Assembly (NCBI GenBank): GCA_950295325.1
Contig: OX485805.1
Location: 21,811,501-21,875,500, forward strand
Direction: 5' to 3'
Source: Polytrichum commune
Taxonomy: Eukaryota > Streptophyta > Polytrichopsida > Polytrichales > Polytrichaceae
Length of the DNA stretch: 64,000 nucleotides
The stretch's first letter is position 1. Each line of letters opens with the position of its first letter. A program made the position numbers and the translations under genes. Shown in pieces: positions 1-64,000 of this stretch. The notes beneath the pieces are model-generated. The model was not told where the DNA came from. It saw only the letters and a program-made list of their open reading frames with translations, and did not search any database.

Positions 1-310
1 TATTTAGTCTTTGATTATATTTAGTGTTGTTACCACCCTACCCTGCTCAACACTAATTTTCAATTCTTTGATAATTAGTGTTAGACATAAGTGCGCCGCC
101 ATCTTCCCTATTGCCACCTCCTTTCTCCTTGTATCATTGTTATTTTTTTTTCCATATCCTTATTAACACTAAATTTGTGCCTGTAACTTCCACATATTAC
201 CATGGTTGATATTTAGTGTTTGAGTTTACATTTGATGTTACTTACTTTCATAGGGTTAGTGATATTTAGTGTATGCGTTCGTATTTAGTGTATCAAACAC
301 TAAATATCAT
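1..310. repeat. AT-rich stretch with recurring ATTTAGTGTT motif and a hairpin
   Basis: The decamer ATTTAGTGTT, or its complement AACACTAAAT, or a one-base variant recurs about eight times in both orientations. A 12-bp perfect inverted repeat, GATATTTAGTGT at 261-272 and its complement at 297-308, could fold into a hairpin. No coding potential is seen. It may be the end of a MITE cut by the window edge. Confidence 0.5.
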
Positions 311-319
311 ATTTACTGT

Positions 320-490
320 AGTTGAAGTTCAAGACTTCAGAAAAATTACCAATCATTTAAAAGGAATATATAGAATATACCTCAATTTAATAAAGAAAGA
401 TCGCAATATGTAACCCATTGGACTTGGAAACACTAAGAATTTGACAAATCATGCCCAAAAATCTGCCCGGACAGTGAATCTTCCTTCTAA
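320..490 (+). repeat. Dispersed repeat copy, left of the LINE
   Basis: This segment (GAAGTTCAAGACTTCAG..., then CCAAAAATCTGCCCGG...) is about 75-80% similar by eye to 2928-3118. A shorter part recurs near 54130-54180, at the end of the minisatellite next to Ca2+-ATPase copy 2. It is a dispersed non-coding repeat whose two local copies flank the decayed LINE. Confidence 0.5.
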
Positions 491-654
491 GTGAGACTAA
501 GTTATGTATTGTAAGTTCATAACAGAGTTGATGTTCTCCGTATTTGTGAAGCAAATAACATTTTAGTAATCTCTAACAGGATGATATCCATTTTATGAAT
601 GATGTTTGACATATTAACTTCATGTACAAGTATTAGGTGTGAATACTTTGTACA

Positions 655-830
655 ATGAAATGAAATTGATTTTAAAGTCCGAGAAGCTGGAAAGTTCGAT
701 GGGACTAAAAGTACATCATGATGGTTTCAAACCAGTTAATTATCTAGAGTGGCGGAGTGCAGTAGCCTCCGTGAGATAGAGGCTGATGATAACTTGGTGG
801 CCTAATTGAAAGAAAGACTTGAGGCTCCAG
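655..830 (+). repeat. Dispersed repeat, related to 59225-59540
   Basis: The segment starting ATGAAATTGATTTTAAAGTCC and ending near ATTGAAAGAAAGACTTGAG shares ordered blocks with 59225-59540: GAAATGAAATTGATT, GTCAAACC, AGATAGAGGC and CAATTGAAAGA. The blocks keep the same order and orientation about 58.6 kb apart. It looks like a decayed transposon or duplicated segment; no gene is visible. Confidence 0.4.
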
Positions 831-2200
831 GGAACTACGTTTTCAAATAGTGATGGAAACTTGTCTCTGATGGGGTCGTATAGGGGACATCCCAACATGA
901 AATGTGCCTCATTTTCAATTCCATTATAGGAGCAAAAGTGGCATAGTCTAGTATCTCTAGAGATAGGGATAGTCGTCCATCATCTAGTTTCAATGGCAAG
1001 ACTATGGTTCGAGGTGTAGTAGGCAACAATGACCTTGTGTTGTGGTGGAGTCAATGGTTTCTCCGAGTATAATGCACATTCATATTTAAGAAAATCCTTG
1101 AGGTGGAGGTAATCTAGTTTCTTCCCAGAGAGATGGAAAAAATTCTAGTGTTTAGCAAGGAAAGCATCCTTGATATCAACATATGTTGTTTTTGATGTGG
1201 TTGGGGTTGTTATGGGTTTCCCAAGGAGATAAACCCCATGATGTCCTCCGCATGGTTGTCGATTTGTACCAAGTGTTAAATCCTTGTTCGGCTAAGTGTT
1301 GGAATGGTGAGGTTGCTTTACTGACTAGCCAAGAGGGGGATAGGTGGGCAAGCCATTGTTGAAAGCCCATAGCAAGCTTGAGAGCGTATAATTCTATGGG
1401 AAGTTCTTTGAATTCGGCCGGTAAGATATGATAGGTAGTTGAAGAGCACACTTTGACGTGAGACATCATATGCATCTTCATGCCCTTCTCAAAGACTTTC
1501 CAATGAGAGTTTTTCAAGTCACCTCCCCAGATTTTGGTGCCTTACAATGAAAGTAGGAAGTGCTAAAGCCTTGAATAGGTGAGATTTGAGTTCACAACAT
1601 GTGACGCCGACTACCGGTTCTTTCCTTAAAGTTCCCATCAAGGCTTTCATACTTGTGATTCCTCGCCTTTTACAGATGGATCAAAGTAACCATGTGACTA
1701 AAAATCAATCCCAATTGAATTCATGGGTGATCTTAATTTGGTCCTTATCTAGGTAAAATGCCTCTTGGTTTAATTATCTTTTGTTACAGCCAAATACCAT
1801 GATTCTAGTCTTAGCTAGATTGACTTCAAGGCTAGAAGATGTGCAAAACTCAACTAGCTTGTTCAAAAGTCTTTGTAGGCTTGTGCTTGATCTAGAGAAT
1901 AGAACAACATCGTCAACATATAGAAGAATGCCAACCACTCTGTTACATAAGCATTGAGAACCCCATCGATCTCATCCAAACATGTTTCAAGTTCATCAAT
2001 GTACAAGCCGAATAGTGTGGGGGAGAGGGGACACATCCTTGTTTAACACCAACGTCGGACATTACTTCACCATGTGTGTGTCACCATTCATTCGAACTTT
2101 TGCATAGAGTGCGGCAGTGCCCGGGAAGCTTTTGGGCATAGTCGGTCAAGATCCTAGTGACTCTAAATGCAACCGGTTACATGTTGACATCTTCCGGTTT
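740..2200 (-). mobile_element. Decayed LINE (non-LTR retrotransposon) remnant
   Basis: On the minus strand, broken frames encode reverse-transcriptase pieces. Around 2045-1975 a segment reads CPLSPTLFGLYIDELE, the usual palm motif after KQG. Around 1930-1890 the catalytic motif LLYVDDVVLFSRS is readable, followed by SLEVNLAKTRIMVFGC. Downstream, 1517-1176 keeps the post-RT region typical of plant LINEs, and 1029-835 resembles the C-terminal region of LINE ORF2. Frames shift and stops intervene, so it is a pseudogene. No ORF1, poly-A tail or target duplication could be defined. Confidence 0.75.
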
Positions 2201-2927
2201 TGCTTCGTTCATTTGCGATATATTCTATAGAATCCTCTAAAATGATCGATAATCCTCTTGAAGTCTCGAACTTCAACTGGTTATTTCTCAAACTCAACCA
2301 ATTCATCTGCAACTAACCATCAGTTCTCCCCAGACAATGGACTCTTTCAACGTGTTGTAGATGACGCGGTACCCCTAATCTTTGGAGGCGATCTCAAAGC
2401 TCATCACGCATGACTCTATCCAAAAGTTTTTTTGAAAATCGACAAAGCAAGAATAGAGACAATACGTAGTACGTTTGAGAACATGATTCATCCACGTTTC
2501 CAAAACACACCACGGTCTCGTTAGGCAGCTTATTTCATCCAATTAAATGTGTCCACATATAATAGAGCACATTATCACTAAAGCGTTACCCTAGCTCGAG
2601 ATAAACTTAACGATGCAAGTTCCATGAAGTTCCCTTATGAGCGATTTGAGGAGCCTTTTTGTGTAGTTGGTGCCTTGCCTACATTGTAGGCCCCCTAATG
2701 AACTGGCAGGACCGTCCTTTCATGTACTTGAGAGTACAATTCCGGCATATTCTGTATGAATCTGTGTCAGCTTTGGTTGGTGGGGGTTCCATTTTAGCAA
2801 ATAACCAACAGATAATTGGAAACCTGGTCAATGGTAAATATACACCTAATAACTGGCCTTTCCAAAGCATTGGAGTGTATTAGGACCACTGCTTGGGAAG
2901 AACAAGTGGTTAGTTACAGATGATTGA

Positions 2928-3118
2928 ACTGGTTGAAGTTGGAGACTTCAGGAGAATTACCGATTATTTTAGAGGAATCTGTAGAAGAATATACCTTCTC
3001 AAATGAATGAAAGCAGCAAAATCGGAAGAAGATGTCAACATGTAATCGGCTGGATTTAGAATCACTAGGATCTTGACAGACTATGTCCAAAAACTTCCCG
3101 GGTACTGGACTCTTCTGT
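2928..3118 (+). repeat. Dispersed repeat copy, right of the LINE
   Basis: Second copy of the 320-490 repeat in the same orientation. Matching blocks in order include GGAGACTTCAGGAGAATTACC, a GGAAT...AATATACCT block, and CCAAAAACTTCCCGG. The pair brackets the LINE remnant, but the repeats are too long and diverged to be target-site duplications. Confidence 0.5.
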
Positions 3119-6100
3119 GTTCAAGATTGAAGCCCTCATATGAGTTTCGTTTTGAAGGGCTCTTGAGTTTCAGCTCTTCAATTGAAGGGTTGGTTCAAAT
3201 CGAAGAAGTCGATCCAAGAATATAGAAATGAAATACAAAACTCATATTGAACTTGTGCGTGAATTATTATATGGTACATGTTTCTAGTACAATGTGAAGA
3301 AATAACAATCAACCATCTAACTCCACTTCTGGTAGTGACAATGTCCTACGCTTGTTGGTTCTTGTGGTGGGCAGATTATATTGAGGATTTCAAATGACGT
3401 CTTCATTTTCAATTTGGGGTTGCGTTTTGGAGGGTTGTTTTGAGAGAGGTATATTTTGAAGAGCCAAATCACTTTTGAAGGGCATTGAAGACTATAATCT
3501 TGAACACTGATTGTAACCCCTATTTTTGATAAGTCTACATATGAGTATTCTTACTATAGAACTTCACTCCACGGACATGGCCCCCCCTAATGTCATACCC
3601 GTTCACATGTCCTAAGGTATGTGGGTGTTGTTCGGTACATTTTTCATGATCTTTGGACAATGTCTATTGATCAAGTTTACACAACAAAACTTGTGTTGCA
3701 TTAGTTGAACTCTATGGTGAAGCAACAATGCAAATCAGGTTGAGAATCAACCTTTAGGTTTAATTTTAGTCGTGGTTATTGGAAATGCATGTCTATTGGT
3801 TGCTTTCAACTTAACTGAATACATCTAAGTCCTCCCAATTGTGTTCAATGTTGAATGTGGATCAGTTGATAAAGTTTGAAGACATAGTCCGGTCTCTTTT
3901 AAACATGTGCCTTTATGGTGTAACTTTGTTCTTTTGATCCTCACCAAATCCCCCACACCAATCAAATATGGGTGTTTGGTTGAGAAAAAGTCACCGAATA
4001 ACACCCGCATACCTTAGATTTGTTCACTATTCTTGAAACCTGCTATCACTAAATGTTGCTAGAAATTTTCACTAAGAGTATCATCATGGATTTAGGTAAG
4101 ACAAGCAACGTTTTTTCGCACCTCAAGGAACATAAAACAACTTACTCTAGATAAAGAATGAGATATCACTACATTTTTTTTTTGGTATAGCAATGCATGT
4201 AAGTCCAATTGACAACCCATATTGGCAATTATGGTCTCTTCTTGGTAACGAATTTTCATATTAGAACTTGAGATCCGGGTTGATGTGTTACATGTGAAGT
4301 TCATATTCACACACGAGTCACACCCACATCACATTCAATAAAACAAGGTGTTTGCAAGCGGAAAAAAAAGAAGTGTTGCTTAAAACTTATGCAGAAAAGT
4401 TGAGAACCCGTTGAGAACCTTAATTATGAATGTATTGAAAGGTTTGGGTTCAAATGTATGCTTGGGTCACTGTCCTTGAAAGCAGATGCACACTTAAATA
4501 TATGTATTGATTGATGATCAATGTCACCAAATCAAATCAAGTTCACCACAGATTCTTTACTTTCAAATAAATGCTATGATCAGTCTGAGTCTCACACGAA
4601 CACTCCTAAGTTAACAAACAATAAGTGGTACCTATAGTATGTCTTCTAACATTGTTGAACCCCTACTAACTAGAAATTAACATGTGCTTTGTACATTTTG
4701 TGTGATTAGCTAGGATTGAAGTAAGTATGCACAAAAGACTTATCCAAAATTAATTATGCATTTTATTTTGTTTTATTGTTTTTTTGGGTGCATAATTGAG
4801 ATAGGCACATTGTGCAACAAATTATTTGAAGGAAGAAACTAGAAAAACATGATGAAGATTTCAATCATACATGCTTTGAGAAACAACATGATCAATTATT
4901 CCCTCCAATGTATATTTTTTCAAGATTTAACATAGGGCGCATTCAACTTATATGTGCTATAACAAGAGATGCAATGCACATCTAGGAATATGGTTGAGGC
5001 ATCTATAATTGACATTTGTTTAGGAGGATTAATAATGGGGAATTATTATTTTTGCAAAAAGAAACAAGTTACAAGGAGAATACTTCTTTTTTTTTCTTTT
5101 TTTTTCACGAATATGGAAAATTGCTATAAATCTTGAAGCGGTAAAGTTAGGGTAACACATAGTCGATATGCAGGTTAACTTGTAACCGCTCATCTTAATT
5201 CTAATGCTTGGCTACGACAATTGTCAAAACTCTTATGAGGGTAATCAGTCACAAGCTGCCACGACCACATAAACCTTAACTCCGTTCCCCTGAAAAATGT
5301 AGATCTCATCCATGTCAGCATTACATGACCCTACAATGGACCCTTACAGTGGCCTTGTCGACAACGGAACGGATGCCTCGACCTTAGTTGTTGTCATTTC
5401 TATCATAGCCTCCTCCGATAGAAGTGCACATATGATGAAATCCCATTTGGTCCAGATTTCACGAATAAAGTGTAGATGATTTACTGAAAACATAGTTGTG
5501 ATTGTAATTCCAAATTAGTGTGATCCTATCCAAAACAGTCCACTAGATGAAGTAGGCAGGCCCCAATGTTCAGTGCAACTAACAGTAGCGCCGAGAAGAC
5601 ACCGACAATAACTGCGGTCTGCATGAGCCACGAAATTCATTTGGACCTCGGTAAGTTGGAGATCGAAACTTCCAGGAAGCTCATCGATCGGTATTTGGTG
5701 CCGGCGAGGAGCACAAATCTGCACTGTTTCTCTCCTCGTTGCTGCGTTCTGCACATCACATCCGTGTTGTCTTGCCGAAACAACACGAAGCCGTCATACA
5801 GACTCGCTGCGACTTCATTATAAAAATGAAGTATAGAATGTAGCGGACGAGGATTCAGGGGAAATTCACCAGAAAATATTCTTTGGGTAGTACGTCGCTG
5901 CAGTAGCGTTCTGTTGAGTAGAGGTCGCAGCCGGTGAAGGCGACTATATCCGGGTTAGCCGCCTGGCACCAGGTTTGATTTGTGGCAGGAATCAAAGATT
6001 CCAGAAGAAACGAAAGCTGAATCTTTTTACATTCGTTGTTGGCACCAGGTATCTTCAATTCTTTCTTGTGGTCATACATCATGATGTTTGTATGTTGGCG

Positions 6101-6547
6101 TGTTTCTTTTGTGAGAGTTGGAAGCACTAGTTGTCTCCTGCAGATGAATAGGATAATCAGGAAACATTTTGGTTTGGGTGATGTTCTTGTTGGAGGTGTG
6201 TCGACATGATTGCGGTAGCCCAAACCAGCTTAAAGTACATCACTTGAGACCTTATGTTGGGGGAGGCCGAAGGCTCTTGGTAAGGCGTTGTAGAAGAGGC
6301 AGGAGGATATTAGACCCATAATAATTGAAAACTTTTGAGGAAAAGGAGGGATTTCCCCTATTTGGTGTCAGATATCTGCGATTAGCTTCATCTCTTTCTG
6401 AGACTCGGATGTGAAGCTTGCTTTTCCTTCTGGACAGGAATCATGTAGGGTTGATAAGATTTGTTGTTTTTGGACCTGTCATTGTATTGGGGACAGTGTG
6501 TATGTTTGACAAATTGCACTTGCCCTTCAACTTCAAATCCAAAGTGT

Positions 6548-6557
6548 CACGTGACGT
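6548..6557 (+). promoter_or_regulatory. G-box fused to a TGACGT element upstream of Ca2+-ATPase 1
   Basis: CACGTGACGT lies about 670 bp upstream of the ATPase start codon. CACGTG is the plant G-box/ABRE core and TGACGT is a bZIP half site. Position and motif suggest bZIP control, for example by ABA or stress. A single short motif can arise by chance. Confidence 0.3.
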
Positions 6558-7218
6558 TTTCAAAAACAAATATGAATGTCAATTTGACATCTACATTTTC
6601 TTTTAAAATGTCACCTCAATGTCATATGCCTAGTAGTACTTGTCATTTCAATTTGTAAAGTGTCAATTGACGTGTGGTTTTTTTTCTTCACAAGTCAAAC
6701 CACATGTCAAAATATAAATTATGCGGGTCAATTGACGTGCATTTTATTTTTGTGAGTTTTTGTGTGTCAAATATCAAAAACTTGCAAAGACTTTGTGAAA
6801 AATACACACTAATTGGGGATCATCGCAAACTAAATAGTGTATTTCCTTCTGGCCAGTCACAAAATTTATTCCCTTCATTATGCTCTTGTCGATAATCGGT
6901 AGTCATAGGATGTGTGTACGGAACCTTAACCCTTGCATCTAAGAATGCTGTTTTGGTTTTCCCCAATCAGGAACATGTATTATGGCATGGGTGAGTCTGC
7001 ATGGTGAGATTGTGTTGTGGTTTTTTCAGCTTGCATTGTTTTATAATTTCGTAGAATAAAACTATGTGGGAATTTCTGAATCATGGATTTCATCAACAGT
7101 TGCTGCTGACAATTGTAGGGCACATCACAGCGAGTCTCAACAGGTTGTGCGGGATCCTTGTCGAATTTCTTGTGTTGAGCAGCTTGAATAGTCGATTCAG
7201 CTGCTCGAGGTTGTTGCC

Positions 7219-10200
7219 ATGGAGACCTCCGTGGATGCACAGGGGGGAAGCCAGGAGACAAATGAATGGTGGTCGAGGGCCAGCACGGAATGTACCAAGG
7301 GTCGCGGCGGTGTTGAAGGTGATCAAGAAACACGGGATTTCTTCCGGACATCTAGCACAAGTATAGAGAGTCCATTCAAGCAGTACGATTGGAAAAATAT
7401 TAGTGAGGATTGTTCAAGGCGGTGGCGTAAAGCAACATTCACCTTAAATGCAGCCAGGCGATTTCGATACACGAAGGACCTGAGCAACAAGAAAGGAAAG
7501 GCACTCACTCGCTTTAGGATCTCGGCACATACGGTGTGTGCTTGTCGGCGGTTCCGAAACCTAAAAGTGACACCAAAAGATGCAGTGACCGCCTTCGAGT
7601 CAAGCACCTTAGTTCAGTTGCTTCAGGATCGGAGGTTAGAAGACTTGCAGAAGTTGGGCGGGGTGGAGGGATTAGCCAATTCACTTCAAACAGATCTGGA
7701 GAATGGTCTCGATGACAACGAGGAGCAGATGCACAAAAGACGAGATTCTTATGGTGCCAACACCTATCCGAAGAAGACCACCAAAGGATTCTGGTCCTTC
7801 GTGTGGGATGCTTGTAAGGACACCACGCTTAACATTCTTATGGTTTGCGCGGTGATTTCTCTGGCAACTGGGATGTGGACTGAAGGAGTGCAGGAGGGAT
7901 GGTATGAAGGGACCAGCATTGGTGTTGCAGTGGTTTTGGTGATAGCTGTGACAGCAGTTAGCGATTACAAGCAAGGTTTGAATTTCCGAAACCTGAATAA
8001 AGAGAAGGAGAATATTCAATTATCTGTATTGAGAGCGGGACAGAGGCAAACGGTGTCCATCTTCGATCTTGTGGTGGGCGACATTGTTCCGTTGTCAATT
8101 GGTGGTCAAGTGCCGGCCGATGGAATACTGGTGGAGGGATATTCACTATCCATCGACGAGTCTACCATGACTGGTGAGAGTTTACCAGTGAAGAAGGACA
8201 AATCAAGACCATTTCTACTATCTGGATGTAAAGTGCAAGACGGTCAAGGAACAATGCTGGTCACTGGAGTGGGTCTAAATACAGAGTGGGGGCAAGTCAT
8301 GGCTTCGATCAGCGAGGATAATGGAGATGAGACTCCTCTTCAAATGAGATTGAGTGGTGCCGCCACATTGATTGGGAAAGTCGGACTATATGTTGCTATC
8401 ACCGTCTTCGTCATTTTGATAATCAGGTATTTTGCCATCACATTCCAGAATGCGAGTGCAAGTGACAGGAAAGCCAGCGCAATCATCAAAGAGATAGTTC
8501 ACGTGTTCTCCATCGCAGTGACAATTGTGGTGGTCGCTGTGCCAGAAGGTTTACCCCTGGCAGTGACGCTCACATTGGCTTACTCGATGCGTAAAATGAT
8601 GGCTGACAAATCGCTTGTTCGCAAACTCGCGGCGTGTGAGACCATGGGATCCGCAACCACGATATGCAGTGACAAGACCGGGACGCTGACGACGAACAAA
8701 ATGACGGTAATTAAAGCTTGGTTGGGAGGGGAGATGAGAGATGAGGATAATGCGCTACTCCGGAATTCTTTGCCGCCGACTTTGCTGCAAAGGCTTGCAC
8801 AATCTATATGCCTTAACAGTAATGGCACTGTGTCGCCACCCAAGGCTGATGCAGAGCCAGTCGTGACCGGTAGCCCCACAGAAGCAGCTGTCCTCTCTTG
8901 GGGAATCAAGCTTGGGATGAACTTCAAGCAGCTCAGACACGAAAATGAGATTCTCCATGTGGAGACCTTCAATTCCGAGAAGAAGCGAGCTGGAGTAGTG
9001 TACAAAACTGTTGAAGGTGATGTCGAATTGCACTGGAAGGGAGCGGCGGAGATCATTTTGGAGCTTTGCACATGGTGGATAGACTCAACCGGAGAACGGC
9101 GACCCATGACAGAAGGGAAGCGCGAGGAGTTGAAGACCGTGATCGAAGGAATGGCAGCTCAGACCTTGCGTTGCATTGCATTTGCATATCGATCCATTGA
9201 CGGAGCTGCTGTTCCCTCCGGCGAAGAGGCTCGTTCCGAATGGAAAGTGCCCGACTCAGAACTGACGTTGATGGCCGTAGCGGGAATCAAGGATCCCTGC
9301 AGGCCGGGTGTTCGTGAAGCCGTGGAGAAGTGCCAGAGAGCAGGCGTGAAAGTTCGCATGGTTACTGGAGATAACATCTTCACCGCCAAAGCCATAGCTG
9401 CCGAGTGCGGAATCCTTACAGAAGGGGGGCTGGTGGTGGAGGGAAGAGATTTCCGCACCTGGGATGATGCCAGACTCGACAAGGACTTGGACAATCTGGA
9501 GGTGATGGCGAGGTCGTCACCGCTGGACAAACTCAAACTCGTGAAAGCCTTGAAGGAGAGGAGAGGCGATGTGGTGGCCGTGACCGGAGATGGAACAAAC
9601 GACGCACCTGCGCTCAAGGAAGCCGACATTGGGTTGTCCATGGGCATCGCTGGAACAGAGGTTGCCAAGGAGAGCTCCGACATCATCATATTGGACGATA
9701 ATTTCACTTCCGTGGTGAAGGTGGTGCGCTGGGGTCGATCTGTGTACGCCAACATTCAGAAATTCATCCAGTTCCAGTTGACAGTGAACGTGGTTGCTCT
9801 GACGATCAACTTTGTGGCAGCCGTGAGCTCCGGAGAAGTGCCCTTGACAGCTGTGCAATTGTTGTGGGTAAACCTGATCATGGACACAATGGGTGCCCTG
9901 GCCCTTGCGACAGAAGCTCCGACCGACGACCTTCTGGAGAGGGCGCCCGTCGGGCGCACGGAACCACTCATCACCAACATTATGTGGAGGAACATTTTTG
10001 GGCAAGCCGTGTACCAGATCGTGGTTCTCCTCACACTGACATATGCGGGAATCGGTCTGCTGGGTCTCCAAGGGACACGCGCGGACCAAGACCTAATGAG
10101 GAACACAATCATCTTCAATGCATTTGTATTTTGCCAGCTTTTCAACGAAGTGAACGCCCGTCGACCACAAGAATTGAACGTATTCGAAGGCATCCATAAG

Positions 10201-10533
10201 AATTACCTATTCATGGGCATCATCGGCGCGACTGTCTTCTTCCAGGTTATCATTGTTACTTTCCTCAACCAGTTTGCAGACACGACCAAGCTTCCTTTGA
10301 AGTGGTGGGGTTTGTGCATCGCCATCGGCTCCGTGGCCTTACCCCTGGCGGCATTGGTTAAGTGCATCCCGGTCTCGAAGACACCAATTCTGGAGATTTC
10401 GTGCTTCCCGAGTAAGAGCTGTTTCAGATTGAAGAGGAGGCGGAAAAACTACGAAAGTGCAGATGAGTTCAGCAGTCACAGGCAAAGTTGCCGCAACACT
10501 GCAGCAGCCGCAGACAGGACTAGTATAGAGTAG
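7219..10533 (+). CDS. ACA: Type IIB (ACA-type) Ca2+-transporting P-type ATPase, copy 1
   Basis: An intronless 1104-residue calcium pump that should export cytosolic Ca2+ across the vacuolar or plasma membrane using ATP. The N-terminal region holds a basic/aromatic calmodulin-binding autoinhibitory stretch (RRWRKATFTLNAARRFRY, about residues 72-89), which defines plant type IIB pumps. The membrane core includes PEGLPLAVTLTLAYSMRKMM (M4). The phosphorylated Asp is D485 in CSDKTGTLT. The nucleotide domain has KGAAE, and the hinge motif TGDGTNDAP lies near residue 788. Ten membrane spans are expected for the family. Length matches plant ACA pumps (about 1000-1100 residues) and moss PCA1. The ATG at 7219 precedes the whole regulatory region. 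An inverted paralogue lies at 49903-53187; the C-terminal two thirds are nearly identical and the N-terminus is diverged. The subcellular site cannot be told from the sequence. Confidence 0.97.
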   Translation: METSVDAQGGSQETNEWWSRASTECTKGRGGVEGDQETRDFFRTSSTSIESPFKQYDWKNISEDCSRRWRKATFTLNAARRFRYTKDLSNKKGKALTRFRISAHTVCACRRFRNLKVTPKDAVTAFESSTLVQLLQDRRLEDLQKLGGVEGLANSLQTDLENGLDDNEEQMHKRRDSYGANTYPKKTTKGFWSFVWDACKDTTLNILMVCAVISLATGMWTEGVQEGWYEGTSIGVAVVLVIAVTAVSDYKQGLNFRNLNKEKENIQLSVLRAGQRQTVSIFDLVVGDIVPLSIGGQVPADGILVEGYSLSIDESTMTGESLPVKKDKSRPFLLSGCKVQDGQGTMLVTGVGLNTEWGQVMASISEDNGDETPLQMRLSGAATLIGKVGLYVAITVFVILIIRYFAITFQNASASDRKASAIIKEIVHVFSIAVTIVVVAVPEGLPLAVTLTLAYSMRKMMADKSLVRKLAACETMGSATTICSDKTGTLTTNKMTVIKAWLGGEMRDEDNALLRNSLPPTLLQRLAQSICLNSNGTVSPPKADAEPVVTGSPTEAAVLSWGIKLGMNFKQLRHENEILHVETFNSEKKRAGVVYKTVEGDVELHWKGAAEIILELCTWWIDSTGERRPMTEGKREELKTVIEGMAAQTLRCIAFAYRSIDGAAVPSGEEARSEWKVPDSELTLMAVAGIKDPCRPGVREAVEKCQRAGVKVRMVTGDNIFTAKAIAAECGILTEGGLVVEGRDFRTWDDARLDKDLDNLEVMARSSPLDKLKLVKALKERRGDVVAVTGDGTNDAPALKEADIGLSMGIAGTEVAKESSDIIILDDNFTSVVKVVRWGRSVYANIQKFIQFQLTVNVVALTINFVAAVSSGEVPLTAVQLLWVNLIMDTMGALALATEAPTDDLLERAPVGRTEPLITNIMWRNIFGQAVYQIVVLLTLTYAGIGLLGLQGTRADQDLMRNTIIFNAFVFCQLFNEVNARRPQELNVFEGIHKNYLFMGIIGATVFFQVIIVTFLNQFADTTKLPLKWWGLCIAIGSVALPLAALVKCIPVSKTPILEISCFPSKSCFRLKRRRKNYESADEFSSHRQSCRNTAAAADRTSIE

Positions 10534-12390
10534 ATAGATCGAGTCTAGTTCACATTGCAACTTGATACTTGCAATTTCTCATGTCAGTGATACCTCAGCA
10601 TGTATGTACTCATTTATTCAAGTCACAGACTACCTATACGTTTTTGTTTTGTTTATCATTCAACACTTGAAAATCACGGTGGTGTAGTTGAGCTTTTTTT
10701 TACCTTTACATCTTCCACAGCCATTCATCTCTGTCTCTATCCTCTTACATTCACTTCAAGCTGCAAGTATAGCATATAGACAGGAAGACTGTAGAATTAA
10801 GAGACGTCCATGCATGCTACTGTTCCTTCAAGACCTCGCCATCAGCATTCTTATCACGAGGCAATTAAGTCGAATTCAAATCACATATTCCAATAAGAAA
10901 ATGCAATAGGACCTGCTATCTTGCCAATCATCCATTCAAGAAGCTCAATATGTGCTTGAATCATTTTGACGTCTGTCAAAGGACTTTGGGAGAGAATATA
11001 CATAATATTTCCCAATCTGCACCCAGAGATTGTGCAGCACCATTACAACTTGCAGGATTTGCAATATTTGCGGTGTGTCGATTCAGAGATAGGTCCATAT
11101 AGATTTGACATCAGTTTGAGAACATAGCCACGTAATTGTCAACAAATTGAGAAGAAACTCAAAAGACTAAATTTTCTCACAGATATACAGCGTTTAGTGA
11201 ATCGGTGCCCCAAGTAACCTGGGTTGAATGTCGTGAGTGGTCAGCTAATCTATCTGCCAGAAACTACTATCCACACCATTCATTGAAAAGAGGTCGAAGA
11301 CAGCGGACAGCAAAGGCGAGGTATATACAGTTCACACAAAATCACTACACGCTGCTTATCAACAACTTTAATTTGCGGTAGATCACGAGGTGCACATAGA
11401 GAGGAAAGATGAGTGGGTCAATTTGGATAACAATAACGACAATTGACAGAAACTGCAATTCCCATGAATACTCCCATCTCAGCTACTTAACAGAAACATT
11501 CGAGGTAATTTGTCGAGCCCGAGCCCATGCATCTTACACCCAAAAGGATCCGGCATGAGATAAAGTTCAAGATATGAACAATAGAAAGTATCGTTTCAGC
11601 TCAGGGATCGATGCAATTCCAGAGCTGTAGAATCAAGTTATACACATGAAGTGATCGCTGGAGAGCAATTGATGAATAGAATTTATGTGGGAACATGCGC
11701 TGGGCAGACATTGTCAGCTACCATGGCGGAGCTCTTTGTGGGGAAGAAAACATGCAAAGTTGTCACAGACATGAACACAGACATTGAAACTTGTTAATTT
11801 TTACTGAAGAGTTTCACAAAATGAAGCACATAGTTTAAGGATTTTATTTCGAACAGATGCAGTGTCTGCAGTCTGCTGCACTGGTATTCATGAACATGCT
11901 AAAGAAGCAAGCAGTAGTAAATCCTCGACCTTTGTCTTGATCTCGAGAAATGGAAATTTGTCACACACATGAGCACAGAGGGTTGGAACTTGTTGACATT
12001 TATTGGAAGCTTTCATGAAAATGATGCACATTGGTTAACGAATTTGACTCACACATATATAGGAAAAGATCCGCGACATTGCTGCTCACCCCGTCTGCTG
12101 TACACTGGTATTCACATACATGCTACTGAAGCAATCAATAATGAAGCCCTACTTTCTGAAAGTCAAGGCAATCAAGGGTTAAGATCCAAGTAAGACAGGT
12201 CTTTTGGGAAAAAGTGACTCAGTGATATATTTTACATGTAATGGCGTACTTGCAATATGATCTTCAAGTTTTTTCTGTAATTGAAAATTACGAATTGAAC
12301 CTCTTTATGTATGTTTGGGGTCACAAATACAATTGACGGAATCAGTACCAAGGGAACTAGGTTTCCAAACTAATTTTTCTACCTCTATAA
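10534..12390. other. 3' flank of Ca2+-ATPase 1, non-coding
   Basis: About 1.9 kb holding the 3' UTR and intergenic DNA. The only structure seen is an imperfect direct duplication of about 200 bp (11756-11952 and 11955-12160), marked by GTCACA-ACATGA-CACAGA and by TCTGCTG-ACTGGTATTCA in both copies. No gene is recognised. Confidence 0.5.
11756..12160 (+). repeat. Tandem duplication, about 200 bp x 2
   Basis: Two adjacent imperfect copies share ordered blocks: TTTCA-AAAATGA-GCACAT, GTCTGCTG-ACTGGTATTCA and CATGCTA-GAAGCAA. The second copy carries small insertions. It is non-coding and its function is unknown. Confidence 0.55.
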
Positions 12391-12453
12391 ACCTCCGGGG
12401 TCCCCTTTGTGTCCATGATGTTTCGGGCACTCCTGATGGAGAGGTGTGCGACA
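12391..12453 (+). repeat. Fragment of the solo-LTR family (3' end)
   Basis: CTCCGGGGTCCCC followed by GGAGAGGTGTGCGACA matches the 3' end of the LTRs at 12915-14696 and 15378-16351. Only the last 60-odd bases are present and no target duplication was found. It is a truncated third copy. Confidence 0.65.
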
Positions 12454-12590
12454 TTTGATGTGGGAAACTTAGGGTTGTTGATGAAGATCCTTGGTGATTA
12501 AATATTTATTGATTAGATCTTTGTTGATTCAATGTTGATGTGGGACGCTTAGGGTTGTTGTTGTTTTTCCTTGGTCATGGCTGGTGGCTC

Positions 12591-12618
12591 GTTGTTGTTG
12601 TTGTTGTTGTTGTTGTTG
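12591..12618 (+). repeat. (GTT)n microsatellite
   Basis: About nine perfect GTT units. Open frames across it (poly-Leu or poly-Asn) are artefacts of the repeat. Confidence 0.9.
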
Positions 12619-13642
12619 ATGTATTCTTGTGGGCTAATCCCTAGCCCCTTGTTCCCTCTCACTCGCATCAAGCCAAGGGCACCGTCACATGCATCTCCCT
12701 GTTTTTGGAACGGAACAATTTGGTTCACAGTCAAATGTTTTGGAGCCACCAAACGCACATGTTGCAAAACTCTTTTGACAAGGCAAAGTAAGAATGTAGC
12801 CAAACTCTTCTAGCTTTGGAGTGAGCAATTTGAGAGGTCATGTTCTTCATGCACATCTAGTGTGTTTCAATGTGTGATTGAAACAATGGAGTTGTTTGTG
12901 AGTAAGTAAGTAGGTGTTGCGACCCTTGCTAGTTTTCCTTAACTTTACTTGACCGCCTTCCAACTTTAGCAAATGTTATGAGCATTAACTTGCATATCCC
13001 ACGCACATGCATGGTTAGCTCCCAATACCGTGGACCATCAAGCTCATGGCTTGGTCACCAAACCCTCCTACACATGCATTCGGGACTCTCTCCTTAGTAG
13101 GTAGCCAATGGCTAAGGTAGACTTCCATCCATGAAAGTCCACTCTTGAGTTGATCATTGTGTTGCCAAAACAACACTACAACTACCCAAAGCAGATTGTC
13201 AAGTATGCTCTGGGGGGGCCGGTCGGCTTAGCCGCCTCATCCATATATATAAGCCTCTAGGACTTTGGGCAGGACCCCTACCCCACCGTCAAATATCCTT
13301 TTCCCTTAGCTGCTGGGGCTAGAACCCCCCAATAGCTTCAGACCATCATAACTTCTACATATGATGTTTGATGCTATATCAAGTGACCGCTTTATCGTCA
13401 TCTACTCTTTGCGTAAATGCCAATGGATCCCTTTCTTACTTCATTTAGGCAAGTATTGAGAAAGTTATGGCTGTTCAAACGTTCAAACCTAAGCAGTCCC
13501 GGGCACCAATCCCAGGTCACTGCTGTCCCGTCATAAGCACCCCACTCAAATTGCCATATCTCCTAGCTCACACCTCCGATTGAGGTGTTCTTTAGCATTC
13601 TAGAATTTAGCCGCCATAAGCTACTCATAACTCATAGCCTTA

Positions 13643-14518
13643 GGGTCGGTTCACACTATGCCCAAGTCGAGAGGACAAGCGTCACTTTTCTAGACCAAAC
13701 TATGTCGAGAAGAGAAGCCTTTGGGTTGAAAAAATATATTAAAATAATCCACGGCTAAAAATGTTCGGCCTCTCGACGGAAGTTTGGGTCGAGCATTTTG
13801 CTCGACCCAAACTTGGCTCGAGAGGCCGAACTCTTGGCGCCATATTTTCCTAAAAGTGCCACCACCTAGGCTCTTTTGGAGGCGACGTCCTTTGGACTTC
13901 GGCCCCCGGGTACGCAACTCCCATATTATACGCAGGGGGCATCGTACTTAAAACGGCTTAGAGGACGGCTTTTGTAAAAATTATATCAAATTATATCAAA
14001 TTAAAATGATCAAAAAGTTGGGTGAAGACCAAATTAAATAAATGAGATGAAAAAAAAAGTTGGGTTGCATATTTATTAAGCCTCCCATTAAAATTATAAG
14101 CCACGAATAGTTGCCTCCCATTAAAATTATAATTCATTCACAATGTTAAAATTTTATTAAAAAGTCCAAAAAGTTGGGTAGTTTGACCTATGGTACATGT
14201 ATTAAAAAAATCATATAATTAGATTTTTAATGCAATTATATGCTTCAAAATATATTCATTTCCTATATATAATTACATTTTTGGATTCCTTGTTAGAAGG
14301 GCTACAAGGGTTTCCTACATTAAAACAAATTGTATCACTCAATATTGGACTAAAATGCATTATAAGTGATCATAATCAGGACCATATAATACAGGAGTTG
14401 CGTACCCGGGCTTCGGCCTCTAGTGTGAAGGCTGAGAGGACGGACTTTGGACATTTATGCATTTTCATTGGTCAAAACGCTTCTCCTCTCGAAGTTTGGC
14501 CATAGTGTGAACCGGCCC
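13643..14518. mobile_element. Harbinger-type MITE (876 bp) nested in the solo LTR
   Basis: The ends are inverted repeats beginning GGGTCGGTTCACACTATG and GGGCCGGTTCACACTATG, extending about 40 bp with a few mismatches. The 3-bp duplication TTA flanks it (13640-13642, 14519-14521), the target preference of PIF/Harbinger elements. A second inverted block (about 13892-13928 and 14385-14425, GGGTACGCAACTCC type) gives a foldback structure around an AT-rich core. It has no coding capacity and must have been mobilised in trans. It carries the strong hairpin at 13764-13830. Confidence 0.88.
13764..13830. repeat. Extended hairpin with GTTTGGGTCG / CGACCCAAAC arms
   Basis: The inner stem is 15 bp perfect (13781-13795 with 13799-13813) around a TTT loop. 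The outer stem is 13 bp perfect (TTCGGCCTCTCGA at 13764-13776 with 13818-13830). The inner arms contain the same decamers as the 22-bp palindromes of the large element at 28-48 kb. Confidence 0.85.
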
Positions 14519-15377
14519 TTACCCTCATGACTCCTAATCTTCATGGGTGGGAGGTGTTCTCAACGCCCGGGGCCTTTACCCACACTAGGATCACTTGGGC
14601 CCTCTCACTAATGGCACCACAAGTCCCAGGTGTCACTCCGGGGTCCCCCTTGTGCCCATGGTGTTGCGGGCACTTCTCATGGAGAGGTGTGCGATAGTAG
14701 GTGGGTTAAGTCGTCCAATCATTCCAGATACCTGGTGGTTGGAGGATTAGAGTACAATTAGAGATGCTTCTCGTTCTTGATCATATCCTCATGCTGTGCG
14801 ACTTGTCAAGTAAGGACGATTACCACGATGTGGAGGACGTAGTTGTGATATGTGATTGTAAAATTGTCGGGTTTTGATTCCAGAGTTGGCTAAACATCTA
14901 TCTTGTTGGTGTTCGAATCTAGCGTGAGCAACATAATTTATGGTTCTACCTTGAAGTAGTAATGTTGCTATTTCTTGATTTCCAAGTTCATTTTCGGTTG
15001 AGATCGTGTCGGAATAAGGATGTTCAAAGGTTCGGTATAGTGATAGGAAGTAGTACCGGTCTACTATGTTTGTTCCACACTTTTCAACAAATTGACTAGA
15101 ATGTCATATTTCTTTTTTGACACTTGGGTGTCCCTTATTCTTCTAGATATGCTTAGAGATTCTCTCAAGTGGCATAGTTTTTTTTTTAATATGTTGGCAG
15201 AGCTTCTAACTAGAAGTATTGTGTAGTGCATCATCCAAATTTCGAAAAATGCTTTGTTTTAAGATGTGAAAAATGGTTAATGCATGCTATGAGCGAGGAA
15301 GATGCGTTTTGTTGGTCTGATTTGGAAGTGATCATTGTAAGTGGATTTATGATTTTGTGCATGATGAATAGAGAGAG

Positions 15378-16351
15378 TGTCGCGTACCTCTCCATGAGGA
15401 GTGCTCGAAACACCATGGGCACAAGGGGGACCCCGGACTGACACCCGAGACTTGTGGCGCTGTAGGTGAGTGGGCCCAAGTGATCCTAGTGTGGGGTGAG
15501 GGCCCCGGGCGTTGGGAATGCCTCCCACCCACGGAGACTAAAAGGCACGAGGATAAGGCCATAAGCTACGCGTAGCTTGTGGCGTGGGATTCTAGATTGC
15601 TCAAGATTACTTCAATCGGAGGTGTGAGGTAGGAGATATGGCAATTTGAGTGGGGCGCTGTCCCGAGACAGTGCCCTGGTACAGCAGTGGCCTGGAGTGG
15701 CTCCCAGGACTGCCAAGGTTTGAACAGGCATAACTTCCTCAATACTTTCTTGAAAGGGGCAAGTGAGGAGTCCATTGGCATCTACATGAAACGTAGATGA
15801 CGATGGAGTGGTTACTTGTTGGCGTTGGACGTCATACAAGGAAGCTATGGCGTTCTGAAGCTGCTGGGGGATTCTAGCCCTAGCGGCTAAGGGAAAATGT
15901 CCACTTGGCTCCAACTCTTAGTAAAGAGACAAAGGGTTCCTTGACGGTGGGGTAGGGGCCCTGCCAAAAGTCCTAGAGGCTTATATGGGTGAGGTGGTGT
16001 GGCCTCACCCACCCAAGGCCGAACGACACGACCTTCATGGGCATTGGCCCAATGTGAGGGCACAATTGCATAATATGGTTTGGGTTGTTATAGTGTTGCT
16101 CCAGCAACGCAATGATCAACATAAGATTGGACTTTCATGGATGGAAGTCCACATCTAAGAATTGGATACCGATTAAGGGGTGATTCCCAAAAGCAAAGTA
16201 GGAGGGTTGGTTCTCCTTCTATGAACTATAAAGTCCAGGGTAGGAGGAGCTAACCATTTGCATGGCAGAATGCAAAGGGTTAGCACTCATGACCCTTGCT
16301 AGAAATGAAAATGGTCAATATAGTTAAGGGAAGCTAGCAAGGATTGTGACA
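15378..16351 (-). mobile_element. Second solo LTR, opposite orientation
   Basis: On the minus strand it starts TGTCACAATCCTTGCTAG and ends GAGGTACGCGACA. The 5-bp duplication GAGAG flanks it (15373-15377, 16352-16356). It matches the LTR at 12915-14696 over its whole length apart from the MITE. The separate target duplications show two independent insertions rather than one inverted-repeat element. Confidence 0.85.
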
Positions 16352-16374
16352 GAGAGGAGTGATTAAACTATTAT

Positions 16375-17280
16375 TCTTGTGACTTGGCATGTTGCAAGGA
16401 TGAGGAATGGCGGTAGGTTTTCTGGTGTTAGGGATGCAAAGAACCCCAATTCTTACGTGATGGTAGATGCTGCACGTATATCAATTTCGGGAAGCAACAT
16501 CTACCTACTTGCGAGGACATGATCCAAGTTTAGGGTATTTTGAAAAATGGTTGGTGTATGCCATGACTGATCAAAATATTTTCACTACACCCTGGCAGTG
16601 ATCATTGCCAATTGGGTTTTGTGCTTTATGGATAGTGAGAGCAGTGATGAAGATGCCAATTCTGTGACTTTGCAAGTTGCAATGATGAAGAAGATCAATA
16701 GGTTTTTGGTTTTGAAGATGTAGTGAAACTCAATTCTTATTGGGTGATTCATGGATGTCGCGAACATAGCAATATGAGAAGCTTAGTAGGTGTGTGATTT
16801 GGAATGTGACATTCAATGGAACTTGAAGAGGGTGATGCAGAGACAACATTGTGTGTATATAATGTAATTCGAAGTAGAAGCAAGGAGGGGGGGGGGGGGG
16901 GGTTGTAAAGTTATGATGGATGGTCATTGCCAATGGTAATGATTTTGTGCTTGATGAATAATGAGACGAAGGAGTAGAATTCTTTTTGTGATTTTTCTAG
17001 ATTGCAGGGATGAGGAAGTGCCAACATATTTGATGGCTCTAGGAATGCAATGGAACTCAATTCTTGGGTGATTTGGCAAGCCGATTAGGTCTACTTGCAA
17101 AGAAGTGATATGGATTGTGTCATTATGTGGAACTCAAAAGGGGGGGGGGGGCAAAGGATAGTGTAATCGTTTTGACATCTTTTGATTGGAATTAAAAACA
17201 AGGAGGGATGGGGGGTGAAGTTGTGAAGGATCTCATGGATGGAATGTTCGCGGGAGTAGCGTAGCTTCTGGTAGGTCATT
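16375..17280 (+). repeat. Degenerate tandem repeat, about 300-bp units
   Basis: Three units begin near 16377, 16662 and 16985 with TGTGACTTTGCA-like sequence, then TTGCAA-GATGA-GAA, then AACTCAATTCTT-GGTGAT. Two G-tracts (about 16888-16902 and 17139-17149) lie inside. No gene is recognised. Confidence 0.55.
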
Positions 17281-17412
17281 CATTCAACACCATCAAGGTG
17301 AAGTCCTCCAAGGTCCTCCAAGGTCCTTCAAGGAGCGGGCTCAATCTTTCTTCTTATTTATTGGCATTTTTTTTGGTTAATATATTTTTTGGCATTTTCT
17401 ATAAAGAGTTAC

Positions 17413-17762
17413 TTTGACGCAAAGGTATAAATTTTGCATATTCATTTTGCTATAGTATTGGATTTTTTTTAAATGTATAAACCATGTACATTCATTTTGC
17501 TATAGTGTTGGATTTTTCTTCAAATATGTAAATTCTGTACATTTATTTTGCTTTAGTGTTAGGTTGTCGTTTAAGGGTTAGGCGTTCTACATAATTATTT
17601 TACTATAGTGTTGGGTTATCTTTGAAAGGTGTAAGTTATGTACATTCATTTTGCTATATTATTGGGTTATCCTTCAAAGGTGTAAGTTTTGTACAACCAA
17701 TCTTTTTCAGTATTACATTGTCTTTCAAAGGTGTAAATCCTAGACAATGAATTTGTTTCAGT
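17413..17762 (+). repeat. Minisatellite, about 50-bp unit, roughly seven copies
   Basis: The unit is built around ATTCATTTTGCTATAGTGTT followed by a T-rich run and GTGTAAGTT-TGTAC. Copies decay towards the right. It is non-coding. Confidence 0.7.
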
Positions 17763-18059
17763 CCTTTAATTGTTCATTATACATATATATGGGAGGTTAT
17801 GTTGTCATTAATGAGGGTCAATGCATGGCCAATGAATAATATTAAATGCTTTTAAAAATAATAATCATTAAGAGCAATCAAAGGCGAAGGTATTGTTGAA
17901 CATGATATGACGTCAAACACTAGTTTTTCCATATAAAAATTTTTGATGTCTGAAAAGCCCTAGATAGATGTTACTGTGATATAAGAACATAGAATTGTCC
18001 AACATGGAACAATTAGGAGGCCCTCAGAAAATGGGTTAGTATATGAACACTACATGCAA

Positions 18060-20260
18060 TAGATTACCATTGAATTTGTGAAGGACATAGTATATAGTTT
18101 GCAGCAATCATATAAGATGTTTTTGGATGTTTTTTCATGGCCAATGGGGACTCCAAGAAACTACATTGTCGCTTCAAAAAATTACTCCCGGTTCTTTCTG
18201 GAAAAAAAAAAAATTTCGCAAAACTTATTTGCATCATAGTGACGCCACATGCTATTAGTTGTTTTTGTTTCCTTCTGATGAACTTTAAATTTGCAAACAA
18301 ATAATTTTGTAGCACAAGATATTCCACAATTTTCTTAGCAAGGGATTTATATATGTCATTTGATGTTGTGGACAATGCAACTTGAGAAGAATTGGCCTGA
18401 AAGGGAATTACAAGGTTAAAGACATCACCAAATTAAACTGGCGAAAATATGCAGTGTTAGTCTTGTGATGCTCGGATTATAATTGCAGAGCCACATGTTC
18501 TATGTTATGAGTTAACACCACCATGGAGATATGTGTCTTGCATTACATCATCAATGTTGGCGGTTATGACAACGTTCAAGGCACTGTGGATGTTAGTAGA
18601 TTGTTGGGAAAGATTCATGAAGGATTAAGATATTGGTGTTACACAATCCACGCCGTATTTTGTACCTGCTTTACAAAAAAATGATACCATCATCAATGTG
18701 GGATGGAGCATCTTAAAGACTTTGACAGTGTGTTTGCATATCAGATCTTATTTTGCGACTAGGCAATTGTATTGTGTCCATGCGGAGTCCAAATCATGGA
18801 TGATCCACATCTTTGGTGTGTTATTCACAATTCCAATAAATTAGCTAGTCCATTCGTCCACCTACAAACAATTTTTTTTTGCTCAATGTAGAATGTTCTT
18901 TTGGTTGGAGTGATAGGATTTAATGGTTGCATTTGTGCTTTGACGTGCATGGAGTATCCATTGGGCTCCAACACACCTCATTGATCCTTTGGGCCACCAT
19001 ACCTCCTTGATGTACCTTATGAATGTGGTCGCCCTAAGATGCGAGTTGGCAATCATGTCGAGCTGCATGAGGGCCTAGTCAACAAGATCATTATCAACAC
19101 CGCACTCTTTATCGTACATTACATCCTCAAGCAATTGAGGAACAATGGTGTGTTTTGCAATAGCATTAATTTTTTTCACCTCATTCTCAACCTAAGCCTT
19201 GCGGATATGCCAAAGGCTTGAGTCATACTAGACTGCACAAGTGAAACAATAATCAAGAAGCAAGACAATGAAGATGAAGGACATAAAAAAAGTTATGCAC
19301 GATTGAATAATAATTATAGCAATTTATCAAAGTCTAAGTGTGACCCTATCAGTAATTCTAAGGTGTTAATCTCAACTTGGGCGTTGTCAACAATAATGGT
19401 AGAGGGGCTCCAACCATCCGCAATAGTTCGAACTCTACAATGTAAAGCTTGTAGAACAGGTTAGAGATCTTATTTGCAAATTCACAAAATGATGAAGAAA
19501 ACAACAAATATTTCATTCCTCTATTCATTATTGTATATAATGGATATTGCAAAGACCACATAATGCATGTATTAAAGAGTGTCTACTTGCAAGTATTATA
19601 CTGATGTGACTGATATAAATGTGGTTCTGTAGATATGAGTAGACGTGAAGGACATTGAAGGACAACATAGAACAAACAACTATGGCTCATTCATATTTGT
19701 GAAGTCCCAAATATGACATCAATTGATATTGCGTTGTTGTGCTTAAATTCAAACCATCATCTGTAATTGCCATTCAATTTGGATGCCCAAGGTAAAAGGT
19801 GAATTTTTTTGTACTTGTGAATTAAGGTCCATTAAGAAATACTCCTAGTAGTACAACACATTCTTTAGATTTTTAGATTGGATGGGTGTTTCTCCCAAAG
19901 ATCTTCAGCTTTCTTACAACATATTTTTCTTAGATTAGAGCATAATAAGAATATGTCTCGGATGACAACACCATTGGACATCGCAAGTTCTCATGCTTCT
20001 TTAGTATGTTCTTACATGATTTGTGTTGGTGATAGACCAAATGCATGTAGTTGAGCAATTTTTAATTTCAATTCTTTAGATAATCCAAATATGAGTGCAT
20101 AATGAAAGGCACTAACTATGAAGCCATGACAATGTCTCCTTGTACATTCAATTGTTTGATATTTTTGTATATCAACATACACAAAGAGTGATCCATATAT
20201 GGCTTCTTTGTCACAAAAATGTTGACATCCACTCTTCACAGAGTTTCCAGCTTGGATTTT
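18060..20260 (-). mobile_element. Decayed MULE (Mutator-like) transposase remnant
   Basis: Several minus-strand frames, broken by stops and shifts, line up in order as a MULE/FAR1-type transposase. 20239-20012 contains LKLKIAQLHAFGLSPTQIM, a typical segment before the DDE domain. Around 19720-19650 the sequence resembles the SIDATFGT start of the catalytic domain. 19068-18883 reads MIANSHLRATTFIRYIKEVW...WPKGSMRCVGAQWIL...STNATIKSYH, like the C-terminal region. No terminal repeats were found. The family call is by motif resemblance only. Confidence 0.5.
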
Positions 20261-21975
20261 GCCAATGCGTGCGACCTTTGGGCGGACAAATTTGTTGGTT
20301 GGGAATGCGTCATAGTTAGATACAACCTTCTTATATATATTTTTTCTACTACTCTACCTTGTTTTTTTTTTGGGGGGGGGGATTGATATTAAAAGTGGTT
20401 GCATATTTAGGGGCACAACCGAAGACTTATCCTCTGGTCCAAAGTTACACACGAATCTCATGCAAAAAAAAACGGTTATTATTGATTATTTATTGATTAT
20501 TGATTATTATTGTTGGATTAGTGTCAAATGATGGGTTATTATAGATATAAACTATGTTACACATGAAGTAAGATGAAAAATATGAGGTAAAGGTGAGGGT
20601 GATTTAGCAATACATGCACTATGTGCAAGACACATGAAAAACAGTTCATAAACTATAGAGAATATAGAAAATACCTAAAATTTTGTCATGATTACATTAA
20701 TTTTACTCTATATTCACAATATTGATTTTTTAATATAACATACAATGAGTTAGTTAGTTATTCAAAAGAGATTCAGACGAAGAACATGGAGAACAATAGT
20801 TACCTCAATAAGAACGTATGGCTATATGCACAAGGTAACCTCAAAAAGTTCAACAAGTTAACCCTTAAAAAAAATTAGTGTATTTGCAAGGGAAATGAGG
20901 ATGGCATTGTTCCCCCTTAATGAAATCATCCTATCTGTCCCAGAAGATGATAACAAGCATAGAGGTTTTGTATTTCCCCTTACCACTTATCACGTGGTCA
21001 GTCCATACAAGGTCCTCCATGCAAAATGACCCGGAAAGAGGAATTTGCACTCTTTCTCTCAATGCCATGATTAAACCAACTTGCTTCGCTCAAAACACTA
21101 TAGGATATGTTTGTGCAAGTTCATCATCTGAAATACATGCCGATTGGAGCCCTCCATGGGACATGGGAAGTGGATAATAGGTGCTCACTAAATGACTACC
21201 AAATGAGCCCATAGACACAGAAAGAACAATGGAAAAAAACCTTAACTCTAAACAAATGTGAGATGATATGAAGTTGGCTCTCTACTAATCGTAGCAACCA
21301 CCCGCTCATCAATAAAATGCTTTTAAGAAGTACATATCTCATATGAATTAAAGAGCAAAGGACAATGACGATGAAAGAACATGGAGGGAGCAAAAATACC
21401 GTGCAAACACAACACGACTCCGTACAGCGTGCAAAATGATGAAGAAAGGACACCGAGCTCGTTAGGGTCAATTATAACCTGGATCTAAATCCAAAATTCC
21501 AGGGGAAATCAATTTAAGGGACAAGATCTTTAGGAGATGCAAAACAAAATCTAAAGAACAAGATTTGCATGACATGTCATGTTCAACTATAACTCAACAA
21601 CATGGTACACAAACTAAATGAGATGTATTGCATGACGATGGCACGAAGAACATCAACCAGTGGATGAATTCAAATGGCACAATGATGGATGGAGGCATTC
21701 TCCATTTGTCGGGTGGGCCGACGTCAACATTGGGCAATTCTAATTTTTAGGTCTTGGGTAGCGTCTGATGCTATCATATCTAACCCTCCCAAAGTTTGTA
21801 GAGGAGGACTTAGTGTCCACCATCTAGAGTTCCCAAAAGTCCACTTCTTTTTTATTCTTAAAAAAAAATTGCATGTTTCTAGCATGTTGGATTAAACCCA
21901 AAGAATATAATACAACAAGATCCTATTCAAGTTGCTTCGATTGCCATAATATTAGGCCACTTTCCTGCAACAGTG
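20261..21975. other. Gene-poor stretch
   Basis: AT-rich non-coding DNA with a G-tract at about 20371-20380 and a short TTATTGATTATTGATTATTATTG repeat near 20477. I see no gene or defined element. Confidence 0.5.
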
Positions 21976-22632
21976 CAATAATCTCTTGCTTAAGTACACA
22001 CTTTGTACTTGAGCTGTTGGTGCGCACTTATTTGGTAGGTTCATATTTCACTTATATTGCTTTCTAGACCCTCTGATTCGATGAATCGCAATGGGAAACG
22101 GATGAAACCTGAGGCAACCCACTTGACCGAAGCCCAACGATGTGAAATCATTACAAAGTTGAGCAAACCGAACGCACCAAGCAAGCGGACACTGGGGCAA
22201 GAGTATGAAGTCACTAAAGGCACTATCCGGTAAGTCTGGGACAATTGGGAGAACATACTACAACGAAATCCAACTTATCGAGACATTTGTTGAATTTGAA
22301 AGTGCTACCAACTTCAAAGGCTTTGAAGCTCTACACAACAATGTCCTCGACATTGACGACCAATTCCTTTGCTCTAATGTTCAAATAGAAGCTAAACAAA
22401 TGTAGGATGAATTGCGATGATCAGTTGAGATGTTTCAGTGAAACACAAACAAATTGGCATTGAATTTCAACTATAAAAAATTCATGCATTCGTGGCAAAT
22501 GACTATGCATGACATGTTCAAACAATAAAGTATGAAACCTGTTTTTTGTCAAAAAAATTGCGCACTTAACCAGGATGTGTACTTAGAGGGGTGTGTACTT
22601 AAACGGGCGCGTACTTAAGCAGGAGATTACTG
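21976..22632 (+). mobile_element. Deleted pogo/Tc1-mariner-like element
   Basis: The ends are inverted repeats: CAATAATCTCTTGCTTAAGT at the left and, reading inward from the right end, CAGTAATCTCCTGCTTAAGT. Subterminal GTACTTAAG-type repeats follow at both ends. The right flank is TA (22633-22634), the expected target; the left flank appears mutated to TG. Inside is a remnant HTH-coding segment (22083-22260). At 657 bp it is far too short to encode a full transposase. Confidence 0.65.
22083..22430 (+). pseudogene. Pogo/CENP-B-type HTH remnant
   Basis: From the ATG at 22083 the frame reads a CENP-B/psq-type helix-turn-helix: LTEAQRCEIITKL, then SKRTLGQEYEVTKGTIR, the DNA-binding N-terminus of pogo-like transposases. 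An in-frame TAA follows immediately, then VWDNWENILQRNPTYRD continues in the same frame, so the stop probably arose by one substitution (AAA to TAA). No DDE domain remains. It lies inside the 21976-22632 element. Confidence 0.6.
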
Positions 22633-23022
22633 TACCTGGCATGCTCTTAAATCAACACAAGCAAGAAGGGTAATAAGTTTGTGTTTACTGACTGAGCCAG
22701 TTTAGATTTTCCCCTTATTCGTTATGTTTCACACATTTTCAAGAGTTACTGATTGATTCAAGTTTTCCTGAAGGAAGTGCAGAAACATCCCATCTGGAAC
22801 TTCCCTGCAAGTAGACCCTACAAGTTTATACACTTTTCTTTCCAAACATAAATCTATGTGTGACAACGTTTGCTGAAAACACAGAATTGCAAGGTTGATG
22901 TCATTGTGCTTGGGAACTCTATCGGTCGTTAAAAACCTCTCCCCAGAAATCTATCTGCATAGGTCTATTGTACAATAATATTGATAATACTGTTTCGTCT
23001 GACGTGCAGAATTTGCACTGAA
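22633..23022. other. Short intergenic region, 3' flank of caleosin
   Basis: About 390 bp between the pogo-like element and the caleosin stop codon. It presumably holds the caleosin 3' UTR. No other feature is seen. Confidence 0.4.
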
Positions 23023-25702
23023 TCATTTGTGTTTTTTGAGCTCATTCTCCTTTGCAATCTTCTCAAATATACTACCATCATACATTCCACGAATTGCCTC
23101 CTTAGAGAGAAAACCTTCCTTGTCCTTCAACAACCAAAAGGTGACACTCCACTCCCCCTTGTTGGCAATCCTGTATACATTACCACATATTCTTACTATT
23201 GCTCCACTGCAGTGGTGCTGTAGGAGTGATTGAAACTCCAGGTTTGATATCCATAAAGCTATGATGTTGCATTGCATGATCGCCACCATAAGCAAGCAAT
23301 CCTTCTATGTATAACTTGGATATCCTCGAACAAATCATACTGAAAAAACCCTCAAGAATAATCAGGCATCAAACAAATGAATATTGTGAGCTTCAGAATG
23401 ATAGCTTACATACCAACCAAAGAGGTCGTATGCATTTCGCATGGCTTTCGTCATTTCCATCAACTCATGAAACGTCAAGCGATTTTCATCGGTTTTGGCA
23501 AACTTGGTGAAGATCTCTTCAAATTTATACGGCACAAACCTGTTGCACACGCCTAGCTTTTCATATGACATCCTCTTCCCACATGAATCACCTAACTTTA
23601 CGTGAAGCGTCAAGTTAAACTTGAGTAATGCGCAGTAGACATGTAGTCTCAAACACATCAATTAGGTATAGTATGAAGACTTGGAGCATCCCATACATCA
23701 TTGCGAGCAGCAGTAAACAAATTAAAAGAATCACACAAAATCCCGCACATGTGAAGGTTGACCTCTGGACCGCTTTGGTCATCAATCCAGTCGAATTTGA
23801 GAGACTGTACACATCTAAGGATTAACAACATCTAGCATTTTAAAATGAGGGTTTAACAATGAGGATTTAACAAGAATCAGCGTACCTGCCCTCAGTATCA
23901 TATACTTCAGAATCACTTCCATGTTTTGTTCTGTGTATGTTTTTGATGTAGACCGGAAACCAGGGTGAGGGAATCCAAGACTGCACACATTCACAGAATG
24001 TCAAAATACTTTACATGTGCCTGAAAGATGCCGAAAGCATGTGCTCGTTTTCAATCTACACAGGAGTGTGGCGGAGTTTGAACTATTTCCAAGTGCCAGA
24101 AGCATGATGCTTGAACAGAGAACCCTTACTTCAAGAGTGGGGTAACTCTGAGCTGAGTGAATGAAGAGCATTCCTATGAAAGATATAATGAAGTTGAGCC
24201 CAAGAGCATGAAATCCTGCAACCATACAAGTCTCCAAAAAATGAGCAAGATACTGCATCCTAAGTGCAATTATTATGGTGGATAGTGTGGGCAGATAGAA
24301 AATGTGACTTATCTTGGGCAGCCCTATAGTGTGGCCCATAATAGTAACCATTATGCAAGAAAAGATTTTGTGCCACCCTAGTTAGACTTGTCATGCCCTT
24401 GTGATGTACCCACGTCCTTCCCCTAGGTTGGAAGTTGTTAAAATGCACACTGTTTTTAATGCAATATTAAGACAAAGTCCTTCCCCTACGTTGGAAGCAT
24501 TCAAATGCACACTATTTTCGATGCAATAATAAGACAATAGAAATGTTGTATCGTGCAACGTGGACCTATGATTGGTAAATAGCGTGCACTCAGAGCACGG
24601 TACCCAATTTTTTTCAATGTGGAGATAAGCTCAATAGTGTGACCCACAGTGTTTACCATCATCAGTGCAGCTGCCTAACACCCCTCAAAGATACTGGCAT
24701 TGATAAAATCAACTCTTATTGGGTATTGTGGAGGAAAGTTTCAGCCATACATGACACTCGTGCAAAGATTTGTACATAATGCTAAGTATTCCTGTTTGGT
24801 AGATTCAATAATGTACCAAATAGAATAGTAGTAACCACACATACTTTCAAACTGTATGATGGACACTATCATCATCCGTAATGTTGCAGCAAATTGTGTT
24901 TCAAACGTAACTTACTCTGACTTGCAAACACGACACTCACCGCTAAAAGTTTCCCAAGGGTATATGACTCCATCATTATTCCGATCAAAAAATGCGACAT
25001 GCTGTTGGAGTACTGTGTAGTCATTGTTCTTGTAATTTGGGCTGCCATTGGGATGCTCAGCATCGACTGCCTCCATTGCACGGGCCATATCTGCAGATCA
25101 AGACACAGACAAACAATTGAACACCCAGCACTACAATGTAATTGCCTGCAAAGACACTCAACTGAAATATCGCACCTCGAAACAGAAACATGCAGAACAT
25201 ATTTCACACAACCTACTGTCAGCCATCTCTTGGACTTTCATATTGCTGTCAGTTACATAACTTAACACCTAAGAGTATCCCCAACAATCACTGTGCTCAA
25301 CTGTCAACTATCTCTTGGACTTGCATATTGCTATCAGTTACATATCTTAACACCTAAGAGTATCTCTATGCAGTTTCAAGCTCTCGATCGGAACAGGCGG
25401 ATTTCTTTAGACTTTTTGCAGGTCCACAAAACCATCCCATTGTTGTCAATTCAGCTGCCCAGAGCACTATCTACGACATCTCTGCGATCAATGTGTCCTC
25501 TCCATCGTGTACAAATTACATATATTAAAGTACCAAAAATATATTTCAAAGACTGAAAGGTGAGGTTTAGTGGCGTACGAGGCTTGGAGATGTTGAGGTC
25601 GTGGGTGGTGACACTGCGCTCGTACGTGACAGGAGCCTTTGGAGCCGATGTCTGCAAGCTCTCGGTTTCCTCGACCTCGGCATTATCTAATGCTCCCGCC
25701 AT
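23023..25702 (-). CDS. CLO: Caleosin / peroxygenase, six exons
   Basis: I rebuilt six exons with GT-AG borders: 25702-25579, 25090-24941, 24215-24130, 23980-23886, 23539-23414 and 23170-23023. They total 729 nt, giving 242 residues, the usual caleosin length. Caleosins are Ca2+-binding, haem-containing peroxygenases of lipid bodies and membranes that hydroxylate or epoxidise oxylipins. Visible features, in order: the leader [16 protein letters not shown], the His in QQHVAFFD, one EF-hand ([12 protein letters not shown]), a short hydrophobic hairpin ([13 protein letters not shown]), the proline-rich knot ([11 protein letters not shown]), the invariant [15 protein letters not shown], the [11 protein letters not shown] segment and the FGW-KGEW region, ending near [10 protein letters not shown]. 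The ATG at 25702 is the first Met before the conserved part. The gene appears intact. Whether it is a lipid-droplet or membrane form cannot be decided. Confidence 0.93.
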
Positions 25703-28022
25703 AAATTCTTGCTTCTTCGAAGCAAAAATTGCTTGCAAGAATTCGAAGCCGACAGGCGTCAATGACTACAGGAGTCTTCTTCTACAACTACAGGGCCAAA
25801 CCAATTCCCAGATTCACTCCAAAGCCTCCCAAAGTTGAGGAATATGACTGCACTTCAGTCTGGAGCCGCCTAGAGCTCAGACGAAGGGCCAAATTATGGA
25901 GGCTATGATAAAAGAGCATGCAATGACGAAACCAAGCTAGAAGAGAGTATTTAGCTTCAGAGACTTGAAGAATGATTTTGCTACTGTAACTTAAGCAAGT
26001 TTCAGGCGACGCTCGGAAGCTCAAAAGGCACTCGTCCTCATCAACATGCTCCAACAGCAACTAAGCAATTTGTAACCCTAATTGCGCAACACTACCAATT
26101 CCCTCGTAGCCTAGCTAGCCGGTGAGTCATGACCTGTGCATGGCTGCATGCTGCGACAATAGATTTTCAGGAATTCAGAATGAAAATAAAAAGGAGAAGT
26201 TTACTCCAGCATGTGTGGGCGAACGTGAACTCGCCAACTGCTACATTACTTGGCAGACTCTGAATGTGCCACCTCGCAGCTCTGTCGACAGAGTCCGCTA
26301 TCTTGTCAATCCTTTTGAAACAACTTCAGATTTAGTTCCCAACCCTTCTGCTGAACAATTACAATTTCGACAGTCTTTTGCCCCAAATGATCATAGGTAC
26401 AAAATCAACAAGCAAGAAACCAAATTCAACCACCATTTTTTTTTATCTGGCATCCTCAGAAGTTTTTAACGAGGAAGTTGCTTACAAACTGCCCAGCGGC
26501 AACCTCATGATGGATTGACCTTGGAAAACAATTTTGTTGATCATGTTGTTGCAGTTTCCTTAACTTTTTGTGATTCTATTTTGTTTGAGCAGAGAACTAC
26601 ATTGTTTATGGTATTTAGTGTCACATGCGTAATAGTGTAACTTACCCAGTTTTGAGACATATGTATGTTACATGGATGATTAACAACTTCACCACAAATG
26701 TCACTTCATGATACTTGGCATTCAAGTGCACTTACTAATATCTTTGACATGAGCATGTTCAATAATGTTATGAGGTGCATGTCTATGTTACACAATGGTC
26801 TATAAGTTGATTAAAGTGTACACAAAAAATGACACTTACCATTAGTACGCTCAAGAATATCTTCCTCTTGCATACTAAAATGTCAACACGTGACACTTGC
26901 CATTAATACGCTCAAAAATATCTTCCCCTTGCATACTAAAATGCATGACTATCATGCATTTAACGTATCCCAATGTGCTACTCTAAATGTCATAATGTAA
27001 ATAATTTTTCACTTAAAGAAGTTACTTATGTTGACAAATGAAATCACATCAACAATTAGCAGGCATGACACTTTGAGACCTCTAGGCATCTAGTTTAGGT
27101 CCTTTGCAAATAGTGTCCATGACACTAAATACCATAACAATATAGGCCAACATAGTTGGCAAACATGCATCGTTGACCTAGTAACCTACTAACCGCCCTA
27201 CCTCCTCAAGCTTTTGTCGAATTTATTTGGTGCTTTCAAAACTTGAATGCAAGAGCCACCATAACTTCAACTTATCAAGCACCGAGAATGATTTGGGTTT
27301 GGTTCATTGTAAGGCAAATCAGTCTTTAATGGTTGCTTTTCTGACTAGGTACGTAGCCCGGCCCACTTCTCCTAGCATATGAAACACATGATTCAGTTAG
27401 TACAAGGTGGTTAGCAAATCCAAATCAAAGCCGTAGTCACTTTCCTCATAATTTTCAGAGCTCACTTAAATATCTTATTTAAGTGAAGATTCTTGTGCTT
27501 ATTGAGTGGTCATATAGGTCCCCCAATGTTGTTAACTATTGAACTTATGCCCCCTTCCCACCTGACTTTAGTTAAGACCCAAAGTATTTCCTAAAAACCG
27601 AGTAAAGCTCCCTCGGTTATAGCGGAGGCATCTGACTATCCCAATGCACCTACAAGAACTTGCTCCGGAGATTTTCAAGTAGCTTTTAGTTAAGTAGCTT
27701 TCACACATGTTCATGGTTTTATCTACCAAGCAATGAATGTTGGGTAGTTTTTGTCCCATCCCCAAATGCCTTACTACTCACCTATCTTACCATCGGTTTT
27801 TGTTAATGAAGCTCCTCGTGCCCTCATAGCTAAGACTAAAAAGCAACCAATCACAAGGGTGGGAGGCGACACTTTTAAAGTTCCTATATTCTTGCCTCAT
27901 GTTTAGGTACCGATGGGAGGGTCGGTGGTGGAGGCTTAAAACCTCCACTTTTAAGCCATGCCACATCATTTGCCACCTAGGCTCGGCACTAAAAAGAGCC
28001 GTATGTGTGAACCCTAGATAAC
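25703..28022. other. Caleosin upstream region and flank of the composite transposon
   Basis: The first few hundred bases are probably caleosin 5' UTR and promoter. The remainder is gene-poor. Two near-identical 60-bp blocks (ACACTTACCATTAGTACGCTCAAGAATATCTTCC type) occur at about 26832-26885 and 26889-26941. A possible isolated exon at 26171-26396 is listed separately. Confidence 0.45.
26171..26396 (+). other. Possible orphan exon, unknown
   Basis: An open stretch lies between a good acceptor (GATTTTCAG) and donor (CATAG|GTACAA). It would encode about 75 residues with balanced composition, including CVGERELANCYITWQTL and PPRSSVDRVRYLVNPFETT. I recognise no family, see no partner exons, and cannot exclude chance. 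Confidence 0.22.
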
Positions 28023-28360
28023 TAAGGCCGAAACCCCACTAGGGGCAGCCCCATTAGCCGGCCGGGCTAGGCTTAATAAGGCTACAGGAGCTAGTTGAGT
28101 AGGGGGTTCGAAGGTTTGCTGCCCCACTTAGCGGCAGGGTGGAGGGGTAGTGCCACCGGCCGCGGTATCTTCGGAGGGAGGCTCTCTGCAGCTGCGGGGA
28201 AGCTGCTGCCTACCCTCTCCGACTGTAAGCAGGGTTCTCTGTGATTCCAGGGGGCTTTTGAAGCCGGCCAGCTTCTCTTCCCTCCTTGCTCTCTTACCAA
28301 GCACTCTCCCACCTTGCTCTCTCCCACCTTCCACACTTTCAATTTAGGGTTGCGATTAAA

Positions 28361-29767
28361 ATGGACAACGATGTCCATACGCTGACAGTTTTCCTAATCT
28401 TACAGCTCTCCTTGCTCACAACATTGGAGTGTATTGATAGAGACAGGGAGGCGATTTTACTATGGCACTGGCAACAAATAAGTGTCCTAACACTTGCACT
28501 GCATTGGTTTAAGTTGTGGAGTGGGAGACAATAATGACGTTTGTGGGCTTATGATCGGGGGTTGCACAGACCAGGATTCTTCGACCAAAATTTGTTGGGG
28601 TCATTCAATGCACGGGAATTCAAAGGGCGAATGCGTATGGACGTTTCGACTTTTGAGTATTTGTGTTGTATTCTCGCACCCGACTTGGAGAGACAAGACA
28701 CGAGATTGCATTTGGCCATTCCGATCCATGTGAAGGTTGCTGTATCAATTTCTAGATTGGCTACTGGTAATTCTATGAAGTGCATTGCCGATTTGTACAA
28801 GATTGGCCTATCTTCTAGTCAATTGGCAGTGTCCCAATTTTGTGGTGCCATTAAAAAACATTTGCTTAGAAAATTCATCAATTGGCCCTCTTCTTCCACT
28901 ATGGAAAGATATGCACGGAAATTCGAAGACCTGCACCAGATTTCCTACGTCGTGGGGGCAGTGGATGGCTTGCATATACCCATCATTGCACCCCAACTGC
29001 ATACTCCGGATTACTATAACCGCAAAGTATTCCATTCAATCATGTTGCAAGGTGTGGTGTCTACCAAATGTTTGTTTTGGGTTTTTGATATAGGTTGGGC
29101 GGGCTCTATGCATGATGCCAACTTGTGGGGTCGGACCGCCATTGGACAGTATTGTGAAGCTGGCAAGTTGTCACCTTACACTTTGGTTGGCGATGCCGCG
29201 TATCCATGTAGGCCCTGGATGTTGGCACCCTTCAAGGGCCACAAAGACGGCCTTACGCGAGAGGAATATTATTGGAACTTTGTACAAAGTTCTACCCGCA
29301 TGTGCGTCGAACGAGCATTCGGAATGCTAAAAGGTAGATGGCGAATTATTTTGAAGAGGGTGGATGTGCAATTGAAGAACATGCCCGACTTGGTTTCCAT
29401 ATGCTTAGTTTTACATAACATGTGCATTATTTTTAGAGACACGTTTTGGAAAAAAGAATGGATGCGAGAGGCCACGGACGAGGTGCACAACGGACTAGAA
29501 ATCCCACAAGTGTCGGGTTCGTCCATGCGCGAGCGAATGGCCGTGACGAACTTGACATTGCACAGCTTGGCCGGTATTGATGACGAATCACGAGAAACTC
29601 TAGAATACATCAAGCAAGAAGATGCTATGGCATTTGAAATTTCAATGAGCACCGCCGGAAAATCATTCAAAGAGTTGTCCGCAAGACGAAATGACATTGC
29701 AAGAAGTATTTGGATGGCAAAGACAAAGGCATCCATTGCTCAAACTTTCACTGATGGCGAGGAATAG
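28361..29767 (+). pseudogene. PIF/Harbinger DDE transposase with two in-frame stops
   Basis: From the ATG at 28361 the frame runs 1407 nt to 29767 and is interrupted only by adjacent TAA (28532-28534) and TGA (28535-28537) after about 57 residues. Downstream is a complete DDE_Tnp_4-type nuclease domain: GAVDGLHIPI (catalytic D202 counted from 28361), HDANLWGR, LVGDAAYPCRPW (D278) and CVERAFGMLKGRWRII (E317). Both stops are one C-to-T change from Gln (CAA) and Arg (CGA), which fits methyl-cytosine decay. An intron removing them is possible but no convincing GT-AG pair was found. A shortened protein starting at the Met in GRMRMDVSTF would keep the catalytic domain. With the MYB-like protein it should bind and cut the terminal repeats. 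Confidence 0.85.
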
Positions 29768-29911
29768 GGACAATATGTTTTCAAAGCTTCTCTACTAGTT
29801 TTTGCATTGTTTGTTGCATGTTCATCAATAAAATCATTTTCATGTCATTACTTGCCTTCAAACTATCCATAGGATTATTGCTACTCTCCTCAATTCTACC
29901 AAGGCATCGCT

Positions 29912-32900
29912 CTAAAAAATGTCCTCCTTGCGTTTGGGCTCGGGAAATTTTGATGTGCTCTCACCGCTCTTGTGTTCCATGGTGTTCGCGAACGATGGGC
30001 TTCCGGACTTCGGACCATCTGGCATCGTTGCACTCGCGTGCGCATGTGAAACAACATGTGCCCTATCGGACATGAACTCATCTACGAGTTGGTACCAACG
30101 ACATTTCTCGGAGCGGTCGGATCCTGATCGCATATTCATTGCCTTGTCCTCCTTGTAATCGTTGTAGATGGAACTCCATTTCTTCCTACAAGCCTCGCTA
30201 TCCTTTGTGAAATCCGGACAGAGGGACACAAGTTTCGTGTGCAGCCGGGACCAATTGTCCACACCTGCACAACGTTACAAAAAACAAATCATAATTTCTA
30301 TACACACACTGCGAATGACTCCTTGACAAATGGCATTTGAATTCCAACAAAATTGCGAATGAGCATTAAACACTATATTCGTTAAATTGAGAATTTTTGG
30401 GCATTTTGAGACATTCATAGAAATAAGAACAAGGATAAATGGAACACATATTGGTGAAAGTTGTAAGATGCGAACACTTTGAAGCATGTGTTTAGACCAA
30501 GAACCCCATTAATAACTCATATTTGTGATGGTTTAGGGTGGGCAACCCAAACCTTAGACCAAATTGAAGGGAAACCTTAAAACATTCATATTATTGCACA
30601 CAAAATATTAGAGCTTGTATGAATATGGTTTAGGTAGGGCAATCCAAACCATAGATCTTATTGAAGGGTTAATATGTTAACCAATATAATATTGCATACA
30701 AAATATTCCAAACTCATATTTGTGATGGTTTAGGTAGGGCATTCCAAACCTTAGACCATATGGAAGGGGAAATCATGTGACACTTATATTATTGCAAATA
30801 AAACATACAAAGTATGACATGTAAAATGCATAGCATGCTAACACCACACATCCATTGGATAGTGCGACCCAAAATGTTCTTGCCTATGGCCCAAAACCCT
30901 ACGCCTACTATGGCCTATCTAGCCTTGGAGAGTGCCTCTTTTTCTTTTGCTTTTGCCTCTTTTGCCTCTTTTTCTTTTGCTGCGGCTTCTTTTGCTCGCA
31001 TTGCTAAAACATTCCTGAAAATCTCCGCCCCGCGACTATAGCCATTCTTGGGGTGACCGCCATCAATAACTAATTTTGGATTCCGTCGGCCGCCCGAATT
31101 ATACGACGAAGATTTCGAATACGATGAAGTGGACTGTCTTGTATTTCTGGTCATGGAGTAGAAACGCTCCAACTCGACGGACGTACTAGCCCGCATAGGT
31201 TTACGGGTGGGACCAACCTGCAACGCGTGAATGCAAGAACACACGTGTTAGTTTAGGGAGGAAGACCCAAATGTGTCACACGTTCATTTTTTAAGTGCCG
31301 GATGATTGTAATGCGCGATTAACCATGTTTGGGGGGGGGGGGGAGTTCACCTTGTCACCGGGGGCGTTCCCGTCGGAGTTGGCGAGGAGGGGCAATGCGT
31401 CCCGCAAAGGAATAGGAAGGGTGCCACTCTTCGTAGGCCGAGCGCCCATCCGCAGCCGCCGTTGAGGTGTACTACTGCCGCCGGGCCGAGAGGGGGATGT
31501 CCGGACGCATTTGCGATTTATGCCCTTGAGCGGCGACGGGGACGGAGATCGCCGGAAGATTTGCTTGGGTGGGGGGCTATCGACGACACCGGCGTCAATA
31601 GGCTCCTTGGAGTAGTCGATGGTGGACGCGGCATCGTAGACGGTCTCGTAGAAGAAGCTCCCCAAGTTTGATTCGCTGATGATCTCAATCGAGGGCTCCA
31701 AACGCTGATGGCAAAATTAAAACAAACAAAATCCAAGGGGAGGGGGGGAGGGGGAGCATGTGAAAATCGATATACAATTGAGGCATAATATATCACACAC
31801 AATGACACACCATGTAGTATCTCAAATGAGTTTATTATATTTCGCGTGAGCGTACAACTCTCTGTACATATAGTCCTTCGGATCCATGTATCTTTCGCCT
31901 ATCGGATTACAACTAAGGAACCGGGGCACGGGTAGTCCGCTCCCCACGAGCGTTTGAAGGTACTTAAGTAGGTCTAACAAAAAGCGGTCTCGGACCTTCT
32001 CGACCGTCCACGTCGGGCAAACTATGAAGTTCGAGGTCGGGTTCAAAATGTTCTTGGAAGCGTTGTCGTCCACCATCAACATGTTGTCACGGGTGGGGCG
32101 AACGTCGTAGGGACAGCCGACCATGTTGGGGCGCTGGTCCCATACGATTGGCTTCAAGACCTTAAGAAATTGATTTACTGCGGGGTTGTTGGGTTTTTTC
32201 ACAACCCTGCCGTCGGAGGTGTATAATGTTTTACAAGAATCCTGTCCTAAGACCAAGCACGGGGGTTGGAGCCCCTTGAAGATGAACTCCACGACCGCAT
32301 GGGTGTTCTCGGACTTCATGAAGCTCCAAATGATCACCCACCATTTGGATAGGGCGACCTGTAGGAAGCGCCGAAGCCACGGGCGGAGGTACACTAGCTT
32401 GCTTTTGATGTACGCGGGGGGTCCATCGTAGTTGGCGTCCTCGGGCTTGCAAAAAGGTACCGTGGGGACCCTCGGACAATGCACGCACTGGACAAGGACC
32501 CCGTTGAGGTCTAGCACCAGGAACCGGGTCTTGGGAGGCAAAGGTGGCGAGGGCAAAATCGGGGGGACCAGCACGCTGTCCTCCACACTCCTCGGGGAGG
32601 ATCGGTGGGGAGCTGCGACGCTATGCTCCGAACCCTGCGGCGACGAGCGAGAGAAGGCGGCGAGGACTATGTTATGCTATGTCCATCTCAAGCAGAACGG
32701 AAATTTTGTGCAAACACAAGAATAATTGGACCATTGGTGGCAACAAAAACATACAAGGGGAACAACATACATTGGGACACGGATGCAAACATATGGGCGC
32801 CAAAAATAATAATTTTATTTTTACAAATCTCTATGTACAATTTGATGGGGGGGTGAACCGCGGTGAACTAGCCATTCACACTATCCTAACTGTGCATCTA

Positions 32901-35900
32901 CAAAATTGCATGTAAGCGCCGCGCAATATCGAGCGTAGTCGAGTGCAGGGTGACGAAATGATCGCGAAGGGGGGCACTGAAGGGGCGCAGGTATTGGACA
33001 TATGGGCATCGGAAGGCCGGGGTGCAGTTCCTCCTAGCTAGGGGGACAAGACCACGCCAACAAGACAATGACCAAGGAGGTTTGGGTCGATCGACCCAAA
33101 CTGAGAGGTCTCAGTGTATTACCTCGCCCTGGTCATGTCTCGATGCCGTGGAGGGCTCCATCGGCTGCGCTGCCCCTCCTCTCTCTCCAGCGCCTTCTTC
33201 AACGACATCAGCAACCTTCTCCTGCAAAGGTCCAGGATCAGGCCCTTGTCCTAAACCAATCTCCGCATGTGCATCATGCATGGGTTCATCAACTTGGTTA
33301 GGAGTAGAGGTATCACCATGCCCTTGCAGGCCTTCAACATCTAACATGGTTGTGTCTTTTTCACACCCATGTTGGTCAAGGGACGACTGTCCTGCACCAA
33401 GGTTTGGGTCACCCGACCCAAACTGTCTTGCATCGGGGTAGTTCCCTTGTGGCACTACACACGGGGGGGTGTTTGGGTCATCCGACCCAAACATTCGGGG
33501 GTCGTCATGCTGGTGAGGGGGAGCTATCACTATGGGGGGCCGAAGTGGTGGAGGCCCCAAAGGAGAGGAGGCTCCAGAGACACGCCAGATGCTGGGATCG
33601 TCCACTTGCTGGACCGGCAGGGTTGTCTATTGTGTCGTGACGGAGGCTAATCTCGGCATAATGTCGTGCTGTCACGACACGTATCCGTCACGACATTATG
33701 CCGGATGTTGTCTTTATCCTGACAAACTTGAATTTTACCGAATTCTGTGTGTAATTACATTACCCCATTTCGGACACGTAGGATGTAAGATGTCCATGTG
33801 TGATGACATGTCAGCAAAGTAGAGGTAAAGTGGGGGGAAAATTACTAGTGCCCGTCCACCCCCCGTCCGCCGCCGTTCCCGACCCCGTCCGCCGCCATTC
33901 CCGACCCCGTCCGCCCCCGTTCCCAACCCCCGTCCGCAAAAATAAAATAAAAAATAAAAACCATGTTCCCCCCCCCCCCCGTCCGCGCCGTTCCCGCCCC
34001 CGTTCCCTCCCCCGTCTGCCCCGTTCCCCCCCGTCTGCCCCACCCTCGTCCCCCGTCCGCCCCACACCCTCCTTAGTCATATTTTACTACTTTGATTTTA
34101 ACAGAATGATAAACATAATGGCAAAATGGTTTACCTGGCGCTAAGCATATCCACGTCCACGTCGGCCTTTTCTGCCACATAGGACGCCACCTTGGCAAGA
34201 AGGTAAGTATTTTACCCACCCTACTAGCTTCCCCCTAGGTTGACCCTACGTGGACCCTATTGTGTCGTGACGGAGGGGTCCGTCACGACACGACACGTCA
34301 TGACGGCACGACACCGTCATGACGTCGGGATAGACAACCCTGTGGACCGGGGCGTAGGGGACATTGTGTGGCCGCATCATGTGTTGGAAACTGAATGACG
34401 CTTGCGGCACAGACTGTTGAGGAATGCTCTGGGCAGGGAAGCCGGCGGGTAAGTGCGGAAAGGCGCTCGAGGGAGCCACCACCAATCCTTGCGCCCACAT
34501 TCCTTGAATGACCTGCGATATCAGGTCGGCGCTGGATGGAGGTTGGGCCATCGCCCTTTGTCGCTCCTGCTCCAATAGGAGAGCCCTCAACTCTGCTACC
34601 TCGTTCCGCATTGAGGGTTCTTCTGCGGCAACCTTCTGCATGCGGACTCGCTGCTCTTCGTCCCTCCGCATCTTCTCGTTCGCCTCCTCCACAGTCAGGA
34701 CTTCTGGTTTCACCCTAACCATGCCTGCGAACGATGTCGGGGAGGGGGGATCCGATCTCAGCCGTTTGGCGAGATCCATATCGTCCTCGTCCTCGCTGCT
34801 TATGGCGATGGTCTCCTCCCTTGCGTAGTCGCTGTAGAGCTTCTTCCCTTTCAACTTCCTCCTCTCCCTGAACGTTGCTGTCGCATCCCTGGAGTACATG
34901 TCTCTAGCATCGTCCACCGTGAGGACGGGCACCAACTTGCTTTGCGGGGTTGCCACCCGCATAGCTTTCTTCCGTTGGGGGGCTTCTGATTCTTGCGTGT
35001 AACCCGTTGCTCCTTCTTCTACCTCCCCTTCCGCCTTATGGTCCTCTTGTTCCTCTTCCTCCTCCTCCTCCTCCACCTCGTCACCTGGCCCCCGAGATGA
35101 GGTACCCGGATGCAATCCTACAAGTGGTTCGGGTGCTCCAACTGGAGCACTCGTGGCAAATTCTGCAAGGTTGACACGCCTTGCCCTATCCATCGGGTTT
35201 TCACCCCCCTCTACAATCTCCTCCATGTAGCTCCCCGGGATCCAATCGAGGATGTCCATCTTCTTGGCTAGGACTTTTTGGGTTTTGTAAAATTGAAGAT
35301 CATTGTCCTCTATATAGGAGTACATCTTCAAACCCAACATCTGGACATTCAAAAAACAACTTTGGATCAGAGATATGCTCATTAAATTACACCAAGAACA
35401 AGAAAAAGAAACAATAAGAGAAAACCAATACAAAAGGTTTGGGTCGCTCGACCCAAACCATCACTGTGGCAAGTTTGGGTCGCTCGACCCAAACTATAAA
35501 CCAACTATTTTGAAGTTACTTACCATGCCAGAATAGATAGGTTTGGAACCCCCGAAGACGTTGAAAATAGAATCCCCTCTTCTTGTCAAGGCCCTCATTA
35601 TCCGTAAGTAGAACTCCATCCGCAGCTCGTCGGCAGTATAGTTCGCGTACTTGGCCTCGTCGTAGAGGCTCTTGCTCGCACCCAACCCCTCTGGTACTTG
35701 GAAGAGTTTTTCCATCCGGTTTATGGGGTGGTTGTCGACCTTCAGCAAGTTCGCTTTGTATACAAAGTACAAACACAATACGTCGACAAGCTTTGTTTTT
35801 TTGTCCTTCAACGTCGAGTAAGACCCCTCCGCCGGTGCAGCAATGTAATGAGATTTAGAGACAGCATAATCAGGTTGCAATTTCCTCGCAATCTCATATA

Positions 35901-38900
35901 CCTGCTCCGCCCTCCTATCCTCGACTATCCACAACCAAATGTCGACCTCCCTAAATTTGGGACTTGCATAGTCGACGAACTTTGATAGGAAGGGCTCATA
36001 GAAGGGGGTGCTCATAGTACCCTCAAACGAACTTCCAGGAATGTTCCTGAAGTCTATCATCCCAAAGGGGAATCGATCCCCAGCATTCGTCCTTATCGCC
36101 TTGCGAGCCTCAATGCCAGGCCACCCCTGGATTTTTAGAGGCTCTATGGTGACAAGGTTGAAATGCGCGTCCCCCTCAAAACTGACAATTTTCTTCTCCT
36201 TTATGAAATTCGAGAAGACACGCGCTGTGTGATCGGGAAGTGCCCGATTCTTCCCACCTTTCACCAGCTTGGACCGCAGGAAGTCTTCCCCCGCTTCCCT
36301 GATGAGAGCCGCCATAGATGCACTTGTGAACTTGTACTCTGCCTTGAATGCTTTCCAGTTTGCGTCGTGGACCTCGCCATCCACAAAAAGGTTCATTTCG
36401 GGGACTATCTTGTGCAACTCTTGGACGATGGTGTTCTTCTTCTTCTTATTCTCCGTCCATTCCTTCATGGTGTAGCATGAAGGAACGAATGATTTAGGCT
36501 TGGAGAAGACTATCTTTGGGTGCGTCCAACATCTCTTTGCCGTGGGCTCGACGTGCAGGATGTGCGTGGCCGCCTTCCCCATGTCTGTCTCCGAAAGCCC
36601 TTGGAGTGTTCGAAAGAATTCTCTCATCAAAGGTTTGAGCTGCTTGAAACGTGCGGTCAAGTTGAAAAGCAGGCCTGTGTCGGGATCCATCAGGTCCCCC
36701 GTCTCGTGCTTCTCGAACACGTTCTTCCACTTCGACCAGACATGGTCAGATGCTGTTATCAAATAAATTTCTCCTCGCAACTCGTTATATTTCTTTTGCT
36801 TGTGACTCGCATTGTCAATGGAAGAAAACTTATTGATCATTTGGTACTTGAAATACTGCACATAAACATAGAAATTTATGTTAGATATGTATATGTTAGT
36901 TGGACATTTGCTTAGATGAAAAGGCTTGAATATTAACTCTTACAAGGGTTTCGGTCGATCGACCCAAACTATGAAACAAAACAAGAGTTTGGGTTGGTCG
37001 ACCCAAACTATGAAACAAAACAAGCGTTTGGGTCGATCGACCCAAACCACACTCACCTCTCACTTTGGATTCTTGTCCTTCGCATTCTCCCTCTCCTTGG
37101 GAGGCCTGCCGTAGAACTCCCACACCTCGCGTGAGGCCATGATGTTGCGAATCCACGAAGCTTGGTATGCCCGTTTCGTGTTCCCCATATTGAAGTAGCG
37201 GGAGATGTCACTGAGTCTGGTTTCGTCATCTGACCACACCACTAAGGCCTTCCACACCTTCAATTTATCTTTTTGGTTATTGGGATCATCCCACTCGGCC
37301 ATGAGTTGGATTTTCTTCGATGCTTCCACGCTGTGTTGTCCGTCAATTAACCAAAAATCGCCTTTTTGAATTGATGGCCACATATCCGGAGTGGGCATTT
37401 TTTTGTGTCCCTGGGGCATGACTACAATAGTTTGCCTATCGTCTTTGAATTGCTCGCTCACTATCTGGGCGATTATCCAATCGACGTAGGCATCTTCCTT
37501 TGCCCGAACACACTTTTCTGGTGGGGCTAGGTGACACTGAGCAATATTGATGTCAAATTTGAAGTCCCTACCCATGAAGAAACAGTGAGAACACTTGGTC
37601 GTGAAATTGTTCACGATTCTTTGGATCTCAGACGCATCCACTTCTTGTCCGGGCTTTGGCATGCGCAGTTCTGGGGAAACTGGCTCGTCCGTCATAACCG
37701 ATGCCGATTCTCTTTGCCTCTTTGAAGGAGTTGTCTGACGGCTGTTTGATGGCGTGGGTGTCTCACTATCCGCCGGTGTTGCCGTAGGCGTGGTTCTTCT
37801 TGAGTCAGCCGGAACCGCCCGCGGCTTCCTCACTGTTTGAGGTCTGGACGAGCCCGCGCCTTCTTCTGTTGTGGCCTTCCTCCTCACCGGCTGTTGTGAT
37901 TTTGACTTGCTCTGTTGAGCCTTGTTTAATGCGTTGATTACTTGCTTAAGCTTTGTAAACCTGGATGCCACCTTTGTGTTTGAAATGCTTCCATCTATGA
38001 AGATAGACTCTAGTTTAATAACCTCTGGCTCAATGCAAGTTTCTTTTATGTACAGGGGGTCAAATGCCTCGGAGAATTGATGCATGAACATGTGCGCATT
38101 CTGCATTGCAGAATTCTCGAGTATGACGTCCACGTAGTCACCTAGAGCCTGTACTGACGCCACCTCCCACCCCGTCAAAGTTGCCCATGTGTTTTGATCC
38201 ACTGTCCCAACTTTCACCACAAAGAGGATCTTGAATTGAGATGCCTTCACCACTTGGAGAGACCATGCAATCACCAGCCCATCCTTAGGTACATAAGATT
38301 CATCTTCAGGTGTCTCGTGTTCCTGCCAAACCACATCTGGTGTGAGCATGAACCATCTCTCTCCAGGTCTTTTTTTGGGGGCCATCTGCAAGAAAACGAC
38401 AACGCTGTTAGTTTCGGTCGTTCGACCCAAACTATTATCTATGTATATTAGCATGTAGACGGGAATAACTGATGTCATATATGTTGAGGTCACGAATTGG
38501 CAGGTTTGGATAGATCGATTTGTCTTTTGGCAACTTTCATATTTTTTAGATATAAGTGTACATCCCAAAATAGATCTGTATAATAAATTTGTTTCATGAG
38601 ATTTTATTTTATTGGAACGATATGAATATGTTTTGCCATGGTTTGGGTCGCTCGACCCAAACCAACTTTTGTGTTTGGGTCGCTCGACCCAAACCAGCTG
38701 TTGTGTTTGGGTCGCTCAACCCAAACCAGCTGTTGTGTTTGGGTCGTTCGACCCAAACCAACTTTTGTGTTTGGGTCGCTCGACCCAAACCAGCTGTTGT
38801 GTTTGGGTCGCTCGACCCAAACCAGCTGTTGTGTTTGGGTCGTTCGACCCAAACCAACTTTTGTGTTTGGGTCGCTCGACCCAAACCAGCTGTTGTGTTT

Positions 38901-41900
38901 GGGTCGCTCGACCCAAACCAGCTTTTGGATTTGGGTCGCTCGACCCAAACCAGCTTTTGTGTTTGGGTCGCTCGACCCAAACCAGCTGTTGTGTTTGGGT
39001 CGCTCGACCCAAACCAGCTGTTGTGTTTGGGTCGTTCGACCCAAACCAGCTTTTGGGTTTGGGTCGGTCGACACAAACCAGCTGTTGTGTTTGGGTCGCT
39101 CGACCCAAACCAGCTGTTGGGTTTGGGTCGCTCGATCCAAACCAGTTTCCGTACACTGAAACAATAAAGATTAGTTGTGAATAATATGTATTCTCGACTA
39201 ATTCTTGTTGTTTCAATTTACGATCGTTAATGATTCATTGCTTATTATGAAATGATTGTTATAAAATGCTTATTAAATGATGCTTATTATATAATACATT
39301 TGATAGAATGCTTAGAATAGAATGCTTAGAATAAGTAAAAGAAAAACAAACTTATGCACCAAAAACGTTACCTGTTCTTGGAAGCTTTAGAAGAAGCTTT
39401 TCTTGCAAACTATAAGTATAATTCGAATCTGAGAAGCAGTTGTGCTCTAATCTCACAAATACTGGAAACTCTGTTGAACCTTAGAGAGCTCTACAGACGA
39501 AATGAACAAAACTTTCAATGTCGCAACACTCTGTGTGTAAAGGTAATAAGATTTGAAGACCCTAAACCCTCAACACTCCGAATTTCACAAACTCACAACC
39601 CTCAAAACTCTGAATCTAATCCTTCAAGCTATCACCAATCTGATAATAAACCCTCAGCACTCAACACTATAAAGCTCTTAAACCCTCAACACTCTGAATC
39701 TAATTCCTTCAAGCGTCAACAATGTAAATGCTAAACTTCAACACTCTAAACTCCACACTCTAAACTCCACACTCTAAACTTCACAACCTTCAACACTGTA
39801 AAGCTCACTCCTTCACGCTATGAACATTCTAAAGCTCCTAAACACTTCACACTCTAAATCCTTAAACCCTCCACACTCTGAAACGCACAAAGTATCAATA
39901 CTATTACGAGTAAACCAAGAAGAAGAATCACACAATAACCTATAGCATCTATACTCGCACGATAGAAGACCAGAATGTGGAATCTACATGCTCTACCAAG
40001 AGAATGGAGGGAGGAAGAGAATGGAGGGAACGCGTCACTTCGTGGAGGCGGCGCTTCAAAAGAGGCGGCGCTTCCAAGAGCAGCGCGGAGCTCACTTGCG
40101 GTGAAGAGGTAAAAAGACCCGGGTAGGGCAACCTTTCGGGTTTTGTTCCCCTCGGGAAAAGGCCCTAAACCCCGGCTTTAGGGCACCCCTTGAAACTCTA
40201 AACCCACGCAAATAGGTTCACGGGGCAGCTGTAATCCCTAAACCCTTACCACCCGACCTTTGGCGGCATTTAATTTCTTCCGAAACAGGTACATATCTTA
40301 AGGTTTTCACATAATTTTCAATTTTCCAAAGTATTTGAACTTATAGGCTCCTAAGTTGTTTACCGACTTTAGATTTTAAGTAACACAAATTATTTCACAT
40401 TCATCTTTGTCATCTGTGTTAATCATCTTTCCCAACTCCGGTTTTAATGTATTGAATTAGATTGTCCTTGATTGGGATTGCTTAAATTGAAATTAATCCA
40501 TTACGTGCTTTATAATTTGACATGTGTAGACATATGGAATCACAAATGCTCAAAGGCAATTACACGGTTTAATACTATTAGTATGGTACCATTTGTATGG
40601 TTTGATAATATGAATACGTATTTTTATTTATGTGATGCTTAATGCTGGAGGACAAGGCTGTAGCCTATCATAGATCACTTAAAAGTAGCTTTACACTAAT
40701 TCAATTATACAAGTTTATGTATTTTCAATTATTCTAATATGGAATCACGCTAATTGTATTCATACCTTATCATAGTTTTTTGTCAAAAAGAAAAAATCGG
40801 TTGTTTGATTTATATCATGGAACATGAATATATTTATATGGAAGTTGTCATTTAAAGTAAACAAGAGAAGCATAACGATTAAAATTGTAACCCCTGCACC
40901 CCCTTGGAGTTCAACATCATATGAAGCCATTGAAGCAATCACTTTGTTGGTCAATGGTCGTTACACATATACTAGGGTTTAGGGTTTAGGGTTTAGGGTT
41001 TTCAAATAAGAATAACAAATTGGGACTTGTTGCACCACAAGCCATAAATGATTGGCACATAGGTCAAATGATGAGGCCTCAGTGCATGCAAAATTATTTA
41101 CAAATGTATTTAGTTATGACAACATTTCAATTCAAGGACATGGAATATGGTTGTGTGGTCGTTTACAAGAAAATTCAATAAAGCAAACATACGATCTTGT
41201 GGTTACAATCAAGTCATCCTTAGTATGAGGATTCTAATAACAAGATTATAGTACATACAATCTTTATCATGTTAATATCTTATTTGAGATAATTTAACAC
41301 TATATACTTATGAAAGGTACGTGATATAATTTTGTGAATGTTATAATGACATACATTTCCAACTTTACATGCTTTGGTCACAAACACTACTAAAGATAAA
41401 ATGGATTTGAGGATAAGTTCAAACATCCTTGGAAGAGTGGAGTAGAAAGTGTTATGTGTGCTTGGAATTTCTTAAATAAAAACAATAAATTGGGACTTCT
41501 TGCACCACAAGCCATAAATGATTGGCACGTATGTCAAATGACGGGGCCTTAGTGCTTGTAAATTTAAATACAAATTTTTTTAGTCATGACCACATTTTAA
41601 TTGGAGGATGAGAAATACGGTTGTGTGAACGTTTAGGGTCTAAACTCACTACAGCGACCATGTGATATAGTGGTCATAATCAGGTCATCCTTAGTACGTG
41701 GAGACTAATAACAAGGTTATAGTACATACGATCTTTATCATGTGAATATGTTATTTGAAATATTTACACATTATATACTAATGAAAGGAACATTTGATTT
41801 TGTGAATGTTATGAGGACATACATTCCCAACTTTGCATGTTTTGCTCATAAACAATGCTAAGAATAAATTGTATTTGAGGATAGGTTCAAACATCCTTGG

Positions 41901-44900
41901 AAAAATGAACTAGAATGTGACATTTGTGCTTGAAATTTCATTAATGACTTCCACAAAGGTTAGTCATTGTCATAGTTGCATGCTTGAGAATGGAGTAACG
42001 TTGTGTGCACACTTTACAAATGACATATTGTGAGCTTTAAGAGTTTTTTCTCATTTGCACAATGTCATGTTTGTTTTTTGTTGTTAATATTATATATTTC
42101 CTCTTTTGATGGTCTCATTAGCTACTTTAACGGTTGTATTTAGTGACTTTTACCATATGGAGTTAAACGATGTTGCCACATTTTTGTCAAAATAATTGTT
42201 AAAATATATTATAATGTTTGAGTTCAAATAGAGTAATATCTTGCAACATAATTTATTATGTTCCTTAGATGGATCAAAGGGAAGTTGTTCGGAATTATTT
42301 TCTAAATCTTATATCAGATCTACATTTCCTTTAATGCACTTGTTAAAATACATGCCGCTACTACCTTTCCTACCAATGGTGCAAGTCATATTCACTTAAA
42401 AAAATAGAAAACGGATACAATATCTCAAATAGTGACAATACATATTTATTCTACATACAGAATATATGTGAACTCAGATAACTTGATGGTTGGGGCACCG
42501 AAGAGCCACCCTTAGTACACATTTTCTATTATAATCACGAGGTGGGAAAGTATGTCAGAAAGTTTGAATTACCGGCTAAAGGGGAATCAAGCGGGAAAGG
42601 TATCCAAGAGGAAGCAGGGCAGCGGATGCGGACAGTATAAAGGGCCAGCCTCCCCGAAAAGTCGGTCCTTTTTGCTCATCTCCCTCTCCAGAAATTGTAG
42701 CAAGCTCTCTCACTTGGAGCTCCACTACAAGGTTAGAGCACACTAGCATTCATGAGCAAGCAATCACAACATTCATCCATGATTTTTATTTCCCTACATA
42801 TACTATATTTAGATTTCACCATATTCACGCCGCATTATACGGCATATTTTACGGACAGTTTGGGTCGCCCGACCCAAACCTATCCCCACAGTGGCCAGGT
42901 AGTAGGGTTGACTCAGAGCCCATCCCCCCCCCACATAGTTTGGGTCGGTCGACCCAAACCCTTCTCCACAGTGGGGAAGTACTTGGGTTGACTCCGAGCC
43001 CATCCCCCCCTACATAGTTTGGGTCGTTCGACCCAAACCTTTCTCCACATTGGGCAGGTACTAGGATTACCTCAAACCCCATCCCCCTTAGATAGTTTGG
43101 GTCGGTCGACCCAAATCCTTTCCCACATATTGCAGGTACTAGGGTGGACTCTGAGCCCATGTCCCTCCTACAAGGTTTGGGTCGGTCGACCCAAACCCTT
43201 CCCCACAGTAGGCAAGTACTGGGGTTGACTGAGAGCCCATCCTCTCCTACATAGTTTGCATCGTTGTTGCCAATTGTTTCCAAGGGATAAATTGAAGGCC
43301 ATCCGCGAAGAAATGTGGCTTGGAGATTTCCGTCTAAGATCCACAAAAAAAACTTGATGTCCATAGGGTGATACATGTGAATGGGACGGGTCGCAAGGTA
43401 ATCACCATGGAAAGCATAAACGTGTGTTGTAAGGCATGGTACACCATTCACGGTGTGTCGAAGGCGGACTTCTATAGACAAGCTGCTTATGCCAAGGAAG
43501 GTCGCCGGTCCCGTCACCATGGGAACGTGGATTTAAAGAAACCTAGGGAAGCAACAAGACAAGCAACGGCCACTCTAGCAACCATCATTGTCCCCCTTGC
43601 CGATGCAATGCCGCACAAAACACGTACACTCACAACCGGTGAAAAGGTTGTGGAGAAAGTTCTTCCCACATGCACAAAATGGAAAGACATATTGTTGGAC
43701 GTGAATGCAGTTGGCGAGAAGATTGGGTTGGAGCCAATTTCATTGTCAAAATTGAGTGCAATAAAGAAAACAAGCTTTAGTGAATACATTACAAAAAGAC
43801 GAGGGGACAAATTTGCCCGGTGCTCTAATTGCGAAAAGTTGAAGCGTCTTCGGGATGCACACACGATGGGTACCGAGTCATATGCGGCACATCAATTGAA
43901 CTATTTCAAACACGTAAACATGCAAGAGGCACACCGTAATGATTACTACACAAATAGAGCTTTGTCCATCTCTAGGCCATTAGAGGTTCTCACGGTCATC
44001 CATGACAAAATGGATCATGCCAAAATAGCCTCTCCATGTTTTGCAAATCGAATCAAGGCCACGGATGGGTTTTTTAAGTTGCTTGTATCGGTTACAGGTG
44101 AAGTGTGAAACAATGTCATCACATACCCTAAATGTTGTGGTGTTTCATTACGTGATGTACTAGAGATCATGGATTAATTCAAAATGGTTTATTTATACAT
44201 AGATACTAATCACGTTGGGTTGGCATTGCAGGAATGATTGCACATGGACACGGTGATGTCAAGTTTGCTCATTACGCTCTTGATTTGTATCCAGCGGATT
44301 CAAACCACACGATAGGATCATTTGCAAGGCTTTTGCGTGATTTAGAGAAACCGCCAGCCTATTCTTCAGGATTATTATTTGAGAACACGGGTTCAACACC
44401 TCTATATGAAGCGGTGTTGGATGGAAAAGATGTATGCTTGCATTCGTTGCCAGAGCCACCCAGTGAACCCGTGATCGCCAAGAAGTTGCCCCCAACTTTA
44501 CGTGTCCAATTGGACAATTGTGCCAAGGACAATAAAAGTAGATATGTATTTGCATATTGGTCGTTGTTGGTTGCGAAAGGCATTTTCAAGGAGGTTTTTG
44601 TGTCCTTTCTATTGGTAGGCCACACGCACGATGATATTGATGCATCTTTTGGGCGATGGAGCATGAAGTTGCGGGAGGAGGATTTTCCTACAATCCCGTT
44701 ATTGATGAAATCGTACATGGATTTGGAGAACATTCCCGTCATCCCCCATATGATCGAGGAGGTGCCAGACTTCAAGGCATTTATAGAACCTTATATTCGA
44801 AGTGGAGCTCACCGATTGATCGGGCATACGAAGGCACAACAATTCTGCTTCTATATGCGTGACGATGGTGTCCCGGTCATGCAATACAAGTTGTTGTGCA

Positions 44901-47447
44901 CGACACAAGACTGGAGCCCGCCGGAGGGTCTTCTTGTGTGGCGCGTGGATGCGGATGGAAAGACCATGTTACCGGATGGGGAGCCTAGGCCTTGCAAGCC
45001 AATAGCCATGAAGAATTTGGAGGATATTTTGAAAGGTATATCAGGCTTCATACAATATTGGGAGAGTTTGAAAATAGCGGATGTTGGCGGATCATGTTGG
45101 CATCGTTATGGGAGTTGGATACATTATTGGACACGTGTTCGTGCCGCCTTGGCAGACCTCCACCAAGATAGCCCTCATACTTTGAGGCATGGATTTTGGC
45201 CACAAACACGAGTCGATGTACAAGCTTCGGAGCCTAGTCTTTTGGGAAATGGAGAGGTTCGAGAGGAGTTTGATGTGGACGACCATTACGTGGGGCCTGC
45301 TAGTAGTCGTCCCCCACCATCTTTCCGCATTGCAGTGGATTGTCATGAAGGTTATATGCTCATTTTGCGTCCTGGAGACGAGACATATGCAAAGCCAGTG
45401 TGGGTGGCAAGAGCTTTGTCCAAACCCAATTTTGTAACTTCCAGCCCTCATTTTCGACAGATACAAGTGGAGTACTATCGACCGACAACACGGAATGAAG
45501 ATGTTGTTCGGCATTATACAGGCTGGGATACAAACCCTAACTTTCGGTGGAAGGTGGATTCTGAGCACGGTCCATCTTGGGTAGATACAGATTCCATATT
45601 CATAGCATGGAAACCACGGAAAAACCATAGTGGATCAGTGTCCATCCCTCAAAAGTACATAACTTTTGCAAAAGACAACCTTACTCGGATTGCACAAGAA
45701 GCAACCCACGTTGAATGAGAAGTTGGTAGGATTGTGTTAGCATGATTATAGTTTAATACGTAATTATAGCAATATAAATTACACATATGTGTGTTCTTCA
45801 AAATTGGGGCAGAGTTTGGGTAGAACTTACGAATACTATATTGTTTGGAGTTGGATGAATATCCATTTACTATATTTCAAAGAAAATTGAAGTTCATCTT
45901 ATTATTATGTTTGGGACTATATTGTCGAATGAAGAAATATGCATTTATTACATGCACTTTGTATGTTGCAATGTCTATATTCTATTGAGCATGCTAATAA
46001 TAGAAATCATTTTATATGTTTTTTGGGTGGAACTTGTTTGGAGTGCTCTAGCCAATGTGTTTTTGTTGATGAAGTTGGTGTCGAGTGCTCTACCATATGT
46101 GCTTATGTCCGCACATCATAGATTTGGGATATTAGAACATATAATATAATTGAGATTGTTGACAATATAGTTTCGGGCCTCTTCAAGTTCTTTGATCCAT
46201 ATATTAATTTGAGACTAGAGAAAGTCTCAATTTAACGAATATAGTGTTATTAATAATATTGAACGATAAATTATCCTAAATCCATACTTCTGTGGAATAG
46301 AGGCAGAGCAAATTACAAACATAAACATGCTTATATTTAATTTGAAAATATATTTTGTGTGTGGTAACAGGGAATAATATGCGAGAGAGAAAACTTAACG
46401 ACAGCAGGTAAAAAATCGATGTGCAGCAGACTGCAGATTCCCGACTACAGAGGCATTGCAGTCTGCTGTATAAAAAAACAGAGTATATTTACGAATTCTG
46501 AGGGCCCTGGAATACAGTCTGCAGACAGGTAATATTCTTTAAAGGCTGCTGCTGCCGCCTTGCACAGTCTGCAGGCAGTTTACAGGTAGTTTTATTATAT
46601 ACCAGCCTATTTGTGAAAAACAGATTGCAGCTTTGTGTCGAATTACAGAAAATAACCAATTCCAATGGCTAAAAAATGAATTTCAGTTGCAGGCAGGAGA
46701 TACACAAAAAAAATAAAATTGGTTTCAACAATTTTGCATACTATCACTATATTCGTTAATTAGATACTTTCTCTTCTTTGCAAGTAATATATGGACAACA
46801 CCAACATGGTGCAATGTTTGGGGTTGTCCTACCTAAACCATGTTGGCTTGCATTTCCTAAATGGGTTCTCGATATGAACACCCGCTTCAAATAACTCTTG
46901 ATCGACCACACTTATAATGAAAAGCACAAAAGAATAAAAAAAACAAGAAAAAAAATTCAAGAGGCACACCTTGCTTGAATGCGTTGAATGTGTTTTGCAT
47001 CTCCCCCCGAAGCGAAATGAGTTGAATGACCCAGTGGTCCTTCCAATGGTGAGCATGCTTCAAGAGCTCCACATCCTCTTTGGCATCGTCCAGTTCCACA
47101 ATTTCCGGTTTCCTTCGGGGGGCTCTTTTTTTCTTGATGGACTTGGAGTGATCAATGACTGGGTCATGGGGGCCTCGTTTTGGTGGTTCTTCAGTGAGAT
47201 CAATTGTGGCACTAGGAGTGCCTTGGGCGGGAGCATTGAAGCCATACCCTGGAATTGGAGGCATGTAGGAATGGGCATATACAAATGGCAATTGATTCCC
47301 CACCCCCGGAAAGCCATGAAAGAATGGTGCGGGAGCAATGGGAGGACGTGGCCCTGAATTTGGAGAGCATGGGATAGGGGGGATTCCACCCGTCACAACA
47401 CTCGCATTGCCACCACCCGCTTCCCGCAAATTACCTTGTGACTCCAT
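29912..47447 (-). CDS. Harbinger MYB/SANT-like DNA-binding protein split by a 16.7-kb intron
   Basis: Exon 1 is 47447-46970 (478 nt) and exon 2 is 30264-29912 (353 nt). Joining CAAG|GTGTGC to TGTGCAG|GTGTGG keeps the frame and gives 276 residues. The join completes a MYB/SANT (trihelix-like) domain: HWKDHWVIQLISLRGEM and FNAFKQ from exon 1 continue into GVDNWSRLHTKL, then CRKKWSSIYNDYKEDKA. The N-terminal half is Pro/Gly-rich. A nuclear localisation signal (KKKRAPRRK) lies before the MYB region. In PIF/Harbinger elements this second protein brings the transposase to the nucleus and the element ends. The intron (30265-46969) contains the whole inner 15.9-kb element, so correct expression would require splicing it out. 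The reading frame itself is undamaged. Confidence 0.82.
30915..31704 (-). CDS. Unknown Pro/Ser-rich coiled-coil protein, two visible exons
   Basis: Exons 31704-31351 and 31217-30915 join at GACAAG|GTGAAC and GTTGCAG|GTTGGT in phase 0. The first exon follows a good acceptor (CCATCAG), so a further 5' exon is likely; its start is not found. The first part has acidic and Pro/Ser-rich stretches (PPPKQIFRRSPSPSPLK). The end is a Lys/Glu/Ala-rich predicted coiled coil (residues of the type AKEKEAKEAKAKEKEAL). No family is recognised. It lies directly downstream of the FCP1-like gene on the same strand and could be the 3' part of that transcription unit, although no in-phase join was found. Confidence 0.45.
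31822..32586 (-). CDS. FCP1/NIF-like HAD-superfamily protein
   Basis: An open frame of about 254 codons encodes an FCP1-homology (NLI-interacting factor) fold. The motif I segment is FLVLDLNGVLV, where the usual DxDx(T/V) has Asn in place of the second Asp. This variant is also seen in a plant group of FCP1-like proteins and may lower phosphatase activity. Further family segments are YLRPWLRRFLQ, WWVIIWSFMK and the C-terminal NMLMVDDNASKNILNP. No ATG precedes motif I in frame: the frame opens at a GTG and extends to a TAG near 32680, so a 5' exon is probably missing from this model. Family members dephosphorylate RNA polymerase II tails or other proteins. Its presence as cargo in a transposon is unusual. 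The HAD fold is confident; activity is not. Confidence 0.68.
   Translation of the reverse strand: MEDSVLVPPILPSPPLPPKTRFLVLDLNGVLVQCVHCPRVPTVPFCKPEDANYDGPPAYIKSKLVYLRPWLRRFLQVALSKWWVIIWSFMKSENTHAVVEFIFKGLQPPCLVLGQDSCKTLYTSDGRVVKKPNNPAVNQFLKVLKPIVWDQRPNMVGCPYDVRPTRDNMLMVDDNASKNILNPTSNFIVCPTWTVEKVRDRFLLDLLKYLQTLVGSGLPVPRFLSCNPIGERYMDPKDYMYRELYAHAKYNKLI
33080..33101. repeat. 22-bp palindrome, perfect copy in intron
   Basis: Arms GTTTGGGTCG and CGACCCAAAC around AT make a fully symmetrical 22-mer. It lies about 20 nt inside the intron that follows the 33123 donor of the ParB-methyltransferase-like gene. Two weaker copies, with TCA in place of TCG, lie in the coding exon at 33402-33423 and 33471-33492 and are translated there as FGSxDPN. 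Confidence 0.9.
33618..34342. mobile_element. hAT-type MITE (725 bp) inserted in an exon
   Basis: Both ends are CAGGGTTGTCTAT inverted repeats, and the 8-bp duplication TGGACCGG flanks them (33610-33617, 34343-34350); both features are diagnostic of hAT elements. Subterminal GTCGTGACGG / CCGTCACGAC repeats give extra hairpins. The centre holds a CCCCGTCCGCC-type minisatellite. It has no coding capacity. Removing it with one duplication copy restores the host reading frame (PYAPV then QQVDDPSIW). Confidence 0.92.
35437..35494. repeat. Two 22-bp palindromes in intron 2 of the ParB-methyltransferase-like gene
   Basis: Copies at 35437-35458 and 35473-35494, both with CT at the centre, lie inside the intron 35523-35341. 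The second begins about 29 nt from the donor. Confidence 0.9.
36948..37047. repeat. Three 22-bp palindromes in intron 1 of the ParB-methyltransferase-like gene
   Basis: Copies at 36948-36969, 36987-37008 and 37026-37047 are spaced 39 bp apart and joined by ATGAAACAAAACAAG. The last starts 9 nt from the GTGAGT donor. Confidence 0.9.
38411..38432. repeat. 22-bp palindrome next to the ATG-exon acceptor
   Basis: One copy with a single arm mismatch (GTTTCGGTCG) lies about 25 nt upstream, in gene sense, of the acceptor that precedes the ATG at 38385. Confidence 0.85.
38641..39152. repeat. 16-copy array of a 32-bp palindrome-bearing unit
   Basis: Sixteen units of exactly 32 bp, each a 22-bp palindrome plus a 10-bp linker. 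The linkers are CAGCTGTTGT, CAACTTTTGT or CAGCTTTTGK. In the first nine units the CAACTTTTGT linker recurs every third unit, giving a 96-bp higher-order period. The palindromes vary only at the centre and a few arm bases. The array probably lies in the 5' intron of the ParB-methyltransferase-like gene. Because the period is not a multiple of three, long open frames exist on both strands; they are not genes. Confidence 0.95.
39153..40200 (-). other. Probable 5' intron and leader of the ParB-methyltransferase-like gene
   Basis: The stretch 39560-39890 is a low-complexity repeat of AACCCTCAACACTCTGAATC / CACACTCTAAACTC type. 39950-40130 is pyrimidine-rich on the minus strand and looks like a plant 5' UTR. 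No protein-coding exon is seen. The transcription start near 40.1 kb is inferred from composition and from the divergent gene layout. Confidence 0.35.
40974..41001 (+). repeat. Interstitial telomeric repeat, four AGGGTTT units
   Basis: Four perfect Arabidopsis-type telomere heptamers stand in the intergenic space between the two divergent cargo genes, directly abutting the 470-bp tandem duplication. In plants such short telo boxes also occur in promoters. Confidence 0.9.
41001..41940 (+). repeat. Tandem duplication, 470 bp x 2
   Basis: Anchors such as ATTGGGACTT-TTGCACCACA and CATAAATGATTGGCAC repeat at 41021 and 41491. Copies run about 41001-41470 and 41471-41940 at roughly 80-85% identity by eye. 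They are non-coding. Confidence 0.8.
42636..42642 (+). promoter_or_regulatory. TATA box of the DUF7869-like gene
   Basis: TATAAAG sits in a locally GC-richer stretch, followed by a pyrimidine-rich leader and a plausible donor (CTACAAG|GTTAGA, 42731/42732). This would give a non-coding exon 1 spliced to the coding exon that begins near 43255. It is inferred from layout only. Confidence 0.4.
42858..43253 (+). repeat. Five-copy 79-bp array carrying palindromes and splice-acceptor-like ends
   Basis: Palindromes start at 42858, 42938, 43017, 43095 and 43175, spaced 78-80 bp. Each unit continues with CCACA-TGGG-AGGTACT, then GGGTTGACTC and GAGCCCATCC, and most end in (C)TACATAG|TTTG. The unit end at 43254 is the apparent acceptor of the DUF7869-like coding exon, so the array seems to be amplified 3' splice-site DNA. 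Confidence 0.85.
43255..45718 (+). pseudogene. DUF7869-like protein, candidate transposase, with one frameshift
   Basis: Two coding exons, about 43255-44097 and 44232-45718, join at TTACAG|GTGAAG and TTGCAG|GAATG in frame (VTG then MIAHGHG). The product would be about 770 residues. The core contains VIHDKMDHAK, then VQLDNCAKDNKSRYVF, then FLLVGHTHDDIDASFGRWS, the ordered Asp-rich motifs of the DUF7869 family found in many TE-like proteins of plants, oomycetes and animals. The pattern suggests an RNase H-like nuclease, though this is inference. A Cys pair (CSNCEKLK) could bind metal. The C-terminal half has a chromo/BAH-like look (PVWVARALSKPNF...QVEYYRPTTR) without a firm match. The N-terminal part (REEMWLGDFRLRSTKK) is one base out of frame because of an eight-A run at 43345-43352. 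Confidence 0.65.
45719..46969. other. Right end of the inner element and remaining MYB intron
   Basis: 45719-46248 is the 3' flank of the DUF7869-like gene and ends in the inner-element inverted repeat. 46253-46969 is leftover MYB intron with repeated CAGTCTGCAG-type words at 46420-46580. No gene is seen. Confidence 0.45.
46745..46773 (+). repeat. Third, decayed copy of the inner-element terminus
   Basis: CACTATATTCGTTAATTAGA followed by TACTTTCTC resembles the right terminus (46225-46248 and its inner neighbour CTTTCTC) in opposite orientation. No partner end is seen before the MYB donor, so it is an orphan terminus. Confidence 0.6.
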
Positions 47448-48272
47448 GGAACCCTAAACCCAAGTTACAAGAAAATGAAAAGTTGATCAAAAGAGAAGCA
47501 AAACTTTTTAAAAAAAAAAAAAAAAATTAAAACCAAAAAAAAGAGGAAAACACAAACATGGTGATAGGTTTGAAAGCTCACCTTGGGAGGGCGGCAGAGG
47601 GTCATTAAAATCGTTGTAGAAGAGCTCACACTGTGAAGGCCGGAGCTGATTGCACAGACAAAGCCTACTCTGTTTCCCGCAGCAGCTGGTTTCTCAGAGC
47701 TTCCTTCCTCTGCGAGGTCCTCCCCGGGTGTCGAAGATGACCGGGACCTGTCCACGTGGCGGTGCAAGTAGGGGGACCAGTAGGGCACCGGCGCCGGGGG
47801 GGGTCAGAGAGCCAGGCACCCTCCCCTGGCACTTGACCTTCACCCAACGGCCCTGCCAGGTAACCCTCCCGCCGTTTTTCCTGCCCCTTGTGGGGCACTG
47901 GCACCCCTGCCGCAGCCAATTAGGTTGCACGGTTTGCTTTGCCTGCCCCTAGTGGGGTTTCGGCCTAAAACCGCTTTTAGACTAAAACTACTTCTAACTA
48001 ATGTCAAGTGGGAATGCCCCATTAGGATGATTATCATATTTTGAGATGCATGTAGTCTGATATCTTTAAAACACATGTTTTTGGGCGTTCTTGAAGCCAC
48101 ACCTAACCGCAAACCACTCAAATATAGGTCTCCGATTAAGAGAAGTAACCGATTTAGGCACATCGATTTAGACCGATTTGAGCTCCTTTCTTTTGTGCAG
48201 TTCTGTCGAGTGTAGGTAGGTGACCTTTGACGCAAACCCGGCCCAACTCAACTTTGCTTCATCCGCTCTCGG

Positions 48273-48328
48273 ATGGAGGAGTCGCACAATAATACCGAGA
48301 TTGCTGCTCGCTCCGAATCGAATTGTTG
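48273..48328 (+). other. Possible first coding exon, gene unknown
   Basis: ATG at 48273 opens an 18-codon segment (MEESHNNTEIAARSESNC) ending at a strong donor (TTG|GTAAGC). It is followed by a T-rich repeat zone instead of recognisable downstream exons. It could be the 5' end of a gene broken by repeat growth, or chance. Confidence 0.22.
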
Positions 48329-48379
48329 GTAAGCTTAGCGGATTGCTCTCGCAAGCTTCAGGACGACAAGCTTCAGGTT

Positions 48380-49290
48380 AATATCCTCTTTTTTCTCCCG
48401 CTATCTTGTCTCTGTTTTTTTCTGGGCTTGAGTTGTACAGTGCAATTTGTTTGTGAAGAGCTGGGTGGTGAATAGAGCCTTTACCAATTTGGTGTCTTCT
48501 GGCAAAGAGCGCACCGGTTTCAGGTGTGTTTTTGGGTGAATGTTCTTTCGTTTTCTCTCGTTATCTTGTCCTTGTTTTTCTTTTTGATGCTGAATGGAGC
48601 CTTTCTTGCGTATTCGTAGTCAAGTATTATGTATTTTCTTAATTTAGGGTTTTGAGGAGTGTGTATATACCATCCGGCAAAGAGTGCGCCATAAGACATT
48701 TGCTTCAGGTGTGTTTTTGGGTCAATGTTTTGTCGTTGTCTCTTGCTATCTTGTCTTTGTTTGTTTTTGGGTGAGTGGAGCTTTTCTTGCTTATTCTTGA
48801 TCAAGCACTTTATTTTTGCCAAATTTAGGTTTTTGGGGAGTGTGTATATATCAATCTGGTGTCGTGTGGCTAATAGTATCCCATAAGACATCGGGTTGAG
48901 GTGTGTTTTTGGGTCAATGTTCTTATGTTTTCCTCTGGCTATCTTGTCTTTTTTTTTTTTTTTTTGGTGCAGAGTGCAATCAGTATGTGAAGAATTGGGT
49001 GGTCAATGGAGCCTTTCTTGCGTGTTTGTGGTCAAGCACTATATGTTTGCAAAATTTAGGGTTTTAAGGAGTGTATATACAAATCTGATGTCATCCGGCA
49101 AAGAGTACACTATGCGACATCAGATTCTGGTGTGTGTTTTCGGGGTTAATGTTCTTTCGTTTTCGTCTGGCAATCTTCTCCATGTTTTGTTTTTGTGCTT
49201 GACTTGGAGAGTGCAATCAGTGTGAAGGCCGGGTGGTGAATGGAGCCTTTCTTGCGTAATCTTTTGTGTCTCTCTGGTAGTTCTGAAAAC
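48380..49290 (+). repeat. Tandem repeat, about 190-bp unit, four to five copies
   Basis: The phrase AGGTGTGTTTTTGGGT-AATGTT recurs near 48519, 48706, 48898 and 49129. Each unit also has GGAGCCTTTCTTGCGT, AATTTAGGGTTTT and CGGCAAAGAGTGCGCC. The GGCAAAGAG...CAG|GTGTG part resembles an exon end with a donor. Confidence 0.7.
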
Positions 49291-49902
49291 TCGTTCTTTA
49301 AATGTTGGTGTTTGATGTTAAGAAAGCTCATTCTTGAAAATTAAATACCTCGGAAATTGGAGCCCTTTCTGTCACCACTCCATCACATCCATCACTTTTG
49401 CCTTGAAAGAAGAGAGGGTAACATACTCGTACATTACTTGTTAGGGTTACACATATTTTGAAATTCATGTCATATATTTGTCCTTCAGCAGCGTTCAGCT
49501 ACTTGTACATATGATGATAACCAAACTTGCTATTATCTCATTTTGCCCAATTTGCTTGTAGAAACGCCTATATGCCGACTACCGATTACAGGCCGACCCT
49601 ACTTTTTTTAGGTGTTTCTCTACCTGAATAGGTTTTCATAAATGTATTGATAAGAATTTATTGACCTTCAAGAATTACTTACATATGTCTCTGACAATCA
49701 ATATTATCTACAACAAATCTGAAGAGAAGATTTTCTATGACAATTCTGAGGAGGGGCGAATTTTAAACTTTCACTTCAGGTTTAGGGCCTCGTGTAATAA
49801 CTGGTCATGTAAATTTAAATTGATGCCGATTTCAACGTGAAATGACCAGTTTTTACACGAGGCCATTTGACTTCATGCCAGCTTTTCAACTTGAAATGTA
49901 TG

Positions 49903-52900
49903 CTAATGTATAGTGATATTTGCTGCAGGTGTTGCTGTCTCTTGCGCCTTTGTGTTGCAGCGACTTTGCCTGTGACTGCTGAACTCATCTGCACTTTCGT
50001 AGTTTTTCCGCCTCCTCTTCAATCTGAAACAGCTCTTACTCGGGAAGCACGAAATCTCTAGAATTGGTTTCTTCGTAACTGGAATGCATTTAACCAATGC
50101 CGCCAGGGGTAAGGCCACGAAGCCGATGGCGATGCACAAACCCCACCACTTCAAAGGAAGCTTGGTCGTGTCTGCGAACTGGTTGAGGAAAGTAACAATG
50201 ATAACCTGGAAGAAGACAGTCGCGCCGATGATGCCCATGAATAGGTAATTCTTATGGATGCCTTCGAATACGTTCAATTCTTGTGGTCGACGGGCGTTCA
50301 CTTCGTTGAAAAGCTGGCAAAATACAAATGCATTGAAGATGATTGTGTTTCTCATCAGGTCTTGGTCCGCGCGTGTCCCTTGGAGACCCAGCAGACCGAT
50401 TCCCGCATATGTCAGTGTGAGGAGAACCACGATCTGGTACACGGCTTGCCCAAAAATGTTCCTCCACATAATGTTGGTGATGAGTGGTTCCGTGCGCCCG
50501 ACGGGCGCCCTCTCCATAAGGTCGTCTGTCGGAGCTTCTGTTGCAAGGGCCAGGGCACCCAGTGTGTCCATGATCAAGTTCACCCACAACAATTGCACTG
50601 CCGTCAAAGGCACTTGTCCGGAGCTCACGGCTGCCACAAAGTTGATCGTCAGAGCAACCACGTTCACTGTCAACTGGAACTGGATGAATTTCTGAATGTT
50701 GGCGTACACAGATCGACCCCAGCGCACCACCTTCACCACGGAAGTGAAATTATCGTCCAATATGATGATGTCGGAGCTCTCCTTGGCAACCTCTGTTCCA
50801 GCGATGCCCATGGACAACCCAATGTCGGCTTCCTTGAGCGCAGGTGCGTCGTTTGTTCCATCTCCGGTCACGGCCACCACATCGCCTCTCCTCTCCTTCA
50901 AGGCTTTCACGAGTTTGAGTTTGTCCAGCGGTGACGACCTCGCCATCACCTCCAGATTGTCCAAGTCCTTGTCGAGTCTGGCATCATCCCAGGTGCGGAA
51001 ATCTCTTCCCTCCACCACCAGCCCCCCTTCTGTAAGGATCCCGCACTCGGCAGCTATGGCTTTGGCGGTGAAGATGTTATCTCCAGTAACCATGCGAACT
51101 TTCACGCCTGCTCTCTGGCACTTCTCCACGGCTTCACGAACACCCGGCCTGCAGGGATCCTTGATTCCCGCTACGGCCATCAACGTCAGTTCTGAGTCGG
51201 GCACTTTCCATTCGGAACGAGCCTCTTCGCCGGAGGGAATAGCAGCTCCGTCAATGGATCGATATGCAAATGCAATGCAACGCAAGGTCTGAGCTGCCAT
51301 TCCTTCGATCACGGTCTTCAACTCCTCGCGCTTCCCTTCTGTCATGGGTCGCCGTTCTCCGGTTGAGTCTATCCACCATGTGCAAAGCTCCAAAATGATC
51401 TCCGCCGCTCCCTTCCAGTGCAATTCGACATCACCTTCAACAGTTTTGTACACTACTCCAGCTCGCTTCTTCTCGGAATTGAAGGTCTCCACATGGAGAA
51501 TCTCATTTTCGTGTCTGAGTTGCTTGAAGTTCATCCCAAGCTTGATTCCCCAAGAGAGGACAGCTGCTTCTGTGGGGCTACCGGTCACGACTGGCTCTGC
51601 ATCAGCCTTGGGTGGCGACACAGTGCCATTACTGTTAAGGCATATAGATTGTGCAAGTTTTTGCAGCAAAGTCGGCGGCAAAGTATTTAGGAGTACCGCA
51701 TTATCCTCATCTCTCATCTCCCCTCCCAACCAAGCTTTAATTACCGTCATTTTGTTCGTCGTCAGCGTCCCGGTCTTGTCACTGCATATCGTGGTTGCGG
51801 ATCCCATGGTCTCACACGCCGCGAGTTTGCGAACAAGCGATTTGTCAGCCATCATTTTACGCATCGAGTAAGCCAATGTGAGCGTCACTGCCAGGGGTAA
51901 ACCTTCTGGCACAGCGACCACCACAATTGTAACTGCGATGGAGAAGATGTGGACCAATTCCTTGATCACTTTCATGGCTGTCTTGTTGCTCGCACTAGCA
52001 TTCTTGAATGTGATTGCAAAATATCGAATTATCAGAATGATGAGAACAACCACAGCAACCAGTAGTCCGGCTTTTCCAATCAATGTGGCGGCACCATTTA
52101 GCCTCACCTGGAGAGGAGTTTCATCTCCATTGTCTTCGCTGATGGACGCCATTACCTGCCCCCACTCTGTGTTCAGACCCACTCCAGTGACCAACATTGC
52201 CCCCTGACCATCTTGCACTTTACATCCAGACAATAGAAATGGTTTGGATTTGTCCTTCTTCACAGGTAAACTCTCACCAGTCATGGTAGATTCATCAATA
52301 GACAGTGAATGTCCCTCCACCAGTATTCCATCTGCTGGCACTTGACCTCCAATCGACAATGGAACAATGTCGCCCACCACAAGATCGAAGATGGACACCA
52401 TCTGCCTCTGACCCGCTCTCAAGACCAACAATTGAATGTTCTCCTTCTCTTTATTCAGATTGCGGAAATTCAAACCTTGCTTGTAATCGCTCATTGATGT
52501 CACGGCTATCACCATAACCACGGCGACACCAATGCTGGTGCCCTCATACCATCCCTTCTGCACTCCTTCAGTCCACATCCCAGTTGCCAGAGAAATCACC
52601 GCGCAAACCATAAGAATGATAAGCGTGGTGTCCTTACAAGCATCCCACACGAAGGACCAGAATCCTTGGGTGGTCTTCTTTGGATAGGTGTTGGCACCAT
52701 AGGAATCTCGTCTTTTCTGCATCTGCTCCTCGTTCTCATCGAGACCATTCTCCAGATCTGTTTGAAGTGAATTGGCTAATCCCTCCACCCCACCCAACTT
52801 CTGCAAGTCTTCTAATCTCCGATCCTGAAGCAACTGAACTAAGATGCTTGAGTCGACGACGATTGCATCAGTCGGCGTCACTTTTCTGAATCGAAAGCGC

Positions 52901-53187
52901 CTACAAGCACACACGGTATGAGCAGAGATTCTAAAGCGATTGAGTGGCTTTCGATTCCTGCTGCTGATGTCTTTCGTGTATCTAAATCGCCTAGCTGCAT
53001 TCAATGTGAATGTTGCTTTACGCCACGGCCTTATCCATTCTTCATCTATATGTTTCCAATCATATTGCTTAAATGGATCCTTCGTCCACTCCTCTGCGAA
53101 TCCCTTGGTACATTCTGTGGTTTGCCTTGACCACCATTTGTTCGTCTCCTGGCTTCCACCATGTGGATACATCCTAGAGGTCGTCAT
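49903..53187 (-). CDS. ACA: Type IIB (ACA-type) Ca2+-transporting P-type ATPase, copy 2
   Basis: An intronless 1094-residue paralogue of the pump at 7219-10533, in inverted orientation. The ATG at 53187 starts a different N-terminal leader (MTTSRMYPHGG), then the shared calmodulin-binding autoinhibitory region (RPWRKATFTLNAARRFRY). The phosphorylated Asp is D470 in CSDKTGTLT. PEGLPLAVTL, KGAAE and TGDGTNDAP are all present, so it should be active. From the phosphorylation site to the end only a handful of residues differ from copy 1, and a 230-nt stretch compared base by base (9001-9230) has one difference. The first 420 residues differ much more, most strongly in the N-terminus and around the third membrane span. 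The last residues also differ. This mosaic suggests gene conversion. The 5' and 3' flanks of the two genes are not obviously alike. Confidence 0.97.
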   Translation of the reverse strand: MTTSRMYPHGGSQETNKWWSRQTTECTKGFAEEWTKDPFKQYDWKHIDEEWIRPWRKATFTLNAARRFRYTKDISSRNRKPLNRFRISAHTVCACRRFRFRKVTPTDAIVVDSSILVQLLQDRRLEDLQKLGGVEGLANSLQTDLENGLDENEEQMQKRRDSYGANTYPKKTTQGFWSFVWDACKDTTLIILMVCAVISLATGMWTEGVQKGWYEGTSIGVAVVMVIAVTSMSDYKQGLNFRNLNKEKENIQLLVLRAGQRQMVSIFDLVVGDIVPLSIGGQVPADGILVEGHSLSIDESTMTGESLPVKKDKSKPFLLSGCKVQDGQGAMLVTGVGLNTEWGQVMASISEDNGDETPLQVRLNGAATLIGKAGLLVAVVVLIILIIRYFAITFKNASASNKTAMKVIKELVHIFSIAVTIVVVAVPEGLPLAVTLTLAYSMRKMMADKSLVRKLAACETMGSATTICSDKTGTLTTNKMTVIKAWLGGEMRDEDNAVLLNTLPPTLLQKLAQSICLNSNGTVSPPKADAEPVVTGSPTEAAVLSWGIKLGMNFKQLRHENEILHVETFNSEKKRAGVVYKTVEGDVELHWKGAAEIILELCTWWIDSTGERRPMTEGKREELKTVIEGMAAQTLRCIAFAYRSIDGAAIPSGEEARSEWKVPDSELTLMAVAGIKDPCRPGVREAVEKCQRAGVKVRMVTGDNIFTAKAIAAECGILTEGGLVVEGRDFRTWDDARLDKDLDNLEVMARSSPLDKLKLVKALKERRGDVVAVTGDGTNDAPALKEADIGLSMGIAGTEVAKESSDIIILDDNFTSVVKVVRWGRSVYANIQKFIQFQLTVNVVALTINFVAAVSSGQVPLTAVQLLWVNLIMDTLGALALATEAPTDDLMERAPVGRTEPLITNIMWRNIFGQAVYQIVVLLTLTYAGIGLLGLQGTRADQDLMRNTIIFNAFVFCQLFNEVNARRPQELNVFEGIHKNYLFMGIIGATVFFQVIIVTFLNQFADTTKLPLKWWGLCIAIGFVALPLAALVKCIPVTKKPILEISCFPSKSCFRLKRRRKNYESADEFSSHRQSRCNTKAQETATPAANITIH

Positions 53188-54700
53188 GAGGTTGCTTTAC
53201 TGCCGCAACTGCAACTTGTGGACTTCAACAACCTCAATTCCAATGAGACTGTAGTCGAGGATGCAGTTGAGGATTTAGTCCAGAATTTATCCCAAACTAC
53301 TTGAGGTGCTTCACCAGGTTCAATTCGGAAGCCCTGACGAATTGTCGAGAGCTCTGATGGGTCCTGCAGGTTTCAGCGACAGTTGATACCTTAATCCATC
53401 ATCTACAGTTTCTATTTAAGTAGAATCGACCAAAACCCAAATCCAAATTATAGCATGCTTGAGTTGCATTATAGGATCCTCATCCGAGGAAATTAAATAC
53501 GTTCATTTTTACTTGATTACAAATTTAATCACTTGTAAATGTCACTATATATAATTTTATTCTAGTAGACATATTACTAAACAGTCAATACAAAAGTGAT
53601 AAACAATGCAAGCTCGAAAAAACCACATTTCACCATGCAAACTAAGCCGCAACACATGTTGATGCAATGGAACACCTCAAAAGTATTTTCTTTTGCAAGT
53701 ACTGGAATTATCGTTTAGTAACTTAATCGGATTTGTAGTCCCTCTATTGACATTTTCCATTGGTTGTGTTTAGGATATATACTGGTTGAGGTTTAGGGTC
53801 TTCAGGAAAAATACTAGTACTTACAGATAAACCAGATGTGTTTGAGAAATAACCAGTTGAGGTTTATGGTCTTCAGGAAAAATACTAGTACTTACAGATA
53901 AACCAGATGTGTTTGAGAAATAACCAGTTGAGGTTTATGGTCTTCAGGAAAAATACTAGTTACGAATGAACCGGATGTGTTTGAGAAATAACCTTTTGAG
54001 GTTTTAGACTTAAGGAAAATTACTAGTTACAGATGAAAGGGATGAGTTTGAGAAATAAGCGGTCAAGGTATGAGACTTCAGAAAATTAAACATCACAAAT
54101 GAACCGGACAAGTTTGAGAAATAAGCGGTTGAAGTTCATGATTTCAGAAAATTACCAATCATTTTAGAGGAAATTCCAAAGTTAGTGAAAAAAAACAACG
54201 CAGGATGAGTGGCAGTGTTGCCAAGGTCTGCATCTGCATCCTGGACGGAGGCCACTTTTCATTCCGGATGCAGATGCAGATTCTGGAACGACTGGGCTTG
54301 CTCTGACTAGTTCTCATTACCCTTGCACTTTTGGCCGTGCCATCCGTTACGAACTTCGAGGTGACCATGATGAGTATCCATGGACCAACACGGTGACAAA
54401 AAACATGTGACCGGCCAGAGAAAATGTACAAAGTGTTGACAACGCATGAGAAATGGCGCACATTCTGCATCTGCTCATGCATCCTCGTCCTGTCTCTACT
54501 GATTCAAATCATGTCGACACCTAAATTTTACCCATCAAGAATATGACCCAAACCTGATCCATTTCCTGCAGATGAGCCTATCATCAATCTCCATGAGACA
54601 GTGCATACGATCGGCCAGTACTAATCACATAACAAGTCATAAGCCAGGTTAAAGGTACCTGGTTCAGATGCATGTGAGTAAATTGAGCTGCAACTCGATC
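53188..54700. other. Upstream region of Ca2+-ATPase 2
   Basis: Presumed 5' UTR and promoter of copy 2, then AT-rich DNA, then the minisatellite at 53784-54170. A minus-strand frame at 54482-54159 has no family resemblance and overlaps the repeat, so it is not called. Confidence 0.4.
53784..54170 (+). repeat. Minisatellite, 65-71-bp unit, about six copies
   Basis: The unit is GGTTTATGGTCTTCAGGAAA, then AATACTAGTACTTACAGATA, then AACCAGATGTGTTTGAGAAA, then TAACCAGTTGA. The first copies are nearly identical and the later ones decay. The last runs into the dispersed repeat also present at 320-490 and 2928-3118. Confidence 0.8.
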
Positions 54701-54702
54701 GT

Positions 54703-54981
54703 ATGCAGCAATCGCTAGCTCCTGGTGCCTTCGCGCGGTTAGCTAGGAACTTGAATCGCTTCACAACTGATCGCTATACAGCGGTCTTAGCGGGGTGTTC
54801 CAATGCAAGTTCTTCCCAACAAGAGAGTAGGTTGTTATCATTTTGCACCAGGAATATATATACAAACAATTCAACCAATTCATCTGCAACGAACTGTCGT
54901 CACGGTGGCTCCCCTGCTATTGTCGGCGGCGCCTGCGACGAAACGGTTTGTGAGGAAACAGACTATTCCAGAAGTTTTTAA
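54703..54981 (+). other. Possible 5' exon with transit-peptide-like N-terminus
   Basis: A 92-codon frame opens MQQSLAPGAFARLARNLNRF, with Arg, Ser and Ala and no acidic residues early on, like a mitochondrial or plastid targeting peptide. It then loses any clear character. No downstream exon is found. It could be a truncated nuclear gene for an organelle protein, or chance. Confidence 0.22.
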
Positions 54982-55250
54982 AGCCTTAGTGGCTAATTGC
55001 CGGTAGTTGCTACGAAGGGTCGGATTTTTTCCAATTTACATCGGCAACAGCCGCTCTTTTGTAAAATCAATCGGCCAATTGTCTATATTTTCATATTTTC
55101 ATTGGCCAATATCCAATTAAATGGAATTCATATCGGCACTAATTTTTTTTTAAATGTATGAAAAGTTATTAGAAATCATTTCTTAGTACAAAATCTTGAA
55201 TAAGTGAAAAGAAAGGCATGTTCAAAACTTTAAATTTGAAGACTTAATAT

Positions 55251-55300
55251 CCTTGGCAGGAATTGAACCTACCAATGCCTTCACCGCTTGAAGGCCAAGG
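55251..55300 (-). other. tRNA-like fold lacking an anticodon arm
   Basis: On the minus strand, CCTTGGC and GCCAAGG form a 7-bp stem enclosing a D-arm-like CTTCAAGCGGTGAAG and a T-arm-like GGTAGGTTCAATTCCTGCC. No anticodon arm is present. It may be a tRNA-derived relic, for example from a SINE; it is unlikely to be a functional tRNA. Confidence 0.25.
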
Positions 55301-58213
55301 GTCCCCCAATTCTTCATAGAAGCTATTGGATTTGGTCATGGAAAGGTTGCATAATTCAAAAAGTTTAAGGTTTAGGGTACTTCCTCAAGTGCATCATCAA
55401 ATGGCCCAGACAAATAGTGCTCTAGATGCTTTTGGCTGAAATCCAGTAACTCACAAGAAGAATCGGCTACATTTCCGGGACATTTTTTGGTCCATCGGCT
55501 AATTGCCGGAGGATTGAAATTACAGTCGGATTGCCATCCGATGGTTGGAAATTTGGACCAGCCATGAGGGGAAATCCATCGACTGATAATGAACTAGCCG
55601 TCGGTTTTCCCTGAACATAGCTACGAACTATGGCGTGTCAGATACGGGCTGGGGCAGCCTCTAGGGAAATTTATGAACCCGACCGAAAATTGTTGCCCGT
55701 CCCGTCCAACTTCGAAAAAAATATTGCGCTTGCATTCTCGAAGACTGTTTGACTACAAATCTCATATTGAGTGCACTTCACCTTCAAGGTCTAAAATCCA
55801 ATATATATGTGCACTTCCGGAAGTGAAACCATCAATGAAACACGTAATTAACTTGGAGGTCAAAAAATTTACAGAATCCTCACTCACATTGAGGTTATAA
55901 TTTTTATGACTTACCATTTGAAATTGTCTTTGTCATTCTAAAATGACACTGAAATTGAGTGTGTTGATTCAATATGTATATTTTAAAATATTTTAGGTAA
56001 TGCCGTCTACTCTCACAAGTATTCATAACCGCCGTCACAGTTGTTGACACCAACTCCACCTCAAAGTTGACTAGATAACAAATAGAATTTAAATATCTAG
56101 TAAGACCAATGATGCATTTTTCTTATTGACCCCCAAATGGTGGACCACATTTTTCTTCCATCATTTTTCAAGAGTTGACAACATGGTGGGATGGATAATC
56201 CATGTCCCCATGTGCCAACCTAGTGCGGATTTCAATCTATTTATAGTTTCCAAACTTTGAGGGGGTGACGTCAATGGAGGAAATTGATGGTATCCCATCC
56301 TACATGCCCCCCCCCCCCCAAACTTCACCACCATAAGTTGCAAGGAACAATTGTTATAGGATGCCTACAATGTAGGCGTCAAGTGGGCCTCATTCGGTTA
56401 ACTTCGTCGGTTCATGGTTCGGTGGTATCCAAGAATGGACACCAATAGACATGTGTTTTAAAAGGGTGACAATTTGCTTAGGATTTGTTGATTAATCTAG
56501 GTTCAATAAAATAAAGTTGTGTGTAAAGTCTTAAGAGTAGGCTTCCAATGGATGGAGTCGGTTAGAATGAAGGTGCACATTTCAAAGAGTGTGCTATCCA
56601 CTCAGTTGCCTTGAAGTTGAAGTTTTCGTAAGGCCTAGTTTAATATGTGAAAAGAGTGGTGTCTAGTTTGGTCATGTTATTCGGTGGAGAAAGTTCGCCT
56701 CGTATAGACCGATGTGGGATTTCGGGTGGGGCATACTATGTAGGCATACCTTATTTTGAGATTGTAAAATTCTCTCAAAGTCTTGGGATTGAAAGAGGGA
56801 ACCCAAGATCGGGAATCCACACAACTTTCAAAATCAAGCTCCAACACAAGAAAAACTAATGAGTCCTTTATTGAAAATTTTCACAGAGATGGGTGAAACT
56901 CCAAGCTTCATCCTACCTTATTGGATGGGCTTTACTGGTAACTACATATACCAATCAGCAAAATTGAGGGGGCATGTTTGATTATTTACAGATATAAGTA
57001 AAGATACATATTGGAATTAAGTAAGACATTCATATGAGCTCCAAAGATTATGTGGAAAAATGCCCAATAGCCTCCAAGTGGGTTTGTTAATCATCTTGTA
57101 CTAATCACATGCTTAACATTCTAGGAGAAGTGGGTATAGAGCTAAAAGTGTATGCTTTTTATGTGTTCTTTGCCTTGGAAGAAATCTTGGTTCCACCTTG
57201 TTATGATCCTATTCAAGATTGCTACATTGTGATCACAGTTTGTTGGATGGCATGAAATACATAGACATTCTTTTTATAGTTCCTAATGTGATCACACTAC
57301 TTCAAGTTTTTTTGTAGTACAAAAGCACATAGATTTCTAGAGGACGTGTATATAATTGTGACTCATTGTTTTATCAATGTATGATCAGAATATGGATTTT
57401 TGAAGGTAAGACTTCCATTGATTAATATAGAGATCATAAAAAAAAATTAAATCTTATAACCATATTGATAGAGATTAAGCTTCGACAACTTTGTAGAGGT
57501 GTAAGATGTTATTAGATAATCAAAAAAATCAATTGATCAATAATAGATCGTATGAAAGTGTAGACCTCCTTGGGGCATCTAGCAATTAATCAATGCAAAT
57601 AATTGGATGTTGACTTTCAATTTCGAACAATATGAGTAAAATGCACTAACTTGCCTATTATCCAACTTTGACATTCTCCAACCACTATACAAACTTCATC
57701 CTCGTAGGAAATCTTAATACGATCTACTTCTAAGTTGGCAACAAGTTCTTGGAATAAACAAGTCTTAAGTAACTGTAGATCCAAATGTTCACGTTGAAAA
57801 ACAACATGCACACCTCCAATTCTTGACTTCAATTTTGCTTCACATGCACTCCCCTTGATATTTGGAGGGGAAACCGGTTATACAAGGACGGAAGCTAAGG
57901 AACGTGACAATATGGTTGTACTCCATACCCAAAATATGGAAAAAGGGTCATATTTGAGGACTACTAACCTACAACTCTAGTGAAGAATGTTATGAAATTT
58001 GCTAAAATTGAAGAGTAACGTTAGGATCACAAATTGCTACAGCCGTTAACAAAATCTTAAGAAATTATACACGTTTCAACTATTTAATTATTTAATTAAT
58101 AATTAATAATTATTCCTGTATTTATACTGATATTTTAGAAATTAAAATAGACCTTGTTTCCCTCAACCACCCAATACCGTAGGTGATTGCCACCCACTAT
58201 TTCGGCGGACGGA

Positions 58214-58266
58214 AGTGTGACCGACTAACAGAACATCCGGTCGGTGAAACTCTAGTCGGTCACACT
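58214..58266. repeat. 14-bp-stem hairpin
   Basis: AGTGTGACCGACTA (58214-58227) and its exact complement TAGTCGGTCACACT (58253-58266) flank a 25-nt loop that itself contains GGTCGGT. It stands in a GC-richer patch and could be a regulatory hairpin or a small MITE core. Confidence 0.55.
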
Positions 58267-58277
58267 TTCGTCAGCCG

Positions 58278-58286
58278 ACACGTGGC
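58278..58286 (+). promoter_or_regulatory. ABRE-type G-box
   Basis: ACACGTGGC matches the abscisic-acid response element consensus exactly. It lies just after the hairpin and before a GC-richer region. No gene is confirmed downstream, so a role is speculative. Confidence 0.3.
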
Positions 58287-59224
58287 AAACAAGCAGGGTC
58301 TGCGCAATCCCCGCACACGGGAGAGCGCGAGCGTCCTAAAATTATAAGTTAGCTGACAAAGTCTGCTTCACGGTGTTGTTGACATAAAGTCTAATTTCAA
58401 TTCAGAGCCCTGGATTCCTGGAATTGCATTCTGGCTGCCGGCGCCATAGCCAGGATTTTCTCAATGGTGTCCAAGTGGATTGTTTTGCAGCCAGGCTCGT
58501 GGATGGAAGTTCGAGCTGGTTCGGTGATGTCTGTGTTGTTGTTTCATATGGTTTCAGAATTTTACGACCGCAAAAACCTGTGATCTGGAGGTTGGAGTTG
58601 AAGTATTTAATGCCAGATACTTTTGGGAAGCGAGATGCTTAGGCTTGGGCCGGATGATTTGAAAAGCATGTACGTCTTTGAATGCTTCTGGTAATTAGCT
58701 GAGCTGAGAGTAGTTTCATCGGATTTGTAGTACCCATTTCTACTTTTCTGAGCGAGGGTAGAGGAACTTTTGTGTAAGAAATTGCACAGCCATGTTATAC
58801 ATGCAGGGCGCGAAGATGACAATCGCAAACAAGAATAGCAAAGGCGAGGCTCCGACAAGAAAGGGTTTTGAAATTTTGAGGATGATATTCCCAAGCCGTG
58901 ATGCCTTTCCTATCCGATGCGCACATAAACCCTATGAGTCACAAGTGTTTCTTGAAAGTAGATTCGGAAAACATGAGTGGACCTAAAAATTTTGTGTCAG
59001 GATCTCAGTCACAGGGGTCTTTTTCTTGTTAACGACGCTTTAAACGAGAATGTCTCAATTAAGAGCCATTCATTCGTCTTTCTTTTCTTTGTGCAGTTCA
59101 TGATACACCGACGTCTGAATTTGGGCTCCCATCATATAACTAACAAGGGCCCTTTTTCTTCATGTGCCCACAAAATTTATGTTGCTTACCTGATAATTAA
59201 AGGCAACTGTTTCAGGCCATAGTA

Positions 59225-59540
59225 GTGAAATGAAATTGATTCTGAAGTCCAGGAATCCAAAAGGCTTATGGGATGGTCCGAGATGACCCTAAACTACCGG
59301 ATGATGGGGGAGAGATACCCATATCTCAAGGAAGAGGTTGGCGGTTGACAGAAAACTTGTCAGGCGGTCAACTGCCTCCTGTGCTGTGGCCCTAGCCTGT
59401 CGGCAATCTGTCTCAAAAAAAAAAAATACATGGAATGGTGTCAAACCGAATAATTCCCGTCAGTCGTGGAGTGTGGTAGCTCCGTGAAATAGAGGCCAAT
59501 ATTGACTGATGGTCCAATTGAAAGAGACTTAGACTCCGTT
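59225..59540 (+). repeat. Dispersed repeat, related to 655-830
   Basis: Contains the same ordered blocks as 655-830 (GAAATGAAATTGATT, GTCAAACC, CCGTGA-ATAGAGGC, CCAATTGAAAGA), with extra sequence in the middle. It is non-coding. Confidence 0.4.
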
Positions 59541-60979
59541 CTCAAATTGAGTAAGTTAATACGTAATTTGAGTCATGGAGGCTTTCAAAAGAGTGAAACT
59601 TCAATGGTGAAGTTGGAGTACACGTGTCCACAATCATTCACATCACGAATGAACTTCCACAATTGAAGCTGGAGTAGGCTAAACCACTGTAATGTAGTAG
59701 AATTTATCAGAGAAATGGAGTGGTCCATACGGAGCTTCTGCTGTTTGCTTCAGAGGGAGCTTGACTTGGCTGCGGTGCTATCTGGGGTTGTTGATAAAGC
59801 TGCAGTGAGTCCTGCTTCGTCCTTCTTCCATATTACCTTGGATATTTGACATCATTTAGGGCAGAAAACTCATTATAATGCAGCTTCGATCCCTCCACAC
59901 TGAATGCGGATAGTAATTTCTGGGAATTATGTCAGCCCAGGTCACTTGGAACACTAATTCAACAAAACCTCCATATATGTGAGAAAATATGGCTTTTGAA
60001 TTCTTCATTTGTTGACAATACGTTTCTGGCTTCTCAAATTGGATGTTGAATCTGTGCAAATAGTTTTACTCTGAATTGACATATCGCATTTATGGAGTAA
60101 GAGAATCTTGTGATGGTGCTTCATAATATCTTAGTACAGTTTGGAAACGTGTTCCAAGCAACTTACGCAACAGATTGATCTTCGTTGTGCTGTTGGTAGT
60201 ACCTGTAAGTCTCCTGAAGACAAGGGGTGGACGCAGAATTACCAAAACCATGTATTACTGCGACAAAAGCCACGCTTGTATTAAGACAGCACATCAACCT
60301 GTCAGATAGTTCTGCAACTGAAACTTACTACTGAGTCAGTCTTTGTGAGGTTGGAGTTTGCTGAACAGATTGAAGATGTTTGATAGTCTAGAAAGCTATG
60401 CAGGTGCGTTCTGGAAAACATTCGTGGATGCCACAAGGAAAATCTTGTGGACAAATTCGGACCCAGGAATACAAGCACAAAGTTAAGTTTATGACATGAG
60501 CACATTAGTAAATTAAATGAGAACATAAGCATTCAACTTACAAATATTTAGCCCACGATTAATATCCTTTGGATGCTTAAATCGTTAAGCATTCGGATGT
60601 GCACACTTCAGACTTGAATATGTACACAGGCATGAAGACTGGTAAGAGATGTCTACCATATGCCAGAAGTGACATAAGTGTCCACTTACTGCTCCTAAAT
60701 TACACCTGATTACCTAGGCTTGATTTAATCCTGATCCCAAAACTGGATTTACTCTGCCGACTAAACCGCACTATTCACATTCCCCAAAATTCTGCAATTG
60801 CGCTGCCTAAGCTTCACATTGTCTGTGCTTCAGCTGTAGATAGGAGACTTCCATGAGTAAAATTGATCATGATGAACATCCTGACAGAAAGTTATATGAA
60901 TGTAGTTGTGCTACGTGCTTCGGTGTTTGAGACTGACATGAAGTTGCTGGTGTTTGTCAGAATGTGCATTTGGAGAGAT

Positions 60980-63100
60980 TCATCGCTCCCTTGGTCTGCA
61001 GACAACCGTTGAGTGGGTAGCAATGCGAAGACTGAACTGTCCTCTATTCTCCGTAACATCGATTTTCTTCACACCTGGAGGAGGAAGAAGCTCGAACGAT
61101 TGCACAAGCCTGCCAAGAACAATGGCCAACAATGGCATGGCAATGATGATTCCAGGGCACGCGCGCCGACCAACACCGAAAGGCAGGAACCGGAAGTCAT
61201 TTCCACTCGCTTCGATCTTACCGTCCAGGAAGCGCTCGGGCATGAACTTCTCGGGCTGCTCCCAGTCCCTGGGGTTGTTTCCAATCCACCATGCGTTCAC
61301 CAGGATCTTGCTCTCGGAGGGGATGTCGTAGCCGGCGAGCTTGGCTTGCTGGAGGTTCATGTGGGGCACCAGCAGAGGGATGGCCATGTGGAAACGCAGA
61401 ACTTCCTTCACAAATGCTGACAAGTAAGGGAGCTTGTTGTCGTATGTGTCGGGTTCAGAGACGAGGATACCCTTCCCAAGCACGTCGTCGAGCTCCTTCA
61501 GAATGCGAGTCTGCATCTCTGGGTTGTTCACAAGCTGCGCCACTCCCCACTCGATCGACCACAATGTTGTTTCAATTGCTGCAATATCATGTCAATCAAC
61601 AACAAAGTTATAAACTACCAATAATACATTTTGGCAAGGGTGAATGGCAATCGCAATCGCATGGGTGGTTTCGCAGTCACCATTCCAACATTCCCAAACG
61701 GGACACCAATTCATAGTCAAGAAGAAAATGCCCACGAGTGAAGAAAAGTGAACGTCATACATTATCAATCTGCACAGCACTGCGAACATAACCTAAAAGT
61801 GGTAAATAGGAGCGAAATCCAAAACCCCCAAACCAAAGTTCATGCATTGCATCTCGTACCTGCCACATTGATGTTCTCAATAATGTACAGAACATTGTCC
61901 TCGTTGATTTCACCCTTCTCTTGAGCCTCCAAAATGTAGTCCATGCCGCACTTATCAGCACCTGATTGGGGCCCTTTCACACTCAACAGCTTTCTGCCAA
62001 ATTTCCCACACCAACGTATTAGAAAATTTCACCCATACTGTTCTTAAGGATGTGTAAGGACATCCTCTTTCTATTCTAGCTCCATACAGTCAAGTAGCAA
62101 GCTCGTTGGTCGACACCTCATTGTTACCTATCGTCGGCACAAAACCTTCTTCTCCCATCATATACACCAGGATCCAACTTCAAGAAACTTGCCGAAAAGA
62201 ATCTCAACTAGTGTATACTCTCCAAGATGCTTATCTAAGGAGAAGCACCCACTACACCATTTAAGAATGCTATCCTCATTGTACCCTCCTCAATTTATGC
62301 ACTTTCAACACAGGAGAGGAGAGAATGTAAGAATCTCGCTCAACAGATTCAGAAACTTCATCAATTGCTAGCAAGCAGTGATAGTTCAGCTGCTTCTAAT
62401 TAAGTCCCAGACGAATTGCAAAGTCTAAATGCTGCAATCACTCGGCCAATGTCACTTACTTGCGCTCATCGAGGAAGGATTCTTTAAAGAGAGCCAAACG
62501 CCGGTCCTTGACATCCTGACACACCTTCAAGTAACCCTTCAAGAAGGGTCGGAGGATGGGGATGAAATCACCATAATTGTAATCAAAGCTCTGCTGCAAC
62601 CGACTTCGCTCACCATTCAACGCCTTGAGATTCACGTATAGAGGGTCATCTTCCTTCTCAAACCGAGAATTGAACATCATCCGATACATCACATTGTACA
62701 TGAGGAGCTGCAGCCTTGTGCGAATCACCACACCCTTGGTGGCGGCGTCGGGGTTAGCCTTGAGGTCCTGGATGGCGAAGTCGGCTTCCTCCTCCCATGC
62801 CATGCGAGATTGTTGCACCATTTTTTTGGTGAAGAAGGGGATCGTCATAATTCTGCGCATCAACCGCCAATGGTCACCGTGGTCGGTGAATATCATGTCC
62901 TGACCCTTCCCTGTGAAAATGTCGAGCACCACGTTGCGAGTTCGGGAGCCGAACACGATGCCCTGTGTGTGGAGAACGTCCTTGGCGATGTCGGGGGATG
63001 ATACCACCACCAGGTTTCGTTGTCCCATCCTCAGGAGGAACAAGTCGCCATACTTCTGGGCCATCTCTGCCAAGTTTCTGTGGTTCAAATCATCTCCGAC
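60980..63100 (-). CDS. C4H: Cinnamate 4-hydroxylase (CYP73), partial: exons 2-4
   Basis: Three exons with GT-AG borders: 63100-62460, 61993-61860 and 61578-60980. C4H is the ER-bound P450 that converts trans-cinnamate to p-coumarate, the second step of the phenylpropanoid pathway, with NADPH-P450 reductase as partner. Seen in order: [20 protein letters not shown], then [38 protein letters not shown] (exon 3), the I-helix [13 protein letters not shown] across the exon 3-4 join, KEVLRF (ExxR), PERFLDGK, and the haem loop [11 protein letters not shown] with its Cys ligand. The C-terminus ([14 protein letters not shown]) is typical. Exon 1, with the membrane anchor and the proline hinge up to GNWLQ, is not found up to 64000 and probably lies beyond the window. 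No damage is seen in the exons present. Confidence 0.95.
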
Positions 63101-63229
63101 CTGGATGTCGCAAAACGTCACGGAAGTATGTCAAGTCGACCGGTTACCTTCTACTTTAATAGTCATCAGAACTTTGCTCAATTAACTGTGAACCACCAAA
63201 ACTCCATCAATGGTCAGATTGACGTCATT

Positions 63230-63590
63230 GTGTGTGTGGAGTGATCGAACTGCCCAACCACAAGAACTTGCTCAAACAAGTTTCACTAAAACTATGATCA
63301 CCCCCAACAATCTGCAAGCTTCAGATTGATAGTCCTCATTATATGTGTGGAGCGATCGAATTGCCCAACCACAAGAACCTGCTCAAACAAGTTCCACTAA
63401 AACCATGATCACCCCAACTATCTCCAACCTTCAGATTGACCGGCTCATTTGTATGTGCGAATGAGTGATCGAACTGCCCGACCACAAGTACTCGAACAAT
63501 TTTCACTAAAACTAAGATCACCCCAACTATCTGCAAGCTTCATATTGACCTAAATATATTGCATGTGTGGATCAGATATCAAACTGCCCA
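63230..63590 (+). repeat. Tandem repeat, about 113-bp unit, three copies plus a part
   Basis: Each unit reads TGTGTGGAG-GATCGAA-TGCCCAACCACAAGAAC, then AAACAAGTTTCACTAAAAC, ATGATCACCCC and TGCAAGCTTCAGATTGA. It lies upstream of C4H exon 2, presumably in its first intron. Confidence 0.75.
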
Positions 63591-64000
63591 ACTCTCTGGC
63601 GACTTGTGATCATGATCCGGAACCCATAGTCTAGGCAACCATCAATACGAGGAAGGTGGGATATTGGAAGATCGCTTCATCTGAGTACTATGAAAAAAAC
63701 AAGAATTAATAAAATAAATCTACAACTTGGAATATTTCTGAACCGTAGGGTGCAGTGTCCACTACGATGGCCTTTTGTTCACTACAATGAGCCTCCGTTC
63801 AGAAACAGCCGATTGCCATTCCCTGAACGCCCGACACTAGAGAAACGTTCTCCGTTGTGCTTTCTGCACGAATCTATCCTTGAAAACTCCATCTGATTCT
63901 AGAACCACCCTTACAAATGCTTAATCTCCTACATTCACTCTCAACAGATACTTAAATCCCTAAAACACACCCACAGATGATGCTTAATCTCCTAAACCAA
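63591..64000. other. Presumed C4H intron 1, no other feature
   Basis: About 400 bp of non-coding sequence running to the window edge. I found no C4H exon 1 in it. Confidence 0.4.

Follow-up and report, generated by a model that had tools for sequence, protein, structure and literature searches.

A giant DNA transposon family in the moss Polytrichum commune carries a ParB/methyltransferase-like gene and a family-specific 22-bp palindrome that has changed together with it

Positions 30369-46248 of the window, by which we mean the whole 64,000-nucleotide stretch of Polytrichum commune DNA analyzed here, are one copy, now damaged, of a family of giant cut-and-paste DNA transposons. The family carries a ParB/methyltransferase-like (ParB/MTase-like) gene and many copies of a 22-bp palindrome that is regularly placed, specific to the family, conserved between diverged copies and divergent between families in step with that gene. 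Our best explanation, which we consider probable though well short of certain, is that a DUF7869 transposase would act at the termini and that the ParB/MTase-like protein would be a self-recognition factor on the palindromes, with an anti-silencing or marking function.

The element is bounded by a perfect 24-bp inverted repeat, AACACTATATTCGTTAAATTGAGA, and a flanking ATTA duplication, exactly as a sequence-only reading of this DNA had claimed (Table 1). In the genome searched (407.8 Mb, 64 contigs), its first 132 bp have at least 40 copies that are 97-100% identical (40 of 815 initial candidates scored). Our sample of 21 copies comprises the window copy, ten copies fetched as 20 kb each and ten fetched at both expected ends, with 19 other left-end copies outside it. 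The right terminus was located in 11 of the 21, giving element lengths of 15.9-18.3 kb, and all 11 copies having both ends are flanked by perfect 4-bp duplications (ATTA, CATG, AAAT, ATAA, TAAA, AACA, ATCT, TTGT, CTTT, AACA and ACAA) without an evident consensus. Both 24-bp repeats are perfect in ten of these copies, and the remaining one has a single right-end mismatch. The right terminus was absent from the searched stretch of the other ten copies (four fully fetched, six end-fetched); one of the four fully fetched copies is truncated by the fetch, and three contain long unrelated stretches. The earlier reading had proposed a transposon family recognizable by common ends, duplications of constant length and a shared gene order, and the full-length copies compared do agree in their ends, in a duplication length of 4 bp and in the genes they carry. 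Its placement of the element exactly inside one intron was not confirmed: the nearest gene on the left is a Harbinger-type DDE_Tnp_4 ORF (28538-29764, Pfam) that ends ~600 bp before the element. PIF/Harbinger transposons combine a DDE_Tnp_4 transposase with a 3-bp TNA duplication, and the element fits neither point, having 4-bp duplications and a DDE_Tnp_4 ORF that lies outside it.

Two of the genes named in the sequence-only reading are recognized by Pfam, the FCP1-like gene as a NIF/FCP1-like match (PF03031) and the DUF7869-like gene by PF25273 over 44210-45715 (E 9e-42). Between these two genes, the long ORFs of the minus strand make up a single ParB/MTase-like gene of three exons, with predicted borders drawn from the comparison of copies. 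The exon 1/intron 1 junction and the start of exon 2 are present in 9 of 11 copies, and both borders of intron 2 in 10 of 11 (window counted in both cases), always with GT or AG.

Table 1. Features of the element and its borders, in window coordinates.
Feature	Position	Strand	Basis
Target-site duplication, left copy	30365..30368	.	ATTA, read from sequence
Terminal inverted repeat, left, 24 bp	30369..30392	+	end comparison between copies
Three imperfect palindrome relatives (such as GTTTAGGGTGGGCAACCCAAAC, 4 mismatches)	30531..30749	.	
NIF/FCP1-like phosphatase gene, main exon	31825..32676	-	Pfam PF03031 E 5e-13; dN/dS 0.21-0.23 vs 6 diverged copies
Three palindromes (one exact, just past stop codon; two one-mismatch, in coding exon 3)	33080..33492	.	
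ParB/MTase-like exon 3 (possible MTase motif II, acidic and coiled-coil tail)	33111..35340	-	copy comparison; MITE inside
hAT-like MITE, 725 bp, nested in exon 3	33618..34342	.	TIR CAGGGTTGTCTAT, 8-bp duplication TGGACCGG
Two palindromes, intron 2	35437..35494	.	
ParB/MTase-like exon 2 (methyltransferase-like; FNVFGGSK, DFRNIPG; GD.IFNVFGGSKPIY)	35524..36855	-	copy comparison, homologues
Three palindromes, intron 1 (one exact, two one-mismatch)	36948..37047	.	
ParB/MTase-like exon 1 (ParB-like FWLIDGQHS)	37057..38385	-	copy comparison
17 palindromes upstream of ParB/MTase-like gene, 16 in 32-bp-period array	38411..39142	.	
Five palindromes, ~79-bp period, upstream of DUF7869 gene	42858..43196	.	
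DUF7869 gene, N-terminal Cys-rich exon (start approximate)	43240..44097	+	copy comparison
DUF7869 gene, last exon (QLDN, GHTHDDID)	44232..45718	+	Pfam PF25273 E 9e-42
Terminal inverted repeat, right, 24 bp	46225..46248	-	end comparison between copies
Target-site duplication, right copy	46249..46252	.	ATTA, read from sequence

The label ParB/methyltransferase-like comes from motifs seen by eye. FW(L/I)IDGQHS is present in all four proteins aligned, which were drawn from both families, but ParB and methyltransferase models of Pfam, NCBIfam and PHROGs gave no match to the protein at E <= 10, a nominal limit given that HMMER filters remove most matches above ~0.1. As no searched domain library recognizes the protein, both names are motif readings. 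N6-adenine and N4-cytosine methyltransferases carry a DPPY/F/W catalytic motif; at the position read as DPPY, DFRxIP is found in 24 of 24 aligned sequences, which renders methylation doubtful and argues against ordinary catalysis. This bears on a version of the best explanation, compatible with it, in which the protein would methylate adenine or N4-cytosine at the palindromes, an activity that has been proposed for its algal counterparts. The stretch GD.IFNVFGGSK and, after the splice, LGL..YSYIED resemble methyltransferase motifs I and II. The corresponding domain has been read as a methyltransferase in Ectocarpus, according to the accessible text of PMC12477816, but the DFRxIP sequence and the lack of a profile match leave this version improbable, if not strikingly so.

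The sequence-only reading had counted about 30 palindromes, and at up to two mismatches we find exactly 30 window matches to GTTTGGGTCGNNCGACCCAAAC, all of them inside the element between 33080 and 43196, with none in 100 dinucleotide shuffles. The exact sequence occurs 9231 times in the genome, compared with 0 for a reversed-pattern control. The palindrome is laid out as 10+2+10 bases around a CG-NN-CG centre in which both central bases vary. In all eight copies counted, palindromes lie upstream of the ParB/MTase and DUF7869 genes and within introns 1 and 2, while exon 2 has none in any of the eight and exon 1 has none apart from one site in one interrupted exon. As a separate observation, the same half-site occurs outside the element, at 13780, as an inverted repeat with a longer loop.

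Across six diverged copies, the 66 columns of the window's three exact intron palindromes show 93-100% identity, versus 40-60% for the other intron columns; in the close sister the values are 100% versus 98% and 79%. Since short introns were aligned globally, anchoring of the aligner on the palindromes may cause part of the contrast. The periods of the arrays vary by subfamily (such as 32, 35, 57 and 79 bp), and tandem arrays of this kind, which hold many of the palindromes, can be expanded by slippage, as would be expected if the palindromes were a selfish satellite or sites for a host factor and had no element-encoded reader. We consider this quite unlikely, as the flanking repeat units vary by subfamily but the fixed bases stay constant, intron palindromes outside the long arrays are conserved too, and one nucleus holds two codes of the same layout, each with its own protein lineage.

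The second of these codes was deduced from proteins before the genome was searched for it. A search with the joined ParB/MTase-like protein returned three environmental proteins only, and the MTase exon has homologues of three kinds, P0121-P0162 (n = 42), 61-92% identical to the window, P0163-P0175 (n = 13), 36-39% identical, and four others. Many of these homologous ORFs read through into the following intron, and we scanned 182 collected proteins for the peptide images of candidate palindromes picked by eye from the tails. The image of the window palindrome was present in 16 proteins (13 of the 42 in the first group and all three joined-query matches) and a different image in 5 of the 13 second-group proteins, with no cross-over between groups. 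P0144, of the first group, shows a variant twice, and no palindrome was legible in the tails of the more distant P0177-P0179. Enumeration of all 10-base half-sites gave one solution for each main set, GTTTGGGTCG and TTTACGAACG, and 64 for the P0144 variant. The co-divergence described here is based on two well-sampled codes and one weaker variant. The palindrome deduced from the read-through introns of the group-2 environmental homologues, TTTACGAACGNNCGTTCGTAAA, was then found at 2909 exact places in the genome (reversed-pattern control, 0), and none lies in the window at up to three mismatches.

From the spacing of palindromes in a cluster at C1:2464600-2467700 (L055), a ParB exon and an MTase exon were expected there, and both were found, 35% and 34% identical, respectively, to those of the window. 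The second palindrome lies upstream of this gene and in both of its introns; the group-1 palindrome was looked for at the locus and not found. The group-2 ParB/MTase gene has at least 86 copies (the best 86 of 1177 candidates scored), 67 of which have no stop. At L057, beside a cluster at C1:2266900-2270200, we found a DUF7869 gene that is 73% identical over 278 last-exon residues and 63-69% identical in the preceding exon, and 650 bp past it (L058) the same first 17 bases, AACACTATATTCGTTAA, with a similar subterminal hairpin. L057 was one of two stretches searched for DUF7869 beside group-2 clusters, and the other, L056, has none. Of the 58 loci examined, 8 contain group-2 palindromes and a further 19 contain group-1 palindromes, without overlap. 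Group-2 palindromes are also present at L049-L054 (C1:639364-643453), where no MTase exon match was seen. Two of five group-2 clusters picked from 100 listed places, all below C1:2.55 Mb, hold or edge-adjoin a scored MTase exon, and both MTase exons scored below C1:2.55 Mb lie in or beside group-2 clusters. The group-2 gene set is known in pieces from two clusters rather than from one full element.

Both families share the transposase and the terminus but differ in the palindrome and, jointly with it, in the ParB/MTase-like protein, a pattern most simply explained if this protein is the reader of the palindrome. Because the exact sites are placed upstream of genes and in introns and not at the ends, we consider an effect on expression or chromatin more likely than involvement in strand transfer. 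We infer that the ParB/MTase-like protein binds the palindromes and that binding has an anti-silencing or marking effect. In the mechanism we propose, the DUF7869 transposase would act on the common termini and produce the 4-bp duplications, and the ParB/MTase-like protein, probably as a dimer, would bind the 22-bp palindromes that precede both genes and lie in the introns of its own gene. The bound protein would then hold the chromatin of the element open, or mark the element as self, so that its genes are transcribed; Pol II at the palindrome-bound place may be a target of the FCP1-like phosphatase. The pattern suggests that each family may tag its own DNA with a private palindrome address.

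Many transposases bind subterminal repeats, and the palindromes might instead be binding sites of the DUF7869 transposase, with the ParB/MTase-like gene as unrelated cargo. One palindrome array does lie directly upstream of the DUF7869 gene. Near the left end, at a distance of 160-1180 bp, each of the 7 full-length copies examined has 3-5 imperfect palindrome relatives (such as GTTTAGGTAGGGCAATCCAAAC); the closest one in the window has 4 mismatches, and 200 shuffles gave none closer than 6. These relatives may be subterminal transposase sites and the source of the internal palindrome. Another protein, perhaps the transposase, may therefore see a similar sequence, and for this reason we slightly lowered our confidence in the best explanation and moved the transposase-site alternative from very unlikely to unlikely. 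It is opposed by the absence of any palindrome at up to two mismatches within 2.7 kb of the left or 3 kb of the right end, by the absence of imperfect relatives, under the same rule, from the last 1.2 kb of the seven full-length copies, and by the location of palindromes in the introns of the ParB/MTase gene. Moreover, the last exon of DUF7869 (73%) and 17 bp of the terminus were kept between the families, but the palindrome changed and the ParB/MTase exons are 34-35% identical. Separately, similar stretches (GTTTGGGATGTGCCATCCAAA and GTTTGGGGTTGTCCTACCTAAAC) are seen in a group-2 copy, at its right end, and in a relic terminus in the window.

The DUF7869 protein itself is likely a DDE/D transposase, which would give DUF7869 a likely role. 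The nearest named homologues of the window protein, in Ceratodon and Physcomitrium, are ~50% identical. Conserved motifs are HDKMDH, Q(L/M)DN and GHTHxDID, and in the DUF7869 alignment 40 residues separate the D of QLDN from the first invariant D of GHTHxDID. Compared with PDB profiles, the best match was to a cellulase (E 0.14). The N-terminal exon contains an A-run of 8 in the window versus 7 in the sister copy C6_4371, so that the frame is shifted (4 of 9 copies read); the extra A could be an assembly error.

The size of 16-18 kb and the FCP1-like gene might also bring to mind an endogenous virus or a Polinton. Polinton/Maverick elements have a 6-bp duplication, a protein-primed polymerase and an integrase; the moss family has 4-bp duplications, and no such family is among the Pfam matches of the ORFs scanned. 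ParB-like folds do occur in phages as well (accessible text of PMC12704722). No capsid, polymerase or packaging family is among the same Pfam matches, however, and neither the MTase family nor the palindrome was matched in viral contigs, making a viral or Polinton origin highly improbable. The palindrome was likewise not found in a collection of 84,980 prokaryote species.

The Sola-1 superfamily makes 4-bp target-site duplications, as found in all 11 moss copies with both ends, and the moss family is a likely candidate member of Sola-1. As described in the accessible text of PMC12477816, Sola1-1_Ec32 of Ectocarpus is a 21.5-kb Sola-1 element in which a ParB-methyltransferase gene and the transposase occupy opposite strands; similar algal cases are cited there, and the ParB-methyltransferase proteins of algal transposons are proposed to bind and mark the element that encodes them. 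The moss element is likewise a giant TIR transposon, with a ParB/methyltransferase-like gene opposite the likely transposase. Unlike the 21.5-kb brown algal element, it has an FCP1-like gene and palindrome arrays, and neither ‘palindrom’ nor ‘phosphatase’ occurs in the main text of that paper. The earlier statement that no described plant family has this gene set therefore holds in part: the literature searched (without Repbase and most subscription papers) gave no account of the moss family or of a palindrome code, but the class is represented by the Sola-1 element of PMC12477816. That literature also gave no binding sequence for the algal ParB-methyltransferase transposon proteins. What is new here is the palindrome code; the class of giant transposons with a ParB-methyltransferase gene is already in print.

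VANDAL elements have a Mutator-type (MULE) transposase and 8-10-bp duplications, and the moss element has DUF7869 and 4-bp duplications. In Arabidopsis, the accessible text of PMC5735166 describes dense noncoding motif arrays that evolve through tandem repeats and guide VANC, an anti-silencing protein encoded by the element, with binding and hypomethylation reported for VANDAL and a 9-bp motif, YAGTATTAY. The moss element resembles this system in its dense, family-specific motif in noncoding DNA and introns, which changes with an element-encoded protein, but its motif is a two-armed 22-bp palindrome rather than 9 bp and its protein is a different one. Like the phage and archaeal ParB-CTPase fold fusions in the accessible text of PMC12704722, it has putative ParB-like and methyltransferase-like domains together; unlike in those fusions, the GxxR P motif reads GQHS, DPPY is missing and the setting is a eukaryotic transposon. 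As in the fungal TET/JBP dioxygenase DNA transposons (accessible text of PMC12730594), the transposon carries a gene that may influence its own epigenetic state, although the enzyme and the superfamilies are different.

A candidate recognition sequence can thus be read straight from genomic DNA. It exists in two versions, each going with its own form of the protein, and one of them had been deduced before the genome search; self-recognition by a transposon thereby becomes testable with short oligonucleotides. If the best explanation is true, a VANC-like anti-silencing strategy, built on another protein fold, would be present in an early lineage of land plants. A broader proposal, on which we place somewhat less than even weight, is that giant moss transposons use ParB-derived, parS-like addressing: a probably non-catalytic protein of ParB/methyltransferase fold would load on dozens of 22-bp palindromes and coat only its own family against silencing, and families would split by joint change of protein and palindrome while keeping transposase and termini, leaving several mutually exclusive codes in one nucleus.

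The main genes have been kept by purifying selection between subfamilies. Comparing the window with six diverged copies, partly over shorter stretches, we obtained dS 1.6-1.7 and dN/dS 0.06-0.07 for the MTase exon, dS 1.8-2.1 and dN/dS 0.07-0.08 for the coiled-coil exon, dS 0.73-0.81 and dN/dS 0.21-0.23 for the NIF gene, and a dS of only 0.15-0.49 with dN/dS 0.10-0.17 (last exon, 0.13-0.17) for DUF7869; synonymous sites of the ParB exon were saturated. These differing ages of the element's parts point to exchange between copies. Antisense control frames gave dN/dS of 0.5 and ~2, and comparison with the close sister C6_4371 gave higher values, 0.21-0.80 for the main genes, from few changes. Two minus-strand ORFs left of NIF are of doubtful coding status, 30918-31247 having dN/dS >1 against five of the six diverged copies and 31294-31716 having 0.36-0.61. 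The ParB/MTase gene carries at least one lesion in each of the eight copies read, including the window, where the penultimate codon of exon 1 is an in-frame TGA versus TGG in all eight other copies with the region. The MITE nested in exon 3 is missing from C6_4371, the closest sister copy.

The full-length copy at C3:37712400 (loci L011-L012) is internally rearranged, with element blocks 3250-5484 inverted or displaced relative to the window, and retains both ends (one mismatch) together with a 4-bp duplication. In the second family, group 2, many copies of the methyltransferase exon (exon 2 of the ParB/methyltransferase-like gene) score identically and have open frames among the best 86 of 1177 candidates scored in the genome search, which suggests a recent burst of this family. 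P0144, a first-group protein homologue whose open frame continues into the following intron, matches the methyltransferase exon at 69% (BLAST), and its translated intron contains FGPxGPN twice. This motif is perhaps a third palindrome variant, of the GTTTGGACCG type, whose half-site is not uniquely determined.

Within the window, exact half-sites (10-base palindrome arms) outside the element occur solely in one inverted repeat with a longer loop (table below). The Harbinger-type open frame is separated by 600 bp from the element's left side; a Harbinger copy, or the DNA beside one, may have been the element's insertion target. Approximately 490 bp to the right of the element lies a lone terminus with subterminal sequence GTTTGGGGTTGTCCTACCTAAAC, for which no partner was found within the window. 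The two Ca2+-ATPase genes are inverted relative to each other and share 95% identity across 2910 bp.

Features outside the element (window positions)
Feature	Position	Strand	Basis
Ca2+-ATPase gene; long open frame, apparently intronless, N-terminal autoinhibitory domain	7192-10533	+	
Inverted repeat of half-site GTTTGGGTCG, longer loop: AAGTTTGGGTCGAGC-ATTTT-GCTCGACCCAAACTT	13780-13814		
PIF/Harbinger-type transposase ORF, DDE_Tnp_4	28538-29764	+	
Single terminus CACTATATTCGTTAATTAGATACTTTCTC, like right end of the element's superfamily	46741-46838		sequence resemblance
Ca2+-ATPase gene; long open frame, apparently intronless, N-terminal autoinhibitory domain	49903-53196	-
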